From a virus: a stretch of 64,000 bases of DNA. Of this stretch, positions 1 through 64,000 are shown one piece after another. Under the pieces are notes generated by a model. The model saw only the letters and a list, made by a program, of their open reading frames with translations. It was not told the origin of the DNA and made no database searches. The stretch lies in the IMG/VR virus record IMGVR_UViG_3300050821_003619, positions 1 through 64,000 of that record. One strand, given 5' to 3'. A program made the position numbers and the translations under genes. Each line of letters starts with the position of its first letter. Position 1 is the stretch's first letter.

Positions 1-136
1 TTACCTTAAGAGATGGCTCTTCTGGGGCCACTACAGAGGGGTTAATGACAACTTCATCACTAACGTCTGCTCCACCGGTTGAAAACTGTGCGCTACGAGC
101 GCCACGAGCTAAGGCGTCACCGCCACCTAATGTCAT
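1..136 (-). CDS. Hypothetical protein, N-terminal part only
   Basis: Start of a minus-strand gene that runs off the left edge. ATG at 136 follows a good ribosome binding site (AGGAG, then ACTCAATA). The visible 45 residues begin MTLGGGDALARGARSAQF and are Gly/Ala/Ser rich, turning acidic and Pro-rich. It is the gene after the capsid block in transcription order, so a structural role is likely by position only. No family recognised. Confidence 0.6.
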   Translation of the reverse strand, partial: MTLGGGDALARGARSAQFSTGGADVSDEVVINPSVVAPEEPSLKV

Positions 137-200
137 TATTGAGTCTCCTGAGTCTTATATACACCCTACGGACGGTGCATCGGCTCTACGCACGGCACCG

Positions 201-703
201 TCACGAGGGATTACCTGCACGCTCTGTACGTAGAGTACGCTGTGCAGAAACTTGTGTTGAATACTGAGTCAAATATCTTAATGCTTTGTCTAGCCATGTA
301 CTCATAATAGGTACAATTGTTCCTTCTTTGAGAACAGCTTCTATAGTGGCTAGTTTTAAATTACACTTTTCACAAATCAAACCACGAAGGCATTTACTGC
401 ATGATTTTGTTTTCAAATCACAGCAAGAGTGATCATATGGTCTACTGACAGACGATGAAGTCCTCCACGCTGAGAATGGTTAAGATGCTCGCACAGAGCG
501 CAGAGACCGCGCTGTTCAATCAACTTATCTCTGTACCATTCTACAGTCGTGGAGTACTTCTTCATTTCACGAGCAAATTCTCGGGCACGATAAAAGTCTG
601 GATTTTCCAATCTATCTTTTCTAGTCCAATCTGCTCTATATCTATCCGCCTCGACTTTATGGTTTGCATACCATTTCTTTTGTGAAGCGTATTTATCTTT
701 CAT
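201..703 (-). pseudogene. HNH / endonuclease VII-like gene with a frameshift
   Basis: ATG at 703 has a clear ribosome binding site (TAGGAGAG). The first frame gives a basic helical N-terminus, then CALC and the start of the catalytic motif (LSVDH), and stops after about 96 residues. The other frame, taken up near 434-437, continues exactly as the family expects: DHSCCDLK, then CSKC and RGLICEKCNL. Two extra bases (AT) between the two histidine codons of the VDHDH motif explain the break. Together the frames match the recombination endonuclease VII / HNH fold with paired zinc cysteines. This is either a decayed homing endonuclease, a sequencing error, or less likely a programmed frameshift. 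It sits directly behind the capsid gene terminator. Confidence 0.7.
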
Positions 704-726
704 TTTCTCTCCTAACAGAGTGAGAA

Positions 727-748
727 GGGAGTAGGTTAGGCTACTCCC
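727..748 (-). terminator. Terminator-like hairpin after the capsid gene
   Basis: Perfect 8-bp stem GGGAGTAG / CTACTCCC with a 6-nt loop, 65 nt downstream of the capsid gene stop on the minus strand. It is followed by TTCTCACTC, a weak T-rich tail. The HNH gene starts 24 nt further on. Confidence 0.55.
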
Positions 749-812
749 TCCATATCTTGAGTTCATGAGGCCCAAGACTTCACAACTTAAATACCACTTA
801 AGTCCTTTAGAA

Positions 813-2156
813 TCAAATGGTAGGAACGGCTGCGTTCTGGATGTAAAGTCCAGCACGAGGTGCACTGTTTGCCAAGTTGAAGCACGTATTGTACGCGAAC
901 ATATGGCTGGTCAAGTACGAACCGTTTGACGTTCCATTGCCGATGTCAGGCACCGGAGCAACTACGTTACCACCACCGAAGTCATACAACTCCAGAGGTG
1001 ACAACTCACCGATGTACCAGTGGTCAAGAACCAACAGGTCCATACGGTTTGGCGAGAACGTGAAGCTCTTGTGATACTTACGTCCACCGAATGTGTCACT
1101 GAAATACTTACGTGACATATCCATCGTCTTGTCGCCCTTTACTTCCTGAGCGTTGATGATCTGAACGTTGTAAAACAAGTTGCTCTGAGCCATCGCCTGC
1201 TCAGGCGGACCATACCACACGCCCGACTTAATGCTATCTGCATCTGGACCCAATGCACGACCTAGCAGAACTTCTGCACGCTGTGCAATATTTGGGGTCA
1301 ATGCTGCACCGGCCAAGTTAATGGTTGGGGTGCTTAGGCGACCGGGATACGCGTTACGGTTCAATCCACCGATGGTACCGGTGTTTGAGTTAACGTCCCA
1401 CGCCTTGATACCAAGAATAGAGTTCCCGGCACCATAGGTCGCTCCCTGCACAACGATGTAGTCAGTTGTAACTACGTCTGAAGGCAGGACTGTGCTGAAA
1501 TACAAGGTGTTGCTAGGACCATCAGAATAGCTGATAGTAGCCGTAGAGTTTCCACCTCCAGTACGCTGCACACCAGCGGTACTGTAGAACTTCACAACCT
1601 GCTGATCGGTAAACGCAACTGCAACGTTGACACCGGCGATACTTGCAGTCTGTGCTGCAGGTGAACCACCAGATAGAACGATTGTAGCTGTGCTTGGAAT
1701 CTGGTCAATCATACCAGAACCGTCAGCGTTAATAAGACCTTCGATACCCTGCATAGCAGCGTCCAAAGAGTTCTTCATTTCCTGTGCCTTTACAGCGAAC
1801 AAGCCCTTCTGCTTGCTATCCGTAGAAGCCTGAGCTAACCACGAGATTTCGCAAACGTTGAACAAGTACACTGGAGCAATGGCGAACGAAGCCCACTGTG
1901 AACCAGAACCACGAAGCATCGAATCTGCGTTACCAGTTCCCTGAGAAATAGCAGAACCCGCTTGTACGCGGAAAGGTACGCGGAACGAAGGACGTTGTAC
2001 ACCACCAGCGTTAGACTGATTGCTAACGGGGATGTTTGTTGCTTCAGCCTTAAACATGCTGTAGGCTGTAGTACCATGGAAAACTAGATCAGGAATCTCT
2101 TTCGCAAACGCGTCAAGTTCCACTGCTTCCACGGCTGCTTCTAATAGAGCAGACAT
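813..2156 (-). CDS. Major capsid protein (HK97-fold type, inferred)
   Basis: A 447-residue protein, the usual size for a phage capsid subunit. It has a helical N-terminus, a middle rich in Ser/Thr/Gly beta segments, and a C-terminal part (about 330-447) with a DTFGGRKYHKSFTF then LLVLDHWYIGEL pattern typical of phage capsid proteins of this class. Position supports it: it is the first large gene after the portal (4722-7355) and the scaffold-like gene (3233-4660) in transcription order. ATG at 2156 has a modest GGAAAG upstream. Residues 190-300 may form an inserted surface domain. I see no protease motif, so maturation cannot be judged. The alternative, a different abundant virion protein, is unlikely given the position. 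Confidence 0.82.
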   Translation of the reverse strand: MSALLEAAVEAVELDAFAKEIPDLVFHGTTAYSMFKAEATNIPVSNQSNAGGVQRPSFRVPFRVQAGSAISQGTGNADSMLRGSGSQWASFAIAPVYLFNVCEISWLAQASTDSKQKGLFAVKAQEMKNSLDAAMQGIEGLINADGSGMIDQIPSTATIVLSGGSPAAQTASIAGVNVAVAFTDQQVVKFYSTAGVQRTGGGNSTATISYSDGPSNTLYFSTVLPSDVVTTDYIVVQGATYGAGNSILGIKAWDVNSNTGTIGGLNRNAYPGRLSTPTINLAGAALTPNIAQRAEVLLGRALGPDADSIKSGVWYGPPEQAMAQSNLFYNVQIINAQEVKGDKTMDMSRKYFSDTFGGRKYHKSFTFSPNRMDLLVLDHWYIGELSPLELYDFGGGNVVAPVPDIGNGTSNGSYLTSHMFAYNTCFNLANSAPRAGLYIQNAAVPTI

Positions 2157-2179
2157 ATTACGTTTCTTTCCAAAAACAA

Positions 2180-2366
2180 TTAATGTACGCCATAAGGCAC
2201 AAGCCTTACCACGCCATGTGAGTCAATTTGTTTCCACGTCCTTGAAAGTCGCTCATATTTTAGGTGTTCACGCCACCACTGCTCTTTTTTGGATAGTGTA
2301 AAGCTAAGCTTGTGTAGCTCTTTAGTAGCCTATACCTTGTCCTTGGTCTAGGTGATTCGGTTCCAT
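2180..2366 (-). pseudogene. Small broken reading frame before the capsid gene
   Basis: ATG at 2366 opens a 14-residue frame ending in a stop. If one base is skipped there, a second frame continues for 47 residues (KELHKLSFTLSKKEQWWREH then KYERLSRTWKQIDSHGVVRL) to a TAA at 2180. The second part has protein-like composition but no start codon of its own. No good ribosome binding site is visible. It could be a decayed gene or a frameshift. The rest of the 2157-2453 gap has only short hairpins, including GGAGCC/GGCTCC. Confidence 0.3.
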
Positions 2367-2417
2367 CACGATAGTGCTACTAAGGAGCCACACCGGGCTC
2401 CCCTCAAACCGTAATCC

Positions 2418-2436
2418 AGTTCTCTCAAAGAGAACT
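2418..2436 (-). terminator. Hairpin after the small beta-domain gene
   Basis: Perfect 8-bp inverted repeat AGTTCTCT / AGAGAACT with a 3-nt loop, 18 nt after the stop of the 62-residue gene. There is no T-run, so it may be an RNA end-protecting hairpin and not a true terminator. Confidence 0.35.
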
Positions 2437-2453
2437 TTAAGGTTGAGTCGGTA

Positions 2454-2642
2454 TTACAGAGTTTGAGTTGAAGCTGCTACGTCTTGTGCTTGTACGGTTA
2501 CGGTATTACCTGAACCGGCCAACTTCACAACTACGTTAGCTGAAGGTCCTGTGCTTGAAGTAGAAGTTACGGTTCCTACAATAGTAACTCCATCTCCAGT
2601 GTTGACCGGCTTACCTGCGCGATCTGTTACTTGATCTGCCAT
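2454..2642 (-). CDS. Small beta-domain protein related to the 7529-7945 product
   Basis: 62 residues; ATG at 2642 with TAGGAGATAAAC just before it. Residues 17-56 (GVTIVGTVTSTSS to VTVQAQDV) form one repeat of a domain that occurs twice in the 138-residue protein at 7529-7945 (VVQAQDC and SVNASAGAL versions). The alternating Val/Thr pattern suggests a small beta barrel. Placement beside the capsid gene suggests a head decoration or head completion protein; that is inference. Confidence 0.6.
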   Translation of the reverse strand: MADQVTDRAGKPVNTGDGVTIVGTVTSTSSTGPSANVVVKLAGSGNTVTVQAQDVAASTQTL

Positions 2643-2676
2643 GTTTATCTCCTAATTTGATTTCATGGCAGCAATA

Positions 2677-3138
2677 TTACTTGCGCCACGTTGGTGTGCC
2701 GTTTATATCAGCACGTCTTCTTAGTATTTCCTTTTTCCATTGGTGATTGTGGCACAGAGTTTGAAATCCTTGAGGGAACCCTTGTTTTATTAGTTTGTAA
2801 TAAAGAGTGATACCGCTCAGACCTGTTTTCTTTCTATCTTCATTTCCCGTGTTATCTATATGGTCCAAACTCAACATATCAGGATCACACACTTCACATC
2901 CATCCCAACAACATTTAAGCTTATTATTGGGACCATAATGTGTCAATACTAAGGACTTTTGTTGTAATCTTTTTTCGCTTCTTCCTTGATTTATGCGATT
3001 TCTACATTCTATACAGAATTTGATGGTAGGTCTGCCGTGACCGCTAGGAACAACAGCCGGACTATCACCACAACAAACACATAAACCTTTGGATTTCAAA
3101 TCATTGTATCTAATTTTATTCTTTTCTGAATTCAACAA
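2677..3138 (-). CDS. HNH endonuclease (homing type)
   Basis: About 153 residues. Two CxxC pairs come first (CVCC, CIEC), then a third (CCWDGCEVC), then the catalytic LSLDHID motif and a final LCHNHQW. The usual last motif of this family is LCxNC, so one zinc cysteine is replaced by histidine here. There is no ATG. I chose TTG at 3138 because GGAAGG lies 6 nt before it; TTG at 3156 in the same frame is the alternative. The gene lies between the scaffold and capsid genes directly behind a hairpin terminator, as expected for a selfish free-standing endonuclease. Confidence 0.75.
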   Translation of the reverse strand: MLNSEKNKIRYNDLKSKGLCVCCGDSPAVVPSGHGRPTIKFCIECRNRINQGRSEKRLQQKSLVLTHYGPNNKLKCCWDGCEVCDPDMLSLDHIDNTGNEDRKKTGLSGITLYYKLIKQGFPQGFQTLCHNHQWKKEILRRRADINGTPTWRK

Positions 3139-3164
3139 TGTGAACCTTCCAATCAAGTCGAGAA

Positions 3165-3186
3165 GAGGGGTGGATTGGCACCCCTC
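3165..3186 (-). terminator. Terminator-like hairpin after the scaffold gene
   Basis: Perfect 8-bp stem GAGGGGTG / CACCCCTC, 6-nt loop, followed on the minus strand by TTCTCGACTTGATT. Same design and same following TTCTC as the hairpin at 727-748, and again just ahead of an HNH gene. Confidence 0.5.
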
Positions 3187-3232
3187 AACTCTATCCTATA
3201 GGTAATTAGTCTATAGGTAATCATTTAGTAAC

Positions 3233-4660
3233 TTATCGTCTCCAAGTTACCAGTTTCCACTTGCCTTTTCCGTCAGGAATGTATCCTTTTCCTGCAATTT
3301 CTAGCAGGCTTTGGGGGTCCATATCTCTATTCAGATTCTTAGGCTTTACCGCTACATACACGGGCTTACCGGAAGCCACAGCTACAGCATCCTGTTTCTG
3401 TGTTTGTTCCTTTTTCTGATTAGCTGCAGCAATACGACCGGCTGCGCTACCGCCTTTGGCATGATCTGGGTACATTCTCTGCACCGCACTGCGTACAATG
3501 CGATCTGCCATGGTTTCAACTTTTGTCTTGTGATACTGAAGGATTTTACCTTTGTCTGGAGTCTTTGCTCCCCATAGGGCCTTCATTTGGGTTTGATAAG
3601 CTTTGTCGGAAGAAAGTTCATCACGCAAATTACGCTGAATCTCTGCTGCCAATGGGCGAAGGTTCTCTCTGCTAAACCCTTTGAAATACGCACTCTTCAA
3701 GAAAGGAGTCAAATGCTTACCCAACATGTTATTGCTGGTAGTTTCGGCTTCTTTTCCCACCGCACTTTGGAATTCCTTAGTTTGGTTGGTCTTGAATTCT
3801 TGCTGTTCCTTCTCAAATTTTTCTCGGTCAGCCTTAAGTGCTAGTTGCTCTGGGGTAGGAGCTTGTTTTGCTTTGGCCGCTTCGCCTTTTAGCTTACCAA
3901 ACCAATCTCCCATATCAGCAACAATAGCTTTAATTTCGGCTACGCTCTTTTCGTCACCGACTTCAGCCAAATTAGTTAGAGCAGCTATCACATCGGGAAG
4001 CTTCGCTCTTTCTAGGCTCTCAACATAATGAGGAGTAAGAGTAGCGTAGTATGCCTTCTTATCCACGTCCTTTAACTTATCTAAGAACGGGGAAGCCAGC
4101 TTACCAAACGCGTCCTGCTTGCCTTCACTCTTCATGTCTTCATAGATATTATCTAGAAGTTTAGCATCTCCTGAGTAAAGAAGATGATCACTTTCTTCCA
4201 CACTTTTTAAGGTGTTCTGTAGCTGTTCAAAGCCTTCATATCCACCGATATTCTCGATAAACTGTTTGGCTTCTCGCGCTTCTTGAACCGTAGGGAATTC
4301 TGCTTTGTAGGCTTCGTGGCGCTCAAACGCACCATGCAACTGCTTAACCATGGCAGAATTCTTAGGATCAGCATCCTTAAATGCCTTCAATGCCTTACGA
4401 ACTTCCTGAGGTGTACTCTCTGTGCCGGGAAGCTCTTCCTTGGTGGCTTCAGTCTTATCCCCGGCTGCTACCTCGGTCTTGCCTTCAGCGCCTTCTTTTC
4501 CTGAGTCTGTAGTTTCATTGCCAACTTCCGTAGTAGTTTCTACGGTAGGTGTTTCTGTGGTTTCCACCTCAGTAGTTTCTGAGTTAACTTCTGGTGTGGT
4601 ATTCTCTGCTGCCGTAGCCTGAGCATCTAGGCCAGCGAAATCTAATACTGATTCAGCCAT
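3233..4660 (-). CDS. Scaffold-like acidic protein
   Basis: 475 residues. Residues 1-80 are extremely rich in Glu and Thr and look disordered; the remainder is long, charged and helical with coiled-coil character (for example around 270-300, PTPEQLALKADREKFEKEQQ). This composition, and the place between portal and capsid genes, is the classic setting for a capsid scaffolding protein, which fills the prohead and leaves during packaging. No protease signature was seen. ATG at 4660 follows a GAGGAGCC ribosome binding site. The function is inferred from position and composition. Confidence 0.6.
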   Translation of the reverse strand: MAESVLDFAGLDAQATAAENTTPEVNSETTEVETTETPTVETTTEVGNETTDSGKEGAEGKTEVAAGDKTEATKEELPGTESTPQEVRKALKAFKDADPKNSAMVKQLHGAFERHEAYKAEFPTVQEAREAKQFIENIGGYEGFEQLQNTLKSVEESDHLLYSGDAKLLDNIYEDMKSEGKQDAFGKLASPFLDKLKDVDKKAYYATLTPHYVESLERAKLPDVIAALTNLAEVGDEKSVAEIKAIVADMGDWFGKLKGEAAKAKQAPTPEQLALKADREKFEKEQQEFKTNQTKEFQSAVGKEAETTSNNMLGKHLTPFLKSAYFKGFSRENLRPLAAEIQRNLRDELSSDKAYQTQMKALWGAKTPDKGKILQYHKTKVETMADRIVRSAVQRMYPDHAKGGSAAGRIAAANQKKEQTQKQDAVAVASGKPVYVAVKPKNLNRDMDPQSLLEIAGKGYIPDGKGKWKLVTWRR

Positions 4661-4694
4661 CTATGGCTCCTCGTGAGTCTTCTGAGTCAATAGA

Positions 4695-4718
4695 AAAGGG
4701 TGCCCGTAGGCACCCTTT
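4695..4718 (-). terminator. Strong hairpin terminator after the portal gene
   Basis: Perfect 10-bp stem AAAGGGTGCC / GGCACCCTTT with a 4-nt loop, starting 3 nt after the portal stop codon and running into a short T-rich stretch (TTTTCTATT) on the minus strand. Confidence 0.75.
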
Positions 4719-4721
4719 GTC

Positions 4722-7355
4722 TTACTGCGTTTTCATTGCATCCGGTATAACTTTCTTAGCTACTGCATCGTTCAACTGTTGTTTCTGATGCTGCTCAAAG
4801 TCTTCCGGCTTGGCTTGAATTCCATCTTTAGCCAAAGCCTGTATCGCCACGCTTACTGGCATCTTGTCAATAGGTATTGACATACTTGCAGGTTTAGCTT
4901 GTGCTGGAGGAGCATTCTCTGCGGCAATTTTCTTTGCCATAGCTAGGTGCTCACTCCAATGCAGGTGTACGTTCTCATATGCAGCCTTTTGTTCCGGCGT
5001 GCCATACTTGAATTTTTGACCTTCGTTGGAATTCATCCAATCAAAACATGTATCAGCTTCAATCTGGTGATTTTCGCTTTCATCCTCAGCCACTGGTATA
5101 GTGCTGATATTAGGAGGTAAGCTTTGTATCACTTGTTGTAGCTGCTGCATCATCTGCTCTGCACCAGACATCTCAGGTGGAAGTTGTCCTCCTGATAATT
5201 GTGCCGCTTGCTGAGCTTGTTGATACCCATCCTGTGCTTGTTCCAGAGATGCTTTGGCCTGTTCAACCTGTGGGTTGGGATCAGGTCCGCTACGAAGCAG
5301 AGTTTCAAACTCATACTTTTGCTTAGTAACAGAGGTTGCGCCGGGAACTTTGAAGTTCTTCATTCGTATAGCATCGACCAATATAGGAAGATTCTGCGAT
5401 GAGAACAGCCACTGCGCTAATTCAGGGTTCTGAATTGCAGTGTCAATCATCTTCAGCATCTTAGACTCTTTTTGCTGCCAAGATTCTGGGAATGCTGGGT
5501 TAGATTCGGCGTAGCATAGAACATTTCCATTAGCTAAATTCGTAGTGTTAACGGATACGTTCTTAGTTTCTCCTGTGTTACCTCCAACTGGAATGTTTTG
5601 AGAAATTCTTTTTCCTTCTCTACATTCTGCAGCGCACTTTACTGCTTGTCGTGCAGCCTCAGCAAACAAATCTTGGATTGCGTTCCATGGGCAACCCACG
5701 CGCTGAAGAGCTTGGTCTCTCTGAATTACTGCATTTCCTACCGTCTCTTCTCCAGTGGCTGCACCAAACAACGATGGCAGCGCTCCAGAAATCTCTTCTG
5801 ACAGGCCGGAAATAAACCACTTAATAAAATCTGCTAATGCAGCTTGAGGCTGAGGGGTTTCTTCCACGAACATATACTGATCTCGTGCTGTTAAACCCGG
5901 CTGAATTTGGAATGGACCTGAGGAACCCGGAACATTAGGATTCTTCTTCATAGCCTCCATATCGAAAGCCTCAGCGTTGTACCACTTTTTAGGTACGGTG
6001 CGCTTGAAGTAGTCATCCAACAAGTCAACCCAATCGTTGATTCTCTTTTGAATAGAAATCAACGCGTCTCCCATTGATCTACGATTTTGACCTTTGCCTG
6101 AGAAAGGGTGACCTATAACAAGGTGGTCATCCATGTTCTCATTGCGTGCAAAAGCAAATTCTGATCCTGCTTTAACTAACAAGCATCCATCTGGAAACTT
6201 TTCTAGCAACTCTGCTCTTATTGCATCATCTACTTGTTCATCCATAAACATTGAGGGACGAAACCAAGTATGCTTTACTACAATATGTCTAGAAAAAGAA
6301 TCACCAGTAACATATGCTCCAAGCACTGCTTGTCTGGTATTCTCTCTAGCAATTCTATCTAGTTCAGATTCTGAAATTTTATCTGAACCGGGCTTGAGTT
6401 TGTCTGCAATCCAAGGAAATTTAGCCTTGGCAATAACTACATCAACATCCTCAAACAACTGCACAAACTGCATATCTTTTAGGTGATCAACAGCTATAGG
6501 TACTTTGTGATCCAACTTACCAAACACTGATGTCACTTCTCTACCTAGAGGCTTACGTACTGGAGCAGCCGTTGTGTCCGGCTCTTCTCCTTCTCCTTCT
6601 TGGTCAGTTATATCTAAAGATTCAGGAACTAAGGATGTATCTTGAGAAAGAATGTCGTCAAGACCTTCCTGCCCTGTCTCTACTGCCGGTGGAGGATTTA
6701 GTCTATCCTCTGGTACTGTTGGAACTGGTTGATCTTCTTCATAGCCGTATTCTTGGCCGTTAAGCTCGTAACGCGTCCACAATAGGACTCTATCTTCATT
6801 CCAAAATATACGTGCTGTGTCTACCAACAACTGATGCAAATTGTTATTGCGTGCCCAAATCATTTTAAAATTATCGGCTTCTTCAGCAGCGATAATATCT
6901 GGGCCGTAATCAGGATTATTGGGGAAAAATTCTACCTTTGGAACTTCTCTGGATAGAGCCGCAACGATGATGTCACCTTTTGGTCCATATACGTTTGTGT
7001 CGTATATTCCATTGTTGGTGTACTGTTGTGATGCTCCATATCCAGTAGTGTTACCGGGAAGAATCCACCCTCCCTGTTTACCTCTCAGCAAGTGTTGGTA
7101 CCCACGATCAAAATGGATAGCTTCCCACGCTTGCTCTACTTCTAATCTTCTAGCGGCTACGTCAGTTCTTGTAGCTATACCGTCTAGCTGTAGTAACGTG
7201 CCTTTAGCTTCATCTGATAACTGAGCAAATGGCTCGCTAGAGTAGTCGAAGGACGCATACACCCCTAAAGGGCTATCCTCTGGCTTTTCAGGCTGAACCG
7301 TCGAGCTTGGTCCATCATGATTTGCGTTAGCCGGTACTCCGTTTGGGTCAGCCAT
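4722..7355 (-). CDS. Portal protein
   Basis: 877 residues, large for a portal. The pattern fits a phage portal: a disordered N-terminus (1-45), an alpha/beta body, an acidic insert (about 200-270), a core with KGQNRRSMGDALISIQKRIN and DWVDLLDDYFKRTVPKKW (the helix-rich stem and crown region), and a Gln-rich helical C-terminal extension (about 690-760). Portals form the dodecameric DNA gate at one capsid vertex and dock the terminase. It lies between the terminase and capsid genes. ATG at 7355 has CAGGAGAGCAG before it. I see no fused peptidase. Confidence 0.8.
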   Translation of the reverse strand: MADPNGVPANANHDGPSSTVQPEKPEDSPLGVYASFDYSSEPFAQLSDEAKGTLLQLDGIATRTDVAARRLEVEQAWEAIHFDRGYQHLLRGKQGGWILPGNTTGYGASQQYTNNGIYDTNVYGPKGDIIVAALSREVPKVEFFPNNPDYGPDIIAAEEADNFKMIWARNNNLHQLLVDTARIFWNEDRVLLWTRYELNGQEYGYEEDQPVPTVPEDRLNPPPAVETGQEGLDDILSQDTSLVPESLDITDQEGEGEEPDTTAAPVRKPLGREVTSVFGKLDHKVPIAVDHLKDMQFVQLFEDVDVVIAKAKFPWIADKLKPGSDKISESELDRIARENTRQAVLGAYVTGDSFSRHIVVKHTWFRPSMFMDEQVDDAIRAELLEKFPDGCLLVKAGSEFAFARNENMDDHLVIGHPFSGKGQNRRSMGDALISIQKRINDWVDLLDDYFKRTVPKKWYNAEAFDMEAMKKNPNVPGSSGPFQIQPGLTARDQYMFVEETPQPQAALADFIKWFISGLSEEISGALPSLFGAATGEETVGNAVIQRDQALQRVGCPWNAIQDLFAEAARQAVKCAAECREGKRISQNIPVGGNTGETKNVSVNTTNLANGNVLCYAESNPAFPESWQQKESKMLKMIDTAIQNPELAQWLFSSQNLPILVDAIRMKNFKVPGATSVTKQKYEFETLLRSGPDPNPQVEQAKASLEQAQDGYQQAQQAAQLSGGQLPPEMSGAEQMMQQLQQVIQSLPPNISTIPVAEDESENHQIEADTCFDWMNSNEGQKFKYGTPEQKAAYENVHLHWSEHLAMAKKIAAENAPPAQAKPASMSIPIDKMPVSVAIQALAKDGIQAKPEDFEQHQKQQLNDAVAKKVIPDAMKTQ

Positions 7356-7366
7356 CTGCTCTCCTG

Positions 7367-7528
7367 TTATTTCTTTCGTGCGTGAGCGAACTTCTTTTTC
7401 TTAGACTTCTTCTCTGGCAGAGAATCAAAATTGGTGGCGCTCGACCACTCTGCCAGTTTCTCCTTGCCTCCTACCTTTTCAGGATGGGCATAAAGGAATC
7501 TCTGTTGCGCCTTGGATGAAAACGGCAT
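7367..7528 (-). CDS. Small basic phage protein of the MPFxSKAQQRFLYA type
   Basis: 53 residues beginning MPFSSKAQQRFLYAHPEK and ending in a lysine-rich tail. This N-terminal motif recurs in small proteins next to packaging genes in many phages; the function is not known to me. The ATG directly abuts the stop of the gene before it (TAAATG), so translation is probably coupled. Confidence 0.75.
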   Translation of the reverse strand: MPFSSKAQQRFLYAHPEKVGGKEKLAEWSSATNFDSLPEKKSKKKKFAHARKK

Positions 7529-7945
7529 TTACACTAGGTTTCCAGCCACGCTTGCGGCGGACTGAAGTGCTCCTGCACTTGCATTCACTGAATTCTGTGA
7601 GTTGGCTAGTTTAATGCTGAGCAATGCTGTGCTTCCAGAACCAGACACTAGACCGGTAACAACTCCTCTTACCGATACCTGAAATCCAGTTCCAAATTCC
7701 ATACCACCTTGCGCTACTGCTGGGTTAGTCGCAGAGCTATCCAAAGGGTTAACAGGTCCACCTGCAAGAGGTGCATAGCAATCTTGGGCCTGTACAACAA
7801 TGCTGTCATTAGATTTTGTAGTTATCGTACAACTTGCGGTTGATCCACTACCTGAAATACTAGCAACAATGCCCATGATGGTGCACTGATCGTTAGCAAA
7901 CACGGGCTGGCCGTTTGTATTGGTTCCAATTACACCTGTGCTCAT
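7529..7945 (-). CDS. Virion-associated beta protein with two repeat domains
   Basis: 138 residues. Two copies of the same roughly 40-residue beta domain are visible, at about 18-57 (TIMGIVASISGSGSTA then VVQAQDC) and 83-125 (VSVRGVVTGLVSGSGSTALL then SVNASAGAL). The 62-residue protein at 2454-2642 has one copy. It lies in the packaging/head block, so a head decoration or joining role is plausible. ATG at 7945 is preceded by ACGGAGAATAG. Confidence 0.6.
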   Translation of the reverse strand: MSTGVIGTNTNGQPVFANDQCTIMGIVASISGSGSTASCTITTKSNDSIVVQAQDCYAPLAGGPVNPLDSSATNPAVAQGGMEFGTGFQVSVRGVVTGLVSGSGSTALLSIKLANSQNSVNASAGALQSAASVAGNLV

Positions 7946-7961
7946 ATTCTATTCTCCGTAT

Positions 7962-8333
7962 TTAAACTAGATCAGGCATCTCATAATTGCGTTCTTCACT
8001 CTCAGCGCCTTGTTGGTCTGGATGAGTACGCTTTTTAACATCAGTTGCTTGCTCAGTTCCACCAGCTTCATAAGCCTCTGCAGCGCTGTTGTATTCGCTG
8101 GTAGTCTGAGAACCGTCCTCGTGGGTCTTTGTTACTTTGTGCTTGCCACCATCGTGATCATGGGAATAGTGCACGTGTGCCGCACGCTTCTCCGTACCTG
8201 TATCTTGTGACTCAGCTTTTTCGTTTGATTCTTTACCGGCTGGCTGTTCAGTAGCTCCGTAGGAATCAAATCTACGCTGTTGATAAACAGAACCAAACTT
8301 TTTACCGGGCTCTCTTTTGCTTTCAAATGCCAT
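7962..8333 (-). CDS. His-rich protein, paralogue of its upstream neighbour
   Basis: 123 residues. The N-terminal motif KKFGSVYQQRRFD and the central AAHVHYSHDHDGGKHKV block both have counterparts in the 155-residue product of 8349-8816 (KKFGSRFAQRKYD and QHVHVSHDNTNNKHHV). Histidine-dense central segments could bind metal. The pair looks like a tandem duplication. Function unknown; it belongs to the structural operon by position. Confidence 0.6.
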   Translation of the reverse strand: MAFESKREPGKKFGSVYQQRRFDSYGATEQPAGKESNEKAESQDTGTEKRAAHVHYSHDHDGGKHKVTKTHEDGSQTTSEYNSAAEAYEAGGTEQATDVKKRTHPDQQGAESEERNYEMPDLV

Positions 8334-8348
8334 TAGAATTGTCCTTTT

Positions 8349-8816
8349 TTACGCTAAGCGTGGCATCTTAAAGCCGTCTGGCTCAGGTGCGCCTTCATCT
8401 TGTGGTAGTTCGGAAGCCGTCTGGTCTCCTCCACCCAATTGCTTTGCTGCTGTCTGTGCTTCTTGCGCCGATGCGTGATCGCTGTCATGTACGTGACCAT
8501 CTGCATGTACAGAGTGCACATGATGCTTATTGTTAGTATTATCGTGACTAACGTGCACATGCTGAGCTTTCCCATGCTGTTTTACTACTTGTTCGGGAGC
8601 CTCTTGCTGCTGTTGTCCTTCTTGTGCACCTTCTTGTTCCCCAGATTCAAACTCAGGAGTTTCTTGCGACTCATGAGCATCATTCATCAGCTTAGCGCCT
8701 GCTGATGCCGCTGGTTTCTCAGCCGGTTTTTCAGCCGCACCGTGGTGCTGATCGTATTTACGCTGAGCAAAACGGCTACCAAATTTCTTACTTCCATCTT
8801 TTGTTGGAAATGGCAC
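8349..8816 (-). CDS. His-rich protein, paralogue of its downstream neighbour
   Basis: 155 residues, disordered in composition: an Ala/Glu/Gln-rich middle with a run of four Gln, then a histidine-rich segment (HVHVSHD, HVHSVHADGHVHDSDH). The N-terminus MPFPTKDGSKKFGSRFAQRK aligns with the 7962-8333 product. No enzyme motif. ATG at 8816 follows TAGGAGAATACAG. Confidence 0.6.
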   Translation of the reverse strand: MPFPTKDGSKKFGSRFAQRKYDQHHGAAEKPAEKPAASAGAKLMNDAHESQETPEFESGEQEGAQEGQQQQEAPEQVVKQHGKAQHVHVSHDNTNNKHHVHSVHADGHVHDSDHASAQEAQTAAKQLGGGDQTASELPQDEGAPEPDGFKMPRLA

Positions 8817-8842
8817 TGTATTCTCCTAGGCTTTGTAGCCGC

Positions 8843-9055
8843 TTACATCTCGTCAACTATTTTTTCCAATTGTTTCTTCAAATCGGCTTTAGTCTTTGCT
8901 ACATAATCCTTGCTCTCTCCAAATGATGGAGGAACCCAACCCGCTCTCTCGGAGAGAGAAGGCTCATTCTTATAGCAAACGCAAAGTTTAAATCCGTTTT
9001 CAACCACGTCAACACCTACGTGGCATATGCTTTTCTTAGTCTCTTTTTCAGACAC
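8843..9055 (-). CDS. Small hypothetical protein
   Basis: 70 residues with a beta-rich N-terminal half (HVGVDVVENGFKLCVCYKNE) and a charged helical end. Its ATG overlaps the end of the gene before it by 8 nt, so it is probably translationally coupled. The motif resembles small proteins commonly found near phage terminases. No function assigned. Confidence 0.55.
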   Translation of the reverse strand: MSEKETKKSICHVGVDVVENGFKLCVCYKNEPSLSERAGWVPPSFGESKDYVAKTKADLKKQLEKIVDEM

Positions 9056-9434
9056 TCTTGGTCTCCTTTGCTTTTCTCTCTTCTTCTAGCTCTTTAGCAT
9101 TTTTTAAATCGTTTTCCATTACCAAACGTTGCCAGTTAGAGATAGCAGGTGGAGACATGAACATTTCTTTAGAAAAATTGGGTTTAGTTGGTTTAGAGTA
9201 AGCAACTACCTCTGCGCCCTGTGCAGATGCCCTCGGCATAATTGTGAGTTCATAGAGATTAACTTTAGCAATTAACTGCTGCTTCTCTTCTCTCAAATTA
9301 GCGATGATAGACTCTTTGTCTTGCAGGCGATTTTCAAAGTCTGCTCGCAAGCGTACAAGGTCTTCTTCCAAACGTTCTACCAAACGAGACCCAAAAAGCT
9401 CTCGAAAGAAATGTCGAATATCACTTCCGGTCAT
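9048..9434 (-). CDS. Coiled-coil protein next to the terminase
   Basis: 128 residues. Residues 14-62 are a strong coiled coil (heptads in LVERLEEDLVRLRADFENRL and onward). The C-terminus is charged. ATG at 9434 follows AGGAGACTCAGA, the same leader used by several genes of this operon. The terminase gene ends 11 nt upstream. It may be a packaging or head accessory factor; that is inference. Confidence 0.55.
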   Translation of the reverse strand: MTGSDIRHFFRELFGSRLVERLEEDLVRLRADFENRLQDKESIIANLREEKQQLIAKVNLYELTIMPRASAQGAEVVAYSKPTKPNFSKEMFMSPPAISNWQRLVMENDLKNAKELEEERKAKETKSV

Positions 9435-9444
9435 TCTGAGTCTC

Positions 9445-11112
9445 CTACTGGTTAATTATCTTTACTTGCCACTGAGGAATCTTCTCTTGCGTGAACATTG
9501 TGCTAGAATTTGCTTTATCCGATGCAAGTTTCATTAAGTAGAAGTGTCGTGCCAATGGGTCAAGAGTCTTTGCATGCTCTTCAACCTCTTGTTCTCGTGG
9601 CTTTTTGCGGCCAGCTAACTGACCGTACAGTCCGTATCTAAATCCGTCATAGCAGTCGTCGCCTTTGGCATTGACCTTAAGTACGTCATCCATAAGGTCA
9701 GGATCACGCATAAGTGCTGGAATAGATCGGATGATATCTTTACAATTATCTAGAATTACCAATTCACCGTTCTTCAGCATGTTATACATCAACGCTGCTG
9801 AACCTATACGATCCATGGTAGCTCTAGTTACTGCTGGTAAACCTACTACTCTTAATTCTCTTGAATACTCATCTGCAGGGCTATGTGCTGTTACTTGCTT
9901 AGAAAACTTTTCGTGAGAAAAGTAAATAGCTTTAGGAACTACTTCCATACCGTTAGGAAGCTTGCACATCTGCTTTAGGATAGAAGCCCATTCTTTGTGG
10001 GTCTTTCCTCCTGTCAGAACCATCTCTTTGAAACAAACTGTCTTAAGTTTATAATCGCCGTTTACCAACTTCACCATTGCTTTGGTGAAGAAATAAGCTG
10101 CGTTATAGTGACCACCCATAGACCAGTCTTGTGATGCCCATACCGGCTGGTACTGTTGCCATATGATGGCGTCTGGGTCCTCTCTTAAATTGATTACATG
10201 GTAATCCTCAGAGAACACATCAAAATATTGACCCTCTACTACTCCATCCAAACCAAGCAAAAGCTTATCGCGCTTTGCTTTTGGCATGCTGTTAAGACGG
10301 GAAAGTATAGCCGGGTCGCGTGCTAGCAATTTTAAATTGTCAAGTACTGTAGAGCGTTGGTATGCGTAAGCTTTTGGATCGTAGATAAGTCTCCACTCAC
10401 CAGCTTCCAGCACCCACCATGCTCCATTTTCGTCTTTACGTGCTTCCTCTGGTCGCTGCCATGGCTCTTTCTGCACGAATACTGTTCTGTAGTATTCATA
10501 ATGTGGACCGAGAGGGTTGGTGCAACCAACAATACACGGAATGGGCATGTGCCCATGAGCATTAGGCAAACAGGATGCATTAACTGTATTACGAGAATAT
10601 AGCATCATCCATGCTTCTGGTGAGAACTGACCACATTCGTCAACCAAGATGCCGGGATAAGCTTGTCCTAAGTACTGTTCAATATCTCTCTCTTTATTGT
10701 TCTGGCAATGACCAAACACAACGCGAGAGCCGTTAAAAAAAGTTGCTACGTGGCTTGTAGGGTTATACGTGTAAAGCTCTGGAGGAACGAAAGCCTTAAA
10801 ATCGGCAATAGCTCCACTTTCTAATTCCTTAAACGTACGTCTCAAAACCAATATGTCGCATTTTTCCCATGCTAAACAGTAGTTAATAACCAAGTACATT
10901 AACCAACCGCTAGTTTTACCGGATCGAATACCACCAACAGATAGACATTGAGGAGCTACAGGTAAATGGTAAATAATTCCATCTACCGATGTAGGACGAA
11001 TAAGTTCTGTCTGTTTAGGTTGGAACTCAAAAATCTTATTTAGATTTAGGGTGCCATCAGCATTCAAATATGCCGGTCTCGCCTTATCCTCAGTTGGTAC
11101 TTTGCGGGGCAT
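9445..11112 (-). CDS. terL: Terminase large subunit
   Basis: 555 residues, normal length. ATPase half: Walker A-type P-loop GGIRSGKTSG (about 61-70), a later FGHCQNNKERD segment, and a Walker B with catalytic acid, GILVDECGQF (about 154-163). Nuclease half: an RNase H-like acidic residue in WASQDWSMGGHYN (about 328-340) and later acids in DDVLKVNAKGDDCYDGFRYG (about 480-500). The enzyme cuts concatemeric DNA and pumps it through the portal using ATP. It is followed by small head genes and the portal in the same operon. ATG at 11112 sits 10 nt after the neighbouring gene. Confidence 0.9.
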   Translation of the reverse strand: MPRKVPTEDKARPAYLNADGTLNLNKIFEFQPKQTELIRPTSVDGIIYHLPVAPQCLSVGGIRSGKTSGWLMYLVINYCLAWEKCDILVLRRTFKELESGAIADFKAFVPPELYTYNPTSHVATFFNGSRVVFGHCQNNKERDIEQYLGQAYPGILVDECGQFSPEAWMMLYSRNTVNASCLPNAHGHMPIPCIVGCTNPLGPHYEYYRTVFVQKEPWQRPEEARKDENGAWWVLEAGEWRLIYDPKAYAYQRSTVLDNLKLLARDPAILSRLNSMPKAKRDKLLLGLDGVVEGQYFDVFSEDYHVINLREDPDAIIWQQYQPVWASQDWSMGGHYNAAYFFTKAMVKLVNGDYKLKTVCFKEMVLTGGKTHKEWASILKQMCKLPNGMEVVPKAIYFSHEKFSKQVTAHSPADEYSRELRVVGLPAVTRATMDRIGSAALMYNMLKNGELVILDNCKDIIRSIPALMRDPDLMDDVLKVNAKGDDCYDGFRYGLYGQLAGRKKPREQEVEEHAKTLDPLARHFYLMKLASDKANSSTMFTQEKIPQWQVKIINQ

Positions 11113-11122
11113 TTAAATCTTT

Positions 11123-11668
11123 CTACTGGTCGTTTGTCTCTACGCTGAGTACTTCGGCAAACGCAGGTTTATCCGGCTGTTTTTGTCTGTCTTCGTAGTT
11201 AACTACTTCTTTGTTCATGAGTTCTGGTCTCTCAAACACTACGAACTTAATGCCGGAAATCTTGTTGTCTTCTTTGTCTTCTTCAGTAAGACCGGGCTTA
11301 CCAACAAAGTGAAGCATAAGCCAGTCGGCCCACTGCTTAGATGCTGCTACCATTTTTGGATCAGGAGCTACAGGATTGCCCTTCTCATCTACACCGGGAT
11401 CATAGTTGGCCCACTTTATAGCGGTCTCCACCATGGCCTGTATTTCAGTCTTCTTAGCGCCTTCTTTGACCTTCATCATGGCCTTACGACCAATGCGCTT
11501 AATTTCTTGACTGCTAACCGGCATGGGTTTATTCTTACGAACAAACTTTCCTGAACTATCTTTCAGCCTTATGCTGGTCCCGTCACCCTTAGCATTCTTG
11601 ACTACGATAGCAGTTGTAGTTACCGCAGGTGTAGACGCCTGAGACAAGTCTATCGTGTCGTCACCCAT
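11123..11668 (-). CDS. Possible small terminase subunit
   Basis: 181 residues, immediately upstream of terL on the same strand with a 10-nt gap. The N-terminus is low complexity (Thr/Ala), residues 50-140 are helical and basic (SSQEIKRIGRKAMMKVKEGA), and the C-terminus is acidic. Small terminases often sit here, but I cannot see a clear helix-turn-helix, so the call is by position only. Confidence 0.4.
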   Translation of the reverse strand: MGDDTIDLSQASTPAVTTTAIVVKNAKGDGTSIRLKDSSGKFVRKNKPMPVSSQEIKRIGRKAMMKVKEGAKKTEIQAMVETAIKWANYDPGVDEKGNPVAPDPKMVAASKQWADWLMLHFVGKPGLTEEDKEDNKISGIKFVVFERPELMNKEVVNYEDRQKQPDKPAFAEVLSVETNDQ

Positions 11669-11671
11669 AAT

Positions 11672-12025
11672 TTACTTACCTTGCTGCACTGCTTCTGGCA
11701 GCTTTCCAATGACTTCTTCTACAGAGTTATACACAAACTTTTTAATGTCAAATGCATACTTCTTTGCCAACTCTTCCATCTTTGCGTTGTATGAAGTACG
11801 CGCTTTGTTGGCTGCTTCCTGCACCTGCTGAATGCGGTTGCTTAGTTGCTGAATCTCCACCTGTGCCTTCAGGTACTCATTCTCTACTTTGGTCAACGCC
11901 AGCTTTTCAGTGGCTTCGATTTCAATCTTAATACGGTCATCGCCCTTCTTAACTTCGGCAACAACTTCTGCTACTTTCTCTTCAACCTTAGCAACTTCTT
12001 GCTTAACTTCTTCAATAACAGTCAT
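11672..12025 (-). CDS. Coiled-coil protein
   Basis: 117 residues, almost entirely helical: an EVKQEVAKVEEKVAEVVAEV opening, then long heptads up to about residue 95. ATG at 12025 follows AGGAGACTCAGA. It leads the terminase group. Role unknown. Confidence 0.6.
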   Translation of the reverse strand: MTVIEEVKQEVAKVEEKVAEVVAEVKKGDDRIKIEIEATEKLALTKVENEYLKAQVEIQQLSNRIQQVQEAANKARTSYNAKMEELAKKYAFDIKKFVYNSVEEVIGKLPEAVQQGK

Positions 12026-12035
12026 TCTGAGTCTC

Positions 12036-12305
12036 CTATTTGTACAAATGAGTCGTAGTATATATCGAGAGCAGAGAACCTACGGTGGCTCCTATAGCTC
12101 CACCTACACCCGCTATCCACGTTCTCCATTCTTCTCTGTCCATCATCAACTTCCCGATCCAAAAGCATCCTAATGCTAAGGTTGGTTCTGTGATTGCGGT
12201 CCAGAAATAAGAACCCTGCGCTACCGCTCTCAGGTTAGCGCAGGTTATAAAGATAGCTAAAAAATCACTGAGGAACATTATGGCGAAGATTTCTCTTTGC
12301 TTCAT
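12036..12305 (-). CDS. Small membrane protein with three hydrophobic segments
   Basis: 89 residues from ATG 12305, chosen because AGAGGAAGC lies just before it; an upstream in-frame start has no site. Hydrophobic stretches: about 6-25 (IFAIMFLSDFLAIFITCANL), 34-55, and 66-85 (a GxGGAIGATVGS small-residue helix). Size and topology would suit a holin-like pore protein, but there is no neighbouring lysin in the window, so this is only a possibility. Confidence 0.55.
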   Translation of the reverse strand: MKQREIFAIMFLSDFLAIFITCANLRAVAQGSYFWTAITEPTLALGCFWIGKLMMDREEWRTWIAGVGGAIGATVGSLLSIYTTTHLYK

Positions 12306-12416
12306 GCTTCCTCTTTTTATTTCGTAATGCTTGAATCTCGTTAGGGTCCAATGCGGTATCGCCTGCCTCACTAGCAAAGTAGTAAGGGTTCAACAAAGGG
12401 TCAATTATCTCTTCCA
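12265..12416 (-). CDS. Small hypothetical protein
   Basis: 50 residues from ATG 12416, ending in a basic tail that overlaps the start of the membrane protein gene by 41 nt. The acidic N-terminus (MEEIIDPLLNPYYFASEAGD) resembles small phage head-tail region proteins. The start has a poor ribosome binding site. The 12417-12522 stretch before it shows no gene, only a short GACAG/CTGTC inverted repeat. Confidence 0.45.
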
Positions 12417-12522
12417 TTTGACAGTTGCCTGTCGAGCAGAATTCAAGACCACCAGACAGCGCTCGATGAGCCGACTTTTTGGTCAAGGCCCACGGCGCAT
12501 TTAGCGCGTTCGGACAACAAAA

Positions 12523-12549
12523 AAGGGTAGACCCTGTTGGGCCTACCCT
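12523..12549 (-). terminator. Rho-independent terminator after the glycosyltransferase gene
   Basis: On the minus strand a stem AGGGTAG.CCC / GGG.CTACCCT with one mismatch is followed directly by TTTTTTG. It lies 98 nt after the glycosyltransferase stop. The intervening 12550-12647 holds no gene. Confidence 0.75.
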
Positions 12550-12647
12550 CGTGTGTATAACTAACAATTTTGGTGGACAATGACGGCTACGCTCCGTCCT
12601 CCCTCGGGTGCAAGCCGAGAGTTTTCCTGAATAAACTAATCGCCCAC

Positions 12648-13742
12648 TTAAAATGGTTCTGTGTAACGAAAGAATTTTATTAATCGTTCAAAGAAATTTT
12701 CTTTCTTACCATAAAGGAAATGAAACCATTTTTCAATACTTCTTTTATTGTGCTTAATCAAGGCTTTCGTGCCTTGTATCGCTGCATCGTCTCTTAATAA
12801 CAAGTTGATGCCTACTTCAGATATTTCTACCGCGTCATCGGCATCGGCTTTCCATGAATCTGGAGCCCAATATATCGCAGATGATACCACAGAAGGTACA
12901 CCGGCCAACACTCCGTCTGCCGTTACCATGTTGAAGGATTCCGTATAAGAAACCTGAATCAACAAATCCATGCTGCTTACCAGATGAATGAATTGATCCC
13001 ATGGCTGCCAGTTATGACGTACAAGGGTGAACCCCGGTATATTGTCGGTCATCTGGCCTATAGCTGGAGAAACTCTACCTTGGTCTCCTTCTCCACCGGA
13101 AGACATATGAAACTCTACAGGTACTTGAAGTTCTTTTTGTATAAGAACTGCAGCCGCTGTAGCAGTCATAAAGTTCTTCTCGGGACGTACTGCACCAAAT
13201 GCGCCGATCTTTATAGGACTAACACCGTCCCACGGCTCTTTTTGGCGCTGATATGTCAGCGGATAAAGATTAGGGAGAAGAACCGCTTCTCTCTCGTATG
13301 CTTTTTCAAACCACTCTACAAATCTTTCAGAGTTGCCACCAACTTTTAAGTTAGGATATTTCTCCGAAAGTTCTTGGTACTTTCTCAATAACTCTACACC
13401 TTCTGGGTCAGCTTGCAGAAACCCAACGTTTGAGTGAGAAAGTATAACAAATTCTATGTCTTTAAAATTTTTAACTAGAGACTTTAAATCATGAAGGCTA
13501 AGCCAAGGAGCAGATATAACTACGTGCGTGAGAGGCTTATCGTGGGTTTCGTTGTATTTATCAACGGCATGCACAATATCAACGTTGTGCCTTACAGGGA
13601 ACACGGTGACATCCACTCCGTATTCTCTTAGTACTTGCGCTGTGGTAAACCCTGCTACATTCAGTCCAACACAGCTAGTTCTTATCCATGCAGCAAAATC
13701 TTTAAATACCAGCGCTAATCTTACGTCTTCTGCCTTCTTCAT
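12648..13742 (-). CDS. Glycosyltransferase, GT-B fold (GT4-like)
   Basis: 364 residues. The C-terminal half carries the family hallmarks: a strand-turn KIGAFGAVRPEKNF (about 180-193), where group 1 transferases bind the nucleotide sugar, and a YTESFNMVTADGVLAGVPSV motif (about 270-289), the E...(x7)...E-type donor-binding region. The N-terminal half is a Rossmann-like acceptor domain. Such phage enzymes usually glycosylate phage DNA or surface sugars to escape host defence; the substrate cannot be read here. ATG at 13742 follows AAGGATTAG. Terminator at 12523-12549. Confidence 0.82.
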   Translation of the reverse strand: MKKAEDVRLALVFKDFAAWIRTSCVGLNVAGFTTAQVLREYGVDVTVFPVRHNVDIVHAVDKYNETHDKPLTHVVISAPWLSLHDLKSLVKNFKDIEFVILSHSNVGFLQADPEGVELLRKYQELSEKYPNLKVGGNSERFVEWFEKAYEREAVLLPNLYPLTYQRQKEPWDGVSPIKIGAFGAVRPEKNFMTATAAAVLIQKELQVPVEFHMSSGGEGDQGRVSPAIGQMTDNIPGFTLVRHNWQPWDQFIHLVSSMDLLIQVSYTESFNMVTADGVLAGVPSVVSSAIYWAPDSWKADADDAVEISEVGINLLLRDDAAIQGTKALIKHNKRSIEKWFHFLYGKKENFFERLIKFFRYTEPF

Positions 13743-13762
13743 CTAATCCTTCTGGGGAAAGA

Positions 13763-13797
13763 GGGATTGCCGGGGTTCCTTTACGACGCCCAATCCC
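13763..13797 (-). other. Hairpin in the leader between the RNA array and the glycosyltransferase gene
   Basis: A 7-bp stem GGGATTG / CAATCCC encloses a GC-rich loop about 20 nt before the glycosyltransferase start codon. It could end array transcripts or shield the 5' end of the mRNA. No T-run. Confidence 0.35.
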
Positions 13798-13816
13798 GGC
13801 GCGGACGTTTACAAAT

Positions 13817-13857
13817 TGGTTGCGGCCTCCGGTAACGCTCCTAGGAGACCGCAAAAT
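13817..13857 (-). ncRNA. CCA-tailed mini-hairpin, last member of the RNA array
   Basis: On the minus strand TTGCGG-T-CTCC pairs with GGAG-G-CCGCAA (10 bp plus one mismatch, 13-nt loop) and is followed directly by CCA then ATTTG. Every tRNA in the array also ends in CCA followed by an ATTTT-type spacer. It is too short for a tRNA and looks like a minihelix or a decayed tRNA. Confidence 0.4.
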
Positions 13858-13934
13858 TGGGTGCGGGAGCGAGAATCGAACTCGTCCATGTGATGCTTAT
13901 GAGACATCCGTAGCCACCAGACTACGTTCCCGCA
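13858..13934 (-). tRNA. tRNA-Met/Ile (anticodon CAT)
   Basis: Full cloverleaf with encoded CCA. Anticodon loop CTCATAA; canonical elbow (G18G19 and TTCGATT T-loop). Position 1-72 is a T-A pair, so it is not a typical initiator tRNA; elongator Met, or Ile with a modified C34, fits. Confidence 0.85.
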
Positions 13935-14190
13935 ATTTATACTCAATTATCCTGTGACAGTTAGCACACAATAGTATGCACTTCTTTAATTCCTCTAAAA
14001 TGCTTTCTCTACTATGTCTAAAAATTCCTGCACTAAGATTAAATCTTTTTGTGTCTGGGTTTACATGGTGAAAATCCATAACATACGATGGGAATTTATT
14101 GCCGCATCTGTTACATGGTTTATTTTTATATGTATCCAGCCACTCTCTTCGTTTCTTTATTGCCTTCTTAACTGTGCTATACGTGCTCAT
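13897..14190 (-). CDS. HNH endonuclease between tRNA genes
   Basis: 97 residues from ATG 14190. Zinc/HNH pattern: CNRCG, DFHHVNPDTK, then LLCANCHRIIEYKL. The gene runs into the downstream tRNA: the last 38 nt, including the TAA stop, lie in the tRNA-Met gene, and the stop codon is formed by the anticodon loop (CATAA). The upstream ribosome binding site is only an A/G-rich run. It is probably a selfish element lodged in the tRNA array. Confidence 0.75.
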   Translation of the reverse strand: MSTYSTVKKAIKKRREWLDTYKNKPCNRCGNKFPSYVMDFHHVNPDTKRFNLSAGIFRHSRESILEELKKCILLCANCHRIIEYKLRERSLVATDVS

Positions 14191-14266
14191 CTTTTCTCTT
14201 TTCCGCAGAAAGATGAACAAGTGCGTCCGCAACCACCTGAGTTTTATCGTCTCAGGAACGTCAAAA

Positions 14267-14342
14267 TGGGGTGAGCAGTAGGATTCGAACCTACATAAGC
14301 CAATTTAGAAGATTGGTGCACGGTCCCTTATGCCATGCTCAC
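14267..14342 (-). tRNA. tRNA-Arg (TCT)
   Basis: Acceptor GTGAGCA/TGCTCAC, anticodon loop CTTCTAA, TTCGAAT T-loop, encoded CCA. Confidence 0.92.
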
Positions 14343-14349
14343 GTAAAAT

Positions 14350-14427
14350 TGGTCGGCGCGGGAGGATTTGAACCTCCATATACTCGCGTCCAAGGCGAGG
14401 GGGTTAGCCAGATTACCCAACACACCG
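14350..14427 (-). tRNA. tRNA-Pro (TGG)
   Basis: Anticodon arm CTCGC-CTTGGAC-GCGAG, T-loop TTCAAAT, encoded CCA. The acceptor stem has two G-T wobbles. Confidence 0.9.
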
Positions 14428-14442
14428 AAAATTGTCTCATTA

Positions 14443-14662
14443 GGAACAGGCGAAAACAGAGCGGGAATCAACGTATTGACTACGCTGCTGTAGTTTCATC
14501 CGTGTATTCACCCTAAAGTATCGCCCGGAGGTGATTACTGTGAGTGACGGCTACAGGCTTCCCTAGCATTTTTAGACGTGCCTAGCGTTCCATACGGAGT
14601 TGACTGCCACCGAAGTGTCAGTGGTTTGCGTCATCAAGTATGAAGTATCTGTTTTCTACGCC
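14443..14662 (-). ncRNA. Candidate Y RNA 1 (long form)
   Basis: Bounded by the shared elements of this family: 5' GGCGTAG, an 8-bp terminal helix GAAAACAG / CTGTTTTC, ATACTTC inside it, and 3' GCCTGTTCC. About 185 nt of further hairpins lie inside (for example CAC-TTCG-GTG, TCACC/GGTGA). In vertebrate and bacterial Y RNAs, as I recall, Ro60 binds a conserved bulged terminal helix of this kind. It lies 340 nt downstream of the Ro60-like gene (15003-16319). The interior has no tRNA-like T-arm, unlike candidate 2. Confidence 0.6.
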
Positions 14663-14685
14663 ATAATGAAAATTTATTAGATGCA

Positions 14686-14802
14686 GGAACAAGCGGTCAC
14701 AGAGATTTTAGCGCTCTGCCACTAAGCTACGGAGACCGAAGTCTCCGGTGGGAGTCGAACCCACGCCTCTTCATTAGCAGTGAAGTAACTGTGTCCTACG
14801 CC
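14686..14802 (-). ncRNA. Candidate Y RNA 2 with a full tRNA-like domain (YrlA-like)
   Basis: Same outer elements: GGCGTAG, helix GGACACAG/CTGTGACC (one mismatch), TTACTTC, 3' GCTTGTTCC. The interior is a circularly ordered tRNA: anticodon arm CTTCA-CTGCTAA-TGAAG, T-arm GTGGG-TTCGACT-CCCAC, 7-bp acceptor CGGAGAC/GTCTCCG closed by a TTCG tetraloop, then the D-arm. As I recall it, this is the architecture of bacterial YrlA Y RNAs, whose module mimics a tRNA. The closed acceptor means it cannot be charged as it stands. The anticodon-like triplet is GCT (Ser); a normal tRNA-Ser(GCT) also exists at 16846. Confidence 0.75.
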
Positions 14803-14823
14803 ATGCAATCTAAACTTAAAATT

Positions 14824-14895
14824 TGGTCGCCCCGCTGAGAGCAACCTCAGCCACCCTCCCCAATGGGAGTCGTGCCGCACTTACACCACAGAGCG
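14824..14895 (-). tRNA. tRNA-like, irregular (Pro TGG-like?), possible pseudogene
   Basis: Acceptor CGCTCTG/CGGGGCG (two wobbles) and encoded CCA are fine, but the anticodon loop is 6 nt (CATTGG) and the T-loop is 6 nt (GTTGCT), each one short of normal. Identity uncertain. Confidence 0.45.
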
Positions 14896-14905
14896 AACTC
14901 ATCGT

Positions 14906-14986
14906 GGGAACAAACGATTACAGAGATTATAAGCTCGTATTAGGAGCTTCTCTTGTTAATGGTAAGAAGTAACTGTAATCTACGCC
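14906..14986 (-). ncRNA. Candidate Y RNA 3 (short form)
   Basis: GGCGTAG, perfect 8-bp helix GATTACAG / CTGTAATC, TTACTTC, 3' GTTTGTTCCC. Interior: a 6-bp hairpin AAGCTC/GAGCTT and an irregular CTTCTT hairpin. It begins 16 nt downstream of the Ro60-like gene, so the two are probably co-transcribed. Confidence 0.65.
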
Positions 14987-15002
14987 ACACAAACTTTATA
15001 AC

Positions 15003-16319
15003 TTATTCGTTTTCGTAAGCCTGAATCCAATTTACTACAGATTCCGACCATCCGTCAAGGTGGCTCCATTTTCCGTATCCGATACCGTTCTGATAAGAAG
15101 CCACATTGATCACGTATCCTACACCGTTAGGTGTAGATACTGTCTGATGCGATTGCTCATCAGTAACGATGATGATACGGTCGTAACCACGGGCATCAGC
15201 TACTCTTTTCGCTGATTCCGTGTTGGTTGACCCGTGGCTTGTAGCGTTCTTAATTGCATCTCGAAGCGCAAAACCTCTACGGGCTGGAACCAAAACGGGA
15301 GAATTTGAAAACGAAAGAACTTCTACGTCTTCACAAATCTCACGAAGGAGAATAGCCAGAGCACAAGCCGCATCACTGCGGTCGATCTCACTCTTTGCCG
15401 AAACTGGGGTACCGTACATGCTACCAGAGTTATCTACAAGAAGAATCGTCTTGCCCTTTAGCTTAGGCATCTTCTCCAATGCCTTGAACATAGCCTGCTC
15501 TAATTCAGGCTCTAGGTCTGGGGCATACTTCGCCGCAGAAATGAATCTGAATGGCAGCACTCTGCTCACATCAATCTTTCTCAAGGCGCTCTTGATCAGC
15601 GTCTTGCTTACCCCAGACTGCTCCATATTGCGAAGGTTACGCAATAGAGCCAACGCTCCAAGCTTCTCTTCTTCGATCAGTCGCGTAAAGGTTTCACCCT
15701 TGTCAGCGCCTCCTGAGAGAGCAACTTCCCACGTATCTGGCGTCTTCAATTCGTTATTGACAACCTTCTTGAAAAGCTTTTCCTGTTTCTTATTCTCAGG
15801 CTTAGCGTGAGAAAGGAAAAGAACATCGCGCAGCTTTACTGCACCGTCACGGTTGTACTTAGCAAGTGCATACTCTTCGAACTTACCGAAGGCTCGCGCC
15901 AATCCACGCTTACTCTGCGCTGATAAAGGCTCCTTGCCGTCTTTCCAATAGATTGCCACGTACTCAGTCAACTCATCTGGGCGCTGAATTACGCGTTCCA
16001 GAAGTTCCGCTACGTACTGACGCTCAGTCACTTTTGGGTGACGGGCCAGTTCACGCGCTAACAATAGAGGTACGTGACGTAGCTTCATTTCTTCTCTCGC
16101 CTTAACAGCGATGTCAGCTACGGTTTTGCCGGGAAGCGAGTGCACCAGCGTCTTAATACGCTCTGCGATTGCCTGCCCGTCTTCATAAAATTGGTCTTCC
16201 CAAAGCATGCACGCCATTACTGAGCGCTCTAATTCTTTTGCTTTGGTGATTTTCTTTGCAACTGCACCTTCATGTGTGAAGATAGGTGCAGACTTTACTG
16301 CTCTGTTTAGGGTAGCCAT
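15003..16319 (-). CDS. rsr: Ro60/Rsr protein (TROVE domain plus vWA domain)
   Basis: 438 residues from ATG 16319, with AGGAG 5 nt before it. The N-terminal two thirds is the helical-repeat TROVE ring: HSLPGKTVADIAVKAREEMK, then RHVPLLLARELARHPKV and KRGLARAFGKFEEYALAKYN are classic segments. The C-terminal third is a von Willebrand A domain with the MIDAS motif DNSGSM and later TDEQ. Ro proteins bind misfolded RNAs in the ring and Y RNAs on its outer face, and in bacteria tether exonucleases such as PNPase. The gene sits inside the tRNA array with five candidate Y RNAs around it, three of them immediately downstream. The MIDAS residues look intact. Confidence 0.9.
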   Translation of the reverse strand: MATLNRAVKSAPIFTHEGAVAKKITKAKELERSVMACMLWEDQFYEDGQAIAERIKTLVHSLPGKTVADIAVKAREEMKLRHVPLLLARELARHPKVTERQYVAELLERVIQRPDELTEYVAIYWKDGKEPLSAQSKRGLARAFGKFEEYALAKYNRDGAVKLRDVLFLSHAKPENKKQEKLFKKVVNNELKTPDTWEVALSGGADKGETFTRLIEEEKLGALALLRNLRNMEQSGVSKTLIKSALRKIDVSRVLPFRFISAAKYAPDLEPELEQAMFKALEKMPKLKGKTILLVDNSGSMYGTPVSAKSEIDRSDAACALAILLREICEDVEVLSFSNSPVLVPARRGFALRDAIKNATSHGSTNTESAKRVADARGYDRIIIVTDEQSHQTVSTPNGVGYVINVASYQNGIGYGKWSHLDGWSESVVNWIQAYENE

Positions 16320-16363
16320 AAACACTCCTGAGTCAAATTTATACTTCTACTGCCGAACAAAAT

Positions 16364-16439
16364 TGGCATGAGATGCAGGATTCGAACCCGCACGATTCGT
16401 TTTGGAGACGAACATGCTGCCGTTAAACATCAATCTCAT
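16364..16439 (-). tRNA. tRNA-Trp (CCA)
   Basis: Acceptor ATGAGAT/ATCTCAT, anticodon loop CTCCAAA, G18G19 with TTCGAAT, encoded CCA. Confidence 0.92.
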
Positions 16440-16442
16440 ATA

Positions 16443-16518
16443 TGGAGCGAAGCACGAGATTTGCACTCGTTCCGTTTGGTTGGAAGCCAAACATGCTGCT
16501 GTTAAACACCAGCCTCGC
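16443..16518 (-). tRNA. tRNA-Gly (TCC), altered elbow
   Basis: Anticodon loop CTTCCAA. The D-loop is AACAGCAG where tRNA-Trp next to it has AACGGCAG, and the T-loop is TGCAAAT: A18 with G55. Encoded CCA. Confidence 0.88.
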
Positions 16519-16519
16519 G

Positions 16520-16593
16520 TGGAGCGAACTGAGAGAATCGCACTCTCGCCTAGTCGTTGGCAACGACCGGTTCTACTACTAAACTAAGCTCGC
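16520..16593 (-). tRNA. tRNA-Gly (GCC), altered elbow
   Basis: Anticodon loop TTGCCAA; D-loop AGTAGTAG (A18), T-loop TGCGATT (G55); encoded CCA. Confidence 0.88.
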
Positions 16594-16664
16594 TCAAGTA
16601 GCCGAAGGCGACACCCAACGACATCTGCGGGGAATTACAACGCTGAATCAGCTACTAAATAAAA
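16594..16664 (-). ncRNA. Unclassified structured stretch between tRNA genes
   Basis: Ends pair as AGTAGCT / GGCTACT and an inner hairpin GCTGA/CAGC is present. No CCA and no standard tRNA arms. Could be a decayed tRNA or a small RNA. Confidence 0.25.
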
Positions 16665-16741
16665 TGGCGACCTGTATGGGATTCGAACCCATGATCTGTC
16701 CCGTGACAGGGGACTGGGGACAGCCACTCCCCTAACAAGCC
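16665..16741 (-). tRNA. tRNA-Asp (GTC)
   Basis: Anticodon arm GTCCC-CTGTCAC-GGGAC, canonical TTCGAAT T-loop, encoded CCA; two G-T wobbles in the acceptor stem. Confidence 0.9.
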
Positions 16742-16742
16742 G

Positions 16743-16836
16743 TGGACGAGAGTGCGAGATTCGAACTCGCGGCCCCTTTCATCAAGGAAGCGGCGGTTTT
16801 CAAGACCGTTGCATTAATCCGCTCTGCCAACTCTCG
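16743..16836 (-). tRNA. tRNA-Ser (TGA)
   Basis: Class II with a long variable arm; anticodon loop CTTGAAA; acceptor CGAGAGT/ACTCTCG; canonical elbow; encoded CCA. Confidence 0.92.
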
Positions 16837-16845
16837 GTTTCAAAC

Positions 16846-16938
16846 TGGATGAGAGTAAGGGATTCGAACCCTTGGACCCCATTGCTGGGCATCACATGTT
16901 TAGCAAACATGCTCGATAAACCACTCTGACAACTCTCA
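16846..16938 (-). tRNA. tRNA-Ser (GCT)
   Basis: Class II; anticodon arm CATGT-TTGCTAA-ACATG; canonical elbow; encoded CCA. Confidence 0.92.
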
Positions 16939-17037
16939 ATAAATTTTGTGAGGCTGAGAGGTAACGAATGCTCTCAATTAAGTTTTAACGTTCATGCTTA
17001 CGCAATTTACGGCGCTACCGTACAACACCTCTAAACT
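16939..17037 (-). ncRNA. Unclassified structured stretch
   Basis: Contains TGAGAG/CTCTCA and AGAGGT/ACCTCT pairings and CGGTAGCGCCG. No CCA end and no recognisable anticodon arm. Possibly a decayed tRNA. Confidence 0.25.
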
Positions 17038-17113
17038 TGGTCACTCATGCGGAAGTCGAATCCGCGTCACTTCCTTGAGAGGGAAGTATCCTAAGCCACT
17101 AGACGAATAAGTG
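17038..17113 (-). tRNA. tRNA-Glu (CTC)
   Basis: Anticodon arm CTTCC-CTCTCAA-GGAAG; canonical elbow (GTGGCT, TTCGACT); encoded CCA. Confidence 0.9.
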
Positions 17114-17169
17114 ATAGATGTGGATTTCGCAGTGCTGCCCACATCGGCCTGCACTCGGCCTTTGCAAAA

Positions 17170-17244
17170 TGGAGGTCCCACAGGGAATTGCACCCTGATC
17201 TAAAAGTTCGTAGCTTTTCATCCTATCTGTTGAACGATAGAACC
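17170..17244 (-). tRNA. tRNA-Arg (ACG), altered elbow
   Basis: Anticodon arm AAAAG-CTACGAA-CTTTT; D-loop AACAGATAG (A18), T-loop TGCAATT (G55). A34 would need deamination to inosine for normal decoding. Between this gene and tRNA-Glu(CTC) lies only a GATGTGG/CCACATC hairpin (about 17115-17142). Confidence 0.85.
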
Positions 17245-17253
17245 TCATAAAAT

Positions 17254-17320
17254 CGGTGCCGCAGAAACTTATTGCTTTTCTTTGTACTTCAGCATTGAGC
17301 AACATCGGTTACCCTGCGGC
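17254..17320 (-). ncRNA. tRNA-like element with CCG end
   Basis: Perfect 7-bp end stem GCCGCAG/CTGCGGC, one overhanging A, then CCG in place of CCA. Only 67 nt, and the arms do not fold as a standard tRNA. Probably a decayed or reshaped tRNA. Confidence 0.35.
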
Positions 17321-17327
17321 TAAAATT

Positions 17328-17371
17328 TGGGTGGGTTTTTTACGGTCTTCTCAGAATCCAATACCCACCCC
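17328..17371 (-). ncRNA. CCA-tailed mini-hairpin
   Basis: 8-bp stem GGGTGGGT/ACCCACCC with a loop near 26 nt; the 3' strand ends in CCCA followed by AATTTT, the same spacer as after the tRNAs. Far too short for a tRNA. Confidence 0.35.
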
Positions 17372-17391
17372 ATCTTCAAGATTCATAAATT

Positions 17392-17467
17392 TGGTGTCTC
17401 GTGCGGGATTCAAACCCGCGTCAAAAGCTTGAAAGGCTTCCATCCTAGATCACTAGACGAACAAGAC
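17392..17467 (-). tRNA. tRNA-Glu (TTC), altered elbow (A19-U56)
   Basis: Anticodon loop CTTTCAA. The D-loop reads AGTGATC (A19) and the T-loop TTTGAAT (T56): the usual G19-C56 pair is changed to A19-U56. Encoded CCA. Confidence 0.88.
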
Positions 17468-17468
17468 A

Positions 17469-17543
17469 TGGCTCCTACCGCTGGATTCGAACCAGCACCC
17501 TACGCATTAACAGTGCGCTATCCTGCCGTTAGACCAGATAGGA
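17469..17543 (-). tRNA. tRNA-Asn (GTT)
   Basis: Anticodon arm GCGCA-CTGTTAA-TGCGT; D-loop AACGGCAG and T-loop TTCGAAT are canonical; encoded CCA. Confidence 0.92.
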
Positions 17544-17558
17544 ACATTACAATTAAAT

Positions 17559-17646
17559 TGGTGCACGCTGATGGATTCGAACCACCAATAGCTCTTAGAG
17601 CCGGGAGGGTTACAGCCTCCTGCAATAGCCGTTATGCGAAACGTGC
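17559..17646 (-). tRNA. tRNA-Tyr (GTA)
   Basis: Class II with variable arm; anticodon arm GGAGG-CTGTAAC-CCTCC; canonical elbow; encoded CCA. Confidence 0.9.
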
Positions 17647-17653
17647 ATTTAAA

Positions 17654-17728
17654 TGGTGACCACTGGAGCGCTCGCATCTCCGTCCACGGGGTTTCAATCC
17701 GTTGCTATGCTATCTCAGCTAAGAGGCC
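17654..17728 (-). tRNA. tRNA-Phe (GAA), altered elbow
   Basis: Anticodon loop TTGAAAC; D-loop GATAGCAT (A18), T-loop TGCGAGC (G55); one mismatch in each of the acceptor, anticodon and T stems, so it is the weakest of the assigned set. Encoded CCA. Confidence 0.7.
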
Positions 17729-17742
17729 ATAAAATTTATTCA

Positions 17743-17799
17743 CGGGAACAAACGTGTACGGTGTATTTTCATCCAAAGAAGTAACCGTACACAACACCA
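17743..17799 (-). ncRNA. Candidate Y RNA 4 (minimal form)
   Basis: Perfect 8-bp helix GTGTACGG / CCGTACAC with TTACTTC inside and 3' GTTTGTTCCC, as in the other members. The 5' flank reads GGTGTT where the others have GGCGTA. Only about 23 nt lie inside the helix, so this would be a Y RNA reduced to the Ro-binding stem. Confidence 0.5.
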
Positions 17800-17807
17800 C
17801 GCAAATA

Positions 17808-17881
17808 TGGAAGCCCCGCAAGGATTTGCACCTTGGTTAGAAAGGTCAAAGCTTTCCGTCCTGCTCTTGAACGACAGGGCT
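17808..17881 (-). tRNA. tRNA-Gln (TTG), altered elbow
   Basis: Anticodon arm GAAAG-CTTTGAC-CTTTC; D-loop AAGAGCAG (A18), T-loop TGCAAAT (G55); encoded CCA. Confidence 0.88.
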
Positions 17882-17889
17882 ATAAAAAT

Positions 17890-17967
17890 TTGAGGCAGGA
17901 TTTACATACGTTGCAGTTCCATTATCCAACGTAAGACCTAAATACCGAATGGATGCGGTTGCCTCAA
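17890..17967 (-). ncRNA. Unclassified three-way-junction RNA in the array
   Basis: 8-bp closing helix TTGAGGCA/TGCCTCAA, one arm ACCG/CGGT and one 7-bp arm TACGTTG/CAACGTA. No anticodon arm, no T-arm and no CCA. Similar length to a tRNA but not one. Confidence 0.4.
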
Positions 17968-17970
17968 AAC

Positions 17971-18044
17971 TGGTAGGCAAGGAGTGAGTTGCACACTCAT
18001 TTCACTCTAATCAGGAGTGCTGTCTGCTGTTGACGTACTCGCCT
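17971..18044 (-). tRNA. tRNA-Ile (GAT), altered elbow
   Basis: Anticodon arm CACTC-CTGATTA-GAGTG; D-loop AACAGCAG (A18), T-loop TGCAACT (G55); encoded CCA. Confidence 0.9.
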
Positions 18045-18045
18045 A

Positions 18046-18131
18046 TGGTCCGAAAGAAGAGAGTCGAACTCTTATGCATTTACTGCGGCAGTTTTTGAGA
18101 CTGCTGTGTCTGCCTGTTCCACCACTCTCGG
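18046..18131 (-). tRNA. tRNA-Leu (CAA)
   Basis: Class II; anticodon arm GCAGT-CTCAAAA-ACTGC; D-loop with AGGCAG and T-loop TTCGACT, canonical; encoded CCA. Confidence 0.92.
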
Positions 18132-18140
18132 ATTTAAAAT

Positions 18141-18225
18141 TGGTCTCGAAGATGGGACTCGCACCCATACGCCTGACGGCAGAAGTTTTTAAGACTTCCG
18201 TGTCTGCTAATTCCACCACGACGAG
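18141..18225 (-). tRNA. tRNA-Leu (TAA), altered elbow
   Basis: Class II; anticodon arm GAAGT-CTTAAAA-ACTTC; D-loop AATTAGCAG (A18), T-loop TGCGAGT (G55); two acceptor mismatches; encoded CCA. Confidence 0.85.
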
Positions 18226-18227
18226 AT

Positions 18228-18303
18228 TGGCTGGCCGTCAAGGACTTGCACCTCGACCATTCGGGTCAGAGCCGAACGTTCTGCTATTAAAAACTAACAG
18301 CCA
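18228..18303 (-). tRNA. tRNA-Gln (CTG), altered elbow
   Basis: Anticodon arm TTCGG-CTCTGAC-CCGAA; D-loop AATAGCAG (A18), T-loop TGCAAGT (G55); encoded CCA. Confidence 0.88.
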
Positions 18304-18312
18304 ATAAAAATT

Positions 18313-18389
18313 TGGAGTACGTTGCAGGATTCGAACCTGCGCCTAGACGGGTTGCAGCCGTCCGCGTTTAGCCTCTTCGCCAAACGTAC
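18313..18389 (-). tRNA. tRNA-Cys (GCA)
   Basis: Perfect acceptor GTACGTT/AACGTAC; anticodon arm GACGG-CTGCAAC-CCGTC; canonical elbow; encoded CCA. Confidence 0.92.
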
Positions 18390-18390
18390 A

Positions 18391-18465
18391 TGGAGGGCAC
18401 GCGAGAAATCGAATCTCTTTCACGCGGGGTCACAACCCGGTGGCTACACCAGTTGCTACGCGCCC
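18391..18465 (-). tRNA. tRNA-His (GTG)
   Basis: Anticodon loop TTGTGAC on a 4-bp stem; D-loop ACTGGTG and T-loop TTCGATT, canonical; encoded CCA. Confidence 0.85.
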
Positions 18466-18471
18466 TAAAAT

Positions 18472-18550
18472 TGGTACACCGGGTTGGATTCGCACCAACG
18501 GTAATCCTTCTTTGTAAGAGAAGGGGCTTCGTCTCCTTGCCCACCAGTGT
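18472..18550 (-). tRNA. tRNA-Val (TAC), altered elbow
   Basis: Anticodon arm CTTCT-CTTACAA-AGAAG; D-loop AAGGAGACG (A18), T-loop TGCGAAT (G55); encoded CCA. Confidence 0.87.
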
Positions 18551-18553
18551 ATG

Positions 18554-18590
18554 GTGCAATCCTATAGATTGCACAACCGTATTTCTACGG
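18554..18590 (-). other. Two short hairpins between tRNA-Val and tRNA-Thr(CGT)
   Basis: GTGCAAT/ATTGCAC (7 bp, 7-nt loop) next to CCGTA/TACGG capped by a GAAA tetraloop on the minus strand. Possibly a small RNA or processing spacer. Confidence 0.35.
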
Positions 18591-18602
18591 GGAGTCGTAA
18601 AT

Positions 18603-18680
18603 TGGAGCCTAAGACTGGGAATCGCACCCAGTACAACCTCTTTACGAGAGAGGTATTCTAGCATCTTAAATTACTCAGGC
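18603..18680 (-). tRNA. tRNA-Thr (CGT), G55
   Basis: Acceptor GCCTGAG/CTTAGGC; anticodon arm CCTCT-CTCGTAA-AGAGG; T-loop TGCGATT (G55). The D-loop (AAGATGCTAG) does not show a clean A18G19. Encoded CCA. Confidence 0.8.
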
Positions 18681-18695
18681 ATAAAACTCTATTTA

Positions 18696-18784
18696 GGGAA
18701 CAAGCGAATACAGGAAAGGCACCAGCCCTTGCTACGGAATCGAACCGCTCGCTCTATATGCAAGAAGTACCTGTTTTCTACGCC
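18696..18784 (-). ncRNA. Candidate Y RNA 5 with a partial tRNA-like domain
   Basis: GGCGTAG, helix GAAAACAG/CTGTATTC (one mismatch), GTACTTC, 3' GCTTGTTCCC. Inside is a T-arm-like GCGG-TTCGATT-CCGT and a 6-bp acceptor-like stem AAGGGC/GCCTTT closed by TGGT, but no D-arm: a shortened version of candidate 2. Confidence 0.6.
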
Positions 18785-18795
18785 ACTAAATAAAC

Positions 18796-18870
18796 TGGAG
18801 CCACTGGTAGGAGTTAAACCCACACACGCCAAGGTACAAGCTTGGTGCACTGTCATTATGCTACAGTGGC
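18796..18870 (-). tRNA. tRNA-Thr (TGT), altered elbow (A19-U56)
   Basis: Perfect acceptor GCCACTG/CAGTGGC; anticodon arm CCAAG-CTTGTAC-CTTGG; D-loop AATGACAG (A19), T-loop TTTAACT (T56); encoded CCA. Confidence 0.88.
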
Positions 18871-18871
18871 A

Positions 18872-18945
18872 TGGAGCCCAAGGATGGAATCAAACCATCG
18901 TTGCTCCCTTACCAAGGGAGAGTTCTATCACTGAACTACAAAGGC
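18872..18945 (-). tRNA. tRNA-Thr (GGT), altered elbow (A19-U56)
   Basis: Anticodon arm CTCCC-TTGGTAA-GGGAG; D-loop AGTGATAG (A19), T-loop TTTGATT (T56); two acceptor mismatches; encoded CCA. Confidence 0.85.
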
Positions 18946-18956
18946 AATAAAAATAA

Positions 18957-19272
18957 TACTAACTCTGTAAGCAGGATTCTGTCAATGGAATATTTTCCAC
19001 CGGACAATCATTCGTCTTAGCTTTCAACCCGATGGCTCCCCGAGCAGGATCACTGCCATCCTATTTGAAATTGCTGCCCCTAGAGATTGCCCGTTTCACT
19101 CCCACTCAAGGGATTCGTCACTGTTGCTCTTATCGTAGCCTCGCGGCTCCCGCAGCTTCCACGGTAGGGTGCTCTTTGCAGTCCTGACTTTCCTCACCTT
19201 AAGATGAAGCGCTCCGCAAGGTATTAACCACACAGTGCTTGATCCGATAAGGCGCGATTGTCTGAGTTAGTA
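18957..19272 (-). ncRNA. rnpB: RNase P RNA (bacterial A-type-like)
   Basis: About 316 nt. P1 is TACTAACTC (19264-19272) pairing with its complement at 18957-18965. In order on the minus strand: CAGACAATCG (P2 5' side), GAGGAAAGTCAGGAC (conserved region I / P4), GGGAGTGAAACGGGCAA, TTTCAAATAGG, ACGAATGATTGTCC (region IV / P2 3' side) and ACAGAATCCTGCTTA (region V / P4 3' side). These match bacterial rnpB landmarks one after another. RNase P RNA is the ribozyme that trims tRNA 5' ends, so the phage appears able to process its own array. It is shorter than most cellular versions. I did not see an obvious GGTAA-type CCA-binding loop. Confidence 0.9.
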
Positions 19273-19278
19273 TAAAAT

Positions 19279-19368
19279 TGGTATGGAAGATACTCTAGGA
19301 GTAGTCACCTTTGACTTTCAGCCTGCTCGCTACATCCACGTCACTTTTGCAGGATATCGGAACATCTT
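19279..19368 (-). ncRNA. Unclassified CCA-ended RNA
   Basis: Between RNase P RNA and tRNA-Leu(TAG). Stems CCTGC/GCAGG, AGTCA-AAGG-TGACT, TACTC-CTA-GAGTA and a closing AAGAT/ATCTT; the 3' end is CCATACCA followed by ATTTT. Not foldable as a tRNA. Confidence 0.4.
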
Positions 19369-19373
19369 AAAAT

Positions 19374-19460
19374 TGGTGCGCCTAGAGGGACTTGCACCCC
19401 CACGGCTGTTAACCACTGGAGTCTAAATCCAGCGCGGCTGCTAAATTACGCCATAGACGC
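19374..19460 (-). tRNA. tRNA-Leu (TAG), altered elbow
   Basis: Class II; anticodon arm CTGGA-TTTAGAC-TCCAG; D-loop AATTTAGCAG (A18), T-loop TGCAAGT (G55); encoded CCA. First tRNA of the array. Confidence 0.9.
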
Positions 19461-19724
19461 ATTTAAAATTTTAGAGCACAGGCGAGGCTGAGGGACTAGG
19501 CCAGTCAGCCTCGGGTGCTTTTCTTCGAAAGAGTGCGTCTTACACAATATGTTGCGCCAGCTCGAAATACGAAGATAAACGTTGGGCGTATACCTTGTTG
19601 CGATACCATCTACTTCTAGACTTAGCCCAATCTGAATCCCGGCCCTCAACCAAAAAGGAGTAAAGGGAGAGCCGGGAGGACGCGAATGCGTCTACAATGT
19701 GATGTACGCCTTATTTGAGGGTAC
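19461..19724 (-). ncRNA. Structured leader RNA of the array
   Basis: About 260 nt from the likely transcription start to tRNA-Leu(TAG). Hairpins: GACGC-ATTC-GCGTC, CCCGGC/GCCGGG around an A/T-rich loop, and a long AGCAC..GAGGCTGA/TCAGCCTC..GTGCT stem just before the first tRNA. No protein frame is convincing. It may be an independent ncRNA or a leader removed by processing. Confidence 0.5.
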
Positions 19725-19730
19725 AGTATT

Positions 19731-19759
19731 ACTATACCATAACTAAGTGAATTTGTCAA
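19731..19759 (-). promoter_or_regulatory. Strong sigma70-type promoter for the RNA array
   Basis: Minus strand: TTGACA, 17-nt spacer, TATAGT, ending about 270 bp before tRNA-Leu(TAG). Near consensus. Confidence 0.85.
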
Positions 19760-19817
19760 GTAAAAAATGCAGAGTCAACGCAAAAAATAAAGTTTAAATA
19801 TGGAATGACATTTACGT

Positions 19818-19847
19818 ATCATACTGATTTAAAACGAGTTATATCAA
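19818..19847 (-). promoter_or_regulatory. Second possible minus-strand promoter
   Basis: TTGATA, 18-nt spacer, TATGAT, upstream of the main array promoter. Confidence 0.45.
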
Positions 19848-19863
19848 AAATCTAAAACCGTAT

Positions 19864-19891
19864 CTTATAGTAAATACACGGGTTATATCAA
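19864..19891 (-). promoter_or_regulatory. Third possible minus-strand promoter
   Basis: TTGATA, 16-nt spacer, TATAAG. Its -35 region repeats the sequence around the 19842-19847 box (TTGATATAACYCGT), so the two look like duplicated promoter or operator units. Confidence 0.4.
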
Positions 19892-19892
19892 C

Positions 19893-19921
19893 TTGACTTT
19901 CGAGGTAAGTCGTGCGATACT
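19893..19921 (+). promoter_or_regulatory. Promoter for the rightward replication block
   Basis: Plus strand: TTGACT, 17-nt spacer, GATACT, 87 bp before the first rightward gene. The region 19760-20007 is A/T rich and otherwise gene free, the divergent control region between array and replication genes. Confidence 0.6.
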
Positions 19922-20007
19922 AGAATCGTTTCCCCCCGGTAATACTATATACTACATATGGTTCTATAAGAATCAATCACTTACTTGTTAAAGTATAGGG
20001 GCAGTAA

Positions 20008-20313
20008 GTGGTTATTGTCAATAGGTATTTGCTAAGCATTGAAAATAAACAACTTATGAAGCTATCTACACGCACTCCAGATTCAATTTCCAAGAAAAGA
20101 CAGGAGCTTAGAAGGCAAATAGCCCTCTGGCAAGATCGAATAGAAGCCATAAAGCTTTCTCTTTCAATAACTTCAGAAGAGAAGGCAGAAAAACTGAAAC
20201 AAGCCTACACGGAACTCAAAGCTTTAAATGCTTCAATGAACGAGACTTTTGTCGGTCGGCACCGATCCATCAACTTCAGCAAGACCAGAAAGCTCTACCC
20301 CGGCGTTTGGTAA
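20008..20313 (+). CDS. Small basic helical protein
   Basis: 101 residues from GTG 20008 (AGGGG upstream); ATG 20056 is an alternative start. The middle is a long basic helix (KKRQELRRQIALWQDRIEAI) and the C-terminus is basic. It is the first gene of the rightward block, just before DNA polymerase, so it may be a replication or regulatory factor. No family recognised. Confidence 0.5.
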   Translation: MVIVNRYLLSIENKQLMKLSTRTPDSISKKRQELRRQIALWQDRIEAIKLSLSITSEEKAEKLKQAYTELKALNASMNETFVGRHRSINFSKTRKLYPGVW

Positions 20314-20315
20314 CG

Positions 20316-20334
20316 TGCCGCAAACTTTGCGGCA
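20316..20334. repeat. 19-bp palindrome TGCCGCAAACTTTGCGGCA, copy 1
   Basis: Perfect inverted repeat (9 + 1 + 9) in the gap before the DNA polymerase gene. An identical copy lies inside the ParB-like gene at 43706-43724. It could act as a hairpin in RNA or as a protein-binding site in DNA. Confidence 0.75.
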
Positions 20335-20357
20335 GGTCATAATTTCAAAAGGACAAA

Positions 20358-22841
20358 TTGGAAAATCAGACTCAGCACAAGAAGCTCGTTCTTTCCGAGC
20401 TTAAGCCTCCAATGAACATCACGTTCATCACAAACAAGGACGGCTTAAAAAAATTAAGAGACTTCTTTGAACGTAAGAAGGCAGAACCCGTTCCTTATAC
20501 CGGCTTCGATACCGAGACCAACATCACGGTAGACTTCTGGAATAGACGTGTTCGCACAATGCAGTTTGGAGACAAGAACGAACAATACGTTATTGATCTG
20601 CTCTCGTTTGCCGGTTCTAGAGAAAAATTAATAGAGACGCAGGGCAACTATGGAGCTAACTGCGGCGACACGTACAAAGATATCATAGACATCATCGAGC
20701 CTGTGTTGTGTTCTAATGCGTTTCTAAAAATAGGACAGAACCTAGGATTCGAATACGAAGTGATGCGCTGGAACTTCGGCTTGCGTATCTGGCATTTGTA
20801 CAGCATGGACTTTGCTGAGCGTGTAATGCAGGCCGGAAGAATATCTCTTAAGAAGTACAGCGAGTTTTCTATGTTTGAAATCTTTAAAAGATATTTCAAA
20901 CTAGAGATCGATAAAGAGAAGCAGAAGACATTCGATATAGAAACACCTCTCACACAAGAACAAATTGAGTATGCCGCATTTGATATTCGTTCACCAATCT
21001 CTGTGTGGCAGGCCCAGCAACGCATTCTAGAGCGTGATCAACTAATAACAACTGCTACTATCGAGAATGAAGCTATCGGAAGTTATGTTGACATGCACTT
21101 GCATGGACAAAACTTAAACGATGAAAAATGGATCGAACGCATCAAGGCAACGCAACTTCGACGCATCGAAGAAGTTAAAATTCTAGATGCATCTTTTTTG
21201 CCGATAGTAGGACACAAAGACAACCAGATTGATGAAGATGAAATTAATCGTCTTGAGCTGGTCTGGAAAACAGAGTTTGAAGAAGCAACAGAAGCAGAAA
21301 AAGAACAAGCTGCCGCTGTACGATTGGAGAAGGACCCAGTAAAGAAAGCAGAACTAAAAGCTGTTCTGAAAAATCTACAGCTTCATCGTAGGCTAATGAA
21401 AGCGTCTGCTCGTGCTGCGTACTCAGAAAAAAGCAAAGCACGCACTGAGTGGAAAAAAGAATATCCCAAGTGTGAAGGCGAAGCTTACATTAATTACGGT
21501 TCCAATGCACAACTTTTACAGACTTTGAGAAAGTTCCCCGGCATGGGTGCAATAGAAAGTGTCGGAGACGAAGTATTGCTGAAATTTAACGACCGGCCAA
21601 TCATTCAGACTTTGCGTAAATATCGTAAAGGTAAGAAGGACACCGGCACGTATGGTATGCAGTGGGTCACTCGCTGGGTAAACAAGCCATGCAAAGAAGA
21701 AGGCTTCAGGCATCCCGGTGACGGTCGTCTACATTGCACCTTCAACCAGCTTGAGGCAGAAACGGGACGAAGCTCTTCATCGAAACCGAATGCTCAGAAC
21801 CTTCCAAAAGAAAAAGAAGTACGTGATTGTTTCATATGTGATCCACCAGATTTTAATGAACCAGATGGTTACGTAATTGTAACGTGCGACATGTCTGGTG
21901 CTGAGTTGAGAATTATTGCTGACTTAGCGAATGCAACTTCGTGGATCATGGCTTTCAACAAAGGCTGGGACGTTCACTCTGTCTCTACTGAAATTCTTGA
22001 GCGTAAACAGTGGGAAGAGGGAACAGAAGCTGGATGCGCGTACTACGAAAAAGATGACAAAGGTGAATTAAAGCGTCAAAAGTGCAAATGCAAAATTCAC
22101 AAGAAACTTCGTGATAACACCAAGGCCATTAACTTCTTGTTGTGTTACGGTGGAGGACCAGATGCACTGGCTGACCAGCTAGACATCACCGTAGACGCTG
22201 CAAAAGAATTGATGAAACAGCACGAAGCTGCATTTCCTGATGTGTGGAACTTCTTGTACCGCTCTGGTGAAGAAGCCAAGCGAGATAAAGAATCCCGCGA
22301 TATGTATGGTCGTAGAAGATCGTTCCCTACGCCCACATATGAAAGTGCTAAGCAGTGGATTTTGGATGATGATGATAGAATGGAGAAGCTGGAACTTCCT
22401 GAGGAACAACAAAAAGAAAACATTCTTCAGTTCAAGTTACAGAATCTGCGTGAGCCTAACAAAGAAGAAATTTCCAAGTTAACACATCGTAATCCAACAG
22501 ACTCAGAAATTCGTTGGGCTATGAAATCCATGATGGGTTCTATTTCTCGTCGTGGTAAAAATCATCGCATTCAAGGTACCAACGCTTCAATCATCAAGAG
22601 AGCTATGGGCTCAGGATTTGATGCCAATGGAAAGCCTTACCTATGGCACACTCTGCCACAATTCAAAGCTAAGTTGCTCAGCATGGTGCATGACGAATTG
22701 ATTATTCAGTGCCCCAAGAGATTCGGTGAGCAGGTTAAAGCTTTGGTTGGAGATGCGTTCAAACGTGCAGCAGCGGAAGTTATGCACAAAGTAGAAATGA
22801 CCTTTGAAGGTCACATTGCTGACCGTTGGGTTAAAGAATAA
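20358..22841 (+). CDS. polA: DNA polymerase, family A (Pol I type) with 3'-5' exonuclease
   Basis: 827 residues, TTG start with AAAAGGA upstream. N-terminal DEDDy exonuclease: GFDTETN (about 48-54), KIGQNLGFEYE (about 123-133), YAAFDIRSPISVW (about 207-219). Polymerase: motif A VTCDMSGAELRIIADL, motif B (O helix) RDNTKAINFLLCYG with Phe at the sugar-selecting position, motif C SMVHDELIIQ. An unusual charged insert lies at about 300-355 (EEATEAEKEQAAAV). There is no 5' nuclease domain. It is the replicative polymerase, first large gene of the replication block. Confidence 0.93.
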   Translation: MENQTQHKKLVLSELKPPMNITFITNKDGLKKLRDFFERKKAEPVPYTGFDTETNITVDFWNRRVRTMQFGDKNEQYVIDLLSFAGSREKLIETQGNYGANCGDTYKDIIDIIEPVLCSNAFLKIGQNLGFEYEVMRWNFGLRIWHLYSMDFAERVMQAGRISLKKYSEFSMFEIFKRYFKLEIDKEKQKTFDIETPLTQEQIEYAAFDIRSPISVWQAQQRILERDQLITTATIENEAIGSYVDMHLHGQNLNDEKWIERIKATQLRRIEEVKILDASFLPIVGHKDNQIDEDEINRLELVWKTEFEEATEAEKEQAAAVRLEKDPVKKAELKAVLKNLQLHRRLMKASARAAYSEKSKARTEWKKEYPKCEGEAYINYGSNAQLLQTLRKFPGMGAIESVGDEVLLKFNDRPIIQTLRKYRKGKKDTGTYGMQWVTRWVNKPCKEEGFRHPGDGRLHCTFNQLEAETGRSSSSKPNAQNLPKEKEVRDCFICDPPDFNEPDGYVIVTCDMSGAELRIIADLANATSWIMAFNKGWDVHSVSTEILERKQWEEGTEAGCAYYEKDDKGELKRQKCKCKIHKKLRDNTKAINFLLCYGGGPDALADQLDITVDAAKELMKQHEAAFPDVWNFLYRSGEEAKRDKESRDMYGRRRSFPTPTYESAKQWILDDDDRMEKLELPEEQQKENILQFKLQNLREPNKEEISKLTHRNPTDSEIRWAMKSMMGSISRRGKNHRIQGTNASIIKRAMGSGFDANGKPYLWHTLPQFKAKLLSMVHDELIIQCPKRFGEQVKALVGDAFKRAAAEVMHKVEMTFEGHIADRWVKE

Positions 22842-22855
22842 GTGAAAGAGAAGAA

Positions 22856-24508
22856 ATGTCCGAGAAAATGAGTCACTTCGCGCAGACAATCATGGAACAG
22901 AAATACAGCCATGATCTGCGCGAAGGCGGTAAAGAAACGTGGGACAATATATCCCATAGAGTAGGGACAACGGTGCTTCGAACAGTCGGGGCACCCAAGT
23001 CTCTTATTGATCAAACTGTTGAGTACATAAAACAGAGAAAATTTATTCCCGGTGGACGGTACTTGTACGCGACTAAACGCCCGTATCACCAAGTTCAAAA
23101 CTGCCTCTTAATGAAAGCGGAAGATTCCCGCGAAGGCTGGTCGGAGTTGATGCAAAAAGCGACCATGGCTCTCATGACTGGGGCAGGAATAGGCATTGAC
23201 TACTCAGATATACGCGCAGAAGGAAAATCAATACGTAAAACCGGTGGGTTCGCTACCGGCCCTCTAGCTCTAATGCAAATGGTCAATGAAGCTGGTAGAG
23301 GAATTATGCAAGGAGGTTCCAGACGCTCCGCTATTTGGGCGGGATTAAAATGGAATCATCCTGATGTAACAAAATTTTGTCTCATGAAGAACTGGATTCC
23401 TGAAGTGCGTGAGATGAAGCTGAAAGATTTTAATTTTACAGCCACTATGGACGGGACCAATATAAGCGTGCAACTTGACGATGACTTCTTTGAAGCATTT
23501 AACAATGATAAGCACCCACAGAATTCACTCGCTCACTCTGTATATTGGACAGTTGTAGAACGTATGCTTAAAACGGCTGAACCGGGATTCAGCATTGATT
23601 GCGGGAAAAATTCAAAGGAGACACTACGCAATGCTTGCACTGAAGTTACGTCTGCTGATGATAGTGACGTTTGTAATCTCGGCTCAATCAACATGGCACG
23701 CGTGGAGTCGCTTGAAGAAATGGGAGCGTTATTGGAATGCGCTATTGCTTTTCTTCTTGCTGGCACTGTTTACAGCGACGTTCCTTATGCCAAGGTAGAT
23801 CAGATTCGTACAAAGAATCGCAGGCTTGGATTAGGGCTGATGGGCATTCACGAGTGGCTTCTTCTGCACGGTAAAAAATATGGTGCCGATTCAGAGTTAG
23901 ACAAGTATTTAGAAATTTACGCAACTAGTACAAAAGTGGCACATGACTACGCAAAAAAGTGGGACTTGTCTTCACCGGTCAAGACCCGAGCTATTGCACC
24001 AACAGGAACAATTGGAATTATTGCAGAGACTACAACTGGCATCGAACCTATCTTTTGTTCGGCTTTTAAACGTAGATATCTCAAAGGTGGAACGTGGAAT
24101 TTCCAATATGTCCTTGATCCAACAGCTAAAAGACTAATAGAAGAAAAAAATGTTCGACCAGAGGACATAGAAGATGCCTATGAGTTGGCAAGAGACGCTA
24201 ACGTTGAAAGACGCGTTGCGTTCCAAGCACATGTACAAAGTTACGTTGACCATGCCATATCAAGTACAATTAATTTGCCAGAATGGGGTTCCGAGTCTAA
24301 CAATAGAGACACAGTCCAACGATTCGGCAGGATGCTTATTAAATACCTGCCCAAACTGCGGGGACTCACTTGTTATCCCGATGGTGCTAGAGGGGGCCAG
24401 CCTTTGACTCCAGTAAAGTATTTGACGGCAGTTAAACACGTTGGTGAAATATTCGTGGAACACATGGATGTATGCGATTTGACGAAAGGCGGATCATGTG
24501 GCAGTTAA
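22856..24508 (+). CDS. nrdJ: Ribonucleotide reductase, class II (adenosylcobalamin-dependent)
   Basis: 550 residues. Features of the ten-stranded barrel: QNCLLMKAEDS near the start, TGAGIGIDYSDIR, the NACTEV active-site cysteine region (about 262-267), DVCNLGSINMARV (about 274-286), and APTGTIGIIAETTTGIEPIF. The C-terminal CDLTKGGSCG tail carries the redox cysteine pair that hands electrons to the active site. No separate radical subunit follows, consistent with class II. It makes deoxynucleotides for phage DNA synthesis. Starts 15 nt after polA. Confidence 0.85.
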   Translation: MSEKMSHFAQTIMEQKYSHDLREGGKETWDNISHRVGTTVLRTVGAPKSLIDQTVEYIKQRKFIPGGRYLYATKRPYHQVQNCLLMKAEDSREGWSELMQKATMALMTGAGIGIDYSDIRAEGKSIRKTGGFATGPLALMQMVNEAGRGIMQGGSRRSAIWAGLKWNHPDVTKFCLMKNWIPEVREMKLKDFNFTATMDGTNISVQLDDDFFEAFNNDKHPQNSLAHSVYWTVVERMLKTAEPGFSIDCGKNSKETLRNACTEVTSADDSDVCNLGSINMARVESLEEMGALLECAIAFLLAGTVYSDVPYAKVDQIRTKNRRLGLGLMGIHEWLLLHGKKYGADSELDKYLEIYATSTKVAHDYAKKWDLSSPVKTRAIAPTGTIGIIAETTTGIEPIFCSAFKRRYLKGGTWNFQYVLDPTAKRLIEEKNVRPEDIEDAYELARDANVERRVAFQAHVQSYVDHAISSTINLPEWGSESNNRDTVQRFGRMLIKYLPKLRGLTCYPDGARGGQPLTPVKYLTAVKHVGEIFVEHMDVCDLTKGGSCGS

Positions 24509-24521
24509 CAAAGGAGAATTC

Positions 24522-24926
24522 ATGAGTGAATATGAAGTGGTGGGAGAACCTTATTTTCGTAGTTCAACATTGAGTGATGCTCTGAATCTATTATCACAGT
24601 GGTGTCACAAGGCCAACGAGAAGTGGTGGCAAGACCCCGTAACCAAAGAGCGCATAAAGCGCAATAAGGGTGAGCTTTTGATGTTAATTGTTTCTGAGCT
24701 TGCGGAATCTATGGAGGGTGAGCGTAAAGATTTAATGGACGACAAACTTCCTAACCGTAAAATGGCTGAGGTAGAACTTGCTGACGCATTGATTCGCATT
24801 TTTGATTACGCTGGTGCACATGGTTACGATCTCGGTGGAGCGTTGATAGAAAAAATGGAATACAATGCTCATCGTGAAGATCATAAACATGAAAACCGCT
24901 TGAAGCCGGGAGGAAAGAAGTTTTGA
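24522..24926 (+). CDS. MazG-like nucleotide pyrophosphohydrolase
   Basis: 134 residues from ATG 24522 (AAAGGAGAATTC before it). The core LIVSELAESMEGERKDLM followed by AEVELADALIRIFDYA is the paired ExxE/ExxD metal-binding pattern of the all-alpha NTP pyrophosphatase superfamily. Phage MazG-type enzymes clean up nucleotides or alarmone pools. Downstream of nrdJ, overlapping its last codons. Confidence 0.75.
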   Translation: MSEYEVVGEPYFRSSTLSDALNLLSQWCHKANEKWWQDPVTKERIKRNKGELLMLIVSELAESMEGERKDLMDDKLPNRKMAEVELADALIRIFDYAGAHGYDLGGALIEKMEYNAHREDHKHENRLKPGGKKF

Positions 24927-25678
24927 AAACACTCTCTACTTATGGCGCACATGTAACTCCAGCTAATATTCAATACGCTCTATCCAACAGTGGACTTGAG
25001 TGGAGAATGTCTCCTGCACAATGGACTTCAATACAGTACTGGTCTTTGTTTAATCCATCAGTTGTAGTGAAAGAAGTGAAATCAGAAGTAACTACAGAAT
25101 TTTTTAGCAGTTCTGCTCATTCTCTATTTGGTATTCCTGTTGATATAGTGAAAGGGTACGAGCAAAGTTGGATTGAATTAGTATTGGGGAAGAGAAGTAA
25201 TTTTCAGAATAGAAAACCTTTCAATACCACAGGGGTTTCCAGAATGATCAAAGCTTATTCAGACGGAGCAAGCCGGGGAAATCCCGGCCCTAGCTCCTGT
25301 AGTTACGTCATCTACAACGGTGAGGAAGTAATCGACAAGGGCTACAGGTACTTAGGAGAACAGACCAATAACTACGCCGAATACCGTGGACTGCTGGATG
25401 CACTAAGCGCATTAGATACATTTGGTTATAAGGGTGCAGACATTTTTTGTGATAGCACTCTGGTCGTAAACCAAGTCAACGGCATTTGGAAAATTAAACA
25501 CTTAGAGCTTATGCAACTCTGCCATCTGGCTCAAGCTCTGTTAATTGTCGGCAAGCATACACTTTCACATGTCGATGGACACAAAGGCATAGCAGGGAAT
25601 GAACTTGCTGACCAACTTTGTAACGAATGTTTAGATGCCATTCAGTGGCACAAGGAAGCAAATGACTCAGCTAATTAA
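24923..25678 (+). CDS. rnhA: RNase HI with an N-terminal extension
   Basis: 251 residues, TTG start with GGGAGGAAAG upstream. Residues about 105-240 are RNase HI: KAYSDGASRGNPGPSS (first Asp), NNYAEYRGLLDAL (Glu), IFCDSTLVVNQVNG (Asp) and DGHKGIAGNELADQL (last Asp). It removes RNA from RNA-DNA hybrids, for example lagging-strand primers. The first 100 residues are of unknown fold. Confidence 0.88.
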   Translation: MKTLSTYGAHVTPANIQYALSNSGLEWRMSPAQWTSIQYWSLFNPSVVVKEVKSEVTTEFFSSSAHSLFGIPVDIVKGYEQSWIELVLGKRSNFQNRKPFNTTGVSRMIKAYSDGASRGNPGPSSCSYVIYNGEEVIDKGYRYLGEQTNNYAEYRGLLDALSALDTFGYKGADIFCDSTLVVNQVNGIWKIKHLELMQLCHLAQALLIVGKHTLSHVDGHKGIAGNELADQLCNECLDAIQWHKEANDSAN

Positions 25679-25841
25679 AGATAACACCCAGTACATCACT
25701 GATCTACTAGAAGCAGCGACTATTGTAGATGTCGCTATTAGGGATACTCAGGGTGAAGGCAAGATCATCAACAACAATGTAATGGCGCACATCATGGCAA
25801 GAGTTTATAAAAATGGGTACATGACCAATGGAAACTACTGA
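25662..25841 (+). CDS. Small hypothetical protein
   Basis: 59 residues, starting inside the end of the RNase H gene with AAGGAAG upstream. Mostly helical, no motif recognised. Its end overlaps the next start by 14 nt. Confidence 0.5.
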   Translation: MTQLIKDNTQYITDLLEAATIVDVAIRDTQGEGKIINNNVMAHIMARVYKNGYMTNGNY

Positions 25842-26046
25842 AGTAAAGCATTTGAAAGGTGCTGTGCATCTAGCTTTGGCTGTGGCCCCTATTCTGGAGA
25901 TTAAGAACTCCAGTTCTAAGTTACGCAACGTTCTGCTTGGGTTGGCGGCAGGATGGCACCTTAACGCTGCCTTCTATCACTTCTTCATTGAGAAGGGAGT
26001 ATCTAAACGTGCCAAACGAAAAATTAAACAATACTCCGGGGAATAG
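25828..26046 (+). CDS. Small hypothetical protein with hydrophobic helices
   Basis: 72 residues; hydrophobic stretch at about 10-25 (GAVHLALAVAPILEI) and 35-55, then a basic tail. May touch the membrane. Function unknown. Confidence 0.5.
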   Translation: METTEVKHLKGAVHLALAVAPILEIKNSSSKLRNVLLGLAAGWHLNAAFYHFFIEKGVSKRAKRKIKQYSGE

Positions 26047-26215
26047 GGTGCTTGATCCTACAGACATTGACCCACGCGGGGAAGTATGGTACTGCAGCAA
26101 CTGCAGCAATTATTTAGGACAAACAGATGGACCGTCCGTTGGTAAAACTGTAGTGCTGATCACCTGCACTCCCTGTCAGTATAAAAATCTTGTGGAAAGA
26201 GCAGAGCACGAATGA
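26009..26215 (+). CDS. Small zinc-ribbon protein
   Basis: 68 residues from GTG 26009 (AAGGGAG upstream). Two pairs of cysteines, WYCSNCSNY and TCTPCQ, suggest one zinc ribbon. It overlaps the preceding gene by 38 nt and the next by 4 nt (ATGA). Confidence 0.55.
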   Translation: MPNEKLNNTPGNRVLDPTDIDPRGEVWYCSNCSNYLGQTDGPSVGKTVVLITCTPCQYKNLVERAEHE

Positions 26216-26841
26216 AAGTAGTTATGATTTCTGATACTCATGACCGGCATTTAGCCTTAAATGGGTTTCTCCCCGAAGGAGATGTTTTGGTTCATGCCGG
26301 TGATTTGACTATGGATGGCACTTTGTCATACGTGCAAAAATCTCTGAACTGGCTAAATGATCTTCCATATGCACACGTAGTATTTGTGGCTGGCAACCAT
26401 GATTTTGCTTTTGAAGATAAGGCGAAGAAAGATAGACTTGATTTTGGTAGGTTGATTTATTTGGAAGACTCAGGTGTAGAGATTGAAGGAAAGAAATTTT
26501 GGGGGAGCCCAATACAGCCTTGGTTCTTCGATTGGGCCTTTAATAGACGCAGAGGAGATGACATCAGTAAACACTGGAAAATGATTCCAGCAGGGTTAGA
26601 TGTTTTAATGACTCATGGTCCTCCAATGTATATTCTGGATCAAACGCCGAGATATCACGAAAACGTTGGATGCTACGATTTAGCTGAAGCAGTAAAAATA
26701 GCTAAGCCAAAAGTGCATGTGTTTGGACACATTCATAACGGTTATGGCCATCAGGTATTGGATGATACCAAGTTTTTCAACGCGTCCATTTGTACCGAGA
26801 TGTATGAACCAAAAAATTTACCTTTTGTAGTGGAGATTTAG
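26212..26841 (+). CDS. Calcineurin-like metallophosphoesterase
   Basis: 209 residues with the full motif series: ISDTHD (D-x-H), HAGDLT (G-D), AGNHDF (G-N-H-D), THGPP and VFGHIHNGYG (G-H-x-H). This two-metal fold hydrolyses phosphomono- or diesters, including nucleotides and cyclic or RNA ends; the substrate cannot be told. Its stop codon overlaps the first base of a tRNA gene. A second member of the family lies at 27036-27569, and the two are interleaved with tRNA genes. Confidence 0.85.
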   Translation: MKVVMISDTHDRHLALNGFLPEGDVLVHAGDLTMDGTLSYVQKSLNWLNDLPYAHVVFVAGNHDFAFEDKAKKDRLDFGRLIYLEDSGVEIEGKKFWGSPIQPWFFDWAFNRRRGDDISKHWKMIPAGLDVLMTHGPPMYILDQTPRYHENVGCYDLAEAVKIAKPKVHVFGHIHNGYGHQVLDDTKFFNASICTEMYEPKNLPFVVEI

Positions 26842-26929
26842 ACGAGCCTCCGGCGAGGGGAAGGGTCTTATAAACCCTTTGCTCCAGATTAGAGCTTCCA
26901 GCAGGGATCGACACCCTGATCGTCTACCA
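26840..26929 (+). tRNA. Unusual class II tRNA, anticodon loop CTTATAA (TAT)
   Basis: Acceptor AGACGA/TCGTCT, encoded CCA, anticodon stem AGGGT/ACCCT, variable arm GCTC/GAGC, T stem CAGGG/CCCTG. Read conventionally the anticodon is TAT (Ile, AUA codon), yet Ile tRNAs are not class II. The D-arm is tight (CCTC-CGGCGA-GGGG) and the T-loop is ATCGACA. Identity uncertain. Confidence 0.55.
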
Positions 26930-26940
26930 ATTTTAAACAT

Positions 26941-27020
26941 GGGAGCGTAACTCAATTACGCTAGAGTACCCGGCTTTTAACCGGGAAGTTGTAGGTATCG
27001 AAGTCCTGCCGCTCCCACCA
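26941..27020 (+). tRNA. tRNA-Lys (TTT) with 9-nt T-loop
   Basis: Acceptor GGGAGCG/CGCTCCC, D stem ACTC/GAGT, anticodon arm CCCGG-CTTTTAA-CCGGG, encoded CCA. The T-loop is TATCGAAGT, two nucleotides longer than normal, and the D-loop lacks GG. Confidence 0.8.
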
Positions 27021-27035
27021 ATTTTAAGGAACATT

Positions 27036-27569
27036 ATGAACGTGTATCTCATATCAGATACCCATTTTAATCATCAAAACATTGCAACCTATTGTCAGAG
27101 ACCATCTGACTTCACTGAGCGCATCATTCGTAACTGGAATAACACAGTTACTGCAAATGACGTTGTGATTCACCTCGGTGACGTACAGATCGGTCAGAAG
27201 TCTCAGTGGATCATTCCAAGCTTGAACGGAAGGAAAGTTTTAGTTAGAGGTAATCACGACAGAGATAAATCAAACATGTGGTGGATGGAAAACGGTTTTG
27301 ATTTCTCCTGCGACTCTATGATCTTCCGTGGTATGTGGTTAACCCATGAACCGGCTAAGGCGCTTCCAGAGGGGTGCTTGTATAACCTCCACGGTCACCT
27401 GCATAACATCTGGCACGGCTTCAGACCTGATAGAGGAGCAGAGCCAACTAAGCTGCATAATCCATGGCAAAGATTATTTGCTATCGAGTATACAGATTAT
27501 CGGCCTGTAGAGTTTGACAAGTTTGTTAGCCATCCAAAGAAGTACCTAGCCACTGGCTTAGGAGATTAA
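27036..27569 (+). CDS. Calcineurin-like metallophosphoesterase
   Basis: 177 residues; motifs LISDTHFNHQN, HLGDVQIG, VRGNHDRD, WLTHEP and NLHGHLHN. More compact than the 26212-26841 enzyme and of the YfcE/phage type. It lies between tRNA-Lys(TTT) and tRNA-Lys(CTT). A role in RNA end healing or nucleotide turnover is possible but unproven. Confidence 0.85.
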   Translation: MNVYLISDTHFNHQNIATYCQRPSDFTERIIRNWNNTVTANDVVIHLGDVQIGQKSQWIIPSLNGRKVLVRGNHDRDKSNMWWMENGFDFSCDSMIFRGMWLTHEPAKALPEGCLYNLHGHLHNIWHGFRPDRGAEPTKLHNPWQRLFAIEYTDYRPVEFDKFVSHPKKYLATGLGD

Positions 27570-27575
27570 AAGTTT

Positions 27576-27651
27576 GTGCGTTTGGCAGAGAATTGATGCA
27601 CCCGGCTCTTACCCGGTGACCAAGTTGGGGAAGTACCAACAACGCACACCA
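27576..27651 (+). tRNA. tRNA-Lys (CTT) with altered T-loop
   Basis: Acceptor GTGCGTT/AACGCAC, D stem GCA/TGC, anticodon loop CTCTTAC, T stem GTTGG/CCAAC, encoded CCA. The T-loop GGAAGTA has none of the usual TTC, the D-loop has no GG, and the outer anticodon-stem pair is C-T. Confidence 0.7.
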
Positions 27652-27657
27652 AAATAC

Positions 27658-27714
27658 AAATAGCCCCGTAGGAACTTAGGATAAAACCTAGGCTCTTACG
27701 GGGCTATTTTTTTT
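27658..27714. terminator. Bidirectional terminator between converging units
   Basis: Stem AAATAGCCCCGTA / TTACGGGGCTATTT with A/T runs on both sides (eight Ts on the plus side), between the tRNA-Lys(CTT) gene and the leftward operon. Confidence 0.9.
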
Positions 27715-27716
27715 GT

Positions 27717-28163
27717 CTATTTACCTTTACAAGCTGCTGAACCAGAGCACTCAAGTCTTCCACAGCTATGAACCCAAGGATCACCCGTGTCAAACTGCCT
27801 TTCAATCCCGGCGCTAAAATCGGCTGTCCGCTCAGTTCCTGCTCTGCCCTCTTGTTCTTGAGGCGGGGAAGGTACCGTGGAAAGGTCCAAAGCTTCTGTG
27901 TCTATGTATATAGGCATAGGCGATAGAAATCGGTTTAGCATATCAGTGGCTAGCTTTACACCGGCCTCTGATCCGTCATGCACACCCTTGCTATAAGCCT
28001 GATGTTCTCTGTATTGAATTTCTTTTTCATTGCTCTTTAGAAACCATTTTAGGTCTTCAATATCGCGTCGAAGGGCAAGTACCTCGCAAGCATTTGAACA
28101 ATAATCAGGACCCGGTGGAATTTCCTTATTACAAACCAAGCATGTATCTTTAATATCTTCCAA
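27717..28163 (-). CDS. Hypothetical protein with Cys clusters
   Basis: 148 residues. N-terminal CLVCNKEIPPGPDYCSNAC looks like a small zinc finger; a coiled segment follows (LRRDIEDLKWFLKSNEKEI); the C-terminus has four further cysteines (HSCGRLECSGSAACKG). Last gene of the leftward operon. Confidence 0.55.
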   Translation of the reverse strand: MEDIKDTCLVCNKEIPPGPDYCSNACEVLALRRDIEDLKWFLKSNEKEIQYREHQAYSKGVHDGSEAGVKLATDMLNRFLSPMPIYIDTEALDLSTVPSPPQEQEGRAGTERTADFSAGIERQFDTGDPWVHSCGRLECSGSAACKGK

Positions 28164-28171
28164 GTTTTCTC

Positions 28172-28516
28172 CTAATAAATGGGAATGTTGTGGCTGAATA
28201 GTTGGCTCCTCAGTTGGAACACTTTCACCTCAAACTCAATTCCATGTGGTATACCCGGCCAAACTATGTGTGCCATCTCGTGTAGGAATTCCCTGATGTA
28301 GTGTTTGAAGAGCCGAAGGTACCATCGATTAAACCTGATGTCGGCATAATCTTTGTACAGGTGACAATCGGCTAGTGATTCCGGCATGTACCAAGCGAAC
28401 CTGATCTCAACCCTGTCAGGAATGTGCGGGTATATCCCGCGAAGGAAATGGTAGTGTTCTGTAAATATTCTACGCGTTTCCTTCTCAGAAGCATATTTGG
28501 GATAGTGTTTGTACAA
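28172..28516 (-). CDS. Putative zinc metallopeptidase (HExxH)
   Basis: 114 residues from TTG 28516 (GAAAGGC upstream). EFLHEMAHIVWPGIPHG contains the HExxH zinc motif with a third histidine nearby; size and pattern recall SprT-like or small zincin domains. Hydrolytic function is likely but the target is unknown. Confidence 0.6.
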   Translation of the reverse strand: MYKHYPKYASEKETRRIFTEHYHFLRGIYPHIPDRVEIRFAWYMPESLADCHLYKDYADIRFNRWYLRLFKHYIREFLHEMAHIVWPGIPHGIEFEVKVFQLRSQLFSHNIPIY

Positions 28517-28521
28517 GACTA

Positions 28522-28818
28522 TTACAGCCTTTCATCATAAAAAGCAGTGTTTGTTTTGAGATCATATCCGGCAAAGTTGAAAACTCTTTTGTCCCAACGT
28601 TCAGAGTAAGCACTATAAGAACCAAAAGTGCCTCCTTGTGGTTTTCTTTGTATAGCAATTTCTTGTGTTGGTGCCGGTGGGTACTTCTCGATGTATTCCC
28701 TTGTGCATCCACAGCGGGTCCTCAGCACATACTGGCAGGTATTGGGCTTCGGCTGATTGATACCCAGCTTTTCTTCAAGCACTTTAATGCGTCCTTCCAA
28801 TTGTTCTAGCGCTATCAC
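28522..28818 (-). CDS. Hypothetical protein
   Basis: 98 residues; a short coiled coil at the N-terminus (LEQLEGRIKVLEEKLG), then a Cys-containing segment (CGCTREY). Start overlaps the previous gene by 4 nt. No family recognised. Confidence 0.5.
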   Translation of the reverse strand: MIALEQLEGRIKVLEEKLGINQPKPNTCQYVLRTRCGCTREYIEKYPPAPTQEIAIQRKPQGGTFGSYSAYSERWDKRVFNFAGYDLKTNTAFYDERL

Positions 28819-29261
28819 AGGTTCTCCTTATCGCCGGTTCCTTCTTCCATGCCAGAGTTGGGACCAAAGAAGTAACTATGAACATCCTGCTTGATCGTGC
28901 TGAATGCTGAGCGTAGCAGGTCTTTCACTGCTAGTCTTTGCTTGGCATCGGTGAAAGAGGCATCGATCACTGTGAGCACTTTTCCCTTTAGCCGGGAAAT
29001 CTGGTGGTCAAACAGGCTATACTCTGAGGAGGAGAGGGTTTGGTTCTGGTCATAGACCACTTCTGCGCGGGTAAACCTCACTACACGGTAGTACCCATAC
29101 TCTGGTTGATTCTTTAGATTCTCTGCCCACTTCTTGGCGTTCCTTATAGCTTCAGGTTGGTCATCGAACAGGTTGTATTCGTCATTGGCATTCAGCCACG
29201 AGTCACCCTTAATGCTTTCATCGTCTGAAACAAATTCCACTCCGTAAACTGTTTCTTGCAT
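28815..29261 (-). CDS. Hypothetical protein, C-terminal helical hairpin (possibly Acb2/Tad1-like)
   Basis: 148 residues. The N-terminal 85 residues are an unassigned alpha/beta region. Residues about 90-135 form a two-helix hairpin, ISRLKGKVLTVIDASF then QRLAVKDLLRSAFSTIK, which resembles as I remember it the small hairpin domain of phage anti-CBASS/Thoeris sponges (Acb2/Tad1). The resemblance is weak and from memory. First gene of a leftward operon with a consensus promoter, a common setting for early anti-defence genes. Confidence 0.4.
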   Translation of the reverse strand: MQETVYGVEFVSDDESIKGDSWLNANDEYNLFDDQPEAIRNAKKWAENLKNQPEYGYYRVVRFTRAEVVYDQNQTLSSSEYSLFDHQISRLKGKVLTVIDASFTDAKQRLAVKDLLRSAFSTIKQDVHSYFFGPNSGMEEGTGDKENL

Positions 29262-29305
29262 AACGTCTCCTTAGGTTTTAACGGGGGTTTTCACCCCACA
29301 CAAAA

Positions 29306-29334
29306 ATTATATACCCCTGCTAGGAAAATGTCAA
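29306..29334 (-). promoter_or_regulatory. Consensus sigma70 promoter of the leftward operon
   Basis: Minus strand: TTGACA, exactly 17 nt, TATAAT; 45 bp before the first start codon. A small GGGG/CCCC hairpin lies in the leader. Confidence 0.92.
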
Positions 29335-30861
29335 CTAATTTGGTGCCTAGGCGTTAAAGCGCCTAGCTAGGGTTTAGGCGGAAAATAGCCTAGGGTCCTA
29401 CTGAGTCTGAAAGCGATTTCTGACAGGTACAAAAAATGTAATCCGGAGGGGACCTCTCTGAAAAGTACAAAAATGTATAACGCTGCCCCGCGTTTCGATA
29501 GGGGGGTCCTCTTCGGGGGGTATACCGGGGGTCCTTCGCCTATCCTTCGCCCACTCCTGTCCGTCTGGTCGGTTGCTCTTCGTGTTCGCTCTGTGTTCGC
29601 CTTTCGCTTTGTGTTCACTATTGCGCGTAGATATACGTTGGAGTGGTTCGCTTTCTATTCGCCTTCACGCCATATTGCTGGGAATAAGACAAAGTGACTT
29701 AATCTTCGAAGAATAAACGTACGCTGTACGCTGTGAAGGTCCGGGAGAGATAGCAGGAACAGCTAAGGGAAGAGCCCGTGTGATACGGGGTAGACACAGC
29801 TAAACGGCGGGGTCTGCAACTAAGGAATTAGTAGTACAAGGTCGGATAGTCTAGTGAATGAGTAGGCATAAGAACAGCAATCACAACAGTTTAGATTAGT
29901 CAATACCCTAATAGTCACCAACAGTAATGGCACTGGTTTAGTGTTATAGTCAACTACAACACTTCTGGTTTGATTACCTTAAACGTTACCGGGCACGCAT
30001 TAGAAGCCATATGAGCGCCTGTGGGTATTTGAATGGATGTGAGTGTGGTTAACGCCTTGGAAGCTCACCTAGGGCAAATGGCTAGGCTTGCTGCCCTATC
30101 CTAGAGTGTGTGTCTATATACCTAGTAGTGCCTCCATACTCTCCGGCGAAGATCAAGCGTATTGTGTACGGTCATATAATAGAAGACAGTCGAGGTTTAC
30201 CGTACGGTGAAACCAGCCCAGCGAATGACCGGCGAAGCTTTGGTAAAAGTTTAACTCTATTTGGTGTGTTATCAACAGCTTGCAGCATGTTTACTGGTTT
30301 GCTATATGCAACAGGAATGGCTGTGATAATGTGTTCCTACCAAACGCGATAAGTCAAGAGCGAATGGCGGTCGGCACCCGAAGCAGGGTCAGTAGATTAA
30401 ACCGGCGAGTTGAGGGCCTTCAATCCTCGACGAGCTACCCTAGACGGGCAATGGCAGAGCGCACGACAGGCTCAACCGGACGGTGCTAGCTGAATGGCTG
30501 AAAAGTCTAATGTTCACCCTACGTGCGAGGGTCAATCGCTCAATCTCAAGTACACTCCTAAGCTTACGGGCGTGCCGATTGAGGCTATCAGATGCGAAGG
30601 GCATCATAGAGCACATCGGAATAGGGAGCGCTACAGCAGGAAGGCAGCTTACGCCGTATCAAGCAGCCTGCTAAGCACGTATGAGAGATTGAGACAACTA
30701 AAACGCACAGTGGATTCGGATAGTGATTGCGACACTGACTGACCACTTAAAACAACATCAAAGCCCTACAGAGTGAATCGCAGCCTAGTTGCAAAGGGCT
30801 GCGCGAGTGACCCGTAGGCTATACGCATGAGCATATGCCTTGCCAGTAATCAAGCTAGCTC
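29335..30861 (+). ncRNA. 1.5-kb gene-poor structured region (possible large ncRNA or origin)
   Basis: No frame has convincing start signals or protein-like composition. Many local stems are visible: CCCGT/ACGGG (29775-29789), GTGTT.TAGT/ACTA.AACAC (29941-29962), TAGGGCA/TGCCCTA (30070-30098), GTACGGT/ACCGTAC (30166-30205), GTTGAGG/CCTCGAC (30409-30431) and CGCAGCC/GGCTGCG (30779-30803). The left part (29535-29662) has seven TTCGC units in 130 bp. A long structured RNA read rightward, or a replication origin, are the two main options. Confidence 0.45.
29427..29477. repeat. Pair of GTACAAAAA(A)TGTA repeats
   Basis: Near-palindromic 13-14 bp units at 29427-29440 and 29465-29477. Spacing and symmetry suit operator sites next to the leftward promoter. 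Confidence 0.5.
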
Positions 30862-30871
30862 ACGCGTTAAT

Positions 30872-30959
30872 GCACGTAGGTCCTAAGCCTTCGTGCTCAC
30901 TGCTCCACCACATCATACGATTGGTTCAATAAGAGAGCAGTGAGTAGGAGGGCTTAGAC
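30872..30959 (+). promoter_or_regulatory. Leader element 0: Shine-Dalgarno-hiding stem with competing hairpin
   Basis: CTAAGCC (30883-30889) pairs with GGCTTAG (30951-30957); the helix continues through CTCACTGCTC/GAGCAGTGAG and buries the AGGAGG site. Upstream GCACG-AGG can instead pair with CCT-CGTGC (30888-30896), which would break that helix. Same design as four more elements at 31586, 34070, 37738 and 40425. Confidence 0.7.
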
Positions 30960-31193
30960 ATGAGACTGAAAGATGTACCATTCGCACCAGCGTACGTTGT
31001 ATTCCATGCTGCATATGACAATGGAGCAATGGACGTTTGGCCTGCTACAACCTTTGCCGAAGCACAAGAACGCGCTAGCCATCATCAGAGCAGACTTGAG
31101 GAATCTGGCTATGATGAGGCTGGTATCTGGAAGGCATACGAGAAGCTTCCACGCAAGAAGGTTCATATATTCCACACATTAAAGGGAGAGTAA
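30960..31193 (+). CDS. Small hypothetical protein
   Basis: 77 residues; compact mixed fold, no motif recognised. First gene of the rightward accessory block, directly under leader element 0, so its translation is probably controlled. Confidence 0.6.
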   Translation: MRLKDVPFAPAYVVFHAAYDNGAMDVWPATTFAEAQERASHHQSRLEESGYDEAGIWKAYEKLPRKKVHIFHTLKGE

Positions 31194-31194
31194 T

Positions 31195-31362
31195 ATGTCA
31201 ACACGCGCCACACTTCGCAAGTACGAAGCCGTACAAGAGCGGCATGATGCCGCATTCGACCGTGCCTTCTCTATTCGGCGAGAGGCACAGCGTATCCTTC
31301 GCCAGAAGCGTGCACAGATTAGAGTGACTGTGCTCAATGAGAAACGCGACCTACCATTCTAA
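31195..31362 (+). CDS. Small basic helical protein
   Basis: 55 residues, AAAGGGAGAGTAAT before the ATG. Arginine-rich helix (FDRAFSIRREAQRILRQKRA). Could bind nucleic acid. Not recognised. Confidence 0.55.
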   Translation: MSTRATLRKYEAVQERHDAAFDRAFSIRREAQRILRQKRAQIRVTVLNEKRDLPF

Positions 31363-31375
31363 GAGGAGATAATCA

Positions 31376-31579
31376 ATGACCACTGATGTTAAAGCTGTAT
31401 TGTCTGGGGAAGAAACACAGGACGCCATTGACTACGTTGAAACCGCTTTGGCCGAAGGCATAGGAGAGATTGAAGACATGCTGAGGCGCAGGGCTAGTAG
31501 GTACACACTGAAAAGCGAGGAAGCGCTCAAGATTCGCAAGGCGCTTGACTTACTTAACAGTGTAAAGGTTGGCATCTAA
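31376..31579 (+). CDS. Small helical protein
   Basis: 67 residues, AAGAGGAG upstream. All-helical, charged; no motif. Confidence 0.55.
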   Translation: MTTDVKAVLSGEETQDAIDYVETALAEGIGEIEDMLRRRASRYTLKSEEALKIRKALDLLNSVKVGI

Positions 31580-31585
31580 GTATAT

Positions 31586-31724
31586 AACGCAAGGTTTGGT
31601 GCCTTGCGTTGGCCCATACACCTTAGGCAGGATCGTAGGGGACTTGCAGCACGCTAGAAGCACTCTTATGAGGCGCGTGTAATGGGTGTGGGTTCGACTC
31701 CCGCATGGGCCAACGGAGGGCACC
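31586..31724 (+). promoter_or_regulatory. Leader element A with a tRNA-like inner domain
   Basis: The strand at 31598-31617 (GGTGCCTTGCGT, then TGGCCCAT) pairs with 31705-31724 (ATGGGCCA, then ACGGAGGGCACC) over 20 positions with one G-G mismatch and one wobble, hiding GGAGG. AACGCAAGG (31586-31594) can pair with CCTTGCGTT instead. The inner loop contains a T-arm-like GTGGG-TTCGACT-CCCGC and an acceptor-like GGCCCAT/ATGGGCC, i.e. a tRNA-like domain without CCA. Confidence 0.75.
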
Positions 31725-31727
31725 AAC

Positions 31728-31913
31728 ATGGTTGACACGTATATGTTCGCTGATAGTGTCACGGGTTTAACACACATGTTGACCCTGACACTTACACTTA
31801 GGCGACACGGATACACCACGCACGCACATACAAAGCGCGTTGCTGGATTCTTGTTGCATGTACTCACAGCTACACCTAAGCCGCATGCATCGCGGAAGGA
31901 ACGAGGTCTATAA
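31728..31913 (+). CDS. Small hypothetical protein
   Basis: 61 residues starting 3 nt after leader element A. Thr/Leu-rich middle, basic C-terminus. Not recognised; its overlap with the next ATG suggests coupling. Confidence 0.5.
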   Translation: MVDTYMFADSVTGLTHMLTLTLTLRRHGYTTHAHTKRVAGFLLHVLTATPKPHASRKERGL

Positions 31914-32185
31914 TGCCAATCGATTACGAGCGTGCTAAGCGTGAAGGTCCCAAGCTTAAGGCTGCACTGACACGCGCAGCTAAGACGCCAGACGTTGCAC
32001 AACGTTTTGAGAGAGTTAAGAAGGCCTGCAAGCAAGCTGTGTACGCATGGGAGCAATGGGGCGCATGGCCCGACAATTGGCGTGTATGGGAATCTGCTCT
32101 TGTAGATGCTAGCAATGCATACACGCGTGAGACTGGCGTATACGTTAACACTCCGTTATTAAGCAGATTGGAGGGTTTACTCTAA
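31913..32185 (+). CDS. Small helical protein
   Basis: 90 residues, start overlapping the previous stop (TAATG), GGAAGGAACGAGG upstream. Trp-rich helical C-terminal half. Of a type common among phage accessory genes; no known function. Confidence 0.6.
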   Translation: MPIDYERAKREGPKLKAALTRAAKTPDVAQRFERVKKACKQAVYAWEQWGAWPDNWRVWESALVDASNAYTRETGVYVNTPLLSRLEGLL

Positions 32186-32379
32186 TGCAGAAGTGCACAA
32201 TCTGTAAGCAAGATATTGTCCTCGTGCCTAGTGCTGCTGAACGTGCCAAGCGTTACGGTGGCAAGGCTAGCGACTACACTAAGCTATTCACAGAGCATGC
32301 GGCATGCGTGCTCAAGAAGCGTAATGATGAAACCCGTGCATTGATCGAGCGCACCAAAGGAGAATACGTCAATGGCTAA
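32185..32379 (+). CDS. Small zinc-finger-like protein
   Basis: 64 residues; CTICKQD at the N-terminus and HAAC in the middle could bind one zinc. Overlaps the neighbours by 1 and 8 nt. Confidence 0.55.
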   Translation: MQKCTICKQDIVLVPSAAERAKRYGGKASDYTKLFTEHAACVLKKRNDETRALIERTKGEYVNG

Positions 32380-32719
32380 ATTGAAAGCTACACCAAAGAA
32401 CTATGCCGAAGCTGCTGAGGTTCTCGCAGGATGTGACAGCATTCGCCTAGGCAATAACACGTACCTTGAACGCGATATCATGAACAATATTACTGTGCGT
32501 CTGCACAGTACAGACATTGTGGTGTTTCACAAAGAAGGCAAGACCACTCTGCACACTGGTGGATATCGTACGGTCACTACAAAAGAGAGATTAAACCAGT
32601 TCATCAAGGGCCGTGTATACCAGAAGGATCATAACTGGTATTATGTTGTGAACCGTGGTGAGCTTGGCATCGATTGGAGCAAGCCTATTGACTTTGAAGA
32701 AGGCATGGAGGTGCAATAG
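32372..32719 (+). CDS. Conserved-looking small phage protein
   Basis: 115 residues, AAAGGAGAATACG upstream. Beta-rich core (NNTYLERD, ITVRLHSTDIVVFHKEGKTT) with a conserved-looking TTLHTGGYRTVTTKERLN motif that I recall from many phage accessory proteins. Function unknown. Confidence 0.65.
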   Translation: MAKLKATPKNYAEAAEVLAGCDSIRLGNNTYLERDIMNNITVRLHSTDIVVFHKEGKTTLHTGGYRTVTTKERLNQFIKGRVYQKDHNWYYVVNRGELGIDWSKPIDFEEGMEVQ

Positions 32720-32723
32720 CGCC

Positions 32724-32930
32724 ATGCACAAGTCTGCATATGACTTTCGCATCGAAGACCACGGCACGATCTTCCTGCTATGCCCAATAACGCCCAAGGC
32801 AGAGGCGTGGATTAGTGAGCATATACCCGAGGACGCGCAGCGTATGGGTACGGCAGTGGCAGTAGAGCACAGATATATCGAGGACATCGCTGCCGGTATC
32901 CTTGAGGATGGCTTAAACTTCTATCTGTAG
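32724..32930 (+). CDS. Small hypothetical protein
   Basis: 68 residues, ATG 32724 with GGAGG 12 nt upstream. Alpha/beta composition (FRIEDHGTIFLLCPITPKAE). Not recognised. Confidence 0.55.
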   Translation: MHKSAYDFRIEDHGTIFLLCPITPKAEAWISEHIPEDAQRMGTAVAVEHRYIEDIAAGILEDGLNFYL

Positions 32931-32939
32931 GAGGCACGT

Positions 32940-33029
32940 ATGCACCACGCTCTAGCCTTATTGCAGCTATGGGTTCTGCTGTGCATAGCTGTTAGTCAGT
33001 TCGTGCAAACCACTACTGAGGTGAACTAA
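32940..33029 (+). CDS. 29-residue membrane peptide
   Basis: Strong GTAGGAGG site 5 nt before the ATG; one hydrophobic stretch (ALALLQLWVLLCIAVSQF). Its stop overlaps the next start (TAATG). Likely a small membrane protein. Confidence 0.5.
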   Translation: MHHALALLQLWVLLCIAVSQFVQTTTEVN

Positions 33030-33304
33030 TGACGCCGGAAATGTTCGCAATGAATCTTGTAGGTACATCCAATACAGTCACAGCGCAAACCATGCGGGGC
33101 ATTGTTGTGGATGCCATCAAGCAATGGGACGCACAGAAAGCCGCAAACTGGCATGGCTGCTGTAATGCTGCTGGACGCTTGGCCGACTTGGTTTGCAATA
33201 TGTATCATCCCAAGGATGCAAAGGCACGCAAGACTTGGCCCACTGCTACATGGGCAGAGATTATTGCTAGTGAACTTGGCATAGAAGTACCGGAGACAGA
33301 CTAA
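33029..33304 (+). CDS. Small hypothetical protein
   Basis: 91 residues; helical with a WHGCCNAAGRLADLVCNMYH core. Coupled at both ends by TAATG overlaps. Not recognised. Confidence 0.55.
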   Translation: MTPEMFAMNLVGTSNTVTAQTMRGIVVDAIKQWDAQKAANWHGCCNAAGRLADLVCNMYHPKDAKARKTWPTATWAEIIASELGIEVPETD

Positions 33305-33468
33305 TGACTAGGTATGACGTGGCAAGATACGAGAATGCCCTGCAAGATATCCTTGACCAATTCATGGGTATAGCAGAGCAAGACCTGACTGTACTGGAGA
33401 AGCGTATTCGGCGCATCGCTGAAAGCACTCTTAGTTCTATCACTAAAGCACAAAGGAGCAGACAATAG
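33304..33468 (+). CDS. Small helical protein
   Basis: 54 residues, coupled to the previous gene (TAATG). Two amphipathic helices. Not recognised. Confidence 0.5.
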   Translation: MTRYDVARYENALQDILDQFMGIAEQDLTVLEKRIRRIAESTLSSITKAQRSRQ

Positions 33469-33469
33469 C

Positions 33470-33724
33470 ATGCCCACCACGATTAACATCAAGCCTGATT
33501 ACAAGGCCATCCATGCTCGATTCAAAGAGGATGCTGTGCGAACCCTTGAAAGCTTTGCAAGCAAGGGCAGCAAGACTCTCACGCGTTCTGAGGTATACAG
33601 CTTTGTGGCAAGCCTCAGAGTCGCATTGGATACTATCACTGATGTAAGTGAACTTGAACAGTTGCGTTATGATTACGCCGAAGCCGCCAACAAAGTGTTC
33701 GAACGAGTACAGGAGGAGTACTAA
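33470..33724 (+). CDS. Small helical protein
   Basis: 84 residues with AAAGGAGCAG upstream. Predicted helical, acidic C-terminus. Not recognised. Confidence 0.55.
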   Translation: MPTTINIKPDYKAIHARFKEDAVRTLESFASKGSKTLTRSEVYSFVASLRVALDTITDVSELEQLRYDYAEAANKVFERVQEEY

Positions 33725-33819
33725 TGACTAATCGCGCACGTAAAGCCGCACGCAAACGCTTCCGTAAACTGGCACGCAATGAATATCCACTGACGCCTGA
33801 AGTCCTAGCAGTGTATTGA
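33724..33819 (+). CDS. 31-residue basic peptide
   Basis: Start overlaps the previous stop, with AGGAGG upstream. The first 20 residues are dominated by Arg and Lys, the rest is neutral. Possibly RNA or DNA binding. Confidence 0.45.
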   Translation: MTNRARKAARKRFRKLARNEYPLTPEVLAVY

Positions 33820-33839
33820 GTAATGGGGACTACCTGAGT

Positions 33840-33899
33840 GTGCAAACACAAAAAGGCTTCCCTAAAGAGTATCCCGAGCATAGACCGCATTACGAATAG
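33840..33899 (+). CDS. Possible 19-residue peptide
   Basis: GTG start with only a weak site; polar sequence MQTQKGFPKEYPEHRPHYE. Kept only because it fills the gap and keeps the phase of the block. Confidence 0.25.
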   Translation: MQTQKGFPKEYPEHRPHYE

Positions 33900-33908
33900 G
33901 AGATTACG

Positions 33909-34064
33909 ATGTGGATGAGCCAGTTCAATGATTTCGTACACGGGGACCTTGAACAGTTGCATGCGCTGCTTGAAGAAGAGTGTACGTTAGATGAACTTCG
34001 CGCAGCCCTGCAGAACGTTGTGTTCAAGCTGTTGTATCTCACAAAACAACTCAAGAGTAAGTAG
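33909..34064 (+). CDS. Small helical protein
   Basis: 51 residues, TAGGAGATTACG upstream. Acidic then basic helices (LEQLHALLEEECTLDELRAA). Last gene before leader element B. Confidence 0.5.
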   Translation: MWMSQFNDFVHGDLEQLHALLEEECTLDELRAALQNVVFKLLYLTKQLKSK

Positions 34065-34069
34065 GTAGG

Positions 34070-34160
34070 ACGCAAGGATTAAACGGTGCCTTGCGTGAGT
34101 CATCGGGCCGCACTAAGTGCGCTAGGTTGGGCCAACGTCCGATGACTCATGGAGGGCACC
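34070..34160 (+). promoter_or_regulatory. Leader element B
   Basis: 34085-34106 (GGTGCCTTGCGT plus GAGTCATCGG) pairs with 34139-34160 (CCGATGACTC plus ATGGAGGGCACC): 22 positions, one G-G mismatch and two wobbles, hiding GGAGG right next to the ATG. ACGCAAGG (34070-34077) can pair with CCTTGCGT instead. The inner loop has two hairpins, CGCAC-TAA-GTGCG and GTTGG-G-CCAAC. Confidence 0.78.
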
Positions 34161-34352
34161 ATGCTTAATCAAGCTTATGACGTTGTTGGCAAAATCATGG
34201 AACACGAGGATGGAGTGCTTGACCAAGAAGAGACATTAGAGCTATTCCAGCATCTGGTAGACACCGGCATGGCTTGGCAGCTACAGGGTTCTTACGGTCG
34301 TATTGCTGTGGCTCTGATTCGTGCTGGTTATATCAAGCGAGGTACACGCTAA
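34161..34352 (+). CDS. Recurrent small phage protein
   Basis: 63 residues. The LVDTGMAWQLQGSYGRIAVALI core followed by AGY is a pattern I recall from many unrelated phages, of unknown function. Its ATG directly follows leader element B, so translation should depend on that structure. Confidence 0.7.
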   Translation: MLNQAYDVVGKIMEHEDGVLDQEETLELFQHLVDTGMAWQLQGSYGRIAVALIRAGYIKRGTR

Positions 34353-34444
34353 TGATATGGAGAATAGTGTGCGCGTTGTGGATATACGAGTTCTTCGTAA
34401 AACCCTTGTTCGAACGCTATAAACAGGAGAACAATACAAAATGA
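34352..34444 (+). CDS. 30-residue hydrophobic peptide
   Basis: Start and stop overlap both neighbours (TAATG, ATGA). MIWRIVCALWIYEFFVKPLF is a likely membrane segment. Confidence 0.45.
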   Translation: MIWRIVCALWIYEFFVKPLFERYKQENNTK

Positions 34445-34698
34445 CAATCAAAGAAGCTGCACAGATGGCACTCGATGTTCAGGACGCTTGTAACCTATCT
34501 GGCGTGGTGCATAGCTTTGCTGAGGTAGTCACTGCTTTGCGTAACTCTCCTGAGTGTACAGGTACAGACTGGGTGAATGAGCACCCTATCGTTACTCTGT
34601 TCCTTGACAAGCTATCTTCGTTGAACAACTACACCAGCACGCTAGGCTACATAGCAGCGTACGAAAAAGTTGAGAAGCTGGCTAAAGGAGAACAATAA
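34441..34698 (+). CDS. Small phage protein
   Basis: 85 residues, CAGGAGAAC upstream. HPIVTLFLDKLSSLNNY then YIAAYEKVEKLAKG is a pattern seen in other phage accessory proteins by memory. Function unknown. Confidence 0.6.
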   Translation: MTIKEAAQMALDVQDACNLSGVVHSFAEVVTALRNSPECTGTDWVNEHPIVTLFLDKLSSLNNYTSTLGYIAAYEKVEKLAKGEQ

Positions 34699-34699
34699 A

Positions 34700-35047
34700 A
34701 TGGGCAGGCCTCGCGGACTACGCAAGGGACCAGATGGTAAGTGGTATATGCCACAAGGAGGAAACAATGCATCGAAAGATAGCAATACTGGCAATGACAC
34801 TGTGCATAGGGTGGCTGCTGCTCCAGTTGTTAATACTGATCCTCAGCCTAGTGTACGGAGTAAGCGTACAGTAAGCATGGATTGGCAGCGCAATGATATA
34901 GTGACTGCCGAGGATGGTGCCGAGCGTAAAACAGCCTTGGTGCTGGGATGGAATGGCAGCAAGATCGTGGTGCAACTGTTGGATGGTGTAACACGCTTGA
35001 CGTTGGATGAGTCTCGCGTGCATTCTATCGGTGAGGTGGGAGTGTGA
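34700..35047 (+). CDS. Hypothetical protein with a small beta domain
   Basis: 115 residues, AAAGGAGAAC upstream. Disordered basic N-terminus; residues 60-112 (NDIVTAEDGAERKTALVLGW onward) look like a small beta barrel. Not recognised. Confidence 0.55.
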   Translation: MGRPRGLRKGPDGKWYMPQGGNNASKDSNTGNDTVHRVAAAPVVNTDPQPSVRSKRTVSMDWQRNDIVTAEDGAERKTALVLGWNGSKIVVQLLDGVTRLTLDESRVHSIGEVGV

Positions 35048-35133
35048 CTGAGAAGCTAGCTATACGAGTGCTGTTCACATTCAACGTATTACTTGCTGTA
35101 TACATCTGCGTAATTAACTTGTGGAGGTACTAA
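35044..35133 (+). CDS. 29-residue membrane peptide
   Basis: GTG start overlapping the previous stop. LFTFNVLLAVYICVINLW is a single membrane helix. Confidence 0.45.
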   Translation: MTEKLAIRVLFTFNVLLAVYICVINLWRY

Positions 35134-35417
35134 TGGAATATAAGGACATGTACATGGAGCCCAGAGATCGATACGCGTTGCAGCTTGCACGTCAAAACTC
35201 TGGCTTGCCATGCTCAGATTGCGGTTCACATAAAGGTCACTTCTACTTCTGCACAGCATTGACTGGGTATTGGAACGCTGAGGTTTCACAGTCAGAAGAA
35301 GTAAGCATGGAAGATGTGCTTGGCAAGGCTAAGCCATACATGCAAGATGAGAACGCTGTGCCTGAGTTTGATGTGGCAGATACACGCTGGCTGAAAGCTA
35401 TGGGAGTCCTACTGTGA
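35133..35417 (+). CDS. Small Cys-containing phage protein
   Basis: 94 residues from ATG 35133 with TGGAGG upstream. GLPCSDCGSHKGHFYFCTAL suggests a zinc site. Overlaps the following HNH gene by 4 nt. Confidence 0.55.
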   Translation: MEYKDMYMEPRDRYALQLARQNSGLPCSDCGSHKGHFYFCTALTGYWNAEVSQSEEVSMEDVLGKAKPYMQDENAVPEFDVADTRWLKAMGVLL

Positions 35418-35809
35418 GAAAGAAGGAAGCCCGTAAAGGACTGTGCTTCTATTGTGGCAAGCCAGCCAACACTGCAGATCATGTTATCCCACGAAGTATT
35501 GTAGGTTTCATGGAAGTAGAAGATACCTATCAAAACTATGTGGGAGCATGCCACTACTGCAACACAGACAAAGCCCAGATGACTATGGAAGAGTACAGAA
35601 CCTACAGAACGGTTCGTCATTTGTTAGCTATGTCCCCTGCAGTCTGCGTATCTAATATAGTTAGCCTTGTGATTGACCATAAGTTCTACGGGGAAATGCA
35701 CCCAGAGACACAAGGCAAGCAATACGAAACGTTGGTAAAGGAACATCTTGTAGTGGCACAACAGCGACCATCATCTTTGCAGTTCATTAAAAGGGGAAAC
35801 AACACTTAA
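35414..35809 (+). CDS. HNH endonuclease
   Basis: 131 residues, GTG start. CFYCGKPANTADHVIPRS (first zinc pair and catalytic His) then GACHYCNTDK (second pair): a compact classical HNH domain in the first 60 residues, followed by a helical tail. Unlike the frameshifted copy at 201-703 it looks intact. Homing or packaging-type nuclease. Confidence 0.75.
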   Translation: MRKKEARKGLCFYCGKPANTADHVIPRSIVGFMEVEDTYQNYVGACHYCNTDKAQMTMEEYRTYRTVRHLLAMSPAVCVSNIVSLVIDHKFYGEMHPETQGKQYETLVKEHLVVAQQRPSSLQFIKRGNNT

Positions 35810-35811
35810 AC

Positions 35812-36711
35812 ATGAAGCGCACACTTCTTCTACTCAGCTTCGTCTTTGCTCTATTCACTCTGCCTGCTTCAGCTTGGAACTGCCCTACCGGTCAGATACG
35901 ACAGCAAGCACCAGCAGGCACACCGACCACCACGCCTTACTATGACGTGGTAGAAGGGATAGCATTTATTTGCGTACCAGCGACACCGATAACTCCAACA
36001 CCGAAAGACCCAAACTCGTCCGCAAGTTCAAACTCGAATGCGGCTGCATCGTCAAACAGTACAGCGACGGCAGTTTCGAACACATCCTCTATCCAAAGCC
36101 AAGGGCAGAAGCAGAGCCAAGGCCAGAACCAAACAGCTAACGGAGGGAACGCTACAGCAAGCAATAGTAATGCTAACAACGGTAATAACCTAAGCACTGC
36201 ATATAGCAGCACATACAATCAAGTGCGACAGGCACCTATGGCGTATGCTCCTGAGGTATTTAGTACGGCTGCATGCCGCGTGGGAGCTTCGGCAGGCGTA
36301 TCTGCTCCTATCGGTGGCATTAGTTTAGGTGGATCAAAGAAGGACAAGGACTGTGAGCGTGCTATCCTTGCCAGTCAATTCATTGCCCGAGGCAACTTGG
36401 TTGCTGGGTGCAAACTGCTCATGCACGTAGGTGTAGTGAAGGAGGCTCTTTCATTCGATGAGTGTATGATTGCTGTGCAGTCTAAGCCCGTGGTTATCGA
36501 GGCTCCAGTTGCACCTGTTATGCCTACAATCACTGTGAATGTGCCTGCACCAGTCATTACGCCTGTAGTGACCGTGGATAGGCAGGTAGTGGCTGAGAAG
36601 CCTACAGTGGTTACAGTTATAGTTCCCAAACCAAAGAAGCACGTATCGCATACGTGCCCGGTGACCGTTGAGCATGGAGTGAAAGTCATTCACGAAAAAG
36701 GAGAGAAGTAA
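35812..36711 (+). CDS. Secreted Ser/Asn-rich protein
   Basis: 299 residues. A clear signal peptide (about 1-21, cleavage near SAWN), a Thr/Pro region, then residues 65-135 made mainly of Ser, Asn, Ala and Gln, and a Val/Pro-rich C-terminal third. Six cysteines outside the low-complexity part. An exported protein in the middle of phage accessory genes may modify the host envelope or block superinfection; that is speculation. Confidence 0.6.
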   Translation: MKRTLLLLSFVFALFTLPASAWNCPTGQIRQQAPAGTPTTTPYYDVVEGIAFICVPATPITPTPKDPNSSASSNSNAAASSNSTATAVSNTSSIQSQGQKQSQGQNQTANGGNATASNSNANNGNNLSTAYSSTYNQVRQAPMAYAPEVFSTAACRVGASAGVSAPIGGISLGGSKKDKDCERAILASQFIARGNLVAGCKLLMHVGVVKEALSFDECMIAVQSKPVVIEAPVAPVMPTITVNVPAPVITPVVTVDRQVVAEKPTVVTVIVPKPKKHVSHTCPVTVEHGVKVIHEKGEK

Positions 36712-36713
36712 AC

Positions 36714-37166
36714 ATGTGCCTAAACAACATTACGAAACGATATGAACCGGCTGATCCAAAGGTTCGCAAAGCATGGAAGTATGTTAAAGTAGAAAGTGAT
36801 GGGACATTCGTGTCTATATTTCAAGGTTACTTTTATAGCACAGAGTGGAAAAAGTCGTATTGCAATTACACGATTAGTTGTACTAACGATAAGGCTAAAT
36901 CACACCATATGAGAGAGCAGTATATTCCCGGATTTCATGTGTTTCCTACTAGAGAGGAAGCACGTAAAGCAAAGAGTCTTATCGATAACAACGATGGTGG
37001 TTCCTTTTCTCATGCAGAAGGTATAAGGCTGGCACAGGTTGAAGTGCGAGGTGTTACTGTGGAAGGCACGGACGCAACCTCTAGTGAAAGTTCATACCTT
37101 GATGCCAATATTAAAACCTTGGTTGCTAAAGAGATGCGTATCATCAAGATTGTGAAGAAAGGATAA
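36714..37166 (+). CDS. Hypothetical protein
   Basis: 150 residues, AAAGGAGAGAAGTAA upstream. Mixed alpha/beta with many aromatic residues (SIFQGYFYSTEW). No motif recognised. Confidence 0.6.
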   Translation: MCLNNITKRYEPADPKVRKAWKYVKVESDGTFVSIFQGYFYSTEWKKSYCNYTISCTNDKAKSHHMREQYIPGFHVFPTREEARKAKSLIDNNDGGSFSHAEGIRLAQVEVRGVTVEGTDATSSESSYLDANIKTLVAKEMRIIKIVKKG

Positions 37167-37169
37167 CTA

Positions 37170-37730
37170 ATGAAAAAGCTTAAAAAGAATACAATCAAAT
37201 TGCTGCGTAAGATTCAACAGCAGATCATGGCAGAACCCAAGCGGATAGATATGCATGATTTTGTTGAGGTGTTCGCACCTGAAGTCAAAATCAACTTGCA
37301 AGGGACCGAAGGTTCTCCCGAAGGTTTGCCTATTCCACCTTGTGGGACTCAGGCATGCGTTGCAGGTTGGGCTTGCCTGATTGGTGACCCCAATCTTGAA
37401 AAAGAATTAAAAAGAGTTCTAGTTGAAGATTCTATAACTTTCGTTAATGAACGTCACTTGGCCCTAGAGGAAACCATCCAAGACAAAGCTGTAAAGATTT
37501 TGGGAATCACTGAAGCACAAGGTGTACGCTTGTTCTTCTTCAAGGACTGGGGAAACTTCGAGGAAGACGAGTTTGGATACACGTTACACGATAAGAACTT
37601 TGAGCCCATTGAAGCAGGATGGCCCGAGAAGTTTTCGAAGCGTTACGAAAAATCTAAGACAGCTAAAGGCCGCGCCAAAGCAACATTTGATCGTATCGAG
37701 CACTTTATCGCTACGAATGGCGCTGAGTAA
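37170..37730 (+). CDS. Hypothetical protein with a CGTxACVAGWA motif
   Basis: 186 residues. CGTQACVAGWACLIGD resembles a motif that recurs in small phage/bacterial proteins (also compare CCLGFYALQCG in 41396-41779). Function unknown. Confidence 0.6.
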   Translation: MKKLKKNTIKLLRKIQQQIMAEPKRIDMHDFVEVFAPEVKINLQGTEGSPEGLPIPPCGTQACVAGWACLIGDPNLEKELKRVLVEDSITFVNERHLALEETIQDKAVKILGITEAQGVRLFFFKDWGNFEEDEFGYTLHDKNFEPIEAGWPEKFSKRYEKSKTAKGRAKATFDRIEHFIATNGAE

Positions 37731-37737
37731 TTACTAG

Positions 37738-37840
37738 CGCAGGATGTGGTGTCCTGCGTACGTCACAGCGAATAAGTATGCTTGCCGACCTAGGCGGCGA
37801 TACCGAGCAGAAGAAGTAACTGTGACGCATGGAGGACACC
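37738..37840 (+). promoter_or_regulatory. Leader element C
   Basis: 37748-37768 (GGTGTCCTGCGT plus ACGTCACAG) pairs with 37820-37840 (CTGTGACGC plus ATGGAGGACACC), hiding GGAGG. CGCAGGA (37738-37744) can pair with TCCTGCG instead. Compared with elements A and B, bases have changed on both sides of the stems together (GGTGCC/GGCACC to GGTGTCC/GGACACC; CGCAAGG/CCTTGCG to CGCAGGA/TCCTGCG). Confidence 0.78.
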
Positions 37841-37841
37841 A

Positions 37842-37982
37842 ATGAGACCACGCTACAAACCGCAGCCCGTCGATATTGCATGGGCCAGACAAGTGCTGGC
37901 TACTGTAGCCGATGGCGGGACAGTTGTTTACCCGAGAACCAATATGCACTATATGGTGTCTCACTCACCTTTAACAAAATGA
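37842..37982 (+). CDS. N-terminal part of a split phage protein
   Basis: 46 residues under leader element C. Its sequence (PVDIAWARQVLATVADGG then VYPRTNMHYMVSH) is the N-terminal half of a phage protein family that I recall as one chain of about 90 residues. The stop overlaps the next start (ATGA) at an A-run, so a -1 slip or restart would give the full protein. Confidence 0.55.
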   Translation: MRPRYKPQPVDIAWARQVLATVADGGTVVYPRTNMHYMVSHSPLTK

Positions 37983-38131
37983 TCTTGCTCAACACAAACA
38001 TACTCGATGAACGCTTTGACAGCTTCGTAATACACTGTCAGACCATCGATACGTTTAAGGTCCTAGGCTACAAGGTGCTACCTGACCTTGATGATGACAC
38101 TAACGGAGAAGGAGGGCTGAAGACTCAATGA
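37979..38131 (+). CDS. C-terminal part of the same split protein
   Basis: 50 residues from ATG 37979. LDERFDSFVIHCQTIDTFKV then LGYKVLPDL matches the C-terminal half of the same family. Either re-initiation at ATGA or -1 frameshifting at A-AAA joins it to the upstream half. Confidence 0.5.
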   Translation: MILLNTNILDERFDSFVIHCQTIDTFKVLGYKVLPDLDDDTNGEGGLKTQ

Positions 38132-38370
38132 CTAAATATAGATCGTTAACAGAGATAGCCGTTGAGATACTGAACGACTGGAAGGAACCATACTTCGGTG
38201 CCGTGCCGTATATCTTAGCTATGATCCAATTAGATAGTATCGATGAGAACTTCGGCGCTGACTCTGGCTTAAGCATAGTGCTTTATTTTCTTTCCAACGC
38301 TAACACTTGGAAGGGTGAGACAGCACGTAGGATCAAAGCCGAGCTACGGGACATGGTGAAGGGTAAGTGA
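38128..38370 (+). CDS. Recurrent small phage protein
   Basis: 80 residues. EPYFGAVPYILAMIQLDSI then GADSGLSIVLYFLSNANTWK is a pattern I recall widely in phages (function unknown). Overlaps the previous gene by 4 nt. Confidence 0.7.
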   Translation: MTKYRSLTEIAVEILNDWKEPYFGAVPYILAMIQLDSIDENFGADSGLSIVLYFLSNANTWKGETARRIKAELRDMVKGK

Positions 38371-38395
38371 CTATGGTACCTAATCCTAATGTCTA

Positions 38396-38443
38396 GTAAC
38401 GTTACGTCACCTGTTACCGGGGTCATGTTACGTTACCATGACC
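38396..38443. repeat. GTTAC repeats and two palindromes
   Basis: GTAACGTTAC (38396-38405) and GGTCATG-TTACGTTAC-CATGACC (38421-38443), with further GTTAC copies at 38412-38416 and 38447-38451. Looks like a protein-binding control region. Confidence 0.5.
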
Positions 38444-38452
38444 GGCGTTACT

Positions 38453-38481
38453 TGCGTGGCTCTGCCTCTGCCTGTAGAATG
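38453..38481 (+). promoter_or_regulatory. Possible promoter before the 60-residue gene
   Basis: TTGCGT, 17-nt spacer, TAGAAT, just downstream of the GTTAC repeats. The TTGCGTGGC box can also pair with GCCACACAA near the ribosome binding site. Confidence 0.4.
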
Positions 38482-38523
38482 TGTATGTAGGCTGAGGTTA
38501 AGGCCACACAAGGAGAGTCACAC

Positions 38524-38706
38524 ATGTTGCTAGACGTTGAACAGATAACGGTTTCGTTGGTGGGAGACACTTCGCGCACGCTGAACACGTACGCTCACGG
38601 CACCAACCAAACGTTGCAGGATGTGGTTAACGAGGCTCTGGCTGATTGGGCCGACACCGTTGCTGCGGCACGGCTGGAGTCCTTCAGCATACACCGTATT
38701 AAATAA
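38524..38706 (+). CDS. Small hypothetical protein, possibly a ribbon-helix-helix type
   Basis: 60 residues, AAGGAGAGTCACAC upstream. A beta strand (EQITVSLVGDTSRTLN) followed by two helices (QTLQDVVNEALADWADTV) fits a MetJ/Arc-like DNA-binding fold. A repressor for the nearby repeats is conceivable. Confidence 0.45.
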   Translation: MLLDVEQITVSLVGDTSRTLNTYAHGTNQTLQDVVNEALADWADTVAAARLESFSIHRIK

Positions 38707-38766
38707 GTTAACATTCAGGTTCCGTGGTAGGTCCTGAATTTCTCCTATCTGATTGATTCTAAAGGT

Positions 38767-38816
38767 AACTTCTGTTGTTGACTTGGTAACCCATCCATGG
38801 TAGCATGGTCTTGTTG
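38767..38816 (+). promoter_or_regulatory. Possible promoter before the DUF3102-like gene
   Basis: In the gap 38707-38857: TTGACT, 17-nt spacer, TAGCAT. The rest of the gap shows nothing else clear. Confidence 0.4.
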
Positions 38817-38857
38817 CTGGTACCGCCTAAGGTGCCATTGCACAAGGAGAAACTACC

Positions 38858-39673
38858 ATGCCGCGAGGTCAATACGTACGTAAGACTCGTATCCAACCCA
38901 CAGTTGTCGAGCAGCCAGTAGAAACTGATTTGCTGGTAGCTGATACCGATGACGTAAACGATCTAGTACCCGCTGAGGCATTCGTTAGTATGCCGGGGTG
39001 GGACAAACTAGATGAAACTGAACAGAGCACTGTGCTTTCTGAAGGTCATGGTCTAGCCCATGAGTTACTTGTTCATGGGACAAGCCGCATGGCGATTGGA
39101 GCACATCTCTACAAGCTTCGAAACGTGCTCACACCTCATGGTCTGTACGGTCGCTTCTTGAAGTATTTCCACTTCAGCAAGCGTACAGCAGACCGATATG
39201 TTGCAGGTTATGAGAACGCCAACAAGCTTTTGCCCGAGCCTATTGTGCGAGCAGCGATGGCACGAGGCATTAACATCATTGGAGACACAGCAATGAAGCC
39301 GCTAGGTATCTATACCGGTGCGGTTAAGAAGCTGCCGCCACCCAAGAACCCGGATACTGTCCAAGCCAATACGTGGTTGAATCAGATCGAGCAGGTACGC
39401 AAGGATGAGCGCCAAGCGGCACCTGCCGGGATCATATCTATAGAGCCTATCGATGCACAGATGGCCCTGAAGGAATGCTTCAGGTTCATCAACACTCGAT
39501 ACAAGAGGCTCCCCAACAACAGCAAGACGCGCAGTGCATTTGTGCGTAGCTTAGTTGGTATGATTCTGAGTGAGCTTGGGGTAGCTGGCCCACAGACCTT
39601 CACACCGACAGCGGTGCCTGAGGATTTCCGAGCGCAACGAGGCAGGCCTCGGGAGCAAGCAGCCATAGCCTAA
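38858..39673 (+). CDS. DNA-binding-like protein (DUF3102-type)
   Basis: 271 residues. Residues 75-120 (GAHLYKLRNVLTPHGLYGRF then YFHFSKRTADRYVAGYEN) resemble the helical domain found in plasmid and phage replication or partition accessory proteins. Disordered N-terminus and basic C-terminus. It has its own promoter and a terminator, so it is a single-gene unit. A related domain may lie in the 50723-51532 protein. Confidence 0.55.
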   Translation: MPRGQYVRKTRIQPTVVEQPVETDLLVADTDDVNDLVPAEAFVSMPGWDKLDETEQSTVLSEGHGLAHELLVHGTSRMAIGAHLYKLRNVLTPHGLYGRFLKYFHFSKRTADRYVAGYENANKLLPEPIVRAAMARGINIIGDTAMKPLGIYTGAVKKLPPPKNPDTVQANTWLNQIEQVRKDERQAAPAGIISIEPIDAQMALKECFRFINTRYKRLPNNSKTRSAFVRSLVGMILSELGVAGPQTFTPTAVPEDFRAQRGRPREQAAIA

Positions 39674-39689
39674 TCTCTAAAGCCAAGTT

Positions 39690-39713
39690 GGAGGACTGCA
39701 ACCACAGTCCTCC
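39690..39713 (+). terminator. Terminator after the DUF3102-like gene
   Basis: Perfect 9-bp stem GGAGGACTG / CAGTCCTCC, 6-nt loop, followed by TTTACTT. Confidence 0.75.
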
Positions 39714-39739
39714 TTTACTTGCGCCTGAAAGGAGAGCAT

Positions 39740-39922
39740 ATGTCGAAGGACGAAGTAGTCACTGCTGCTCAACTCTATGGTGAGCACCATGACAACTGTC
39801 CCATCTGCAAAAAGAACAGCATAAGTCTTTGCAAGGAAGGCCGTATACTCATGGAAAACTTCTATGCGACCTTGCAAAACACGCTGAATAAGGGTTCGCC
39901 CAGAAAGGAGAACCACAAATGA
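39740..39922 (+). CDS. Small Cys-containing protein
   Basis: 60 residues, AAAGGAGAGC upstream. HHDNCPICKKNSISLCKEG may bind zinc. Not recognised. Confidence 0.5.
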   Translation: MSKDEVVTAAQLYGEHHDNCPICKKNSISLCKEGRILMENFYATLQNTLNKGSPRKENHK

Positions 39923-40113
39923 ACATTCCTCCTCTGCCTAATGGAAAGGAGATCATCAAAAAGCGTATTCACAATTTGACAGGTACCATGACTAACATTC
40001 TCGGCTACCTTGAATTAGAAGAATACGAAAAGGTTGTCAAGTGGGTGAAAGAAGCCGTAAAGGAGCTTGACCAGTTAGCGAAGGCCATTGAAGTTCACAT
40101 CATCAAGCACTGA
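39919..40113 (+). CDS. Small helical protein
   Basis: 64 residues, AGAAAGGAG upstream; overlaps the previous stop (ATGA). Two long amphipathic helices. Not recognised. Confidence 0.5.
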   Translation: MNIPPLPNGKEIIKKRIHNLTGTMTNILGYLELEEYEKVVKWVKEAVKELDQLAKAIEVHIIKH

Positions 40114-40126
40114 AGGAGACTTTCTG

Positions 40127-40280
40127 TGAACCCCAAGCACAGATTGACTGATTCATCAGTCTAACCTTGTATAGATGTTTATTAGCGATTCTGCTATACA
40201 AGGATTCCACCCCCGCTCAGAATCCTAACCATACCATTTGCCGAATGCAGACTACGGGCAAATGTTAATGGCTATATTCT
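40127..40280 (+). ncRNA. Run of four stable hairpins, possible small RNA or leader
   Basis: GACTGAT/ATCAGTC (40146-40161), CCTTGTATAG/CTATACAAGG (40165-40203, 10 bp), GGATTC/GAATCC, and CATTTGCC/GGGCAAATG, one after another. A 12-residue frame with AAGGAG and GTG at 40127 could be a leader peptide. 40281-40377 holds nothing else clear. Confidence 0.45.
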
Positions 40281-40377
40281 CTGTAACCACACAGATGTCT
40301 GTTGAATTAAATAACCGCAGTAGAAAGTGGGCCATGTGGTAAGCAAAAGTAATTCCCAGTCAGTTCGTCTCGCATAG

Positions 40378-40425
40378 AGCGCGAGTTTGACCCTTTGGTT
40401 AGGCAATCAAACTCGCGCTTTATTG
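40378..40425 (+). terminator. Strong hairpin terminator
   Basis: Perfect 13-bp stem AGCGCGAGTTTGA / TCAAACTCGCGCT with a 16-nt loop, then TTATTGTG. Confidence 0.75.
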
Positions 40426-40473
40426 TGTCTTGCGTACGGTATTGCTTCCCTCGTTGTTTCGTACGGAGGACAC
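40425..40473 (+). promoter_or_regulatory. Leader element D
   Basis: GTGTCTTGCGTACG (40425-40438) pairs with CGTACGGAGGACAC (40460-40473), again with one G-G mismatch and one wobble at the same places as the other elements, hiding GGAGG. The upstream competing arm is not evident here; a terminator stands in its place. Confidence 0.65.
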
Positions 40474-40479
40474 TGAGTT

Positions 40480-40842
40480 ATGAAACATACGCCACAGTAT
40501 GTACACGATTATTACTTTACCAACATCAATCCTGAAACACTCAAAAAGAGAATCAAAAACGCACAACTAATACTCAAAGGTTTGAAGTTTGATGCCATTG
40601 CTTTCTCTGGCATGAGCGGGGCTCTGTTGGGTCCTCCATTGGCTCTCAAGATGGGCAAATCTTTGATTATGGTTAGAAAACCACACAGCGGTAGCCATTC
40701 CAGAAAGCGCGTAGAAGGAGACATGGCTGCTCATACGTATATCATCGTGGATGACTTTCAAGATACCGGCAAGACTGCACGCTACATTAAAGAATCAGTA
40801 GCTGAATTTTCATCTGAAGCAAAGCTGCTGGGAAGTATTTGA
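40480..40842 (+). CDS. Type I phosphoribosyltransferase
   Basis: 120 residues, short for the family. YIIVDDFQDTGKTARY is the PRPP-binding motif; SGMSGALLGPPLALKMGK is the preceding loop. It transfers phosphoribose to or from a base or related acceptor. A nucleotide salvage role in phage DNA synthesis is likely. Sits under leader element D. Confidence 0.8.
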   Translation: MKHTPQYVHDYYFTNINPETLKKRIKNAQLILKGLKFDAIAFSGMSGALLGPPLALKMGKSLIMVRKPHSGSHSRKRVEGDMAAHTYIIVDDFQDTGKTARYIKESVAEFSSEAKLLGSI

Positions 40843-40843
40843 A

Positions 40844-40900
40844 ATGAATCGGATGCATCTGTATAGAGGTTCACCATTAAAGTTGTCGGAGGTAAAATGA
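40844..40900 (+). CDS. Possible 18-residue peptide
   Basis: ATG with GGAAG upstream and a stop overlapping the next ATG (ATGA). MNRMHLYRGSPLKLSEVK. Weak. Confidence 0.3.
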   Translation: MNRMHLYRGSPLKLSEVK

Positions 40901-41310
40901 TCAATGAATCAGATGCTAGACGTACATGGAACGGCTGGACTGAAATCCAGCGACGGGCGTTTTTAGAAGGCTACGAATTCAACACCAGCATAGCGCGGTA
41001 TTCATGGCCTATGCTTCCCTACCCAGTTCAGCAGCTAATGATGCAGGATAAGCACTCTGTAACCCGTGGGCCGATCATCGGCAAATGCGCGAAGTGTGGC
41101 AACGTATACGCATTGGATACTGAGGAGATCGTATGCCCACAATGTGAATTCAAAGGTGTACTGTGGGCATATGAGGGTAACCCGGCTGACCCTGAGGATG
41201 AAACACTAGAGTACATGCGCGACCAGCTAGGTACACCAGAGCTTTCAGAAGGTGACAAACTAGATATAACCGAGCTTAAACGTATTTATGAATTAGAGGA
41301 CCCACGATGA
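40897..41310 (+). CDS. Zinc-ribbon protein
   Basis: 137 residues, TCGGAGGTAAA upstream. Central CAKCGNVY and CPQCEF form a zinc ribbon; helical flanks and acidic C-terminus. Not assigned. Confidence 0.6.
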   Translation: MINESDARRTWNGWTEIQRRAFLEGYEFNTSIARYSWPMLPYPVQQLMMQDKHSVTRGPIIGKCAKCGNVYALDTEEIVCPQCEFKGVLWAYEGNPADPEDETLEYMRDQLGTPELSEGDKLDITELKRIYELEDPR

Positions 41311-41399
41311 CACGAAGGAATGTGCATGTTTGGCTGTGGTGGTTAGGTAAATGCGTTTGCGGCAGATTCAATTGCAGAGAAAAAGGGAGGATCAAATGA
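41307..41399 (+). CDS. 30-residue Cys/Trp peptide
   Basis: Overlaps both neighbours by ATGA. WLWWLGKCVCGRFNC has three cysteines. Confidence 0.4.
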   Translation: MTRRNVHVWLWWLGKCVCGRFNCREKGRIK

Positions 41400-41779
41400 A
41401 ACTCGTTATTGACCGTAAAACATGGAGACGTGGCCCACAAGATGAGCAAATTAAGTTAGACGATCCTACAGCTTTGCTTTGCAAAGATGGGGCTAAATGT
41501 TGCTTGGGTTTCTATGCTCTTCAGTGCGGATTAACGAAAGAGCAAATATACGGCATAGGCGAACCTGGACAAATTCCTATGAACGAAGATGATGCAGATT
41601 CTTACTGGCTCAAATTGGTTAAATTCTATGATGATGATTATACTTCTGGTTTGGCTAACACTAGCCTAGCTGCTGAAGCTATGGACATCAACGATGATCC
41701 TAATCTCACAGAAGAAGAACGAGAACAAAAACTTATAAAGATATTCTCCAAGAAAGACATTGAGGTGAAATTCGTATGA
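41396..41779 (+). CDS. Hypothetical protein
   Basis: 127 residues, AAAGGGAGGATCAA upstream. CKDGAKCCLGFYALQCG recalls the Cys motif in 37170-37730. Acidic C-terminus. Not recognised. Confidence 0.6.
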   Translation: MKLVIDRKTWRRGPQDEQIKLDDPTALLCKDGAKCCLGFYALQCGLTKEQIYGIGEPGQIPMNEDDADSYWLKLVKFYDDDYTSGLANTSLAAEAMDINDDPNLTEEEREQKLIKIFSKKDIEVKFV

Positions 41780-41919
41780 AACCTGATGGAATCACAAAGA
41801 AGACCAAAGATAATTCTAAGAAGCGCCCATACGAACGCGAACAGTGGCAGAAGAAAAAGAGCGAGGGCCGTCCCAAGCAGCAATTCATTAATGGGCAGTG
41901 GGAGAAGATTCCACAATGA
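41776..41919 (+). CDS. Small basic protein
   Basis: 47 residues, Lys/Arg/Gln rich, coupled to the previous gene (ATGA). Probably nucleic-acid binding or disordered. Confidence 0.5.
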   Translation: MKPDGITKKTKDNSKKRPYEREQWQKKKSEGRPKQQFINGQWEKIPQ

Positions 41920-42125
41920 GGTGGAGATGGCTAAAACAACTGGTCTGTCCGCATGAAGACGTAGCTATACGCACGGATGGATCGCGCCTATACGTTAGCT
42001 GTCTCAGGTGTGGCAAGCCGAGTCCCGGCATAACCACGGGGGGCTTCAAGTACGGCCACAAGGCAGTCAAAGACCGATCAATACTGGTAATGAAATCATT
42101 TAGACCTAGGAGAATTAAACGATGA
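41916..42125 (+). CDS. Small zinc-finger protein of a common phage type
   Basis: 69 residues. CPHEDVAIRTDGSRLYVSCL then RCGKPSPGI is a pattern that recurs in phage genomes (function unknown). Coupled by ATGA at both ends. Confidence 0.65.
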   Translation: MRWRWLKQLVCPHEDVAIRTDGSRLYVSCLRCGKPSPGITTGGFKYGHKAVKDRSILVMKSFRPRRIKR

Positions 42126-42448
42126 TTATCTCAACACGTACGTTCTATTTGCGCGACAAGCGGAATTTCCCTATCGCCACAGTTGCCACTGAGTTGAGCG
42201 AGCTTGGTGGGGTTTTCTATGGTATTACATCTTGGAATCCCAAGGATGTATTCGACAAAGCATTGTCTCGGGAGATTGCTATTGGACGCCTTGAGGTAAA
42301 CCCGAGCTATCTGCCCGTGCATGAGAACTTCAAGCGTGCAGTTATTACGGACATTGCCAATCGCCGGGATTTGCCTAAGCGTACGCGTGAAGCGGCTCAA
42401 CGTTGGCTCGATGCTCCACGTACGGAATTCATGGAGGGACCTCTGTGA
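42122..42448 (+). CDS. Hypothetical protein
   Basis: 108 residues, CTAGGAGAATTAAACG upstream. Beta-rich first half with a GVFYGITSWNPKDVFDKALS core. Not recognised. Confidence 0.6.
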   Translation: MIISTRTFYLRDKRNFPIATVATELSELGGVFYGITSWNPKDVFDKALSREIAIGRLEVNPSYLPVHENFKRAVITDIANRRDLPKRTREAAQRWLDAPRTEFMEGPL

Positions 42449-42522
42449 TTGAAAAGGAAGAGTACGATTTTGAAGATGATGATGAGGAAGACTTTGAAAG
42501 TGAAGACGAAGAAATCAATTGA
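42445..42522 (+). CDS. 25-residue acidic peptide
   Basis: GTG start with GGAGGGACC upstream; almost all Asp and Glu after residue 5. Possibly a small decoy of nucleic acid, by composition only. Confidence 0.4.
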   Translation: MIEKEEYDFEDDDEEDFESEDEEIN

Positions 42523-42524
42523 AT

Positions 42525-42553
42525 TTGACAAATTGACATATTCGTGATAGAAT
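42525..42553 (+). promoter_or_regulatory. Near-consensus promoter for the ParB-like operon
   Basis: TTGACA, 17-nt spacer, TAGAAT. It overlaps an ATG at 42552, so that codon cannot be used by this transcript. Confidence 0.85.
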
Positions 42554-42596
42554 GATTAATCATCTAAATTCAGGTCCGGTTCAGAAAGGACGCTTA

Positions 42597-42821
42597 TTGA
42601 AGTTCCTAAAAGTAGTAACTATATTTGCCACATTCCCAGAGTTTAAATCGGGAGCCATGTATCAACGCGGCAAGGGCAAAGCGTCTACATTACGCGCAGC
42701 CAGCGCAAGAGCCTTGGGCGATCTGCTCAAACAACCTAAAGTAAAAGGCAAGCGGTTTAGCACATTCACAGCGACGGTTTCCATCGGCAAGGAAGCTGTT
42801 GAGGAAGGAGGTGCCGAATGA
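42597..42821 (+). CDS. Small basic protein
   Basis: 74 residues from TTG 42597 (GAAAGGA 6 nt before); the in-frame ATG at 42552 lies in the promoter. Basic, with an Ala/Arg helix (KASTLRAASARALGDLL). Possibly DNA binding. Confidence 0.55.
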   Translation: MKFLKVVTIFATFPEFKSGAMYQRGKGKASTLRAASARALGDLLKQPKVKGKRFSTFTATVSIGKEAVEEGGAE

Positions 42822-43312
42822 AAATGTACTTGATAGGCAGTGAGTTCGATGGGTACTGCAAGATTGGCAAATCAGAATACTCAGAGCTAAGAGCACAAGC
42901 CCTAGATCGACCTAAGCTTCCTTTCCCAATAAAAGTCTTAGCAGAGTTCGATGCTCAAGGAGAAGCCGATAGAGTTGAAAAAGAACTCCATGCCTATTTT
43001 GAGCATAAGACGGCCAGAGGCGAATGGTTCACGTACATACGACCAGAGATTTTTCTGAGGAAAGCTGAGCAATTCACAGGCCCAAATCCAAAACCGGGAC
43101 GAACAGAGTTTCCTTTGACTAGAAAGGGAGGCATAGGATTTGAAAAATGGGTAGAACAAATGGAAAAGGATTGGAAACTGAAATCTGCAGAAGAGAAAGA
43201 GCAAATATACAAGGGATTAGACGCTTTAGAACTGGAGCGTAAAACTCTGAAAGCGGAAAGGATAAGAAATGCGCGTCAAGCTAGAAAACATACTGCCCAA
43301 CCCGTTTCGTGA
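42818..43312 (+). CDS. T5orf172-like GIY-YIG domain protein
   Basis: 164 residues. MYLIG...YCKIGKSEYSELRAQALDR then FDAQGEADRVEKELHAYFEH and GEWFTY is the T5orf172 pattern, a GIY-YIG nuclease relative. The C-terminal 70 residues are a charged helix that overlaps the ParB-like gene by 44 nt. May nick DNA. Confidence 0.7.
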   Translation: MKMYLIGSEFDGYCKIGKSEYSELRAQALDRPKLPFPIKVLAEFDAQGEADRVEKELHAYFEHKTARGEWFTYIRPEIFLRKAEQFTGPNPKPGRTEFPLTRKGGIGFEKWVEQMEKDWKLKSAEEKEQIYKGLDALELERKTLKAERIRNARQARKHTAQPVS

Positions 43313-44759
43313 TCTTGAAAGAAATCCTTTGGTACCAATTAAAATCGAAGAATTACGAGCTTCTATTCGGCAGACTGGCTACTGGGACAACGTAGTTGTT
43401 CGTCAAAGAAAAGATGGAAAATTTGAACTGGCCTACGGTCACCACCGTTTAGAGGCTGCAAAATTGGAAGGTATAACAGAAGCCGATTTCATTGTGAAAG
43501 ATTTTGATGACGCCACCATGATTAAGGTCATGAGTGCCGAAAACAATGATGCATATGGTTATACAATTTTGTCTTTAATTGAAGTGGTGCGAGCAGCCGT
43601 AAATGCTCTGGCTGATGGACGTATTCCTACTTTTGAAATACCAAAAGACACCAAAAAAGAATACATTCGTTATGCTCCCTCATTCTCTTCAGGAGGTAAA
43701 GCACCTGCCGCAAACTTTGCGGCACGTCCTTATACTGCGGTTGCCTTGGCTGATTTTTTGGGGTACACTAGAAAAGATGGACGTGGAAGAATTCAGGCAG
43801 ACACCAACATTCAAGCTGCATTAAGAGCCTTAGAATTAATACAAGAAGGTGTCTACACAGAAAATACTTTGAAAGATTGGAAAGTAGCCCAGCTTTTAAA
43901 GAACACTCAAGACCGCTGGGACATGCTCCAGAGACAAAGGGAGCAGGCAGCAAAGAAAAAAGAAGACGAGGCTGAACGCCTGCGTATCGAGCAAAGACGT
44001 AAAGCAGAACAGGAGGAACGAGAGGCCATTATAGAGGAGTCTCGAAAAAAGAAAGCAGAAGCTGAGCGTAAACGACGCGAAGCCGAAGCTGCTGAGAATG
44101 CCAAGGCTGTGGCTCAAGCCGAAGAGCGTCGAGCAAAGCTTGAGGAAGAAGAAAAACTCCGCTTATTGAAAGCCCACAAAACTGCTGTAAGAAAAGCCCT
44201 CGATAAATACACCTCTGCCATATCTGTTACGGAAGGTGTAGCTATCGAGAAGGCAGTTAAACAGGCTGAGGAAATACTGGAGTCAAAAGACAGCACGGCT
44301 GCAGTTAAACTCACTGAACAACTCTCAACTCTCTCACGAAAAGTAACAGATAAATATCTTGAACAACAAAAAGTTGAGCAAGAGAGTGCCGAGCGTGAAC
44401 GCAAAGAACTAGCGGTACGCAACATGGTCAAAGCACTCTACCAAAAGATTGAACGCATAATGTCAGAAGAGGACCCATTGCGTGAAGTCATTAAGAGTGC
44501 GGCACGCAACCCTGAAGTTAACCTTAAGGAACGTGATCTACTCCATAGAGCCATGAAGGACGCTGCTGAAAGAGTGAATCAGTGGGCAGGTAAGTTTGCC
44601 AAAGCCGGTAAAGTGGATGTTCTGGCTGAAGCATACAAAAAAGAAGATGCCAAGCGTAAACTCGATGTCAAGGAAGAAGAGGTGCCGGTCATCGAGAAGG
44701 AAATAACCACCAAAAAAGCCTCCGCAGTCAAACCTAAAGAGAAGAAAGGAAAGAAATGA
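43269..44759 (+). CDS. ParB-like protein with a long coiled-coil region
   Basis: 496 residues. Residues 1-70 are the ParB/sulfiredoxin N-domain: LENILPNPFRD at the front and FELAYGHHRLEAAKL, the variant of the ParB CTP/DNA motif (GHHR). Residues 150-190 hold a possible helix-turn-helix (YTAVALADFLGYTRKDG). Residues 220-310 are an extremely charged KEDEAERLRIEQRRKAEQEE-type helix. The C-terminus is Lys rich. It could bind and cluster specific DNA sites. A perfect 19-bp palindrome lies inside the gene at 43706-43724 and again at 20316-20334. Confidence 0.75.
   Translation: MRVKLENILPNPFRDLERNPLVPIKIEELRASIRQTGYWDNVVVRQRKDGKFELAYGHHRLEAAKLEGITEADFIVKDFDDATMIKVMSAENNDAYGYTILSLIEVVRAAVNALADGRIPTFEIPKDTKKEYIRYAPSFSSGGKAPAANFAARPYTAVALADFLGYTRKDGRGRIQADTNIQAALRALELIQEGVYTENTLKDWKVAQLLKNTQDRWDMLQRQREQAAKKKEDEAERLRIEQRRKAEQEEREAIIEESRKKKAEAERKRREAEAAENAKAVAQAEERRAKLEEEEKLRLLKAHKTAVRKALDKYTSAISVTEGVAIEKAVKQAEEILESKDSTAAVKLTEQLSTLSRKVTDKYLEQQKVEQESAERERKELAVRNMVKALYQKIERIMSEEDPLREVIKSAARNPEVNLKERDLLHRAMKDAAERVNQWAGKFAKAGKVDVLAEAYKKEDAKRKLDVKEEEVPVIEKEITTKKASAVKPKEKKGKK
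43706..43724. repeat. 19-bp palindrome TGCCGCAAACTTTGCGGCA, copy 2
   Basis: Identical to the copy at 20316-20334; here it encodes part of PAANFAAR in the ParB-like protein. Confidence 0.75.
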
Positions 44760-44938
44760 AGCTTGACCTTTTAACTTTACATAACGACGATATGGGCTCA
44801 GTGGTGGGAGACTTCCATGGTACTCCCATCAAGGCCTACTATCCTGAAACTGCGGAGGCTCGTTCATATCTGTACCTGTACGAGATTACGCGACGTTCCA
44901 TGGAGAAAGAAAAGGAACGCCATGCACACAACGGATGA
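44756..44938 (+). CDS. Small hypothetical protein
   Basis: 60 residues, AAAGGAAAG upstream, overlapping the ParB-like stop by 4 nt. Not recognised. Confidence 0.5.
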   Translation: MKLDLLTLHNDDMGSVVGDFHGTPIKAYYPETAEARSYLYLYEITRRSMEKEKERHAHNG

Positions 44939-45137
44939 CTCAGGATTGATAGTGCGAGTTGCTGATATGGCAGAAGGGCTAAAAGGCTTTGAAGCTTTGG
45001 ACCCAGACCTAGAATTAAGTGAAGTGAAAGCCATTAATGAAGCAAGAGACGCACGTTTATTGCAGTTGCTTGTAGACCGTCCTGATTTATATGAAGCACG
45101 TAGGGCTTACATTTTGAAGGAGGACACACCTTCGTAA
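44922..45137 (+). CDS. Small helical protein
   Basis: 71 residues from ATG 44922 (AAAAGGAACG upstream); acidic helices (ALDPDLELSEVKAINEARDA). Not recognised. The next gene's AGGAGG site lies in a small GAAGG/CCTTC hairpin at its end. Confidence 0.5.
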   Translation: MHTTDDSGLIVRVADMAEGLKGFEALDPDLELSEVKAINEARDARLLQLLVDRPDLYEARRAYILKEDTPS

Positions 45138-45355
45138 TGTACCCATATAGAGACGAACAACAGCAAGCAGCGTTAGAACACTTGGCACATGGACCGTATG
45201 CCAGCGACGATAAACCGTACCTTTCAACTCAAAGATATTCTTTGTCTGGCTACGAACCGCACAACATCGCGGATAAACAGGCAGTCGATGCTCAGGGTGT
45301 AATTGAAAATTGGATTTGGTATAATACTTTGTATCGTATGAAAGTTGGAGGTTAG
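45137..45355 (+). CDS. Small hypothetical protein
   Basis: 72 residues, AAGGAGGACAC upstream, start overlapping the previous stop (TAATG). Polar and aromatic. Not recognised. Confidence 0.5.
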   Translation: MYPYRDEQQQAALEHLAHGPYASDDKPYLSTQRYSLSGYEPHNIADKQAVDAQGVIENWIWYNTLYRMKVGG

Positions 45356-45357
45356 GA

Positions 45358-45546
45358 TTGCCTATTGAAAACCAGAAAGACCTTGTGACCCGTCAAAGGG
45401 AAATGAAAGCACGCATGAAAGAACTGAGAAAAGCTGATCCTGACAAATGGCGTAAACAGGAATTAGCTGATGCACGTATTCTAGATGCTAATTTTCCCAA
45501 AGACAATGCAGGCCACAGGAGAAGTGCCGACCGCCAATATGCCTAA
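45358..45546 (+). CDS. Small basic helical protein
   Basis: 62 residues, TTG start with GGAGGTTAGGA. Charged helix (RQREMKARMKELRKADPDKW). Not recognised. Confidence 0.45.
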   Translation: MPIENQKDLVTRQREMKARMKELRKADPDKWRKQELADARILDANFPKDNAGHRRSADRQYA

Positions 45547-45991
45547 AGTACTTACTGCACCCGAGATGAAGGCACGCTTGTTCAAAAGATTTTGGAATAA
45601 GGTGCTTCTCGGGGATGAATGCTGGGAATGGCAAGGCTCCATAAACAACATGGGCTATGGAAAAATACAAGTACGTATGGACGACGGTTATCATGCAGTG
45701 TATGCTCATAGAGTATCTTGGTTTCTTGCTACAGGAGAATGGCCCACAGAACAAGTTTTGCATCGATGTGACAATACTAGATGTGTTCGCCATGGACATC
45801 ATTTTCAGGGAACACAAAAAGACAACATGCAGGATGCCTCAGAAAAAGGCAGAACCAGTGGAGGTGGAGCAAATAAAACTCACTGTAAACGTGGCCACAA
45901 TTTAGACAATGCCTATTTAAATGGAGGCAAAAGACACTGTAGAATATGTCGTAGAGATTATAAAAAGCTTAGGAGAATGAGTGAGTCTTGA
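45539..45991 (+). CDS. HNH endonuclease (HNH_3 type)
   Basis: 150 residues. CWEWQGSINNMGYGKIQV, then YAHRVSWFLATGEWP, VLHRCDNTRCVRHGH (catalytic HNH core), and a C-terminal CKRGHNLDNAY .. HCRICRRD zinc element. Start at ATG 45539, overlapping the previous stop; ATG 45506 in frame is an alternative. Looks intact. Homing type. Confidence 0.8.
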   Translation: MPKVLTAPEMKARLFKRFWNKVLLGDECWEWQGSINNMGYGKIQVRMDDGYHAVYAHRVSWFLATGEWPTEQVLHRCDNTRCVRHGHHFQGTQKDNMQDASEKGRTSGGGANKTHCKRGHNLDNAYLNGGKRHCRICRRDYKKLRRMSES

Positions 45992-47369
45992 TGCATTTTT
46001 AGAAAAGTTTCATAAAGAAGAAACTTTTGATACAGAGCAGAACATGGCTTACTGTATGGCTGATGCTCCAAATGCATTAGCAACATTCATGTCTAAGTTT
46101 AGTCCAAACATGGAATCGATATGGTTCTATGAGGGTAAATGCGAGATCAGATTCGATAAAGAATCACATAGATATTACAGAGTTGAAGAACTAGGAAACC
46201 TAACTCTTCTACGTGGAGTAACAAACGTAGTCCACATCATAGATCGTTCCATGGCTCTTATGCCGTGGGCAGCTAAGAAGGTGGCCGAGAAGATGATTAG
46301 GTTGGTAGCCACTGAAACAAGAGATGGGCAAATTTATCTTGTACCGATGACTCTGGCGTACTTCACTCAGCTTGTTATGGAAGCTAAGAAGGCTCCTAAC
46401 GAAGAGAAGGAAGAAGCAGGCGACATTGGGCACATGGCCCATGCATGCTTGGAAGATTCAATCCGGCATGCATTGGATCACACCGAAGACCACATTGTTC
46501 GTGAACTAAAAAATCTCCCCACAGATGAGAAGGCTGCAACCGCAGCTAACTCAGCATTCAATTGGATGAAGGCGCATAATGTGCGCTGGATTGAAACAGA
46601 AGGGAAGATATATTCTAAACAGTATGGCTACGCGGGAACAATGGATGGCCTTGCTTACGTTGACTCTTGTACTGATCGTACATGTTGTCGTAGTAGTTTC
46701 ACTAATCATCTCAGCCTTATCGATTGGAAATCTTCGAACTATCTTTATATCGAGTTTCTTTTCCAGACTGCGAGCTATCAGCACGCGAAGCAAGAAGAAT
46801 CTGGTATCAAGATTGAGGATCGCTGGGTTCTAAGGCTAGGAAAGAATGAAGACGAAGCTGGTAAATTCGAACCATGGTATATGGGACCGGAGGACTTCCA
46901 GCAAGACTTAGACGGTTTCTTAGCTTGTTTACGTCTGGTAGAATTGGTTGACTCAGTTACAGATCGCATGAAGAACCAAAAAGCTCTTATTAAAGGAGTA
47001 AAGAAGGAAGTACGAGAGACTCAGAAAGCAATAGAGAAGGCAGAAGAAAAGCTGGAGAAAGCCCGAGCCAAAGCCTTTAAGAAGACTCAGAGAGAAGCCG
47101 AAAAGGAGTTGGCTAATAAGAAAGCCGAAGAGGATAAGAACGCTCTGCGTATTGCTCGTGCTGCTGAGAAGGCACGCGTTAAAGAAGAAGCCCGAGCACT
47201 CAGGGAAACAGTTAAGCAAACCAACGCGGTAGCAAGCAAAACTATCCCAGAGCCTAAACCTGTAGAGATACCAGCAATTGTTAGTGCACGTCCCAAATCG
47301 GGATGGGCAGAGTTTGAAGAAGAAACCGTAGTTAAACCAAGAGTATTTACTATACCGGAGGAAGATTGA
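45981..47369 (+). CDS. PD-(D/E)XK nuclease (RecB/Cas4-like) with coiled-coil tail
   Basis: 462 residues, GTG start with TAGGAGAAT. The N-terminal 330 residues carry the nuclease series: GDIGHMAHACLED, ETEGKIYSKQYGYAGTMDGL, then LIDWKSSN and FLFQTASYQHA, i.e. the G-TxDG, D-W-K and QxxxY motifs. Residues 350-430 are a Lys/Glu coiled coil. Probably a recombination or DNA-end exonuclease working with the neighbouring 47366-48340 protein. Confidence 0.78.
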   Translation: MSLDAFLEKFHKEETFDTEQNMAYCMADAPNALATFMSKFSPNMESIWFYEGKCEIRFDKESHRYYRVEELGNLTLLRGVTNVVHIIDRSMALMPWAAKKVAEKMIRLVATETRDGQIYLVPMTLAYFTQLVMEAKKAPNEEKEEAGDIGHMAHACLEDSIRHALDHTEDHIVRELKNLPTDEKAATAANSAFNWMKAHNVRWIETEGKIYSKQYGYAGTMDGLAYVDSCTDRTCCRSSFTNHLSLIDWKSSNYLYIEFLFQTASYQHAKQEESGIKIEDRWVLRLGKNEDEAGKFEPWYMGPEDFQQDLDGFLACLRLVELVDSVTDRMKNQKALIKGVKKEVRETQKAIEKAEEKLEKARAKAFKKTQREAEKELANKKAEEDKNALRIARAAEKARVKEEARALRETVKQTNAVASKTIPEPKPVEIPAIVSARPKSGWAEFEEETVVKPRVFTIPEED

Positions 47370-48340
47370 GCGATAGCAACGAATCATTAACCGTTCTGAA
47401 CAATCAGAATGCGCTGGCTGTAGGTGGAGTAGGCCTCGGGTCAGCTTTGTTCAAGGCACGTCCTAGCACTATTCAGTTGGTTCCAAAGTCAACACGTCAA
47501 GAGGGAGCTATCCCCGGCACGTTCCGCAATATCACCACCGGCGAACGCCTAGGGGTTGCCGATGAAAACGGAAACATCGTTAAGGATGAAATCCGAGTAG
47601 TCATGCTGGCTGTGCCTCAAGAGAAGCGTGAGTATTACTTGAACGATGGCAAGACGTACAGCAAGGACATGAAGGAATGCTTCAGCGTAAACAACGTGAC
47701 ACCTCACGACCGCGCTAAGAATCCTCCTGCTATGTACTGCGCTACTTGCCCTATGGGGGATGTTAACTGGGAGAAGTGGCGTAAGGGTGGAAAGAATCCT
47801 AAGGACCTGCCACCTTGCCAGATGTATTACGGTTTGTTTCTGGCCGAACGCAATACGCAGACACCCTACAACATCGACGTGAAGGGCAAAAGCGTAGGGC
47901 CATTTAAGCAGGCCATGGAAACTCAGATGGCTGGTCTGTTGGCAAAGATTCAAACCAACGTAGTCATGCTGAACAAAAGCCGTGGTTATAAGCTGAATAA
48001 AACTTCAGGACAGTTTGAATTCGTTGGGTTACCTGAAGGTGTAACGGAGAAAGTTGCACCAGAACCAATGCCTAATATCTTTGACATCGTATTCACGATC
48101 TACTCTAACCGTAAGGACGGAGATATTGTGATGGGCTTCAAAGATTTTGCTCGCATGAAGGCAGAGGATCGTGCAGAGTTTGGCGACTTGTACAACGAAT
48201 TCCTACAGCGTAAGCAGCAGGCAGCACAGGTTGCACAAGCTGAGCCTGAGGAAAGTGAAGAAGCACAAGGCAACGCGGCAGTAACTGAAGCAGTAGATGG
48301 GGAATACGTAGACACTAACGACGAACCCATCACAATTTAA
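47366..48340 (+). CDS. Possible single-strand DNA-binding/recombination partner
   Basis: 324 residues, TTG start with GGAGGAAGA. A beta-rich N-terminal half with CATCPMGDVNWEKWRKGG then CQMYYGLFLAER (likely zinc cysteines), and an acidic disordered C-terminus (EPEESEEAQGN to DEPITI), as in single-strand DNA-binding proteins. Directly downstream of a RecB-like nuclease, overlapping by 4 nt. The function is inferred from layout and the acidic tail. Confidence 0.5.
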   Translation: MSDSNESLTVLNNQNALAVGGVGLGSALFKARPSTIQLVPKSTRQEGAIPGTFRNITTGERLGVADENGNIVKDEIRVVMLAVPQEKREYYLNDGKTYSKDMKECFSVNNVTPHDRAKNPPAMYCATCPMGDVNWEKWRKGGKNPKDLPPCQMYYGLFLAERNTQTPYNIDVKGKSVGPFKQAMETQMAGLLAKIQTNVVMLNKSRGYKLNKTSGQFEFVGLPEGVTEKVAPEPMPNIFDIVFTIYSNRKDGDIVMGFKDFARMKAEDRAEFGDLYNEFLQRKQQAAQVAQAEPEESEEAQGNAAVTEAVDGEYVDTNDEPITI

Positions 48341-48350
48341 AGGAGAATAC

Positions 48351-48692
48351 ATGAAAGCTTTGTTCACCACATTTGTACTTGCCCTCGCACTGCTGGCCTC
48401 GGCTCACACAGCCACGGCTAATGATGACGAGAACGTGTATGTTAACGGACAGTATCTCAGTAGCGACGGAGACAACTACGGAATGACCTTCTCCGTAAGC
48501 AGTTCTGTTCCTGAGCCTACATGCGTGTTTCCATATGTCACCAGCAGTGACAATGTGGTGGGCGGGGTTGGTAGCCCTTACCAACTCGGAGCTAATGAGC
48601 AGAACGTGCACATTGGTCAGTTTAACCGAGCCGATAGCTCTCGTGGCTGGTCGGTTCAAGTGAGTGCACGTTGGCATCGTGGAGGCTGCTAG
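48351..48692 (+). CDS. Secreted hypothetical protein
   Basis: 113 residues, AAAGGAGAATAC upstream. Clear signal peptide (about 1-23, ending TATAN). Two cysteines. Not recognised. Confidence 0.55.
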   Translation: MKALFTTFVLALALLASAHTATANDDENVYVNGQYLSSDGDNYGMTFSVSSSVPEPTCVFPYVTSSDNVVGGVGSPYQLGANEQNVHIGQFNRADSSRGWSVQVSARWHRGGC

Positions 48693-48856
48693 TGCTCAAG
48701 TGGATTCGTAGTTTAGGATTCTGGGGCATGTTCGTTGGGGCAATGGGAGCGCTGAATGCTCTCATTCAGAATGACTGGGGGATCGTAGGGTTAGGTATTG
48801 TTTTCGTTTTGTTGTCCTACGGTTGGTACTGGTTATTCGGCAAGTTCACCACGTAA
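48692..48856 (+). CDS. Small membrane protein, two helices
   Basis: 54 residues, GTG start overlapping the previous stop, TGGAGG upstream. Hydrophobic stretches at about 8-25 and 31-50. Not recognised. Confidence 0.55.
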   Translation: MLKWIRSLGFWGMFVGAMGALNALIQNDWGIVGLGIVFVLLSYGWYWLFGKFTT

Positions 48857-48865
48857 AGTTACGCA

Positions 48866-49250
48866 CGTATGAGGTAATCGCAAAGCCTATCGGACACGGG
48901 TTCGACTCCCGTCGCCTCCACCAAGCTACTCACGATGAATACCGGCTGACCCCAGCGTCTAGCGCGGAATCACGGCTAGGCCCGAGACGAATGCATCGTT
49001 ATCGGGAAAGTCGAGGATAATTCTCGTCTGGGTGAGTAGCTTAATGGGGGCGTCACGGCTTCGACGGTGGGAACTGAGGGATTTACTGACGTGCCGTTAT
49101 CGTACGCCGTTCGTTATACGGAGTGCAAAAACACAAATGCTAAGACTAACAAGTCTCGCAAGGCCTATGGCATGTTCTTCGGTGGAAACACTGTTGGACA
49201 GCTTTCTGTAGCTGCCTAAAAGGGTGGGAGCCTCACAAGGGCTCCCTTCC
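48866..49250 (+). ncRNA. ssrA: tmRNA, circularly permuted (two-piece) form
   Basis: The 3' piece comes first: T-arm CGGGTTCGACTCCCG and CGCCTCC-A-CCA ending at 48923. A 122-nt spacer follows, closed by AGCTACTCAC / GTGAGTAGCT. The 5' piece then starts at 49046 (GGGGGCGTCACGGCTTCGACG); GGGGGCG pairs with CGCCTCC. The tag frame ends LSVAA-stop at 49217-49219, an end typical of proteolysis tags. TGAGG (48870) can pair with CCTCA (49231) to hold the pieces together. The usual GCA resume codon at 49125 is not in the tag frame, which is odd. tmRNA rescues stalled ribosomes. Confidence 0.85.
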
Positions 49251-49279
49251 GATATCCTCCCCAACAAACAGGAGAAACC

Positions 49280-49738
49280 ATGAAGAAGCTTTTCGCTGCT
49301 GTACTGATGCTGGCGTCAGCATTTGCTGCTGCCCAAACCACAAACAATTTTACTTTTGGTCCGCGCCCTACCATCACTAACATTGCTCCGATGACTTCGG
49401 TTAACGGTGTTTCAGTCGATCCTGCTACCAATAGCACTGTAGATTTTCAGACTTCGGACTTCAGCACTGCTCCGGGGTTCGCGTTGTATTTCCCTTACAG
49501 CATCGACGGTACCAGTGGTATTCTTGAAGGAGGAACGATTCAGTATGGTGTACGCGTTATTACCGGCGTGAACACTGCTACTCAGTCTGATACGTTCTCT
49601 TTCTTCGGTGGAGAATTTACCGGCACTGTAATTGAAACCTTCACCTTCGCTACGCAGCGTGTGTGCGGTGGTCGTAGTTGCCACAACGTGACGGTGTATA
49701 CCAGCACGGGTGGAACGGGAACGTTGACAAAGAACTAA
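49280..49738 (+). CDS. Secreted protein
   Basis: 152 residues, CAGGAGAAACC upstream. Signal peptide (about 1-18, AFAAAQ), then beta-rich with repeated Thr/Ser/Gly. Two cysteines near the end. Not recognised. Confidence 0.55.
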   Translation: MKKLFAAVLMLASAFAAAQTTNNFTFGPRPTITNIAPMTSVNGVSVDPATNSTVDFQTSDFSTAPGFALYFPYSIDGTSGILEGGTIQYGVRVITGVNTATQSDTFSFFGGEFTGTVIETFTFATQRVCGGRSCHNVTVYTSTGGTGTLTKN

Positions 49739-49747
49739 GGGACAAAC

Positions 49748-50218
49748 ATGACAAAGCAGGCTCAGAGCACGGGGGCTTCAAATGAAGCCCCTTACGAAGG
49801 TTCGTTGGAAGAAGTATTTGATAATCCTCCTACTCAAGAAGAAATTGAAGAGAATTCGCGCCCTATTGAAGAGATCGCTGAGGAAGAAGCACCTGTAAAT
49901 GCAGGTACCATTACGTACGGTATCGATAGTCTAGCTCGCATAGAGATTACTAAGCTGGCTCTATTAGCGCAGAATATTCTTGCACGACAAGAAAATGCAC
50001 CGTCTACCACGACCGGCAGCTTGAACATTTTAGGGTTCGACTTTAACGTCCGTGTACTTCCTAAACAAGATGCTATGATTGGTGGAGAAAACAAAATTGG
50101 CCGACCGGGGCTGGTATTGGAAGTGAATGATGGTGACCGCACCTACGCTGTGGCTAAGCTGGAGTGGGATCACAACAAGCAAGTGTATGTACTATTCGCA
50201 GGCAAAGGAGTAAACTAA
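49748..50218 (+). CDS. Hypothetical protein
   Basis: 156 residues: acidic disordered N-terminus (1-55), then an alpha/beta C-terminal domain (TTGSLNILGFDFNVRVLPKQ). Not recognised. Confidence 0.55.
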   Translation: MTKQAQSTGASNEAPYEGSLEEVFDNPPTQEEIEENSRPIEEIAEEEAPVNAGTITYGIDSLARIEITKLALLAQNILARQENAPSTTTGSLNILGFDFNVRVLPKQDAMIGGENKIGRPGLVLEVNDGDRTYAVAKLEWDHNKQVYVLFAGKGVN

Positions 50219-50449
50219 ATGAACAAGTTTTTTGAAGCTATTGGATTGGGAATAGTGGCTTTTGTTGTAGTGATTGGCTTGTCTTTGTTGCTGGCTTTTC
50301 CTACCAAGTGGGCAATCAACTATGTGGTTAACCCAACGTTGTTGGCAACTGTTTTCACTACCGGCCACTTTAGTGTATGGCACGCATGGGCATTAAACTT
50401 CTTGGCAAGCTCGCTCGTTAAGTCTACAAACACAGGGAGCACGAAGTAG
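50219..50449 (+). CDS. Small membrane protein
   Basis: 76 residues; two hydrophobic segments (8-27 GLGIVAFVVVIGLSLLLAFP and 38-60). Abuts the previous stop and the next start. A type seen in many phages. Confidence 0.6.
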   Translation: MNKFFEAIGLGIVAFVVVIGLSLLLAFPTKWAINYVVNPTLLATVFTTGHFSVWHAWALNFLASSLVKSTNTGSTK

Positions 50450-50713
50450 ATGGTCACTGACACCGAATTTATCAATGCATTACGCAGCGCAAAAATGAGC
50501 ACAGTAGAACTGGCTGATGGATTAGGTGTCAGTCAACCTACCATCCGTAGATGGCGCAACGGTCGTAACCTGCCATATTCACCTATGAGACCGGCCATTA
50601 TGCTGTTTCTTGGCAAAGTTGATAAACGCAGGGCTGGAGTAGTAAACCAGATTCAACGTACAGCATTCGATGCTTACGAAGGATTAAACGGAAGGATGCC
50701 CACTAAGTTGTAG
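50450..50713 (+). CDS. Helix-turn-helix protein
   Basis: 87 residues. MSTVELADGLGVSQPTIRRW is a standard helix-turn-helix (residues 16-35), with a helical C-terminus. Possible regulator of neighbouring operons. Confidence 0.7.
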   Translation: MVTDTEFINALRSAKMSTVELADGLGVSQPTIRRWRNGRNLPYSPMRPAIMLFLGKVDKRRAGVVNQIQRTAFDAYEGLNGRMPTKL

Positions 50714-50722
50714 GAGAGATAA

Positions 50723-51532
50723 GTGCAAGATGATCACAAGTATGGTCCCGGTGAATGGGTAGTTCACAAAGAAAGAAGTGCACCGGGTGGGTTGAAAGAC
50801 ATAGTACTTCAAGATTTAATACCAACAACAGCAATACATGGGGAGGTAGTAGCTGGCCGAGCTACTACAGTACGTAAGGACCTTCAACGCCTTACGGCAA
50901 ACATGCAACAAGATACATTTACGTTGGCAGACCTTTTCTATGAAGCCCAAGCGAACGCGTACTACCTACAGTGGGGGTTCGACAGCTTAGGTGACTACGC
51001 CACTAAGGAGCTAGGTATTAAGGAGCGCAAAGCCCAATACCTTGCTCGCATAGTTAAGGTCTGCCGTGATGTTGGAGTGACCCGTAAGAACTACGAACCG
51101 GCAGGCATATCGAAGTTGAGAGAGATCACCACACTTGATCCTGACGGCTTCTATTTCGACAAAGAGAAGAACCAGAATTTTCCTCTAGATGAGATCATAG
51201 TTGATCTTATTCTTGATGCTCCTGACATGACAATGCAGCAAGTCAAAGACAAGGTTGATCTGCTTAAAGGTCAAGTAGGGGAAGATAGGCAAGTCATCAG
51301 AAGCTTTGGTTGCACACAATCTTGCTGGACAAACGTCATCAGTAAAGCTTTAGAACTAGCAGCACGTAAGCTTGGCTCTGCTGGAAGAGATGAGTCAGGT
51401 AACGCAATAGAATTTTCTGAGGGTGCGAAGTGGGAGATAATTTGCGTTTCCTTCTTACAGGATCAGAACAACTATATAGAAGACCACGGAGAAACTAATG
51501 AAGACAATAGCGACCCTTCTATTACTGTGTAG
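50723..51532 (+). CDS. Hypothetical DNA-binding-like protein
   Basis: 269 residues, GTG start with TAGGAGAGATAA. Residues 60-115 (DTFTLADLFYEAQANAYYLQ then ATKELGIKERKAQYLARIVK) are a helical domain that resembles the one in 38858-39673. Acidic C-terminus. Its 3' end overlaps the next gene by 35 nt. Confidence 0.5.
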   Translation: MQDDHKYGPGEWVVHKERSAPGGLKDIVLQDLIPTTAIHGEVVAGRATTVRKDLQRLTANMQQDTFTLADLFYEAQANAYYLQWGFDSLGDYATKELGIKERKAQYLARIVKVCRDVGVTRKNYEPAGISKLREITTLDPDGFYFDKEKNQNFPLDEIIVDLILDAPDMTMQQVKDKVDLLKGQVGEDRQVIRSFGCTQSCWTNVISKALELAARKLGSAGRDESGNAIEFSEGAKWEIICVSFLQDQNNYIEDHGETNEDNSDPSITV

Positions 51533-51737
51533 TCTGTACGGGCATGAGTCGCGCAACTCTAACCCTTGTGCTCAGATGTGTGGTTGCAAGAAGCAGCACT
51601 GGAATGAGTGCTCTGTGTATTGCTTCCAGATGTATAAGAGCGACGGTACACCACGCTGCATGACTCAAGAAGAAATGGATGGTTGTTCTAGGTTGTGCTT
51701 AGGTAAAGGTCCGGCGAAACATGAAGGTGGAAAATGA
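51498..51737 (+). CDS. Secreted Cys-rich small protein
   Basis: 79 residues, GGAGAAACTA upstream. Signal-like N-terminus, then eight spaced cysteines (CAQMCGCKKQHWNEC and onward), as in disulphide-rich exported proteins or toxins. LLLLCSLYG could be a lipobox-like end. Not recognised. Confidence 0.5.
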   Translation: MKTIATLLLLCSLYGHESRNSNPCAQMCGCKKQHWNECSVYCFQMYKSDGTPRCMTQEEMDGCSRLCLGKGPAKHEGGK

Positions 51738-51937
51738 AGACAGACGTTAACAAAGCTTTATCACAGCTACAGAAACTCTACAATGATGCAGGGCTAGGTT
51801 CGTTAGATTTTATCTATCGTAACCACTCGTCATGGATTGCACTAAAATCGCGTCCCAACAGCTTCATGGACAACAAGAACATTCCGGCGATTGACTATCC
51901 TTCAAAGGTGAACATTGAGCCTGAGACTTCCGCCTGA
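51734..51937 (+). CDS. Small hypothetical protein
   Basis: 67 residues, GAAGGTGG upstream, ATGA overlap. Not recognised. Confidence 0.5.
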   Translation: MKTDVNKALSQLQKLYNDAGLGSLDFIYRNHSSWIALKSRPNSFMDNKNIPAIDYPSKVNIEPETSA

Positions 51938-52202
51938 GGAGTACCATGCTCTGGTTCAGAGCGTACTTGTACGGGATAATTGGAAATGCCGACATTGCAA
52001 ATCTAGAAACAATCTTCACGCCCATCACATTGTGTTTAGGAGCGAGATGGGACCTGATGCTTCTGGGAATCTTGTAATACTTTGTTTATATTGCCATGAA
52101 GGTGTGCATCAGTATAAGCTGTTTATTGACGAAACGCAGCCGGGTAAAGGGGCCGACTCAGAGCTTATCTTTACCCGGCAAGATGGATGGAAACCAAAAT
52201 GA
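51915..52202 (+). CDS. HNH endonuclease
   Basis: 95 residues, TTG start with AAGGTG. CRHCKSRNNLHAHHIVFRSE, then ASGNLVILCLYCHEGVHQ: a standard small HNH domain with both zinc pairs. Confidence 0.78.
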   Translation: MSLRLPPEEYHALVQSVLVRDNWKCRHCKSRNNLHAHHIVFRSEMGPDASGNLVILCLYCHEGVHQYKLFIDETQPGKGADSELIFTRQDGWKPK

Positions 52203-52486
52203 CTACAACATGGTATAGAGTTTCTACGTGGGGAAAACCAAAGATCACTACAGTAGAGGTAACCAAAGAAACTGATAAGTACATCACGTATTTACAGCCT
52301 AGCTGGGATAACAAACGAATGGACGAACGTAGATCGTCTAAAAGTAATGAGTTCTGGCCGACCTTCGCTGCAGCACGGCAGGAATTGCTTGTTCGATATA
52401 AGCGAGATATGAATCAGGCGCAGATTGAGTACGAAGAAGCCAAAGAGCGCTTCCACAAAGTATACTTGATGGAGAAGCCGGAATGA
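52199..52486 (+). CDS. Small hypothetical protein
   Basis: 95 residues; beta N-terminus and helical C-terminus (TFAAARQELLVRYKRDMNQA). Similar small proteins are common in phages. Confidence 0.55.
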   Translation: MTTTWYRVSTWGKPKITTVEVTKETDKYITYLQPSWDNKRMDERRSSKSNEFWPTFAAARQELLVRYKRDMNQAQIEYEEAKERFHKVYLMEKPE

Positions 52487-52539
52487 GTGATGAGTTTGAA
52501 TTTCCCGAAGTAATAGGTGTTGGACATTTGGTGGCATGA
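52483..52539 (+). CDS. Possible 18-residue peptide
   Basis: ATGA overlap with the previous gene; MSDEFEFPEVIGVGHLVA. Weak. Confidence 0.3.
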   Translation: MSDEFEFPEVIGVGHLVA

Positions 52540-52587
52540 TATTCAGCTTAGGGCTTCTGTTAGAAAAAAGATAAAAAGGAGGATACC

Positions 52588-54420
52588 ATGTTTACTCTGT
52601 TTGACTACCAGCAAGAATGTGAACAGGCAGTCATAGACCATAGGAAACAGGGTATCCTGCAGCAACTGGTTGTGATGGCTACGGGCACAGGGAAGACCGT
52701 AGTCTTCTCCAGCATCATTAAGAGAATGCTACCCCTCCTAGGTGGCAAGGTGCTGGTATTTGCTCACCGTGAAGAGTTAGTTGATCAAGCTATTGACGCA
52801 ATAAGAGAAATGAATCCCGGCCTTAAGGTCGGCAAGGAGATGGCTAATGATTGGGCTGATATTGACTGCGACGTGGTTGTTAGTTGTGTTGCCTCTATTG
52901 GCAGGGCTGGGAGTACTAGGCTTACTCGTTTTGGAAGCTTCAATCTCGTTATCTGCGATGAAGCGCACCACTCCATCGCGCAAAGCTACCTCAACGTCTT
53001 CGAAACCACCGGAGTACTCAAACCGGATTCTAAGGCGTTACTGATTGGTTTCACCGCTACGCCTAAGCGCCGTAATCTTACGCGTGCCGAGAAGAAAACT
53101 GTAACTCTCGATGACGAGCAGATTCTGTCTCTCAAGAGCGTGTATAAAAAGATTGTATATAGCTTTGACCTTCGCACAGCGGTTAAGAAGGGATGGCTGG
53201 CCCCTCCGCGAGGCTTTCGCGTGAAAACGGAGACAAGCCTTGATAATGTCAAAGTTACTGCCGGGGACTTTCAGCAGGACCAGCTTTCTGAAGCAGTCAA
53301 CACCCCCGTGCGTAATGCACAAGTGGTCGATGCATGGGAACAATACGGTGAAGGCCGACAGACTGTGGGTTTTACCGTTGATATCAACCATGCAAAAGAC
53401 TTGGCAAAAGCTTTCCAGAACCGTGGGCACCGTTTTGAAGCTGTCTGGGGTAATGACCCTGACCGTTCTGAGAAGCTACGACAACACAAATCCAAACTAA
53501 TCACCGGCCTGCTAAATGCACAAGTACTAACAGAGGGCTATGACGATTGGCAAGTTTCGTGTGTAATTAGTGCGGCTCCAACACAAAGCCCTACTAAGTA
53601 TCCTCAAGAAATTGGGCGTGGCACTCGTCTACAGAAAGGAGCAGGCAACCTTCTTGAAGCAATTCAGAAAGGGTACGCTCTCTCTAAGGTAGATTGTATT
53701 GTGATTGATATCGTTGACAACTATAGGCGCAACACATTGTCCACTCTCCCGTCCCTTGTTGGGCTCAATCCAGAGTTCGACCTTGGGGGAGAGAGTGCAA
53801 TTAAAGCCGTAGAGAAACTGGAAGAGTTACAGGAGAAGTATCCCGGCGTAAACTTTACGCACCTGACTGATCTTAGCAAAGTCAAAGCATATGTAGAGTC
53901 TATCGACTTGTTTGCTGATCCATACACAGATGAGATTAAGCAGTTCTCTGAGTTCACATGGATGCCATTGCAGGACGGTTCGTTTGTTCTGTCTATCCCT
54001 GAGGACCAAGAGCTTGTAAAGCAAAAGAGATATTCTCAGTTCAAACACGAGAAACTTTTTATCCGGTCTAACGAACTGAGTGAATATGAAGTGTGGCACA
54101 AGAAGAGCCAGAATGAGAAGAAGCTGATTGAGTTCTCTACTCTGGAAGAGGCCTTCGCTGAAGCTGATGCTATAATGAAGCGTAGTCCTCGTGTAGCCAA
54201 CCGGCTAAAGCCGATTACACGTACAGCAGCGTGGCTTGAGTATGCTGCTACTCCTGCAGCCAAGAAGTATCTGTCTAAGCTGGCCCGTGGGAAATACGTT
54301 AACTGGTGCCTGTGTGATCGATTCGGTAACGCCGGGGAGACCTGCACAGTGTGCCAGAAACCTATGGGTGTGACGGCTGGGCAAGTAGCAACTGCAATTA
54401 ATAGATTAAAGGCCAAATAA
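52588..54420 (+). CDS. SF2 DNA/RNA helicase
   Basis: 610 residues, AAAAGGAGG upstream. Motif Q-like FDYQQE, I VMATGTGKTVV, Ia VFAHREELVDQA, II LVICDEAHHS (DEAH), III GFTATPKR, then QTVGFTVDINHAKDL, V VLTEGYDD and VI QEIGRGTRLQ. A C-terminal cysteine pair (CLCDRFGNAGETCTVC) resembles a zinc ribbon. RadD/UvsW-like layout; likely acts in replication or recombination. Confidence 0.85.
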   Translation: MFTLFDYQQECEQAVIDHRKQGILQQLVVMATGTGKTVVFSSIIKRMLPLLGGKVLVFAHREELVDQAIDAIREMNPGLKVGKEMANDWADIDCDVVVSCVASIGRAGSTRLTRFGSFNLVICDEAHHSIAQSYLNVFETTGVLKPDSKALLIGFTATPKRRNLTRAEKKTVTLDDEQILSLKSVYKKIVYSFDLRTAVKKGWLAPPRGFRVKTETSLDNVKVTAGDFQQDQLSEAVNTPVRNAQVVDAWEQYGEGRQTVGFTVDINHAKDLAKAFQNRGHRFEAVWGNDPDRSEKLRQHKSKLITGLLNAQVLTEGYDDWQVSCVISAAPTQSPTKYPQEIGRGTRLQKGAGNLLEAIQKGYALSKVDCIVIDIVDNYRRNTLSTLPSLVGLNPEFDLGGESAIKAVEKLEELQEKYPGVNFTHLTDLSKVKAYVESIDLFADPYTDEIKQFSEFTWMPLQDGSFVLSIPEDQELVKQKRYSQFKHEKLFIRSNELSEYEVWHKKSQNEKKLIEFSTLEEAFAEADAIMKRSPRVANRLKPITRTAAWLEYAATPAAKKYLSKLARGKYVNWCLCDRFGNAGETCTVCQKPMGVTAGQVATAINRLKAK

Positions 54421-54428
54421 GGAGACCC

Positions 54429-54776
54429 GTGGAAATCCATGAGTTAAACGAAACTCAGCTAGCGTTGCTTATAAACATTGTGACTCAAAACAACACCTTT
54501 GCAGTGGCTTCAATCCCAGAAGGGCACGATGATTACGCAGAAAAAGGCGTACACTATGCAGAGGTTGCAAAGGATGTAGAGTACCTAGCCTTTATAGGGT
54601 TCATAGAGGACCTGTCAAATAAACCCGGCAGGCATCATGTGCTTAATGACATAGCCAGTAAGTCTACGGGCTACAACTATAAAGCGTACACAGCCACGGA
54701 AATGGCATTCTTGATGTTCCAAAGCTACCTTGATGAAACCGAAAAAGAAATGAAGTACAAGTACAGCATCAACTAA
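54429..54776 (+). CDS. Hypothetical protein
   Basis: 115 residues, GTG start with AAGGAGACCC. Helical. Not recognised. Confidence 0.5.
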   Translation: MEIHELNETQLALLINIVTQNNTFAVASIPEGHDDYAEKGVHYAEVAKDVEYLAFIGFIEDLSNKPGRHHVLNDIASKSTGYNYKAYTATEMAFLMFQSYLDETEKEMKYKYSIN

Positions 54777-54788
54777 GTAGGAGAATAC

Positions 54789-55040
54789 ATGTTTTATGTG
54801 AGCATTTGCACAGTTTGTAACTGTGGACTTTCTGGGGATCGCTATGCTAGGGATCACTCCAATTCTCAATGCCGGGAGTTCATGAGACTTCGTGAACACT
54901 ACAACGTTCCAATGACTATGAGAATTGACCAAGAAGACTTCTCTCTGGCATTAGTTGTAGAAAAGGAATTGGGACATTTACCAAAACCAAAGAAGAAGCT
55001 GAACAGTACGCACAAAAGGAAAATTTATGAGCAAGATTGA
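54789..55040 (+). CDS. Small Cys-containing protein
   Basis: 83 residues, TAGGAGAATAC upstream. CTVCNCGLSGDRYARDHSNS then C suggests a zinc site. Not recognised. Confidence 0.5.
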   Translation: MFYVSICTVCNCGLSGDRYARDHSNSQCREFMRLREHYNVPMTMRIDQEDFSLALVVEKELGHLPKPKKKLNSTHKRKIYEQD

Positions 55041-55554
55041 AGACGAAATTTCAAGACTGCATAGTGACATAACTGACAACGATCTATCAGTGCAGCACAT
55101 TGAGTATGACCCTTATGGGCAACCCAACAGCCAAAACGCTATAAACCGTGCTCAGTTGGAAAACCTAACAGTAGTGTTCCCTCAACCTTACGAATTGTTT
55201 ATAGATTTGGATAATGAACACAGTTATCAAATGTTCATTCGTTTATTCCAGATTTTTCTGAAGTTTGTTGATGGAGATGCGTCGTTTACAGAACGTCCTT
55301 CAAAGAGTGGTTTACCTAAACGTCACGTTACTGTGTACATGAGTAGAGATGTAAAGGATGAAACTGAGCGCGTGATGTTTCAAGCGTTCCTTGGCTCAGA
55401 TCGTGTACGCGAGCTTCTTGGTTATGTGCAGGCAGCCAACGGTGATCCACACCCCACTCTGTTTTTAGAGAAAGGACAAGACGTTTTACCTGCTGCACCT
55501 GAGCGTGCTATGCTTACTGGTGAAATCCTGAGTGATTCAGATATTCCTTTTTAA
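55027..55554 (+). CDS. Possible primase-like (AEP) small protein
   Basis: 175 residues. ELFIDLDNEHSYQMF gives a DxD-like motif and FTERPSKSGLPKRHVTVYMS a GxP..H motif, the order seen in archaeo-eukaryotic primase folds. A third Asp is not obvious. Its place before the primase-helicase fits replication, but a non-catalytic role is possible. Confidence 0.4.
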   Translation: MSKIEDEISRLHSDITDNDLSVQHIEYDPYGQPNSQNAINRAQLENLTVVFPQPYELFIDLDNEHSYQMFIRLFQIFLKFVDGDASFTERPSKSGLPKRHVTVYMSRDVKDETERVMFQAFLGSDRVRELLGYVQAANGDPHPTLFLEKGQDVLPAAPERAMLTGEILSDSDIPF

Positions 55555-55555
55555 C

Positions 55556-55702
55556 ATGCACATCATACTATTCGTTTTACTCAGTGTGCCAAAGAAGGTA
55601 GCACATATGGTAAAAATGGGCGCAATCACAGTAGTGAAGGCCTACTCTCCTGATGGTGACCCTTATGCGGCTTCACAGAAAAAGAAAGATCATGGATACT
55701 AA
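55556..55702 (+). CDS. Small hypothetical protein
   Basis: 48 residues; hydrophobic start and basic end. Stop overlaps the primase-helicase start (TAATG). Confidence 0.4.
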   Translation: MHIILFVLLSVPKKVAHMVKMGAITVVKAYSPDGDPYAASQKKKDHGY

Positions 55703-57762
55703 TGTCAAGAGCGATACCCGAGGAATTACGCAATAGCGCAGGCTTACAGTATATTGTAAGCAAAGGATGGGACTGGGAAGGTCCTTCTTCTGGACAAGTA
55801 AAAGTGCGTGAGTGTCCCATCTGTCATAAAGGTGACTACAAATTCCTAATGAACGTCAGTAGTCCCGAGCAGGGTTCCAGAGACGGACTTTTTATGTGTT
55901 TCCATGGAAGCTGCGGAGCAACTGGGAACTTAGTAAAGTTAAAAGAACTGATGGGGGACCGTATAGCTGGTGTTCAATCCCGTGGAGATTGGGCCGGTAA
56001 GAAGGACAACAAACCTCCTGATCAACTACCAGATGTTGAAGTATGCCACGCTACCCTGCTAGGTGACGCCGAGGCTATGGATTACCTTATCCATGAGCGC
56101 GGGTTCACCGAAGAGATTATCAGGCAACAGAAACTAGGTATCAAAGAGAAGCAGTGGTTCAGAGAGGCCGGTGAAACCAGAGCGCTGGTGTACCCTTATT
56201 TGGTAAATGGTAACATCGTATACGCCAAGTATCGTACTCTGCCTCCTGATCCTAAAGATTTCAGTGCTCCATCGGGCTGGGAGGCCCCACTGTATAATGG
56301 ACAAATCCTCCAAGAAGGTCTTAAAGAAGTTATCTTCGTTGAAGGCGAAGCCAATGCAGTCGGAATGCTCTCGCATGGTATTAGCTGCGTTTGCGGAGTG
56401 CCGGGAGCCAATGTTAAGAAAGCTGCTTGGATTGAAGCCCTTGATCAAATAGCACCAGAGAGGATTTATATATTCTATGACCACGACAAAGCAGGCAACA
56501 AAGCGGCACAAGAAATCGCCTCGCGTATCGGCATCGACAAGTGCCTCAAAATCACGCTTCCTGCCTTTGAGGTGCAAGTACCCCTCGATGAGTGCAAGCT
56601 ATGTGGAGAAGATGGACTCGATGTTAAAACAGGGCAACCCTGCTCTCATAGAAGAAGCGGCAAAGATTTTAATGAGTGGTTCCAAAAGGGAAAAGGTACG
56701 CTTGAAGGTTTTGAAGAGCTTAAAGAAAAAGCGAAACTCTTCGATGTCACAGGCGTCACGTCCTCGAAAGACGCGTTAGAGCAATTAGAGGACGAACTTG
56801 CTGGTAAAGAGGACCTTGCCCCAAAGTACGTTACGCAGTATCCAGCACTAAACATGCTGGTAGGATTTGAAGATGGGGACATTGTAGATATCGTTGCACC
56901 GGGCAAGATTGGCAAAACTACTTTTGGTTTGAATTTAATTGACCATATGGTAGCTACATACGGTGAAGACGGGCTGGTCGTGTGCTTAGAAATGACTCAG
57001 GCACGACTGGCCCGTAAGTGGGTGAGCATTGTTACAGGGTTCGAAGAAGTGCCGCATCCACCCGGAAGCGATGAAGCCAAAGCTAAGCTTGCTGAATTGA
57101 AAGACTCAGTGATCAAAGCGAAGGAAATTCAACGTGAACGTGGAGCCGACCTATACTTCGCGTACCCTCAACTTGTGAAAGAGCCAGAGGATGTTTTCAA
57201 GCTTATTAGAGATTGTATCCGTCGCTACGGCGTTAAGTGGGTCATGTTTGATAACCTACAGCGTCTGTGTGATGATACTCTCAAGCATCAAGGTCACAGA
57301 ACCGTCCATCTCTCCCAAATAAGCAAAGGGTTCGCTAAGCTAGCCAAGGATTACAAAATAAAGCTGATCCGCATTGTGCAGCCTAAGCAAATCGATGCCG
57401 GTGAAGTGATCACCTCTCGCAGCGTAGATGGTTCATCACAAATTGAGAAAGATTGTGATGCTCAGATTCTATTGTGGAGAAAAAGCCTGAATAGCCCCAA
57501 AGCTAGTCAATATGATGATGAGCAAGAATCGGGAGAAGAAAAGCAGGAAATCTTCGATAAAGATATGAAGGTTACGGTGTCTCTATCCCGCTATAGTTCT
57601 GGGGGCTGGTGCTGGCTTGTATTTGATGGCGCACGCTCTACGGTAAAATCGAAAGTAACTACTAAGGACAAGCAAAACTTTAATGCTATCATAAACGGTG
57701 CCGTGCCTGTAGAGGCTAGCCCAACTCCGATAGCTATACCTCAGGAAGAAATAAATGTTTAA
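55702..57762 (+). CDS. Primase-helicase fusion (T7 gp4-like)
   Basis: 686 residues. N-terminal zinc finger: CPICHK and CFHGSC (about 38-75). TOPRIM primase: VIFVEGEANAVGML (catalytic Glu) and IFYDHDKAG (Asp-x-Asp). A cysteine pair insert CKLCGEDG at about 300. C-terminal RecA-like DnaB helicase: Walker A APGKIGKTTFGLN, Walker B VMFDNLQRL, then RIVQPKQ and SSQIEKDCDAQILL. It unwinds the fork and makes primers in one chain. Confidence 0.9.
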   Translation: MSRAIPEELRNSAGLQYIVSKGWDWEGPSSGQVKVRECPICHKGDYKFLMNVSSPEQGSRDGLFMCFHGSCGATGNLVKLKELMGDRIAGVQSRGDWAGKKDNKPPDQLPDVEVCHATLLGDAEAMDYLIHERGFTEEIIRQQKLGIKEKQWFREAGETRALVYPYLVNGNIVYAKYRTLPPDPKDFSAPSGWEAPLYNGQILQEGLKEVIFVEGEANAVGMLSHGISCVCGVPGANVKKAAWIEALDQIAPERIYIFYDHDKAGNKAAQEIASRIGIDKCLKITLPAFEVQVPLDECKLCGEDGLDVKTGQPCSHRRSGKDFNEWFQKGKGTLEGFEELKEKAKLFDVTGVTSSKDALEQLEDELAGKEDLAPKYVTQYPALNMLVGFEDGDIVDIVAPGKIGKTTFGLNLIDHMVATYGEDGLVVCLEMTQARLARKWVSIVTGFEEVPHPPGSDEAKAKLAELKDSVIKAKEIQRERGADLYFAYPQLVKEPEDVFKLIRDCIRRYGVKWVMFDNLQRLCDDTLKHQGHRTVHLSQISKGFAKLAKDYKIKLIRIVQPKQIDAGEVITSRSVDGSSQIEKDCDAQILLWRKSLNSPKASQYDDEQESGEEKQEIFDKDMKVTVSLSRYSSGGWCWLVFDGARSTVKSKVTTKDKQNFNAIINGAVPVEASPTPIAIPQEEINV

Positions 57763-58120
57763 CGAAATTGACCGTATTGCAGCCTTATCTGTGATTGTAG
57801 GTATAGGCGCAGCGTTCTCAGCAGCACTGTATTACACATTGAAACCACCAACACAACCAACACAAAGGACACAAGACGTGGATAAGAATCTGACTATTGC
57901 AACTTACATTAAGCAGTTCGTGAACGACCGTGCAACCTCAAATGAGCCTCACTTCTTTGCCAACGCATTGCGTGAGTTCGTCTCCACCAATTCGGGCACT
58001 ATTCCTGCACCCGGCACCACTGATCGTATCCTTCGTAAGCTTCGTCAGAAGGGCGAGATCGATTACGCAGTGGAAAACCGTAAGCTGTCCTATTACCTTG
58101 CTAAGCCGGTAGTGAAGTGA
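57755..58120 (+). CDS. Membrane-anchored winged-helix-like protein
   Basis: 121 residues: one membrane helix (about 8-27), linker of Pro/Thr, then a helical domain ending RILRKLRQKGEIDYAVENRK, which looks like a winged helix. Confidence 0.5.
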   Translation: MFNEIDRIAALSVIVGIGAAFSAALYYTLKPPTQPTQRTQDVDKNLTIATYIKQFVNDRATSNEPHFFANALREFVSTNSGTIPAPGTTDRILRKLRQKGEIDYAVENRKLSYYLAKPVVK

Positions 58121-58599
58121 TTTATATCGGCATTGATCCCGGTTTATCGGGAGCCGTTGCGATTATTGACGGCACAGATGTAAAGCTGTTTGATACACCC
58201 ACGGCTGAAACTGGAAAAGGCAGCAAGAGAGACTATCTGATTGCCAATATGTCTGACATCCTAAGGACTACTCAGCCCTTTTACATGTTTGCCGTATTAG
58301 AGGCTGTGCACTCCATGCCTAAACAAGGGGTAGCTTCTAGTTTTAGTTTTGGTCGTGGGTTGGGTATCTGGGAAGGCATCCTATCGGCGCATAGTATACC
58401 GTATGCTAAGGTAGCTCCTCAGACTTGGAAGAAAGCTATGTTAGGGGACATGCCGAGAGACAATAAAGACTCATCTCGCATAGCAGCCACCCGGCTGTTC
58501 CCTAATGCATCAGACATGCTGGCACGTAAGAAAGATGACGGAAGAGCCGAGGCACTTTTGATGGCAGAATATGGAAAGAGACTAAGAGGAAAAGCATGA
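58117..58599 (+). CDS. ruvC: RuvC-like Holliday junction resolvase
   Basis: 160 residues, GTG start. IGIDPGLSGAVAIID (first Asp), FAVLEAVHSMPKQG (Glu) and KDDGRAEALLMAEYGKR (last Asp pair) are the RuvC/RNase H-fold acids in order. Resolves recombination or packaging junctions. Confidence 0.85.
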   Translation: MIYIGIDPGLSGAVAIIDGTDVKLFDTPTAETGKGSKRDYLIANMSDILRTTQPFYMFAVLEAVHSMPKQGVASSFSFGRGLGIWEGILSAHSIPYAKVAPQTWKKAMLGDMPRDNKDSSRIAATRLFPNASDMLARKKDDGRAEALLMAEYGKRLRGKA

Positions 58600-58760
58600 A
58601 AATTTATAAAATTGATATTAGCCACAAACAATGGGGCAACAACTGGGACTCACAAAAAATCGCGGCACGTAATTTTAATGAAGTTGTACGTAAGATTAAA
58701 AAGACACTTGGTCGCAATGAAAATATAGAGAGTGTACAGGTACTGGCCTCTACCAACTAA
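58596..58760 (+). CDS. Small hypothetical protein
   Basis: 54 residues, AAGAGGAAAAGC upstream, ATGA and TAATG overlaps. Compact alpha/beta, ends VQVLASTN. Not recognised. Confidence 0.5.
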   Translation: MKIYKIDISHKQWGNNWDSQKIAARNFNEVVRKIKKTLGRNENIESVQVLASTN

Positions 58761-59179
58761 TGATTGATAAGTCCGAGAAGTATAAGCGCGTCTTCGAAGA
58801 CGTGCGAGCCCTCTACTTAGTTGTGCGCGAGGCCCAAGAGGAACGTGGTTTACCGCTACGTAGGGCAGCGATTCGTTCCAATGGGGAAGTAGCCGCTGAA
58901 GCAATTGATTTTCTATGCGATGTAGAACTTAAAGCCAAGCGGGTGCTTCCTCCGGTAGAATTCGATATGTTACAATTAGGTCTGGAAATTACTTCCGGGT
59001 CCAAATCGGCGCTAGGCGAAGTATTCCTAAAATGCAAACTGGGAGTAAGCGGTGATTATAAAAGCCTCTATTTCCACACAAAGCAAGTGATGGATGGACA
59101 GCCGTTAAACAGCATAGAGTTCGGCAAGGTGTCTGATCCTGCACCGTCACTGGAAGACTACGATAGGAGAACTGCGTAA
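58760..59179 (+). CDS. Hypothetical protein
   Basis: 139 residues; helical, with VLPPVEFDMLQLGLEITSGS. Likely conserved phage replication-region protein. Not recognised. Confidence 0.5.
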   Translation: MIDKSEKYKRVFEDVRALYLVVREAQEERGLPLRRAAIRSNGEVAAEAIDFLCDVELKAKRVLPPVEFDMLQLGLEITSGSKSALGEVFLKCKLGVSGDYKSLYFHTKQVMDGQPLNSIEFGKVSDPAPSLEDYDRRTA

Positions 59180-59349
59180 TGAGTTATGATTTAAAAGCAA
59201 CCGAGTTAGAATTTCTTCAATATTTCTATAGCGCAGCAGGAGAGTGCTTTGGTCCTGCCGACAATGAAATATACCAAGCAATAAAAGAAAATTTTAAGAA
59301 GTGGAAAGGTAAGGAATTACCTGATGGATACGCAATCGAACAGTGCTGA
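59179..59349 (+). CDS. Recurrent small phage protein
   Basis: 56 residues; FYSAAGECFGPADNEIYQAI and LPDGYAIEQC are a pattern I recall in other phages. Coupled by TAATG. Confidence 0.6.
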   Translation: MSYDLKATELEFLQYFYSAAGECFGPADNEIYQAIKENFKKWKGKELPDGYAIEQC

Positions 59350-59830
59350 GGTGCACCTTACAGCAGAGAACGTAGAAAATACCGATTTAGAGCATTTGAA
59401 AGAAGTGCCAGAGAAACCAAAGCAATTAACCAGAGCCGAAATTGGTAAACTTCGTAGAGCATATATTACTGTGGTGCACGGCATCGTAAAAGCCTGTGGG
59501 CACAAGTTTGATCCCAAGGGTCAACCACGAATGTCAAATTGTCCATGGTGCTGGGAAGCGTATTTTATGGTGGCTGTAGATACGGCTGCTATCCACAACG
59601 ATCTAATGAAGGGCGGGAAGAAGGCTCTGGAGGCAAAATTCGGCAAGACGTTCGTTAAGCAGTTTGGACAATTCCTGATTGAGCAGATGACGAAGGAAAT
59701 GCATGAGAACAACAGTAGACCCACAAATAGTGATAGTGGAAGCACAGATCAACATACACACAGCGATCAATGCGATCATGGAGTTCGCGGTGAAGTACCC
59801 AGCGGAGAGACTCAGCCCATTGGAGGCTGA
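59324..59830 (+). CDS. Hypothetical protein with a Cys motif
   Basis: 168 residues. A conserved-looking core CGHKFDPKGQPRMSNCPWCW, then AYFMVAVDTAAIHNDLMKGG. His/Ser-rich C-terminal tail that overlaps the next gene by 128 nt in another frame. Function unknown. Confidence 0.6.
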   Translation: MDTQSNSAEVHLTAENVENTDLEHLKEVPEKPKQLTRAEIGKLRRAYITVVHGIVKACGHKFDPKGQPRMSNCPWCWEAYFMVAVDTAAIHNDLMKGGKKALEAKFGKTFVKQFGQFLIEQMTKEMHENNSRPTNSDSGSTDQHTHSDQCDHGVRGEVPSGETQPIGG

Positions 59831-60008
59831 ACAACTTGAATACGCTGCAGGACGAATAAGAGAACGTATAAGCAAACACTATGCTGAGGAGAGCAATGGG
59901 AGAGATACTGGAATTCAAACGACCGGAACCGAAGATGCCTTCAAAGAAGCCTATAGACGCATCAATCCCGATAGTCTCCTCGATCACCACGGAGGAGACG
60001 GCAGATAG
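59703..60008 (+). CDS. Hypothetical helical protein
   Basis: 101 residues; GAAGGAAATGC upstream. Helices IVIVEAQINIHTAINAIMEF and PLEAEQLEYAAGRIRERISK look real, so the upstream gene's tail overlaps it. Not recognised. Confidence 0.5.
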   Translation: MRTTVDPQIVIVEAQINIHTAINAIMEFAVKYPAERLSPLEAEQLEYAAGRIRERISKHYAEESNGRDTGIQTTGTEDAFKEAYRRINPDSLLDHHGGDGR

Positions 60009-60240
60009 TCTTCCACGTAAAGTACTAGAAGATGTGCTTGAGTTTGCCGATGACATAGCTGATATTCTGATTATGGTCAGAGGCACGGACGGTACGTTAG
60101 GGTTCGTTACAAGCACAGATGGGTTTGAATCAAGCTTAGCTTTAATTGAATCCGTAAAATTTGGAATGCTCTTAAACAACGCAGTTAATAGCGGGTATAA
60201 CCCCGGCACGGGGGACACTCCTCCGAAAGGATCAGCTTAA
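59896..60240 (+). CDS. Hypothetical protein
   Basis: 114 residues from ATG 59896 (AGGAGAGCA). Disordered start, then ILEFADDIADILIMVRGTDG. Overlaps its predecessor by 113 nt. Confidence 0.5.
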   Translation: MGEILEFKRPEPKMPSKKPIDASIPIVSSITTEETADSLPRKVLEDVLEFADDIADILIMVRGTDGTLGFVTSTDGFESSLALIESVKFGMLLNNAVNSGYNPGTGDTPPKGSA

Positions 60241-61637
60241 TGCTCAAAAAACTTTTATTGTTCTTGTTCGTCGTAGCTTGTACGGTAACCGGTGTAGCCC
60301 AGATGGGAACAGGCATTTCCCAATTTGCAACGGCTGTCACCGGAGATAACTTCGCACTATGCAGTGTATCCACGGGACGAAACTGCTTTAACCTTAGTGG
60401 TCCTGCATCTCCTGTGACCTTTACCAAGGTTGGGGCAGGTGTGGATAAATTCGCTCTTGCTTTGGATGTGAACGGAAACATCTACAAGTTTAACGAATAC
60501 CCGTCTGGAATCTGGACGGCTCTGCCTAATTTGGGAACTGGTTACAAAGGCATTGCTGTAGGAGACGCTAATCACGTCTACGTTCTAAAGAATGCCCGAG
60601 GAGCCGACTTTTACATCTACCAGCTAAACATGTCTACTGGAGCGCTGACAGCAGTCGCCGGAGGAGCAGGACAGCAGATTTCTGCCAAGGGCTCAACCGT
60701 AACAACCGCCATTAGCAACGGGGACGCTTTTGTAAGTCAAAACGGGGGAGAGTGGACTCTACTCCCGTGTGTCGGATGTTGGCGGTATGTTTCTCCGGCT
60801 TCTATTGGATACAGTGATTTTGTAGGTGCTAAAACCGATGAAAGTCTTTGGTACTACAACGGGAGCACTTTGAAACAAATTACTCCCGGTGGAGGATTGG
60901 CTATAGAAATGTCGCTCGAAGGCGATATCTATGTCATTGGCGGGGATAATCCTGATCACATCTATCACTTGATCCTGTACAACTTCCTTAGCGGGAAAAT
61001 AGCATGGGATGAGCTTGGTGGTGGACCTATGAGTGCCATCGCTACTGGCGGTACGATGTTCAACTGGTTCATTGGACCCCCGGTGAACGGATACACTATC
61101 TATCGCTTCGCAGACCAAGCTATCGGTGGACAAACAACTTTAACCGAAAATTCTGTACAATGCTCTGGTCCCGGCTGTCCGGCGACTCACGTAGGAAAAA
61201 CTTCGGCAGGACTGAACTTGTCTTCTAGTAATACTCCCAGTCCCAATACGGTTCCCGGCTCTCTTACTCAATGGACCGGTAATCCTACCAATCCGTTCAA
61301 CATTAAATCGATTGCATGGGATAGTAACCCTTTCGATTGTTTAGATGATTTTGGTTGCAACATGATTTTCGACAATTCCACAGTGAACTGCAGCGTGCTT
61401 GGAAACATCGACAATCAGACTCTGGCAGATGGTGGACCATTGCCCTTGTGCCCTCCAGACAATCAATGCTGTTCTCTGGCGGACCCCGGCAACAAGAGCC
61501 TGCATCAATGCAGTGCGTTTTGTCCGCAGTATTGTCCTCCTCCACCACCAAAGCCGCCTGTTCCACCAACTCCTCCGAAGCCGAAGCCTACACCGCTTCC
61601 TCTTCCGTATCCTTGTAAGATTCATTGCCGCAAGTAA
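60240..61637 (+). CDS. Large secreted Cys-rich protein with proline-rich tail
   Basis: 465 residues, start overlapping the previous stop. Signal peptide (about 1-20). Residues 25-290 contain repeated blade-like units (GVDKFALALDVNGNIYKFNE, GYKGIAVGDANHVYVL, SLWYYNGSTLKQITPGGG) that suggest a beta-propeller. Residues 370-435 hold many cysteines, then a Pro/Lys tail. It could act on the cell envelope or on co-infecting phage. Ends at a terminator. Confidence 0.6.
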   Translation: MLKKLLLFLFVVACTVTGVAQMGTGISQFATAVTGDNFALCSVSTGRNCFNLSGPASPVTFTKVGAGVDKFALALDVNGNIYKFNEYPSGIWTALPNLGTGYKGIAVGDANHVYVLKNARGADFYIYQLNMSTGALTAVAGGAGQQISAKGSTVTTAISNGDAFVSQNGGEWTLLPCVGCWRYVSPASIGYSDFVGAKTDESLWYYNGSTLKQITPGGGLAIEMSLEGDIYVIGGDNPDHIYHLILYNFLSGKIAWDELGGGPMSAIATGGTMFNWFIGPPVNGYTIYRFADQAIGGQTTLTENSVQCSGPGCPATHVGKTSAGLNLSSSNTPSPNTVPGSLTQWTGNPTNPFNIKSIAWDSNPFDCLDDFGCNMIFDNSTVNCSVLGNIDNQTLADGGPLPLCPPDNQCCSLADPGNKSLHQCSAFCPQYCPPPPPKPPVPPTPPKPKPTPLPLPYPCKIHCRK

Positions 61638-61642
61638 CCTAA

Positions 61643-61666
61643 TGGGGAGCCCTACGGGGCTCCTCT
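61643..61666 (+). terminator. Terminator-like hairpin
   Basis: GGGGAGCC / GGGGCTCC stem with CTAC loop, followed by TCTAACTT. Confidence 0.5.
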
Positions 61667-61684
61667 AACTTAGAAAGGCATAGA

Positions 61685-62776
61685 TTGGCTTTTGGTAAAA
61701 AGAAAGAAAAAGAAGAGATTAAGAAAGAAAAAGTTGAAGCGCCCACAACTGAAGTAGAAAAGTTTAAGCGTCTCTTCGCCCTGTCTACCCAATTGGACAA
61801 GGACTTCAACACAGAAAATACATTGCAACGTATGGACAGCAAGGTTATAGTTGCTGTACCTAGCATTGCTACAGGTCTTCCAACTTTTGACTATACTGTA
61901 ATGCAAAGTGGTGGCATTCCTCGTGGTCGAATCATAGAAATATTCGGCCCAGAATCCGCTGGCAAAACCAGTATCACTTTGCACATTATTGCCGAAGAGC
62001 AGCGTAACGGAGGCATAGCAGCCTTCGTTGACGCCGAGCACGCCCTTGATCCGTCCTATGCCCGAAAGCTAGGGGTCAATGTCGATAAGCTGCTGATCAG
62101 TCAGCCCAGCTACGGCGAGCAGGCTCTAACCATTGTGGAGAGGCTGATTGAGTCTAAAGCCGTCAGCATAATCGTGGTGGATTCTGCCGCTGCTCTTACA
62201 CCCAAGGCCGAATTAGAAGGAGAGATGGGAGATAACCATGTAGGGCTGCAATCCCGTATGATGTCTCAGGCTATGCGTAAGCTGGCCGGTATCGCCTTCG
62301 ACAACAAGGTCACAGTAATATTCATTAACCAGATACGCGAGAAGATTGGCACCATGTACGGCAATCCAGAGACTACGCCCGGTGGACGTGCTCTAAAGCA
62401 CTATGCCAGCGTGCGTATCGATGTGCGTCGTAGAGAAGCCATCACTTTGTCTGGTAGCAAGGAAGACAAAAACATCCTTGGGCACGGTATTAAATTGAAA
62501 GCCGTGAAGAACAAAGTGGGTGTACCTTTCCGTGAAACAGAAGTAAAGCTGTTCTATGAGGATGGGTTTGACAAGATCGACAACTTGATTGAGTTTGCTT
62601 CTGACCTAAATCTGTTTGAGAGAGCAGGAGCATGGTACACATATGAGGAGCAGAGATTTCAGGGCTTAGCCGCTTTGAAAGAAGCTCTGAGTAATGACCC
62701 AAAGATCGTTGCATCTATTCAAAATAAAGTTAAAAAGATTGTAGATGCTCAGGTAGTGGTACCCACAGGAGTATAA
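61685..62776 (+). CDS. recA: RecA recombinase
   Basis: 363 residues, TTG start with AGAAAGGCATAGA. Walker A FGPESAGKTS (about 88-97), MAW EHALDPSYARKLGVNVDK, Walker B IIVVDSAAALTPKAE, L2 and VIFINQIREKIG, all in the standard order. Catalyses strand exchange; feeds the RuvC-like enzyme and nuclease. Confidence 0.93.
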   Translation: MAFGKKKEKEEIKKEKVEAPTTEVEKFKRLFALSTQLDKDFNTENTLQRMDSKVIVAVPSIATGLPTFDYTVMQSGGIPRGRIIEIFGPESAGKTSITLHIIAEEQRNGGIAAFVDAEHALDPSYARKLGVNVDKLLISQPSYGEQALTIVERLIESKAVSIIVVDSAAALTPKAELEGEMGDNHVGLQSRMMSQAMRKLAGIAFDNKVTVIFINQIREKIGTMYGNPETTPGGRALKHYASVRIDVRRREAITLSGSKEDKNILGHGIKLKAVKNKVGVPFRETEVKLFYEDGFDKIDNLIEFASDLNLFERAGAWYTYEEQRFQGLAALKEALSNDPKIVASIQNKVKKIVDAQVVVPTGV

Positions 62777-63297
62777 TGAAGAAGAAGCTCTGGATACAAA
62801 CCTATTCGGGGCTGAGGTTTGATTATAGCAACATCAAGGGCAATAGAATCGTTATAGAGGATATTGCCCACTCTTTATCAAACATCGCCCGATTCACAGG
62901 CCACACAGATTTCTACTCAGTGGCTCAGCACTCGATATACGTATCACAAAACGTTCCACCAGAGGATGCTCTTTGGGGCCTGCTGCACGATGCTTCAGAA
63001 GCGTACGCCGGGGATGTCAATAAACCGCTAAAGAATAAGCTGGGGGACAGCTATAGGGATATAGAAGGTAAGATTCACCGATTAGTAGCCAAGACCTTTA
63101 AACTTAAGGGCAGCATACCTATGTCAGTTCATCTTGCTGACCTTAGGCTGCTGCTTACAGAGAAAAGAGACCTGTTTCGAGATCAGATACCGTGGGATGG
63201 ATATGTAGGACTAGAGCCGTTCGCATTCAAGATTAAACCGTGGTCTCCAAAAGTGGCAAAGAAGAAATTCTTAGAAAAATTCAAATACCTGTACTAG
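62776..63297 (+). CDS. HD-domain phosphohydrolase (5'-nucleotidase YfbR-like)
   Basis: 173 residues. SVAQHSIYVS, then LLHDASEAYAGDVNKPLK (the HD pair) and a later HLADLRLLLTEKRD Asp. YfbR-type enzymes dephosphorylate deoxynucleoside monophosphates, matching nucleotide metabolism elsewhere in the window. Confidence 0.8.
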   Translation: MKKKLWIQTYSGLRFDYSNIKGNRIVIEDIAHSLSNIARFTGHTDFYSVAQHSIYVSQNVPPEDALWGLLHDASEAYAGDVNKPLKNKLGDSYRDIEGKIHRLVAKTFKLKGSIPMSVHLADLRLLLTEKRDLFRDQIPWDGYVGLEPFAFKIKPWSPKVAKKKFLEKFKYLY

Positions 63298-63310
63298 GAG
63301 AAAGTAATGT

Positions 63311-63697
63311 ATGCCGGACAATTCGAACCAGAGTGGGAAGAGCAATACAACTCAGCAGAGCCAATTGACGCACTCAAATACCTTTTCTACCTCATCACAA
63401 GGAAAGCGGAAGAGAAAGCGCAACCGAGGAAAAAGAAATCCGGCACTGGCACCAAAAAAGTTTCAAGCTCCAGTAAAAGAGTACGTAAGCAAGTGCTGCT
63501 CAGTAGCAGCGAAGAAACCGAGAACAGGAACTTCGACTGGAACGCGCTCCGAAGGATCAGGAAAGAAAGTAACTATTGACCCTACGCAAGTGAAAGGTCT
63601 TAGTGGCTGGCGTTGTGGTGCTTGCGGGAAAGCGTGTAAGGTGACGCCTCAGGCTCCAAAGCCAAAGGAGGATGCACCGGTTGAAACACACGTTTAG
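63311..63697 (+). CDS. Hypothetical zinc-binding protein
   Basis: 128 residues: a basic low-complexity half, then EYVSKCCSVAAKK and GWRCGACGKACKV, a two-part zinc site I recall from other phages. Another frame from ATG 63307 is open for 90 residues (63307-63579) and has the better-placed ribosome binding site; I prefer 63311 because of the Cys motif. Confidence 0.55.
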   Translation: MPDNSNQSGKSNTTQQSQLTHSNTFSTSSQGKRKRKRNRGKRNPALAPKKFQAPVKEYVSKCCSVAAKKPRTGTSTGTRSEGSGKKVTIDPTQVKGLSGWRCGACGKACKVTPQAPKPKEDAPVETHV

Positions 63698-63839
63698 GGG
63701 CTACATACTGTTTGTTTTTGGTTACATTTTCTTAGCCATTGCACATCGGTCCCCCAAACCGGAGTTATTTGCCGTTGCCATGTTTCTCTTTATTGTCGCT
63801 CTGGTTATGTTTGTTTACAGCATAGTGAGGAATCAATGA
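63681..63839 (+). CDS. Small membrane protein, two helices
   Basis: 52 residues, TTG start with AAAGGAGG upstream. Hydrophobic segments at 8-22 and 32-48. Overlaps the next ATG (ATGA). Confidence 0.55.
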   Translation: MKHTFRGYILFVFGYIFLAIAHRSPKPELFAVAMFLFIVALVMFVYSIVRNQ

Positions 63840-64000
63840 AAAAGTTTTTATTGCTAACCGTGCTTCTGTTAACGGGACTTACGGAGGCTGCTATACCGAA
63901 GCACGGTTCGAATTCATTGGGGGTAGTGATATCACAAGAGAACCCGTTTACCTACCGTGCAGGATCAGTCATAACCGTATTTGATGTAGAAGAAGGTAAA
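63836..64000 (+). CDS. Secreted protein, N-terminal part only
   Basis: Open frame reaching the right edge. Signal peptide (about 1-19). The visible 55 residues are otherwise unremarkable. Confidence 0.5.
   Translation, partial: MKKFLLLTVLLLTGLTEAAIPKHGSNSLGVVISQENPFTYRAGSVITVFDVEEGK

What the first reader, a model, noticed from the sequence alone, without database searches (positions are those of the whole stretch)
14443..18784. Phage Ro60/Rsr protein with five candidate Y RNAs inside a tRNA array
Five separate minus-strand RNAs (14443, 14686, 14906, 17743, 18696) share an 8-bp terminal helix whose sequence differs in every copy but stays paired (GAAAACAG/CTGTTTTC, GATTACAG/CTGTAATC, GTGTACGG/CCGTACAC), with the same flanks: GGCGTAG before, WTACTTC inside, GYYTGTTCC after. 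A full TROVE + vWA gene sits among them, 16 nt from one copy. Bacterial Ro proteins pair with Y RNAs, and YrlA-type Y RNAs carry a tRNA-like module; candidate 2 has precisely that, with the acceptor stem closed by a TTCG loop. What looks unusual is the number and range of interiors: from bare helix (57 nt) to tRNA mimic (117 nt) to a 220-nt multi-hairpin form.
Basis: partly seen in the sequence, partly recalled or inferred. Interest (0 to 1): 0.92.

Follow-up and report, generated by a model that had tools for sequence, protein, structure and literature searches.

The report
Phage Ro60 with five Y RNAs
An uncultured bacterial virus carries its own Ro60 RNA-chaperone gene together with five small partner RNAs (Y RNAs), one of them a complete but circularly rearranged tRNA with an anticodon loop, which makes a little-studied RNA quality-control or RNA-decay machine of phages testable in isolated phages that carry the same parts.

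Summary
Five minus-strand RNAs surround a TROVE+vWA (Ro60/Rsr) gene in a tRNA array of a 109-kb virus record; the record has exactly five copies. A second outer stem (5 bp, bulged U, GG/CC) also changes in every copy yet pairs in 24 of 25 cells. A search of viral contigs for the RNA alone, blind to protein and to pairing, found 109 loci with the paired module. 91 contain a Ro60 gene in the fetched stretch, and all 138 RNA copies there lie on its strand. These are Y RNAs of a clade shared by phages and bacterial chromosomes (Bradyrhizobium, Acidobacteria).

Copy 2 and 45 relatives are complete circularly permuted tRNAs, including an anticodon arm that Rfam's YrlA consensus lacks: un-permuted in silico, 45 of 46 are called as tRNAs. 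Other copies range from bare helix to T-arm-only to a 231-nt form. Five is high but not unique (relatives have up to six).

Phage Ro60s and phage Y RNAs are known, and a phage Ro60 structure is solved. I call this a new variant of a known kind. The mechanism (Y RNAs gate the Ro60 ring and tether effectors) is inferred. No transcription or binding data exist for this virus.

The parts
15003..16325 (-). Ro60/Rsr gene: TROVE ring + vWA domain with complete MIDAS residues (D296, S298, S300, T365, D387 of the ATG-started protein); ATG start at 16319
   Evidence: Pfam TROVE E 9e-17, vWA_Ro60 E 8e-5; fold match to solved Ro60s; conserved columns
14438..14668 (-). Y RNA copy 1, 231 nt, multi-hairpin interior; outer stem CATTA/TAATG, inner helix GAAAACAG/CTGTTTTC
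   Evidence: folds better than shuffles, z -2.4; no relative of the interior found outside the same virus
14681..14808 (-). Y RNA copy 2, 128 nt, complete circularly permuted tRNA: anticodon arm CTTCA|CTGCTAA|TGAAG (anticodon GCU), T arm, acceptor stem sealed by TTCG, D arm
   Evidence: YrlA 30.4 bits full length; un-permuted it is called tRNA-Ser(GCU); family covariation
14902..14992 (-). Y RNA copy 3, 91 nt, two small hairpins inside; 10 nt downstream of the Ro60 stop codon
17740..17804 (-). Y RNA copy 4, 65 nt, bare-helix form (23-nt interior)
   Evidence: relatives by sequence in L046, L004, L178 and others
18692..18790 (-). Y RNA copy 5, 99 nt, interior with a T-arm-like element (GCGGTTCGATTCCGTAGC)
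   Evidence: relative in L004 (72% over 98 nt)
14267..19460 (-). tRNA array in which the Ro60 gene and the five Y RNAs are embedded (ARAGORN tRNA calls, plus two further Rfam tRNAs at 17657-17728 and 18606-18680)
18952..19273 (-). Virus-encoded RNase P RNA, class A, inside the same array (neighbour, not proven part of the Ro60 system)
   Evidence: Rfam RF00010 148.8 bits, E 4e-48, full model length

Best explanation
This is a virus-encoded Ro60-Y RNA particle. The TROVE ring binds each of the five RNAs through the same terminal module: outer stem, bulged U, GG/CC, internal loop CGUA//GYYUGUU, inner 8-bp helix, UACUUC. The RNAs therefore compete for one site and act as interchangeable gates over the ring's RNA-binding surface. 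The interiors are the variable effector ends. The bare form (copy 4) only gates. The permuted-tRNA form (copy 2) offers a tRNA-shaped handle that tRNA-binding proteins or an exonuclease such as host PNPase can hold, so the ring can feed structured or misfolded RNA to it. In the infected cell this would serve turnover or quality control of structured RNA, with the virus's many tRNAs as likely clients. Shown here: the gene, the five RNAs, their structure and their linkage to Ro60. Inferred: binding, gating, tethering and clients.
For: Protein: Pfam TROVE/vWA; predicted fold (pLDDT 86) matches phage phiLo Ro60, Xenopus Ro and D. radiodurans Rsr 2nvo. RNA: covariation in the five copies and in 138 distinct viral modules, whose outer stem pairs in 92% of cells against 46% when re-dealt, and only in the register with the bulged U. 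Linkage: RNA-only search gave 109 loci, 91 with Ro60, 138/138 on the same strand; pattern matches whose helix does not pair had Ro60 in 8 of 40. Census of Ro60 loci: 125 modules on the Ro60 strand, 3 on the other. Bacterial loci: 53 against 3. tRNA mimic. Known mechanism of the family: Y RNA tethers Rsr to PNPase and gates it (reviewed in PMC4726728 and PMC8394870).
Against: No transcript, binding or phenotype data for this virus. The virus record encodes no RNase PH-fold nuclease, RNA ligase or RtcB, so any effector must come from the host or is unknown; the record may be a fragment. PNPase tethering is shown only for D. radiodurans/Salmonella-type Rsr; the D. radiodurans protein is only about 17% identical in the fold alignment. 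Copy 2 fails the curated YrlA cut-off. The interiors of copies 1 and 3 have no assigned function.
Confidence: 0.6

Rival explanations
1. The tRNA-like Y RNAs are decoys. Ro60 holds sealed, non-chargeable tRNAs with intact anticodon loops so that host anticodon nucleases or tRNA-binding defence proteins act on them instead of on working tRNAs.
For: A 7-nt loop on the UACUUC stem occurs in 52 of 75 tRNA-length copies (shuffled interiors 17, max 27), with U33 in 42, purine 37 in 48 and A38 in 41 of 52. The acceptor end is closed, so the RNA cannot be charged. Phages do use tRNAs against tRNA-targeting defences (PMC10264068, PMC11555353). Competitive inhibition of an anticodon nuclease was proposed for Salmonella YrlA (PMC7790460).
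Against: Anticodons vary widely, with no single target. Bacterial chromosomes carry the same RNA. Most short copies lack a clear arm. A loose sponge would not need Ro60. No nuclease assay exists.
Confidence: 0.2
2. The RNP matures or checks the virus's own tRNAs: Ro60 binds misfolded precursors from the array, and the viral RNase P RNA and Y RNAs form one tRNA-production cluster.
For: Y RNAs, Ro60, about 25 tRNAs and an RNase P RNA share one strand and one 5-kb block.
Against: Across relatives only 21 of 120 modules have a same-strand tRNA within 300 nt, and loci with Y RNAs have no more tRNAs than loci without. The tRNA context is therefore not general.
Confidence: 0.15
3. The RNP is a virion or early-infection component that acts on host RNA at entry.
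For: The crAss001 TROVE gene is transcribed 0-10 min after infection (PMC8375218), and a Y-like module lies next to it (L019). A remotely Rsr-like protein of Listeria phage CKA15 was found in particles (PMC12282133).
Against: The P100 counterpart scores as DUF7788/DUF2828, not TROVE, so transfer to this family is weak. No virion data for this family.
Confidence: 0.1
4. The five RNAs are decayed tRNA genes or a dispersed repeat without function.
For: Copies 2 and 5 contain tRNA arms, and the copies sit among tRNA genes.
Against: Both stems covary in the copies and in 138 relatives; the loops are invariant; the strand and Ro60 linkage is near-absolute.
Confidence: 0.02

Closest known systems
Bacterial and phage Y RNAs next to Ro60/Rsr, incl. 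YrlA (Rfam RF02553; Chen et al. 2014 RNA 20:1715, not held here, known from citations and memory)
   Same: Terminal Ro-binding stem with a conserved internal loop (3' strand UUGU), permuted tRNA-like interior with T arm, acceptor hairpin and D arm, gene next to Ro60, often more than one per locus
   Different: All members scanned score 30-48 bits against a cut-off of 69. Here the 5' internal-loop strand is shorter, a bulged U is conserved, and an anticodon arm is present that the RF02553 consensus lacks; PMC8394870 describes only D, T and acceptor arms. Bare-helix and T-arm-only forms accompany it.
Thermus phage phiLo Ro60 (PDB 9kop, 9l5y)
   Same: Phage-encoded TROVE + vWA protein; best solved relative by sequence (E 4.5e-24) and by fold
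   Different: About 25% identical; much more distant than the phage/bacterial clade found here (about 50-64% identical)
Deinococcus radiodurans Rsr-Y RNA-PNPase (RYPER)
   Same: Ro60 ring plus Y RNA is the proposed working principle
   Different: PNPase tethering not testable here; no PNPase-type gene in the virus record
Ro60 loci of Caulobacter phage CcrColossus, Xanthomonas phage 10KY502B, Brevundimonas phage Kabachok, crAss001 and bacterial chromosomes such as Bradyrhizobium
   Same: TROVE genes related to this one with the same RNA module beside them
   Different: Fewer copies (1-3) per locus; the RNAs are unannotated or, where they overlap a call, annotated as tRNAs

Membership tests
Ro60/Rsr (TROVE) proteins | TROVE domain above curated cut-off | tested here: met
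   PF05731 61.8 bits, cut-off 23
Ro60/Rsr (TROVE) proteins | HEAT-repeat ring plus C-terminal vWA domain | tested here: met
   Predicted model matches solved Ro60s with query TM 0.64-0.77 over the whole length; the vWA_Ro60 model itself is below its cut-off (23.1 of 27.7)
Ro60/Rsr (TROVE) proteins | MIDAS metal-site residues | tested here: met
   D296, S298, S300, D387 invariant and T365 nearly invariant in 33 sequences
Ro60/Rsr (TROVE) proteins | Binds Y RNA and misfolded RNA ends | not testable with these tools
   needs a binding assay
Bacterial Y RNAs | 5' and 3' ends form a stem with a conserved internal loop (Ro-binding module) | tested here: met
Bacterial Y RNAs | Encoded next to a Ro60 gene | tested here: met
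   window; 91 of 109 loci found by RNA alone
Bacterial Y RNAs | At least one per genome with a tRNA-like domain | tested here: met
   copy 2
YrlA, Rfam RF02553 | Score above gathering cut-off (69 bits) | tested here: not met
   copy 2 30.4 bits; relatives 32-48 bits
YrlA, Rfam RF02553 | T arm, acceptor hairpin and D arm in permuted order | tested here: met
RYPER (Rsr-Y RNA-PNPase) | Y RNA tethers Ro60 to PNPase | not testable with these tools
   no viral PNPase-type gene; host unknown

The most novel reading that the evidence does not exclude
Phage Ro60 is a holder for sealed, circularly permuted tRNAs with working-looking anticodon loops, used as decoys or regulators of tRNA-directed host defence; the several Y RNAs per phage form an evolvable set of baits of different size and anticodon.
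Probability: 0.15. Interest if true: 0.85.

Novelty: new variant of a known kind. Interest (0 to 1): 0.55.

Why it matters
Ro60 is a conserved RNA chaperone and human autoantigen, but why phages carry it is unknown. This work gives a precise RNA signature (outer stem, bulged U, CGUA//GYYUGUU, UACUUC) that links a large group of viral Ro60 genes (over 400 candidates in IMG/VR) to partner RNAs. It shows that the tRNA-like partners are complete permuted tRNAs with an anticodon arm, and points to isolated phages (CcrColossus, Xanthomonas phage 10KY502B, crAss001) in which function can be tested.

Tried and rejected
Rfam gathering-level search for Y RNA: no hit, only the sub-threshold YrlA match.

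Single-sequence folding: weak z-scores for copies 2 and 5, so covariation was used instead.

Listeria phage P100/CKA15 as transcript evidence: its protein scores as DUF7788/DUF2828 and my scanner finds no such module there; one of the candidate regions looks like ROOL RNA, so the published transcript abundance is not used as support.

Viral versus bacterial copy number: no significant difference with a strict motif (p 0.25).

The idea that the system depends on a tRNA array: not general.

Search of the genome for RNA ligase, RtcB, RNase PH domain and RNase P protein: none.

Anticodon arm in short copies: 12 of 36 against a shuffled mean of 5, max 13, so not established.

Full report
1. Setting. 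The window is the first 64 kb of a 109,250-bp virus record. A terminase-like protein at 9445-11112 has only about 25-27% identity to isolated phages, so the virus is far from cultured ones. Minus-strand positions of about 14.2-19.5 kb hold a dense tRNA array, a Ro60 gene and the five RNAs of the finding. A near-identical contig exists (L003), and L004 is the nearest distinct relative by Ro60 protein (63-64% identity).

2. The protein. The gene at 15003-16325 encodes 440 aa (438 from the ATG at 16319) with TROVE (PF05731, 61.8 bits against a cut-off of 23) and a weak vWA. An AlphaFold2 model from 33 relatives (pLDDT 85.9) matches, in order, the phage phiLo TROVE protein and Ro60 dimer (9kop, 9l5y), then Ro autoantigen/Ro60 entries and D. 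radiodurans Rsr. All MIDAS residues are invariant or nearly so. It is a Ro60 protein. In a quick tree of 120 relatives the window sits among viral sequences. Forty of the 48 bacterial rows (Acidobacteria, Alphaproteobacteria) form one clade, and the remaining bacterial rows are scattered among viral ones (midpoint root, low support at many forks). Phages and bacteria thus share this Ro60 clade.

3. The RNAs. All five copies are real. The two parts together pair in 96% of cells, with 9 of 15 pairs changed on both sides; no shuffle of 500 reached the covariation score and all slid registers fail. Exactly five exist in the whole record.

4. Independent family test. Of 221 distinct matches, 158 have a paired inner helix. 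In fixed register the count is 146, against 19 (max 26) when 3' arms are re-dealt. The 109 loci with a paired module include 91 with a Ro60 gene in the fetched stretch, and all 138 copies there lie on the Ro60 strand. Of 40 loci whose match does not pair, 8 have Ro60. In 138 distinct modules the outer stem, never used for selection, pairs in 92% of cells against 46% re-dealt, and only when the U is bulged; that base is U in 128 of 138. Starting instead from Ro60 genes, a census of about 90 loci (viral and phage, plus the window) finds 125 modules on the Ro60 strand and 3 on the other, against about one false hit per 1.3 Mb in shuffled sequence. Bacterial chromosomal loci of the same clade show 53 against 3. 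The RNA is the partner of this Ro60 clade.

5. Interiors. Lengths cluster near 20-30 nt and 83-97 nt. Of 75 tRNA-length copies, 67 contain GGUUCRA, against 5 of 61 shorter ones. An alignment of 46 (A3, including copy 2) gives T arm, acceptor hairpin, D arm, inner helix and outer stem, with changes on both sides in 25 of 30 pairs. The stretch after UACUUC is an anticodon arm. The conserved UUC is its 5' strand; the loop has 7 nt in 52 of 75 (shuffled 17, max 27), with U33, purine 37 and A38 in the tRNA manner. The chain therefore enters a whole tRNA between D stem and anticodon stem, and the acceptor end is closed by a loop. Cutting that loop and joining the D stem to the anticodon stem in silico makes ARAGORN of 46 as tRNAs, against 5 without rotation and 25-36 with the anticodon arm shuffled; copy 2 becomes tRNA-Ser(GCU). 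At least some bacterial copies of the clade have the arm too, so it is not a phage invention. Copy 4 is a bare form. Copy 5 has a T-arm-like hairpin, a form seen elsewhere (L004, L024, L172). Copy 3 has two small hairpins. Copy 1 is a 231-nt form whose interior has no relative in the fetched loci outside the same virus.

6. How common. Five copies is near the top: L183 has six and L011 five.

7. Mechanism. From the family (PMC4726728, PMC8394870), Y RNAs bind Ro60, can cover its RNA-binding surface, and can tether an effector (PNPase in D. radiodurans). The anatomy here fits one shared docking module and interchangeable effector ends. I commit to gate-and-tether as most likely. The RNA-partner identity I hold at about 0.95; the tether/gate function in the infected cell is inferred, which is why the overall confidence is 0.6. 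The main rival, a decoy of anticodon nucleases, is made concrete by the anticodon arm. It is weakened by the variety of anticodons and the presence of the same RNA in bacteria.

8. What is known. Phage Ro60 and phage Y RNAs are not new. PMC12282133 cites Chen et al. 2014 for Y RNAs in diverse bacteria and mycobacteriophages. From memory that paper reports likely Y RNAs near Ro60 in more than 250 bacterial and phage species, with a tRNA-like one in each; it could not be read here. PMC8394870 describes the YrlA domain as D, T and acceptor arms, and the RF02553 consensus has no anticodon arm. Copy 2 and its relatives score 30-48 bits against RF02553, below its cut-off of 69. I therefore file them as Y RNAs, not as YrlA in Rfam's sense, and call the case a new variant of a known kind.

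Noticed in passing
window 18952-19273, minus strand: A virus-encoded RNase P RNA, class A (RF00010, 148.8 bits, E 4e-48, full model length, conserved core motifs present), inside the tRNA array. No similar DNA in 50,697 phage records and no RNase P protein in the record.
   Followed up: partly
window 48863-49219, plus strand: A permuted (two-piece type) tmRNA (RF04321, 92.8 bits) encoded by the virus.
   Followed up: no
L016 7173-7240 (CcrColossus) and L018 7792-7859 (Xanthomonas phage 10KY502B): GenBank features 'tRNA-Gln' and 'tRNA-Thr' overlap Y RNA modules; these appear to be Y RNAs annotated as tRNAs.
   Followed up: partly
L251 34073-34624, minus strand (Listeria phage P100): A ROOL-like RNA (RF03087, 86 bits, cut-off 99, E 1e-16) lies upstream of gp165; a permuted tRNA-like sequence lies just upstream of gp165. 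This bears on the proposal in PMC12282133 that the most abundant CKA15 transcripts are Y RNAs.
   Followed up: partly
window 13897-14232, minus strand: Small open frame between tRNA genes with an HNH-nuclease-like pattern (CNRCG..HH..CANCH), perhaps a homing endonuclease.
   Followed up: no
window 14267-19460, minus strand: tRNA genes are repeatedly followed by an AU-rich spacer (ACCAATTTT or similar), and the Y RNAs are flanked by like spacers; possibly a common processing signal.
   Followed up: no
L258 (JAOAJI010000043.1): A 4.9-kb contig labelled Candidatus Micrarchaeota carries this Ro60 clade and a Y RNA module; probably a mis-binned phage or bacterial contig.
   Followed up: no

Follow-up and report, generated by a model that had tools for sequence, protein, structure and literature searches.

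An RNase P RNA gene within the tRNA array of a phage, and related RNAs in other viral contigs

RNase P RNA is an ancient RNA enzyme that trims tRNAs and is treated as a core cellular ribozyme. A stretch of 64,000 nucleotides from an IMG/VR virus record (positions 1 to 64,000 of IMGVR_UViG_3300050821_003619, 109,250 bases in all), here called the window, raises the question of whether a phage can carry this ribozyme inside its own tRNA array and, if so, what the RNA would do there. An earlier note on this DNA, made from the letters alone, had placed an RNase P RNA at positions 18,957 to 19,272, had called a phage copy rare, and had suggested that the ribozyme may be adapted to neighboring tRNAs with altered elbows. 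Here, we examine the identity of the RNA (hereafter P RNA), its recurrence and origin, and the functions that it may have.

A class A RNase P RNA in a phage tRNA array

A class A RNase P RNA is encoded in full on the minus strand at 18956-19273 (318 nt, counted from P1 to P1). Using the default filters of cmscan, the Rfam model RF00010 matched 18952-19227 (-) with 126.8 bits, whereas permissive filters applied to a short stretch regained the 5' end and gave a match at 18952-19273 (-) with 148.7 bits and an E-value of 4.7e-48. The latter score exceeds the Rfam gathering cut-off of 100, the match spans model positions 1-367, and the result of this Infernal check is thus far from a poor covariance score. 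Because the longer match takes in P1, in which 19264-19273 (5' strand) pairs with 18956-18965 (3' strand), the ends first proposed were right to within one base each and were closer than those of the default Rfam match. The two ends pair as P1, as had been claimed, through ten Watson-Crick pairs, and the landmarks follow each other in the expected order, with CR-I, P4, the GCAA/AAAUAGG region, L15 GGGU and CR-V in sequence. By its sequence and structure, the element at 18956-19273 is a member of the RNase P RNA family.

The structure model contains helices P1 to P9, stubs of P10 to P12, P15 to P17, and P19, all on the minus strand. The 5' strand of P2 (19256-19262) forms seven pairs with 19003-19009, as evaluated in the aligned test described below, and P3 is an extended hairpin at 19195-19254, identified from the structure model, the RF00010 alignment and covariation. 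The 5' strand of P4 in CR-I, with its bulged U (19182-19190), pairs with 18969-18976 in CR-V, and a P19-like hairpin was placed in J2/4 (18986-18999) from the structure model and the RF00010 alignment. All modeled pairs are standard in the window RNA, including those of P4 and of the P6 pseudoknot between L17 and J5/7 (GAGCA with UGCUC; 75.8% of cells paired in 14 rows). The pairs of the catalytic core are in place, with the bulged U of P4, CR-I, CR-V and P6 all present. Of the 55 columns with a conservation of 97% or more in 78 bacterial RNase P RNAs, the window RNA retains 50. Two of the five departing columns are gaps that were placed in the lost P18 region, the helix names being our own assignment. 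The GGGU of L15 is also kept; the GGU of this loop pairs with the CCA end of the tRNA.

In the RF00010 alignment, P13/P14 (43 model positions) and P18 (24 positions) are deleted from the window RNA. These helices are typical, but not universal, in bacterial class A RNase P RNA, and since P13/P14 are likewise missing from the sampled Burkholderiales rows, we do not regard P13/P14 and P18 as defining features. Other oddities are the A-U pairs in P4, a GGAAG loop in P8 and ACAGU instead of ACAGA. The minimum free energy z-score is modest (-2.21), as obtained from a folding program that models neither P4 nor P6.

Covariation was examined in an alignment of 14 sequences, comprising the window RNA, 12 viral P RNAs and one P RNA from Aquabacterium (A1). 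Standard pairs were observed in 87.1% of the 954 cells, compared with 66.2% after shuffling and 36-42% with slid partners, although the real pairing has an advantage over the slid versions here, as the window sequence served to derive the structure. Both sides were changed in 58 of the 76 pairs, and none of 500 shuffles reached the value of any of the five covariation measures, which together with the E-value rules out a chance or poor match. In P4 (eight pairs), 99.1% of the cells were paired and both sides were changed in three pairs, and in P2, the corresponding values were 96.9% and six of seven pairs. Pairing was poor in P16 (54.2%) and P17 (48.6%), which we think is at least partly due to misalignment. 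In an alignment-free test of 51 distinct viral P RNAs, the ends forming P1 gave a median score of 25.5, as compared to 13 for swapped partners, and 37 of the 51 lay beyond the 95% point of the null distribution (19). The same blind test was weak for P2, with 7 of the 51 above the null, so that P2 is significant only in the aligned test.

The surrounding array covers 12571-19460 (-) and contains 26 tRNAs identified by ARAGORN, each with an encoded CCA. Three more tRNA matches on the same strand were obtained from Rfam only (14746-14800, 17657-17728 and 18606-18680), and the earlier count of about 28 was thus a fair one. The P RNA is located about 100 nt from its upstream neighbor, tRNA-Leu(TAG) (19374-19460, -), and 10 nt from tRNA-Thr(GGT) downstream (18872-18945, -). 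The last bases of the 100-nt spacer at 19274-19373, ACCAATTTTA, repeat the CCA end of the upstream tRNA-Leu, and the spacer may be what is left of a further tRNA. Inside the array there is also a gene for a Ro60/TROVE-like RNA-binding protein (15003-16325, -; PF05731, 9.2e-17; phrog_850, 4.3e-51), for which the gap between the Asp and Trp tRNAs in a sister phage (L002) is too short.

Several lines of evidence assign this locus to a phage. A gene for the terminase large subunit, a mark of tailed phages, is located 8 kb from the P RNA (9445-11112, -; phrog_2, E-value 1.3e-19; phrog_979, 1.7e-17), and genes for a family A DNA polymerase, a ribonucleotide reductase, a DnaB-like helicase and a UvsX-like recombinase are found near the array. 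The terminase, the replication genes and the tRNA array rule out host DNA beside a provirus. A second IMG/VR contig (L005) corresponds to 10358-22922 of the window with no mismatches in 12,565 bases, which together with the synteny in the sister phages rules out an assembly chimera. The claim that a phage encodes an RNase P RNA inside its tRNA array is thus strongly supported by the RF00010 match, the covariation, the position in the array and the second contig.

The sister records (L002 and L007) show 68% identity to the window in the polymerase and share with it the tRNA order Thr(TGT)-Thr(GGT)-Leu(TAG). The distance between the Leu and Thr genes is 7 nt in the sisters, and according to the alignment it is here that the window carries the ribozyme and the spacer. 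RF00010 matched only one of seven related records, namely that of the second contig. The P RNA is thus absent from the Leu-Thr site of the sister phages, whose records are fragments and speak for this site only. Since the sisters have the same array without the P RNA, the comparison of sequences indicates that it is dispensable at the array site.

Elsewhere in the window, the region at 27700-35200 is long and poor in open reading frames, and a permuted, two-piece tmRNA is located at 48863-49219 (+; RF04321, 92.8 bits; tag ending in SVAA according to ARAGORN). RF04321 exceeded its cut-off in 9 of the 44 records examined, including a sister without a P RNA (G001).

Recurrence and origin of the viral RNAs

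Exact patterns run on 2.9 million viral contigs identified 90 stretches with CR-I, 55 with CR-V and 31 with the P4 variant, a pattern that selects one type of P4, and RF00010 had matches in 47 of the 50 records selected, with scores over the cut-off in 41. A strict scan for CR-I, the AAAUAGG region, CR-V and the P4 pairing yielded 51 distinct viral P RNAs in IMG/VR contigs, which is an undercount since the patterns demand exact motifs. With an array defined as three or more tRNAs on the same strand within 1.5 kb, 33 of the 51 are housed in tRNA arrays, and none of these 33 has a tRNA on the opposite strand within 1.5 kb. The next tRNA begins at most 30 nt from CR-V in 15 of 31 cases, and the upstream tRNA is located at most 60 nt from CR-I in 19 of 32. 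The description of such RNAs as rare therefore holds for the fraction of phage contigs that carry them, but not in the sense of an isolated case, since 33 different copies were found in tRNA arrays.

Eleven of the 51 have no tRNA array and were set aside by eye as likely provirus or host flank (L011, L013, L014, L016, L028, L030, L034, L038, L039, L047 and L097); they remain in the total of 51, with a viral label in the first tree below and a label of their own in the second. Another seven without an array were kept as viral (L019, L022, L045, L064, L070, L346 and L351). The terminase marker phrog_2 matched 19 of 48 records, 14 of them with at least 50 bits, and undercounts viruses, as this marker missed the window's own terminase and matched a helicase instead. 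In five further records, with 30 proteins scanned, structural phage families were identified in G053, G109, G019 and G050; in G046, the phage families were those of replication and metabolism only.

As a side observation, the second pair of P4 is often altered in the viral P RNAs, with TCGGG in 17, TCAGG in 8 and TCCCG in 1 of the 51, the TCAGG count being partly selected by the P4-variant search pattern. This is unlike the bacterial P RNAs, of which 92 of 104 have TCCGG.

BLAST, a weak tool for this RNA, identified no P RNA in a named phage isolate when 50,697 phage records were searched with several of the P RNAs. The searches returned tRNA matches, short matches, unannotated faecal records named "Bacteriophage sp." and bacterial-looking records. 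A record named Microcystis phage MaAM05 (MW495066) has a match to RNase P RNA; it was rejected as a phage with a P RNA because it looks bacterial (fabI, engB, glyS). Nor did we find a published phage-encoded RNase P RNA in searches of open-access literature. Large phages are similar in carrying translation genes, including tmRNA, in addition to tRNA arrays, as described in a survey of huge phages, in the main text of which RNase P is unmentioned under three spellings (PMC7162821). The protein-only enzymes HARP and PRORP catalyze the same reaction but contain no RNA, and phages are not mentioned in passages of a review of them.

The origin of the window RNA was inferred from two trees. In the first (92 rows), the starred set that includes the window (97/98) consists of Aquabacterium and 12 viral rows, and the viral label requires 12 changes, 7 of which are forced by starred branches. 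In the second (117 rows), Burkholderiales sequences were added, 12 short or odd-core viral forms were omitted and the added bacterial rows were thinned. Here, the window belongs to a six-row viral set (98/99), and the nested sets around it add five rows from the order Burkholderiales (100/97, 99/95 and 98/91). The viral rows that were not set aside as provirus require nine changes in this tree, four of which are forced. The trees imply that phages have acquired P RNAs several separate times; we claim no number since the bootstraps are unsettled and the branches long. It therefore seems that phages have made this cellular machinery their own more than once.

The comparison with bacterial copies that had been called for thus nests the window copy within Burkholderiales sequences, and the host of the window phage may well be a Burkholderiales bacterium, permuted tmRNAs like that of the window being of a kind that occurs in this group. 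The class A RNA (RF00010) of this order, which includes Aquabacterium and the nearest sampled cellular relatives, shares with the window RNA the core, P1-P9, P15-P17, the P4 and P6 pseudoknots and the missing P13/P14. The window copy differs in its location in a phage tRNA array, the lack of P18, the P19-like hairpin, the altered P4 pairs and the lack of rnpA in the record.

Potential functions of the window RNA

No RnpA was identified in any of 48 records, whereas 10 of 14 controls were positive, which means that the P RNA must act alone or with the RnpA protein of the host. We consider it likely, judging from the sequence, that the window encodes a functional Burkholderiales-type class A P RNA that is transcribed with the array and matures the phage tRNAs together with host RnpA. 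A cluster of four promoter-like sites, identified by a consensus scan, is located upstream of the array (19731-20021, -), including TTGACA-18-TATACT at 20021-19992 and TTGACA-17-TATAGT at 19759-19731; there were nine consensus matches in all versus 5.1 expected. No terminator-like site was detected between this cluster and the P RNA.

One hypothesis is that the P RNA is transcribed together with the tRNAs from promoters directly upstream of the array and, as no phage rnpA was found, probably binds the RnpA protein of the host. The resulting enzyme would cleave the 5' leaders of the phage tRNAs, and cleavage at the 5' end of tRNA-Thr(GGT) could also set or free the 3' end of the ribozyme itself. 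The maturation of tRNAs might in this manner be kept up at times of infection when the host enzyme becomes limiting or disappears. The presence of P RNAs in many phage contigs, on the same strand as the tRNAs, implies that phages carry a tRNA-maturing enzyme in addition to tRNAs and tmRNA. This opens the question of what the benefit may be, with host shut-off, competition for RnpA and escape from defences directed against host tRNA processing as candidates.

We also considered the possibility that the RNA is a decoy, which by its RNase P-like fold binds up the host RnpA and chokes the processing of host tRNAs, catalysis being secondary. A decoy would need no phage rnpA, and since the binding of RnpA requires much of the same fold, a similar covariation would be expected. 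However, the phage tRNAs also need RNase P, the place amid tRNAs suggests processing, and the bulged U of P4 and CR-V are kept although a mere binder may not need them, all of which makes this explanation improbable.

Another possibility, related to the adaptation proposed in the earlier note, is a specialized ribozyme whose evolution was coupled to that of phage tRNAs with altered elbows, which the host RNase P would cleave poorly. The altered elbows are real: T loops with G55 or U56 are found in 12 of the 26 array tRNAs, which places the window among the most altered loci. G55 occurs with A18 in nine of the 26 and U56 with A19 in three (the coupling was assessed by eye and is less clear for Val), as if the tertiary pairs had been exchanged from G18-U55 to A18-G55 and from G19-C56 to A19-U56. 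In a sister without a P RNA, only 3 of 15 tRNAs have altered T loops, and P12, a stub in the window RNA, and the lost P13/P14 are close to the T-loop binding site. Across loci, however, altered T loops are not associated with the P RNA (51 of 691 tRNAs at 38 loci with it, as compared to 18 of 206 at 14 loci without it), and the loss of P13/P14 is common to the Burkholderiales rows and need not be a phage adaptation. The proposed adaptation is thus not borne out in general, and although the window could be a special case, we find a co-adapted ribozyme as doubtful as a decoy. The T loop of tRNA-Ala(TGC) is AGCGTAG, unlike the canonical loop, both in the window (12571-12645) and in the sister L002 (4814-4888).

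Finally, the RNA could be a chance acquisition of a host rnpB that is in the course of decay, as its absence from the sister phages (which points to a recent arrival or easy loss) and its long branch in the tree might indicate, but decay would break pairs, whereas every modeled pair is standard, including compensating changes in P4 (A-U for C-G), and the relatives covary, so that we give this explanation very little weight.

Small forms of the viral RNA

Beyond the working ribozyme that we favor for the window, the viral set includes RNAs of much reduced size. The shortest cores from CR-I to CR-V were identified in L081 (144 nt), L022 (151 nt), L346 (155 nt) and L137 (158 nt). L081 is a P RNA of roughly 190 nt with an RF00010 score of 106.8 bits, in which 142 model positions are replaced by 4, so that most of the specificity domain is gone; tRNA-Glu and tRNA-Arg flank it so closely that only about one base is left over. 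The other short forms score below the gathering cut-off, for example L022 with 63.9 bits.

The isolated catalytic domain of RNase P RNA is reported to be active, and the type T RNAs of archaea to have a degenerate S domain, with modeling that gives P6 and no P18 (PMC5839562). L081 resembles type T as described there for Pyrobaculum in its degenerate S domain, the retention of P6 (assessed by eye) and the lack of P18, whereas the window RNA differs in that the S domain (P7-P12) is kept. Any likeness to type T would be convergent, since the phage forms are bacterial class A RNAs by sequence. We lean slightly toward the broader hypothesis that these RNAs form a recurrent and repeatedly acquired phage class of working array ribozymes, which would release themselves by cleaving the adjoining tRNAs, and of which some forms of about 190 nt, reduced to the catalytic domain, would represent a bacterial counterpart to type T. 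The smallest forms would then be natural ribozymes of the bacterial type without a specificity domain, which makes them useful for the question of how small an RNase P can be.

The phage with the smallest form has one more feature of relevance to tRNA maturation. None of its 11 array tRNAs has an encoded CCA, and the record of L081 contains a gene for a CCA-adding tRNA nucleotidyltransferase (L371, 7267-8349, -; phrog_2244, 1.9e-30), so that this phage has both a P RNA and a CCA enzyme.
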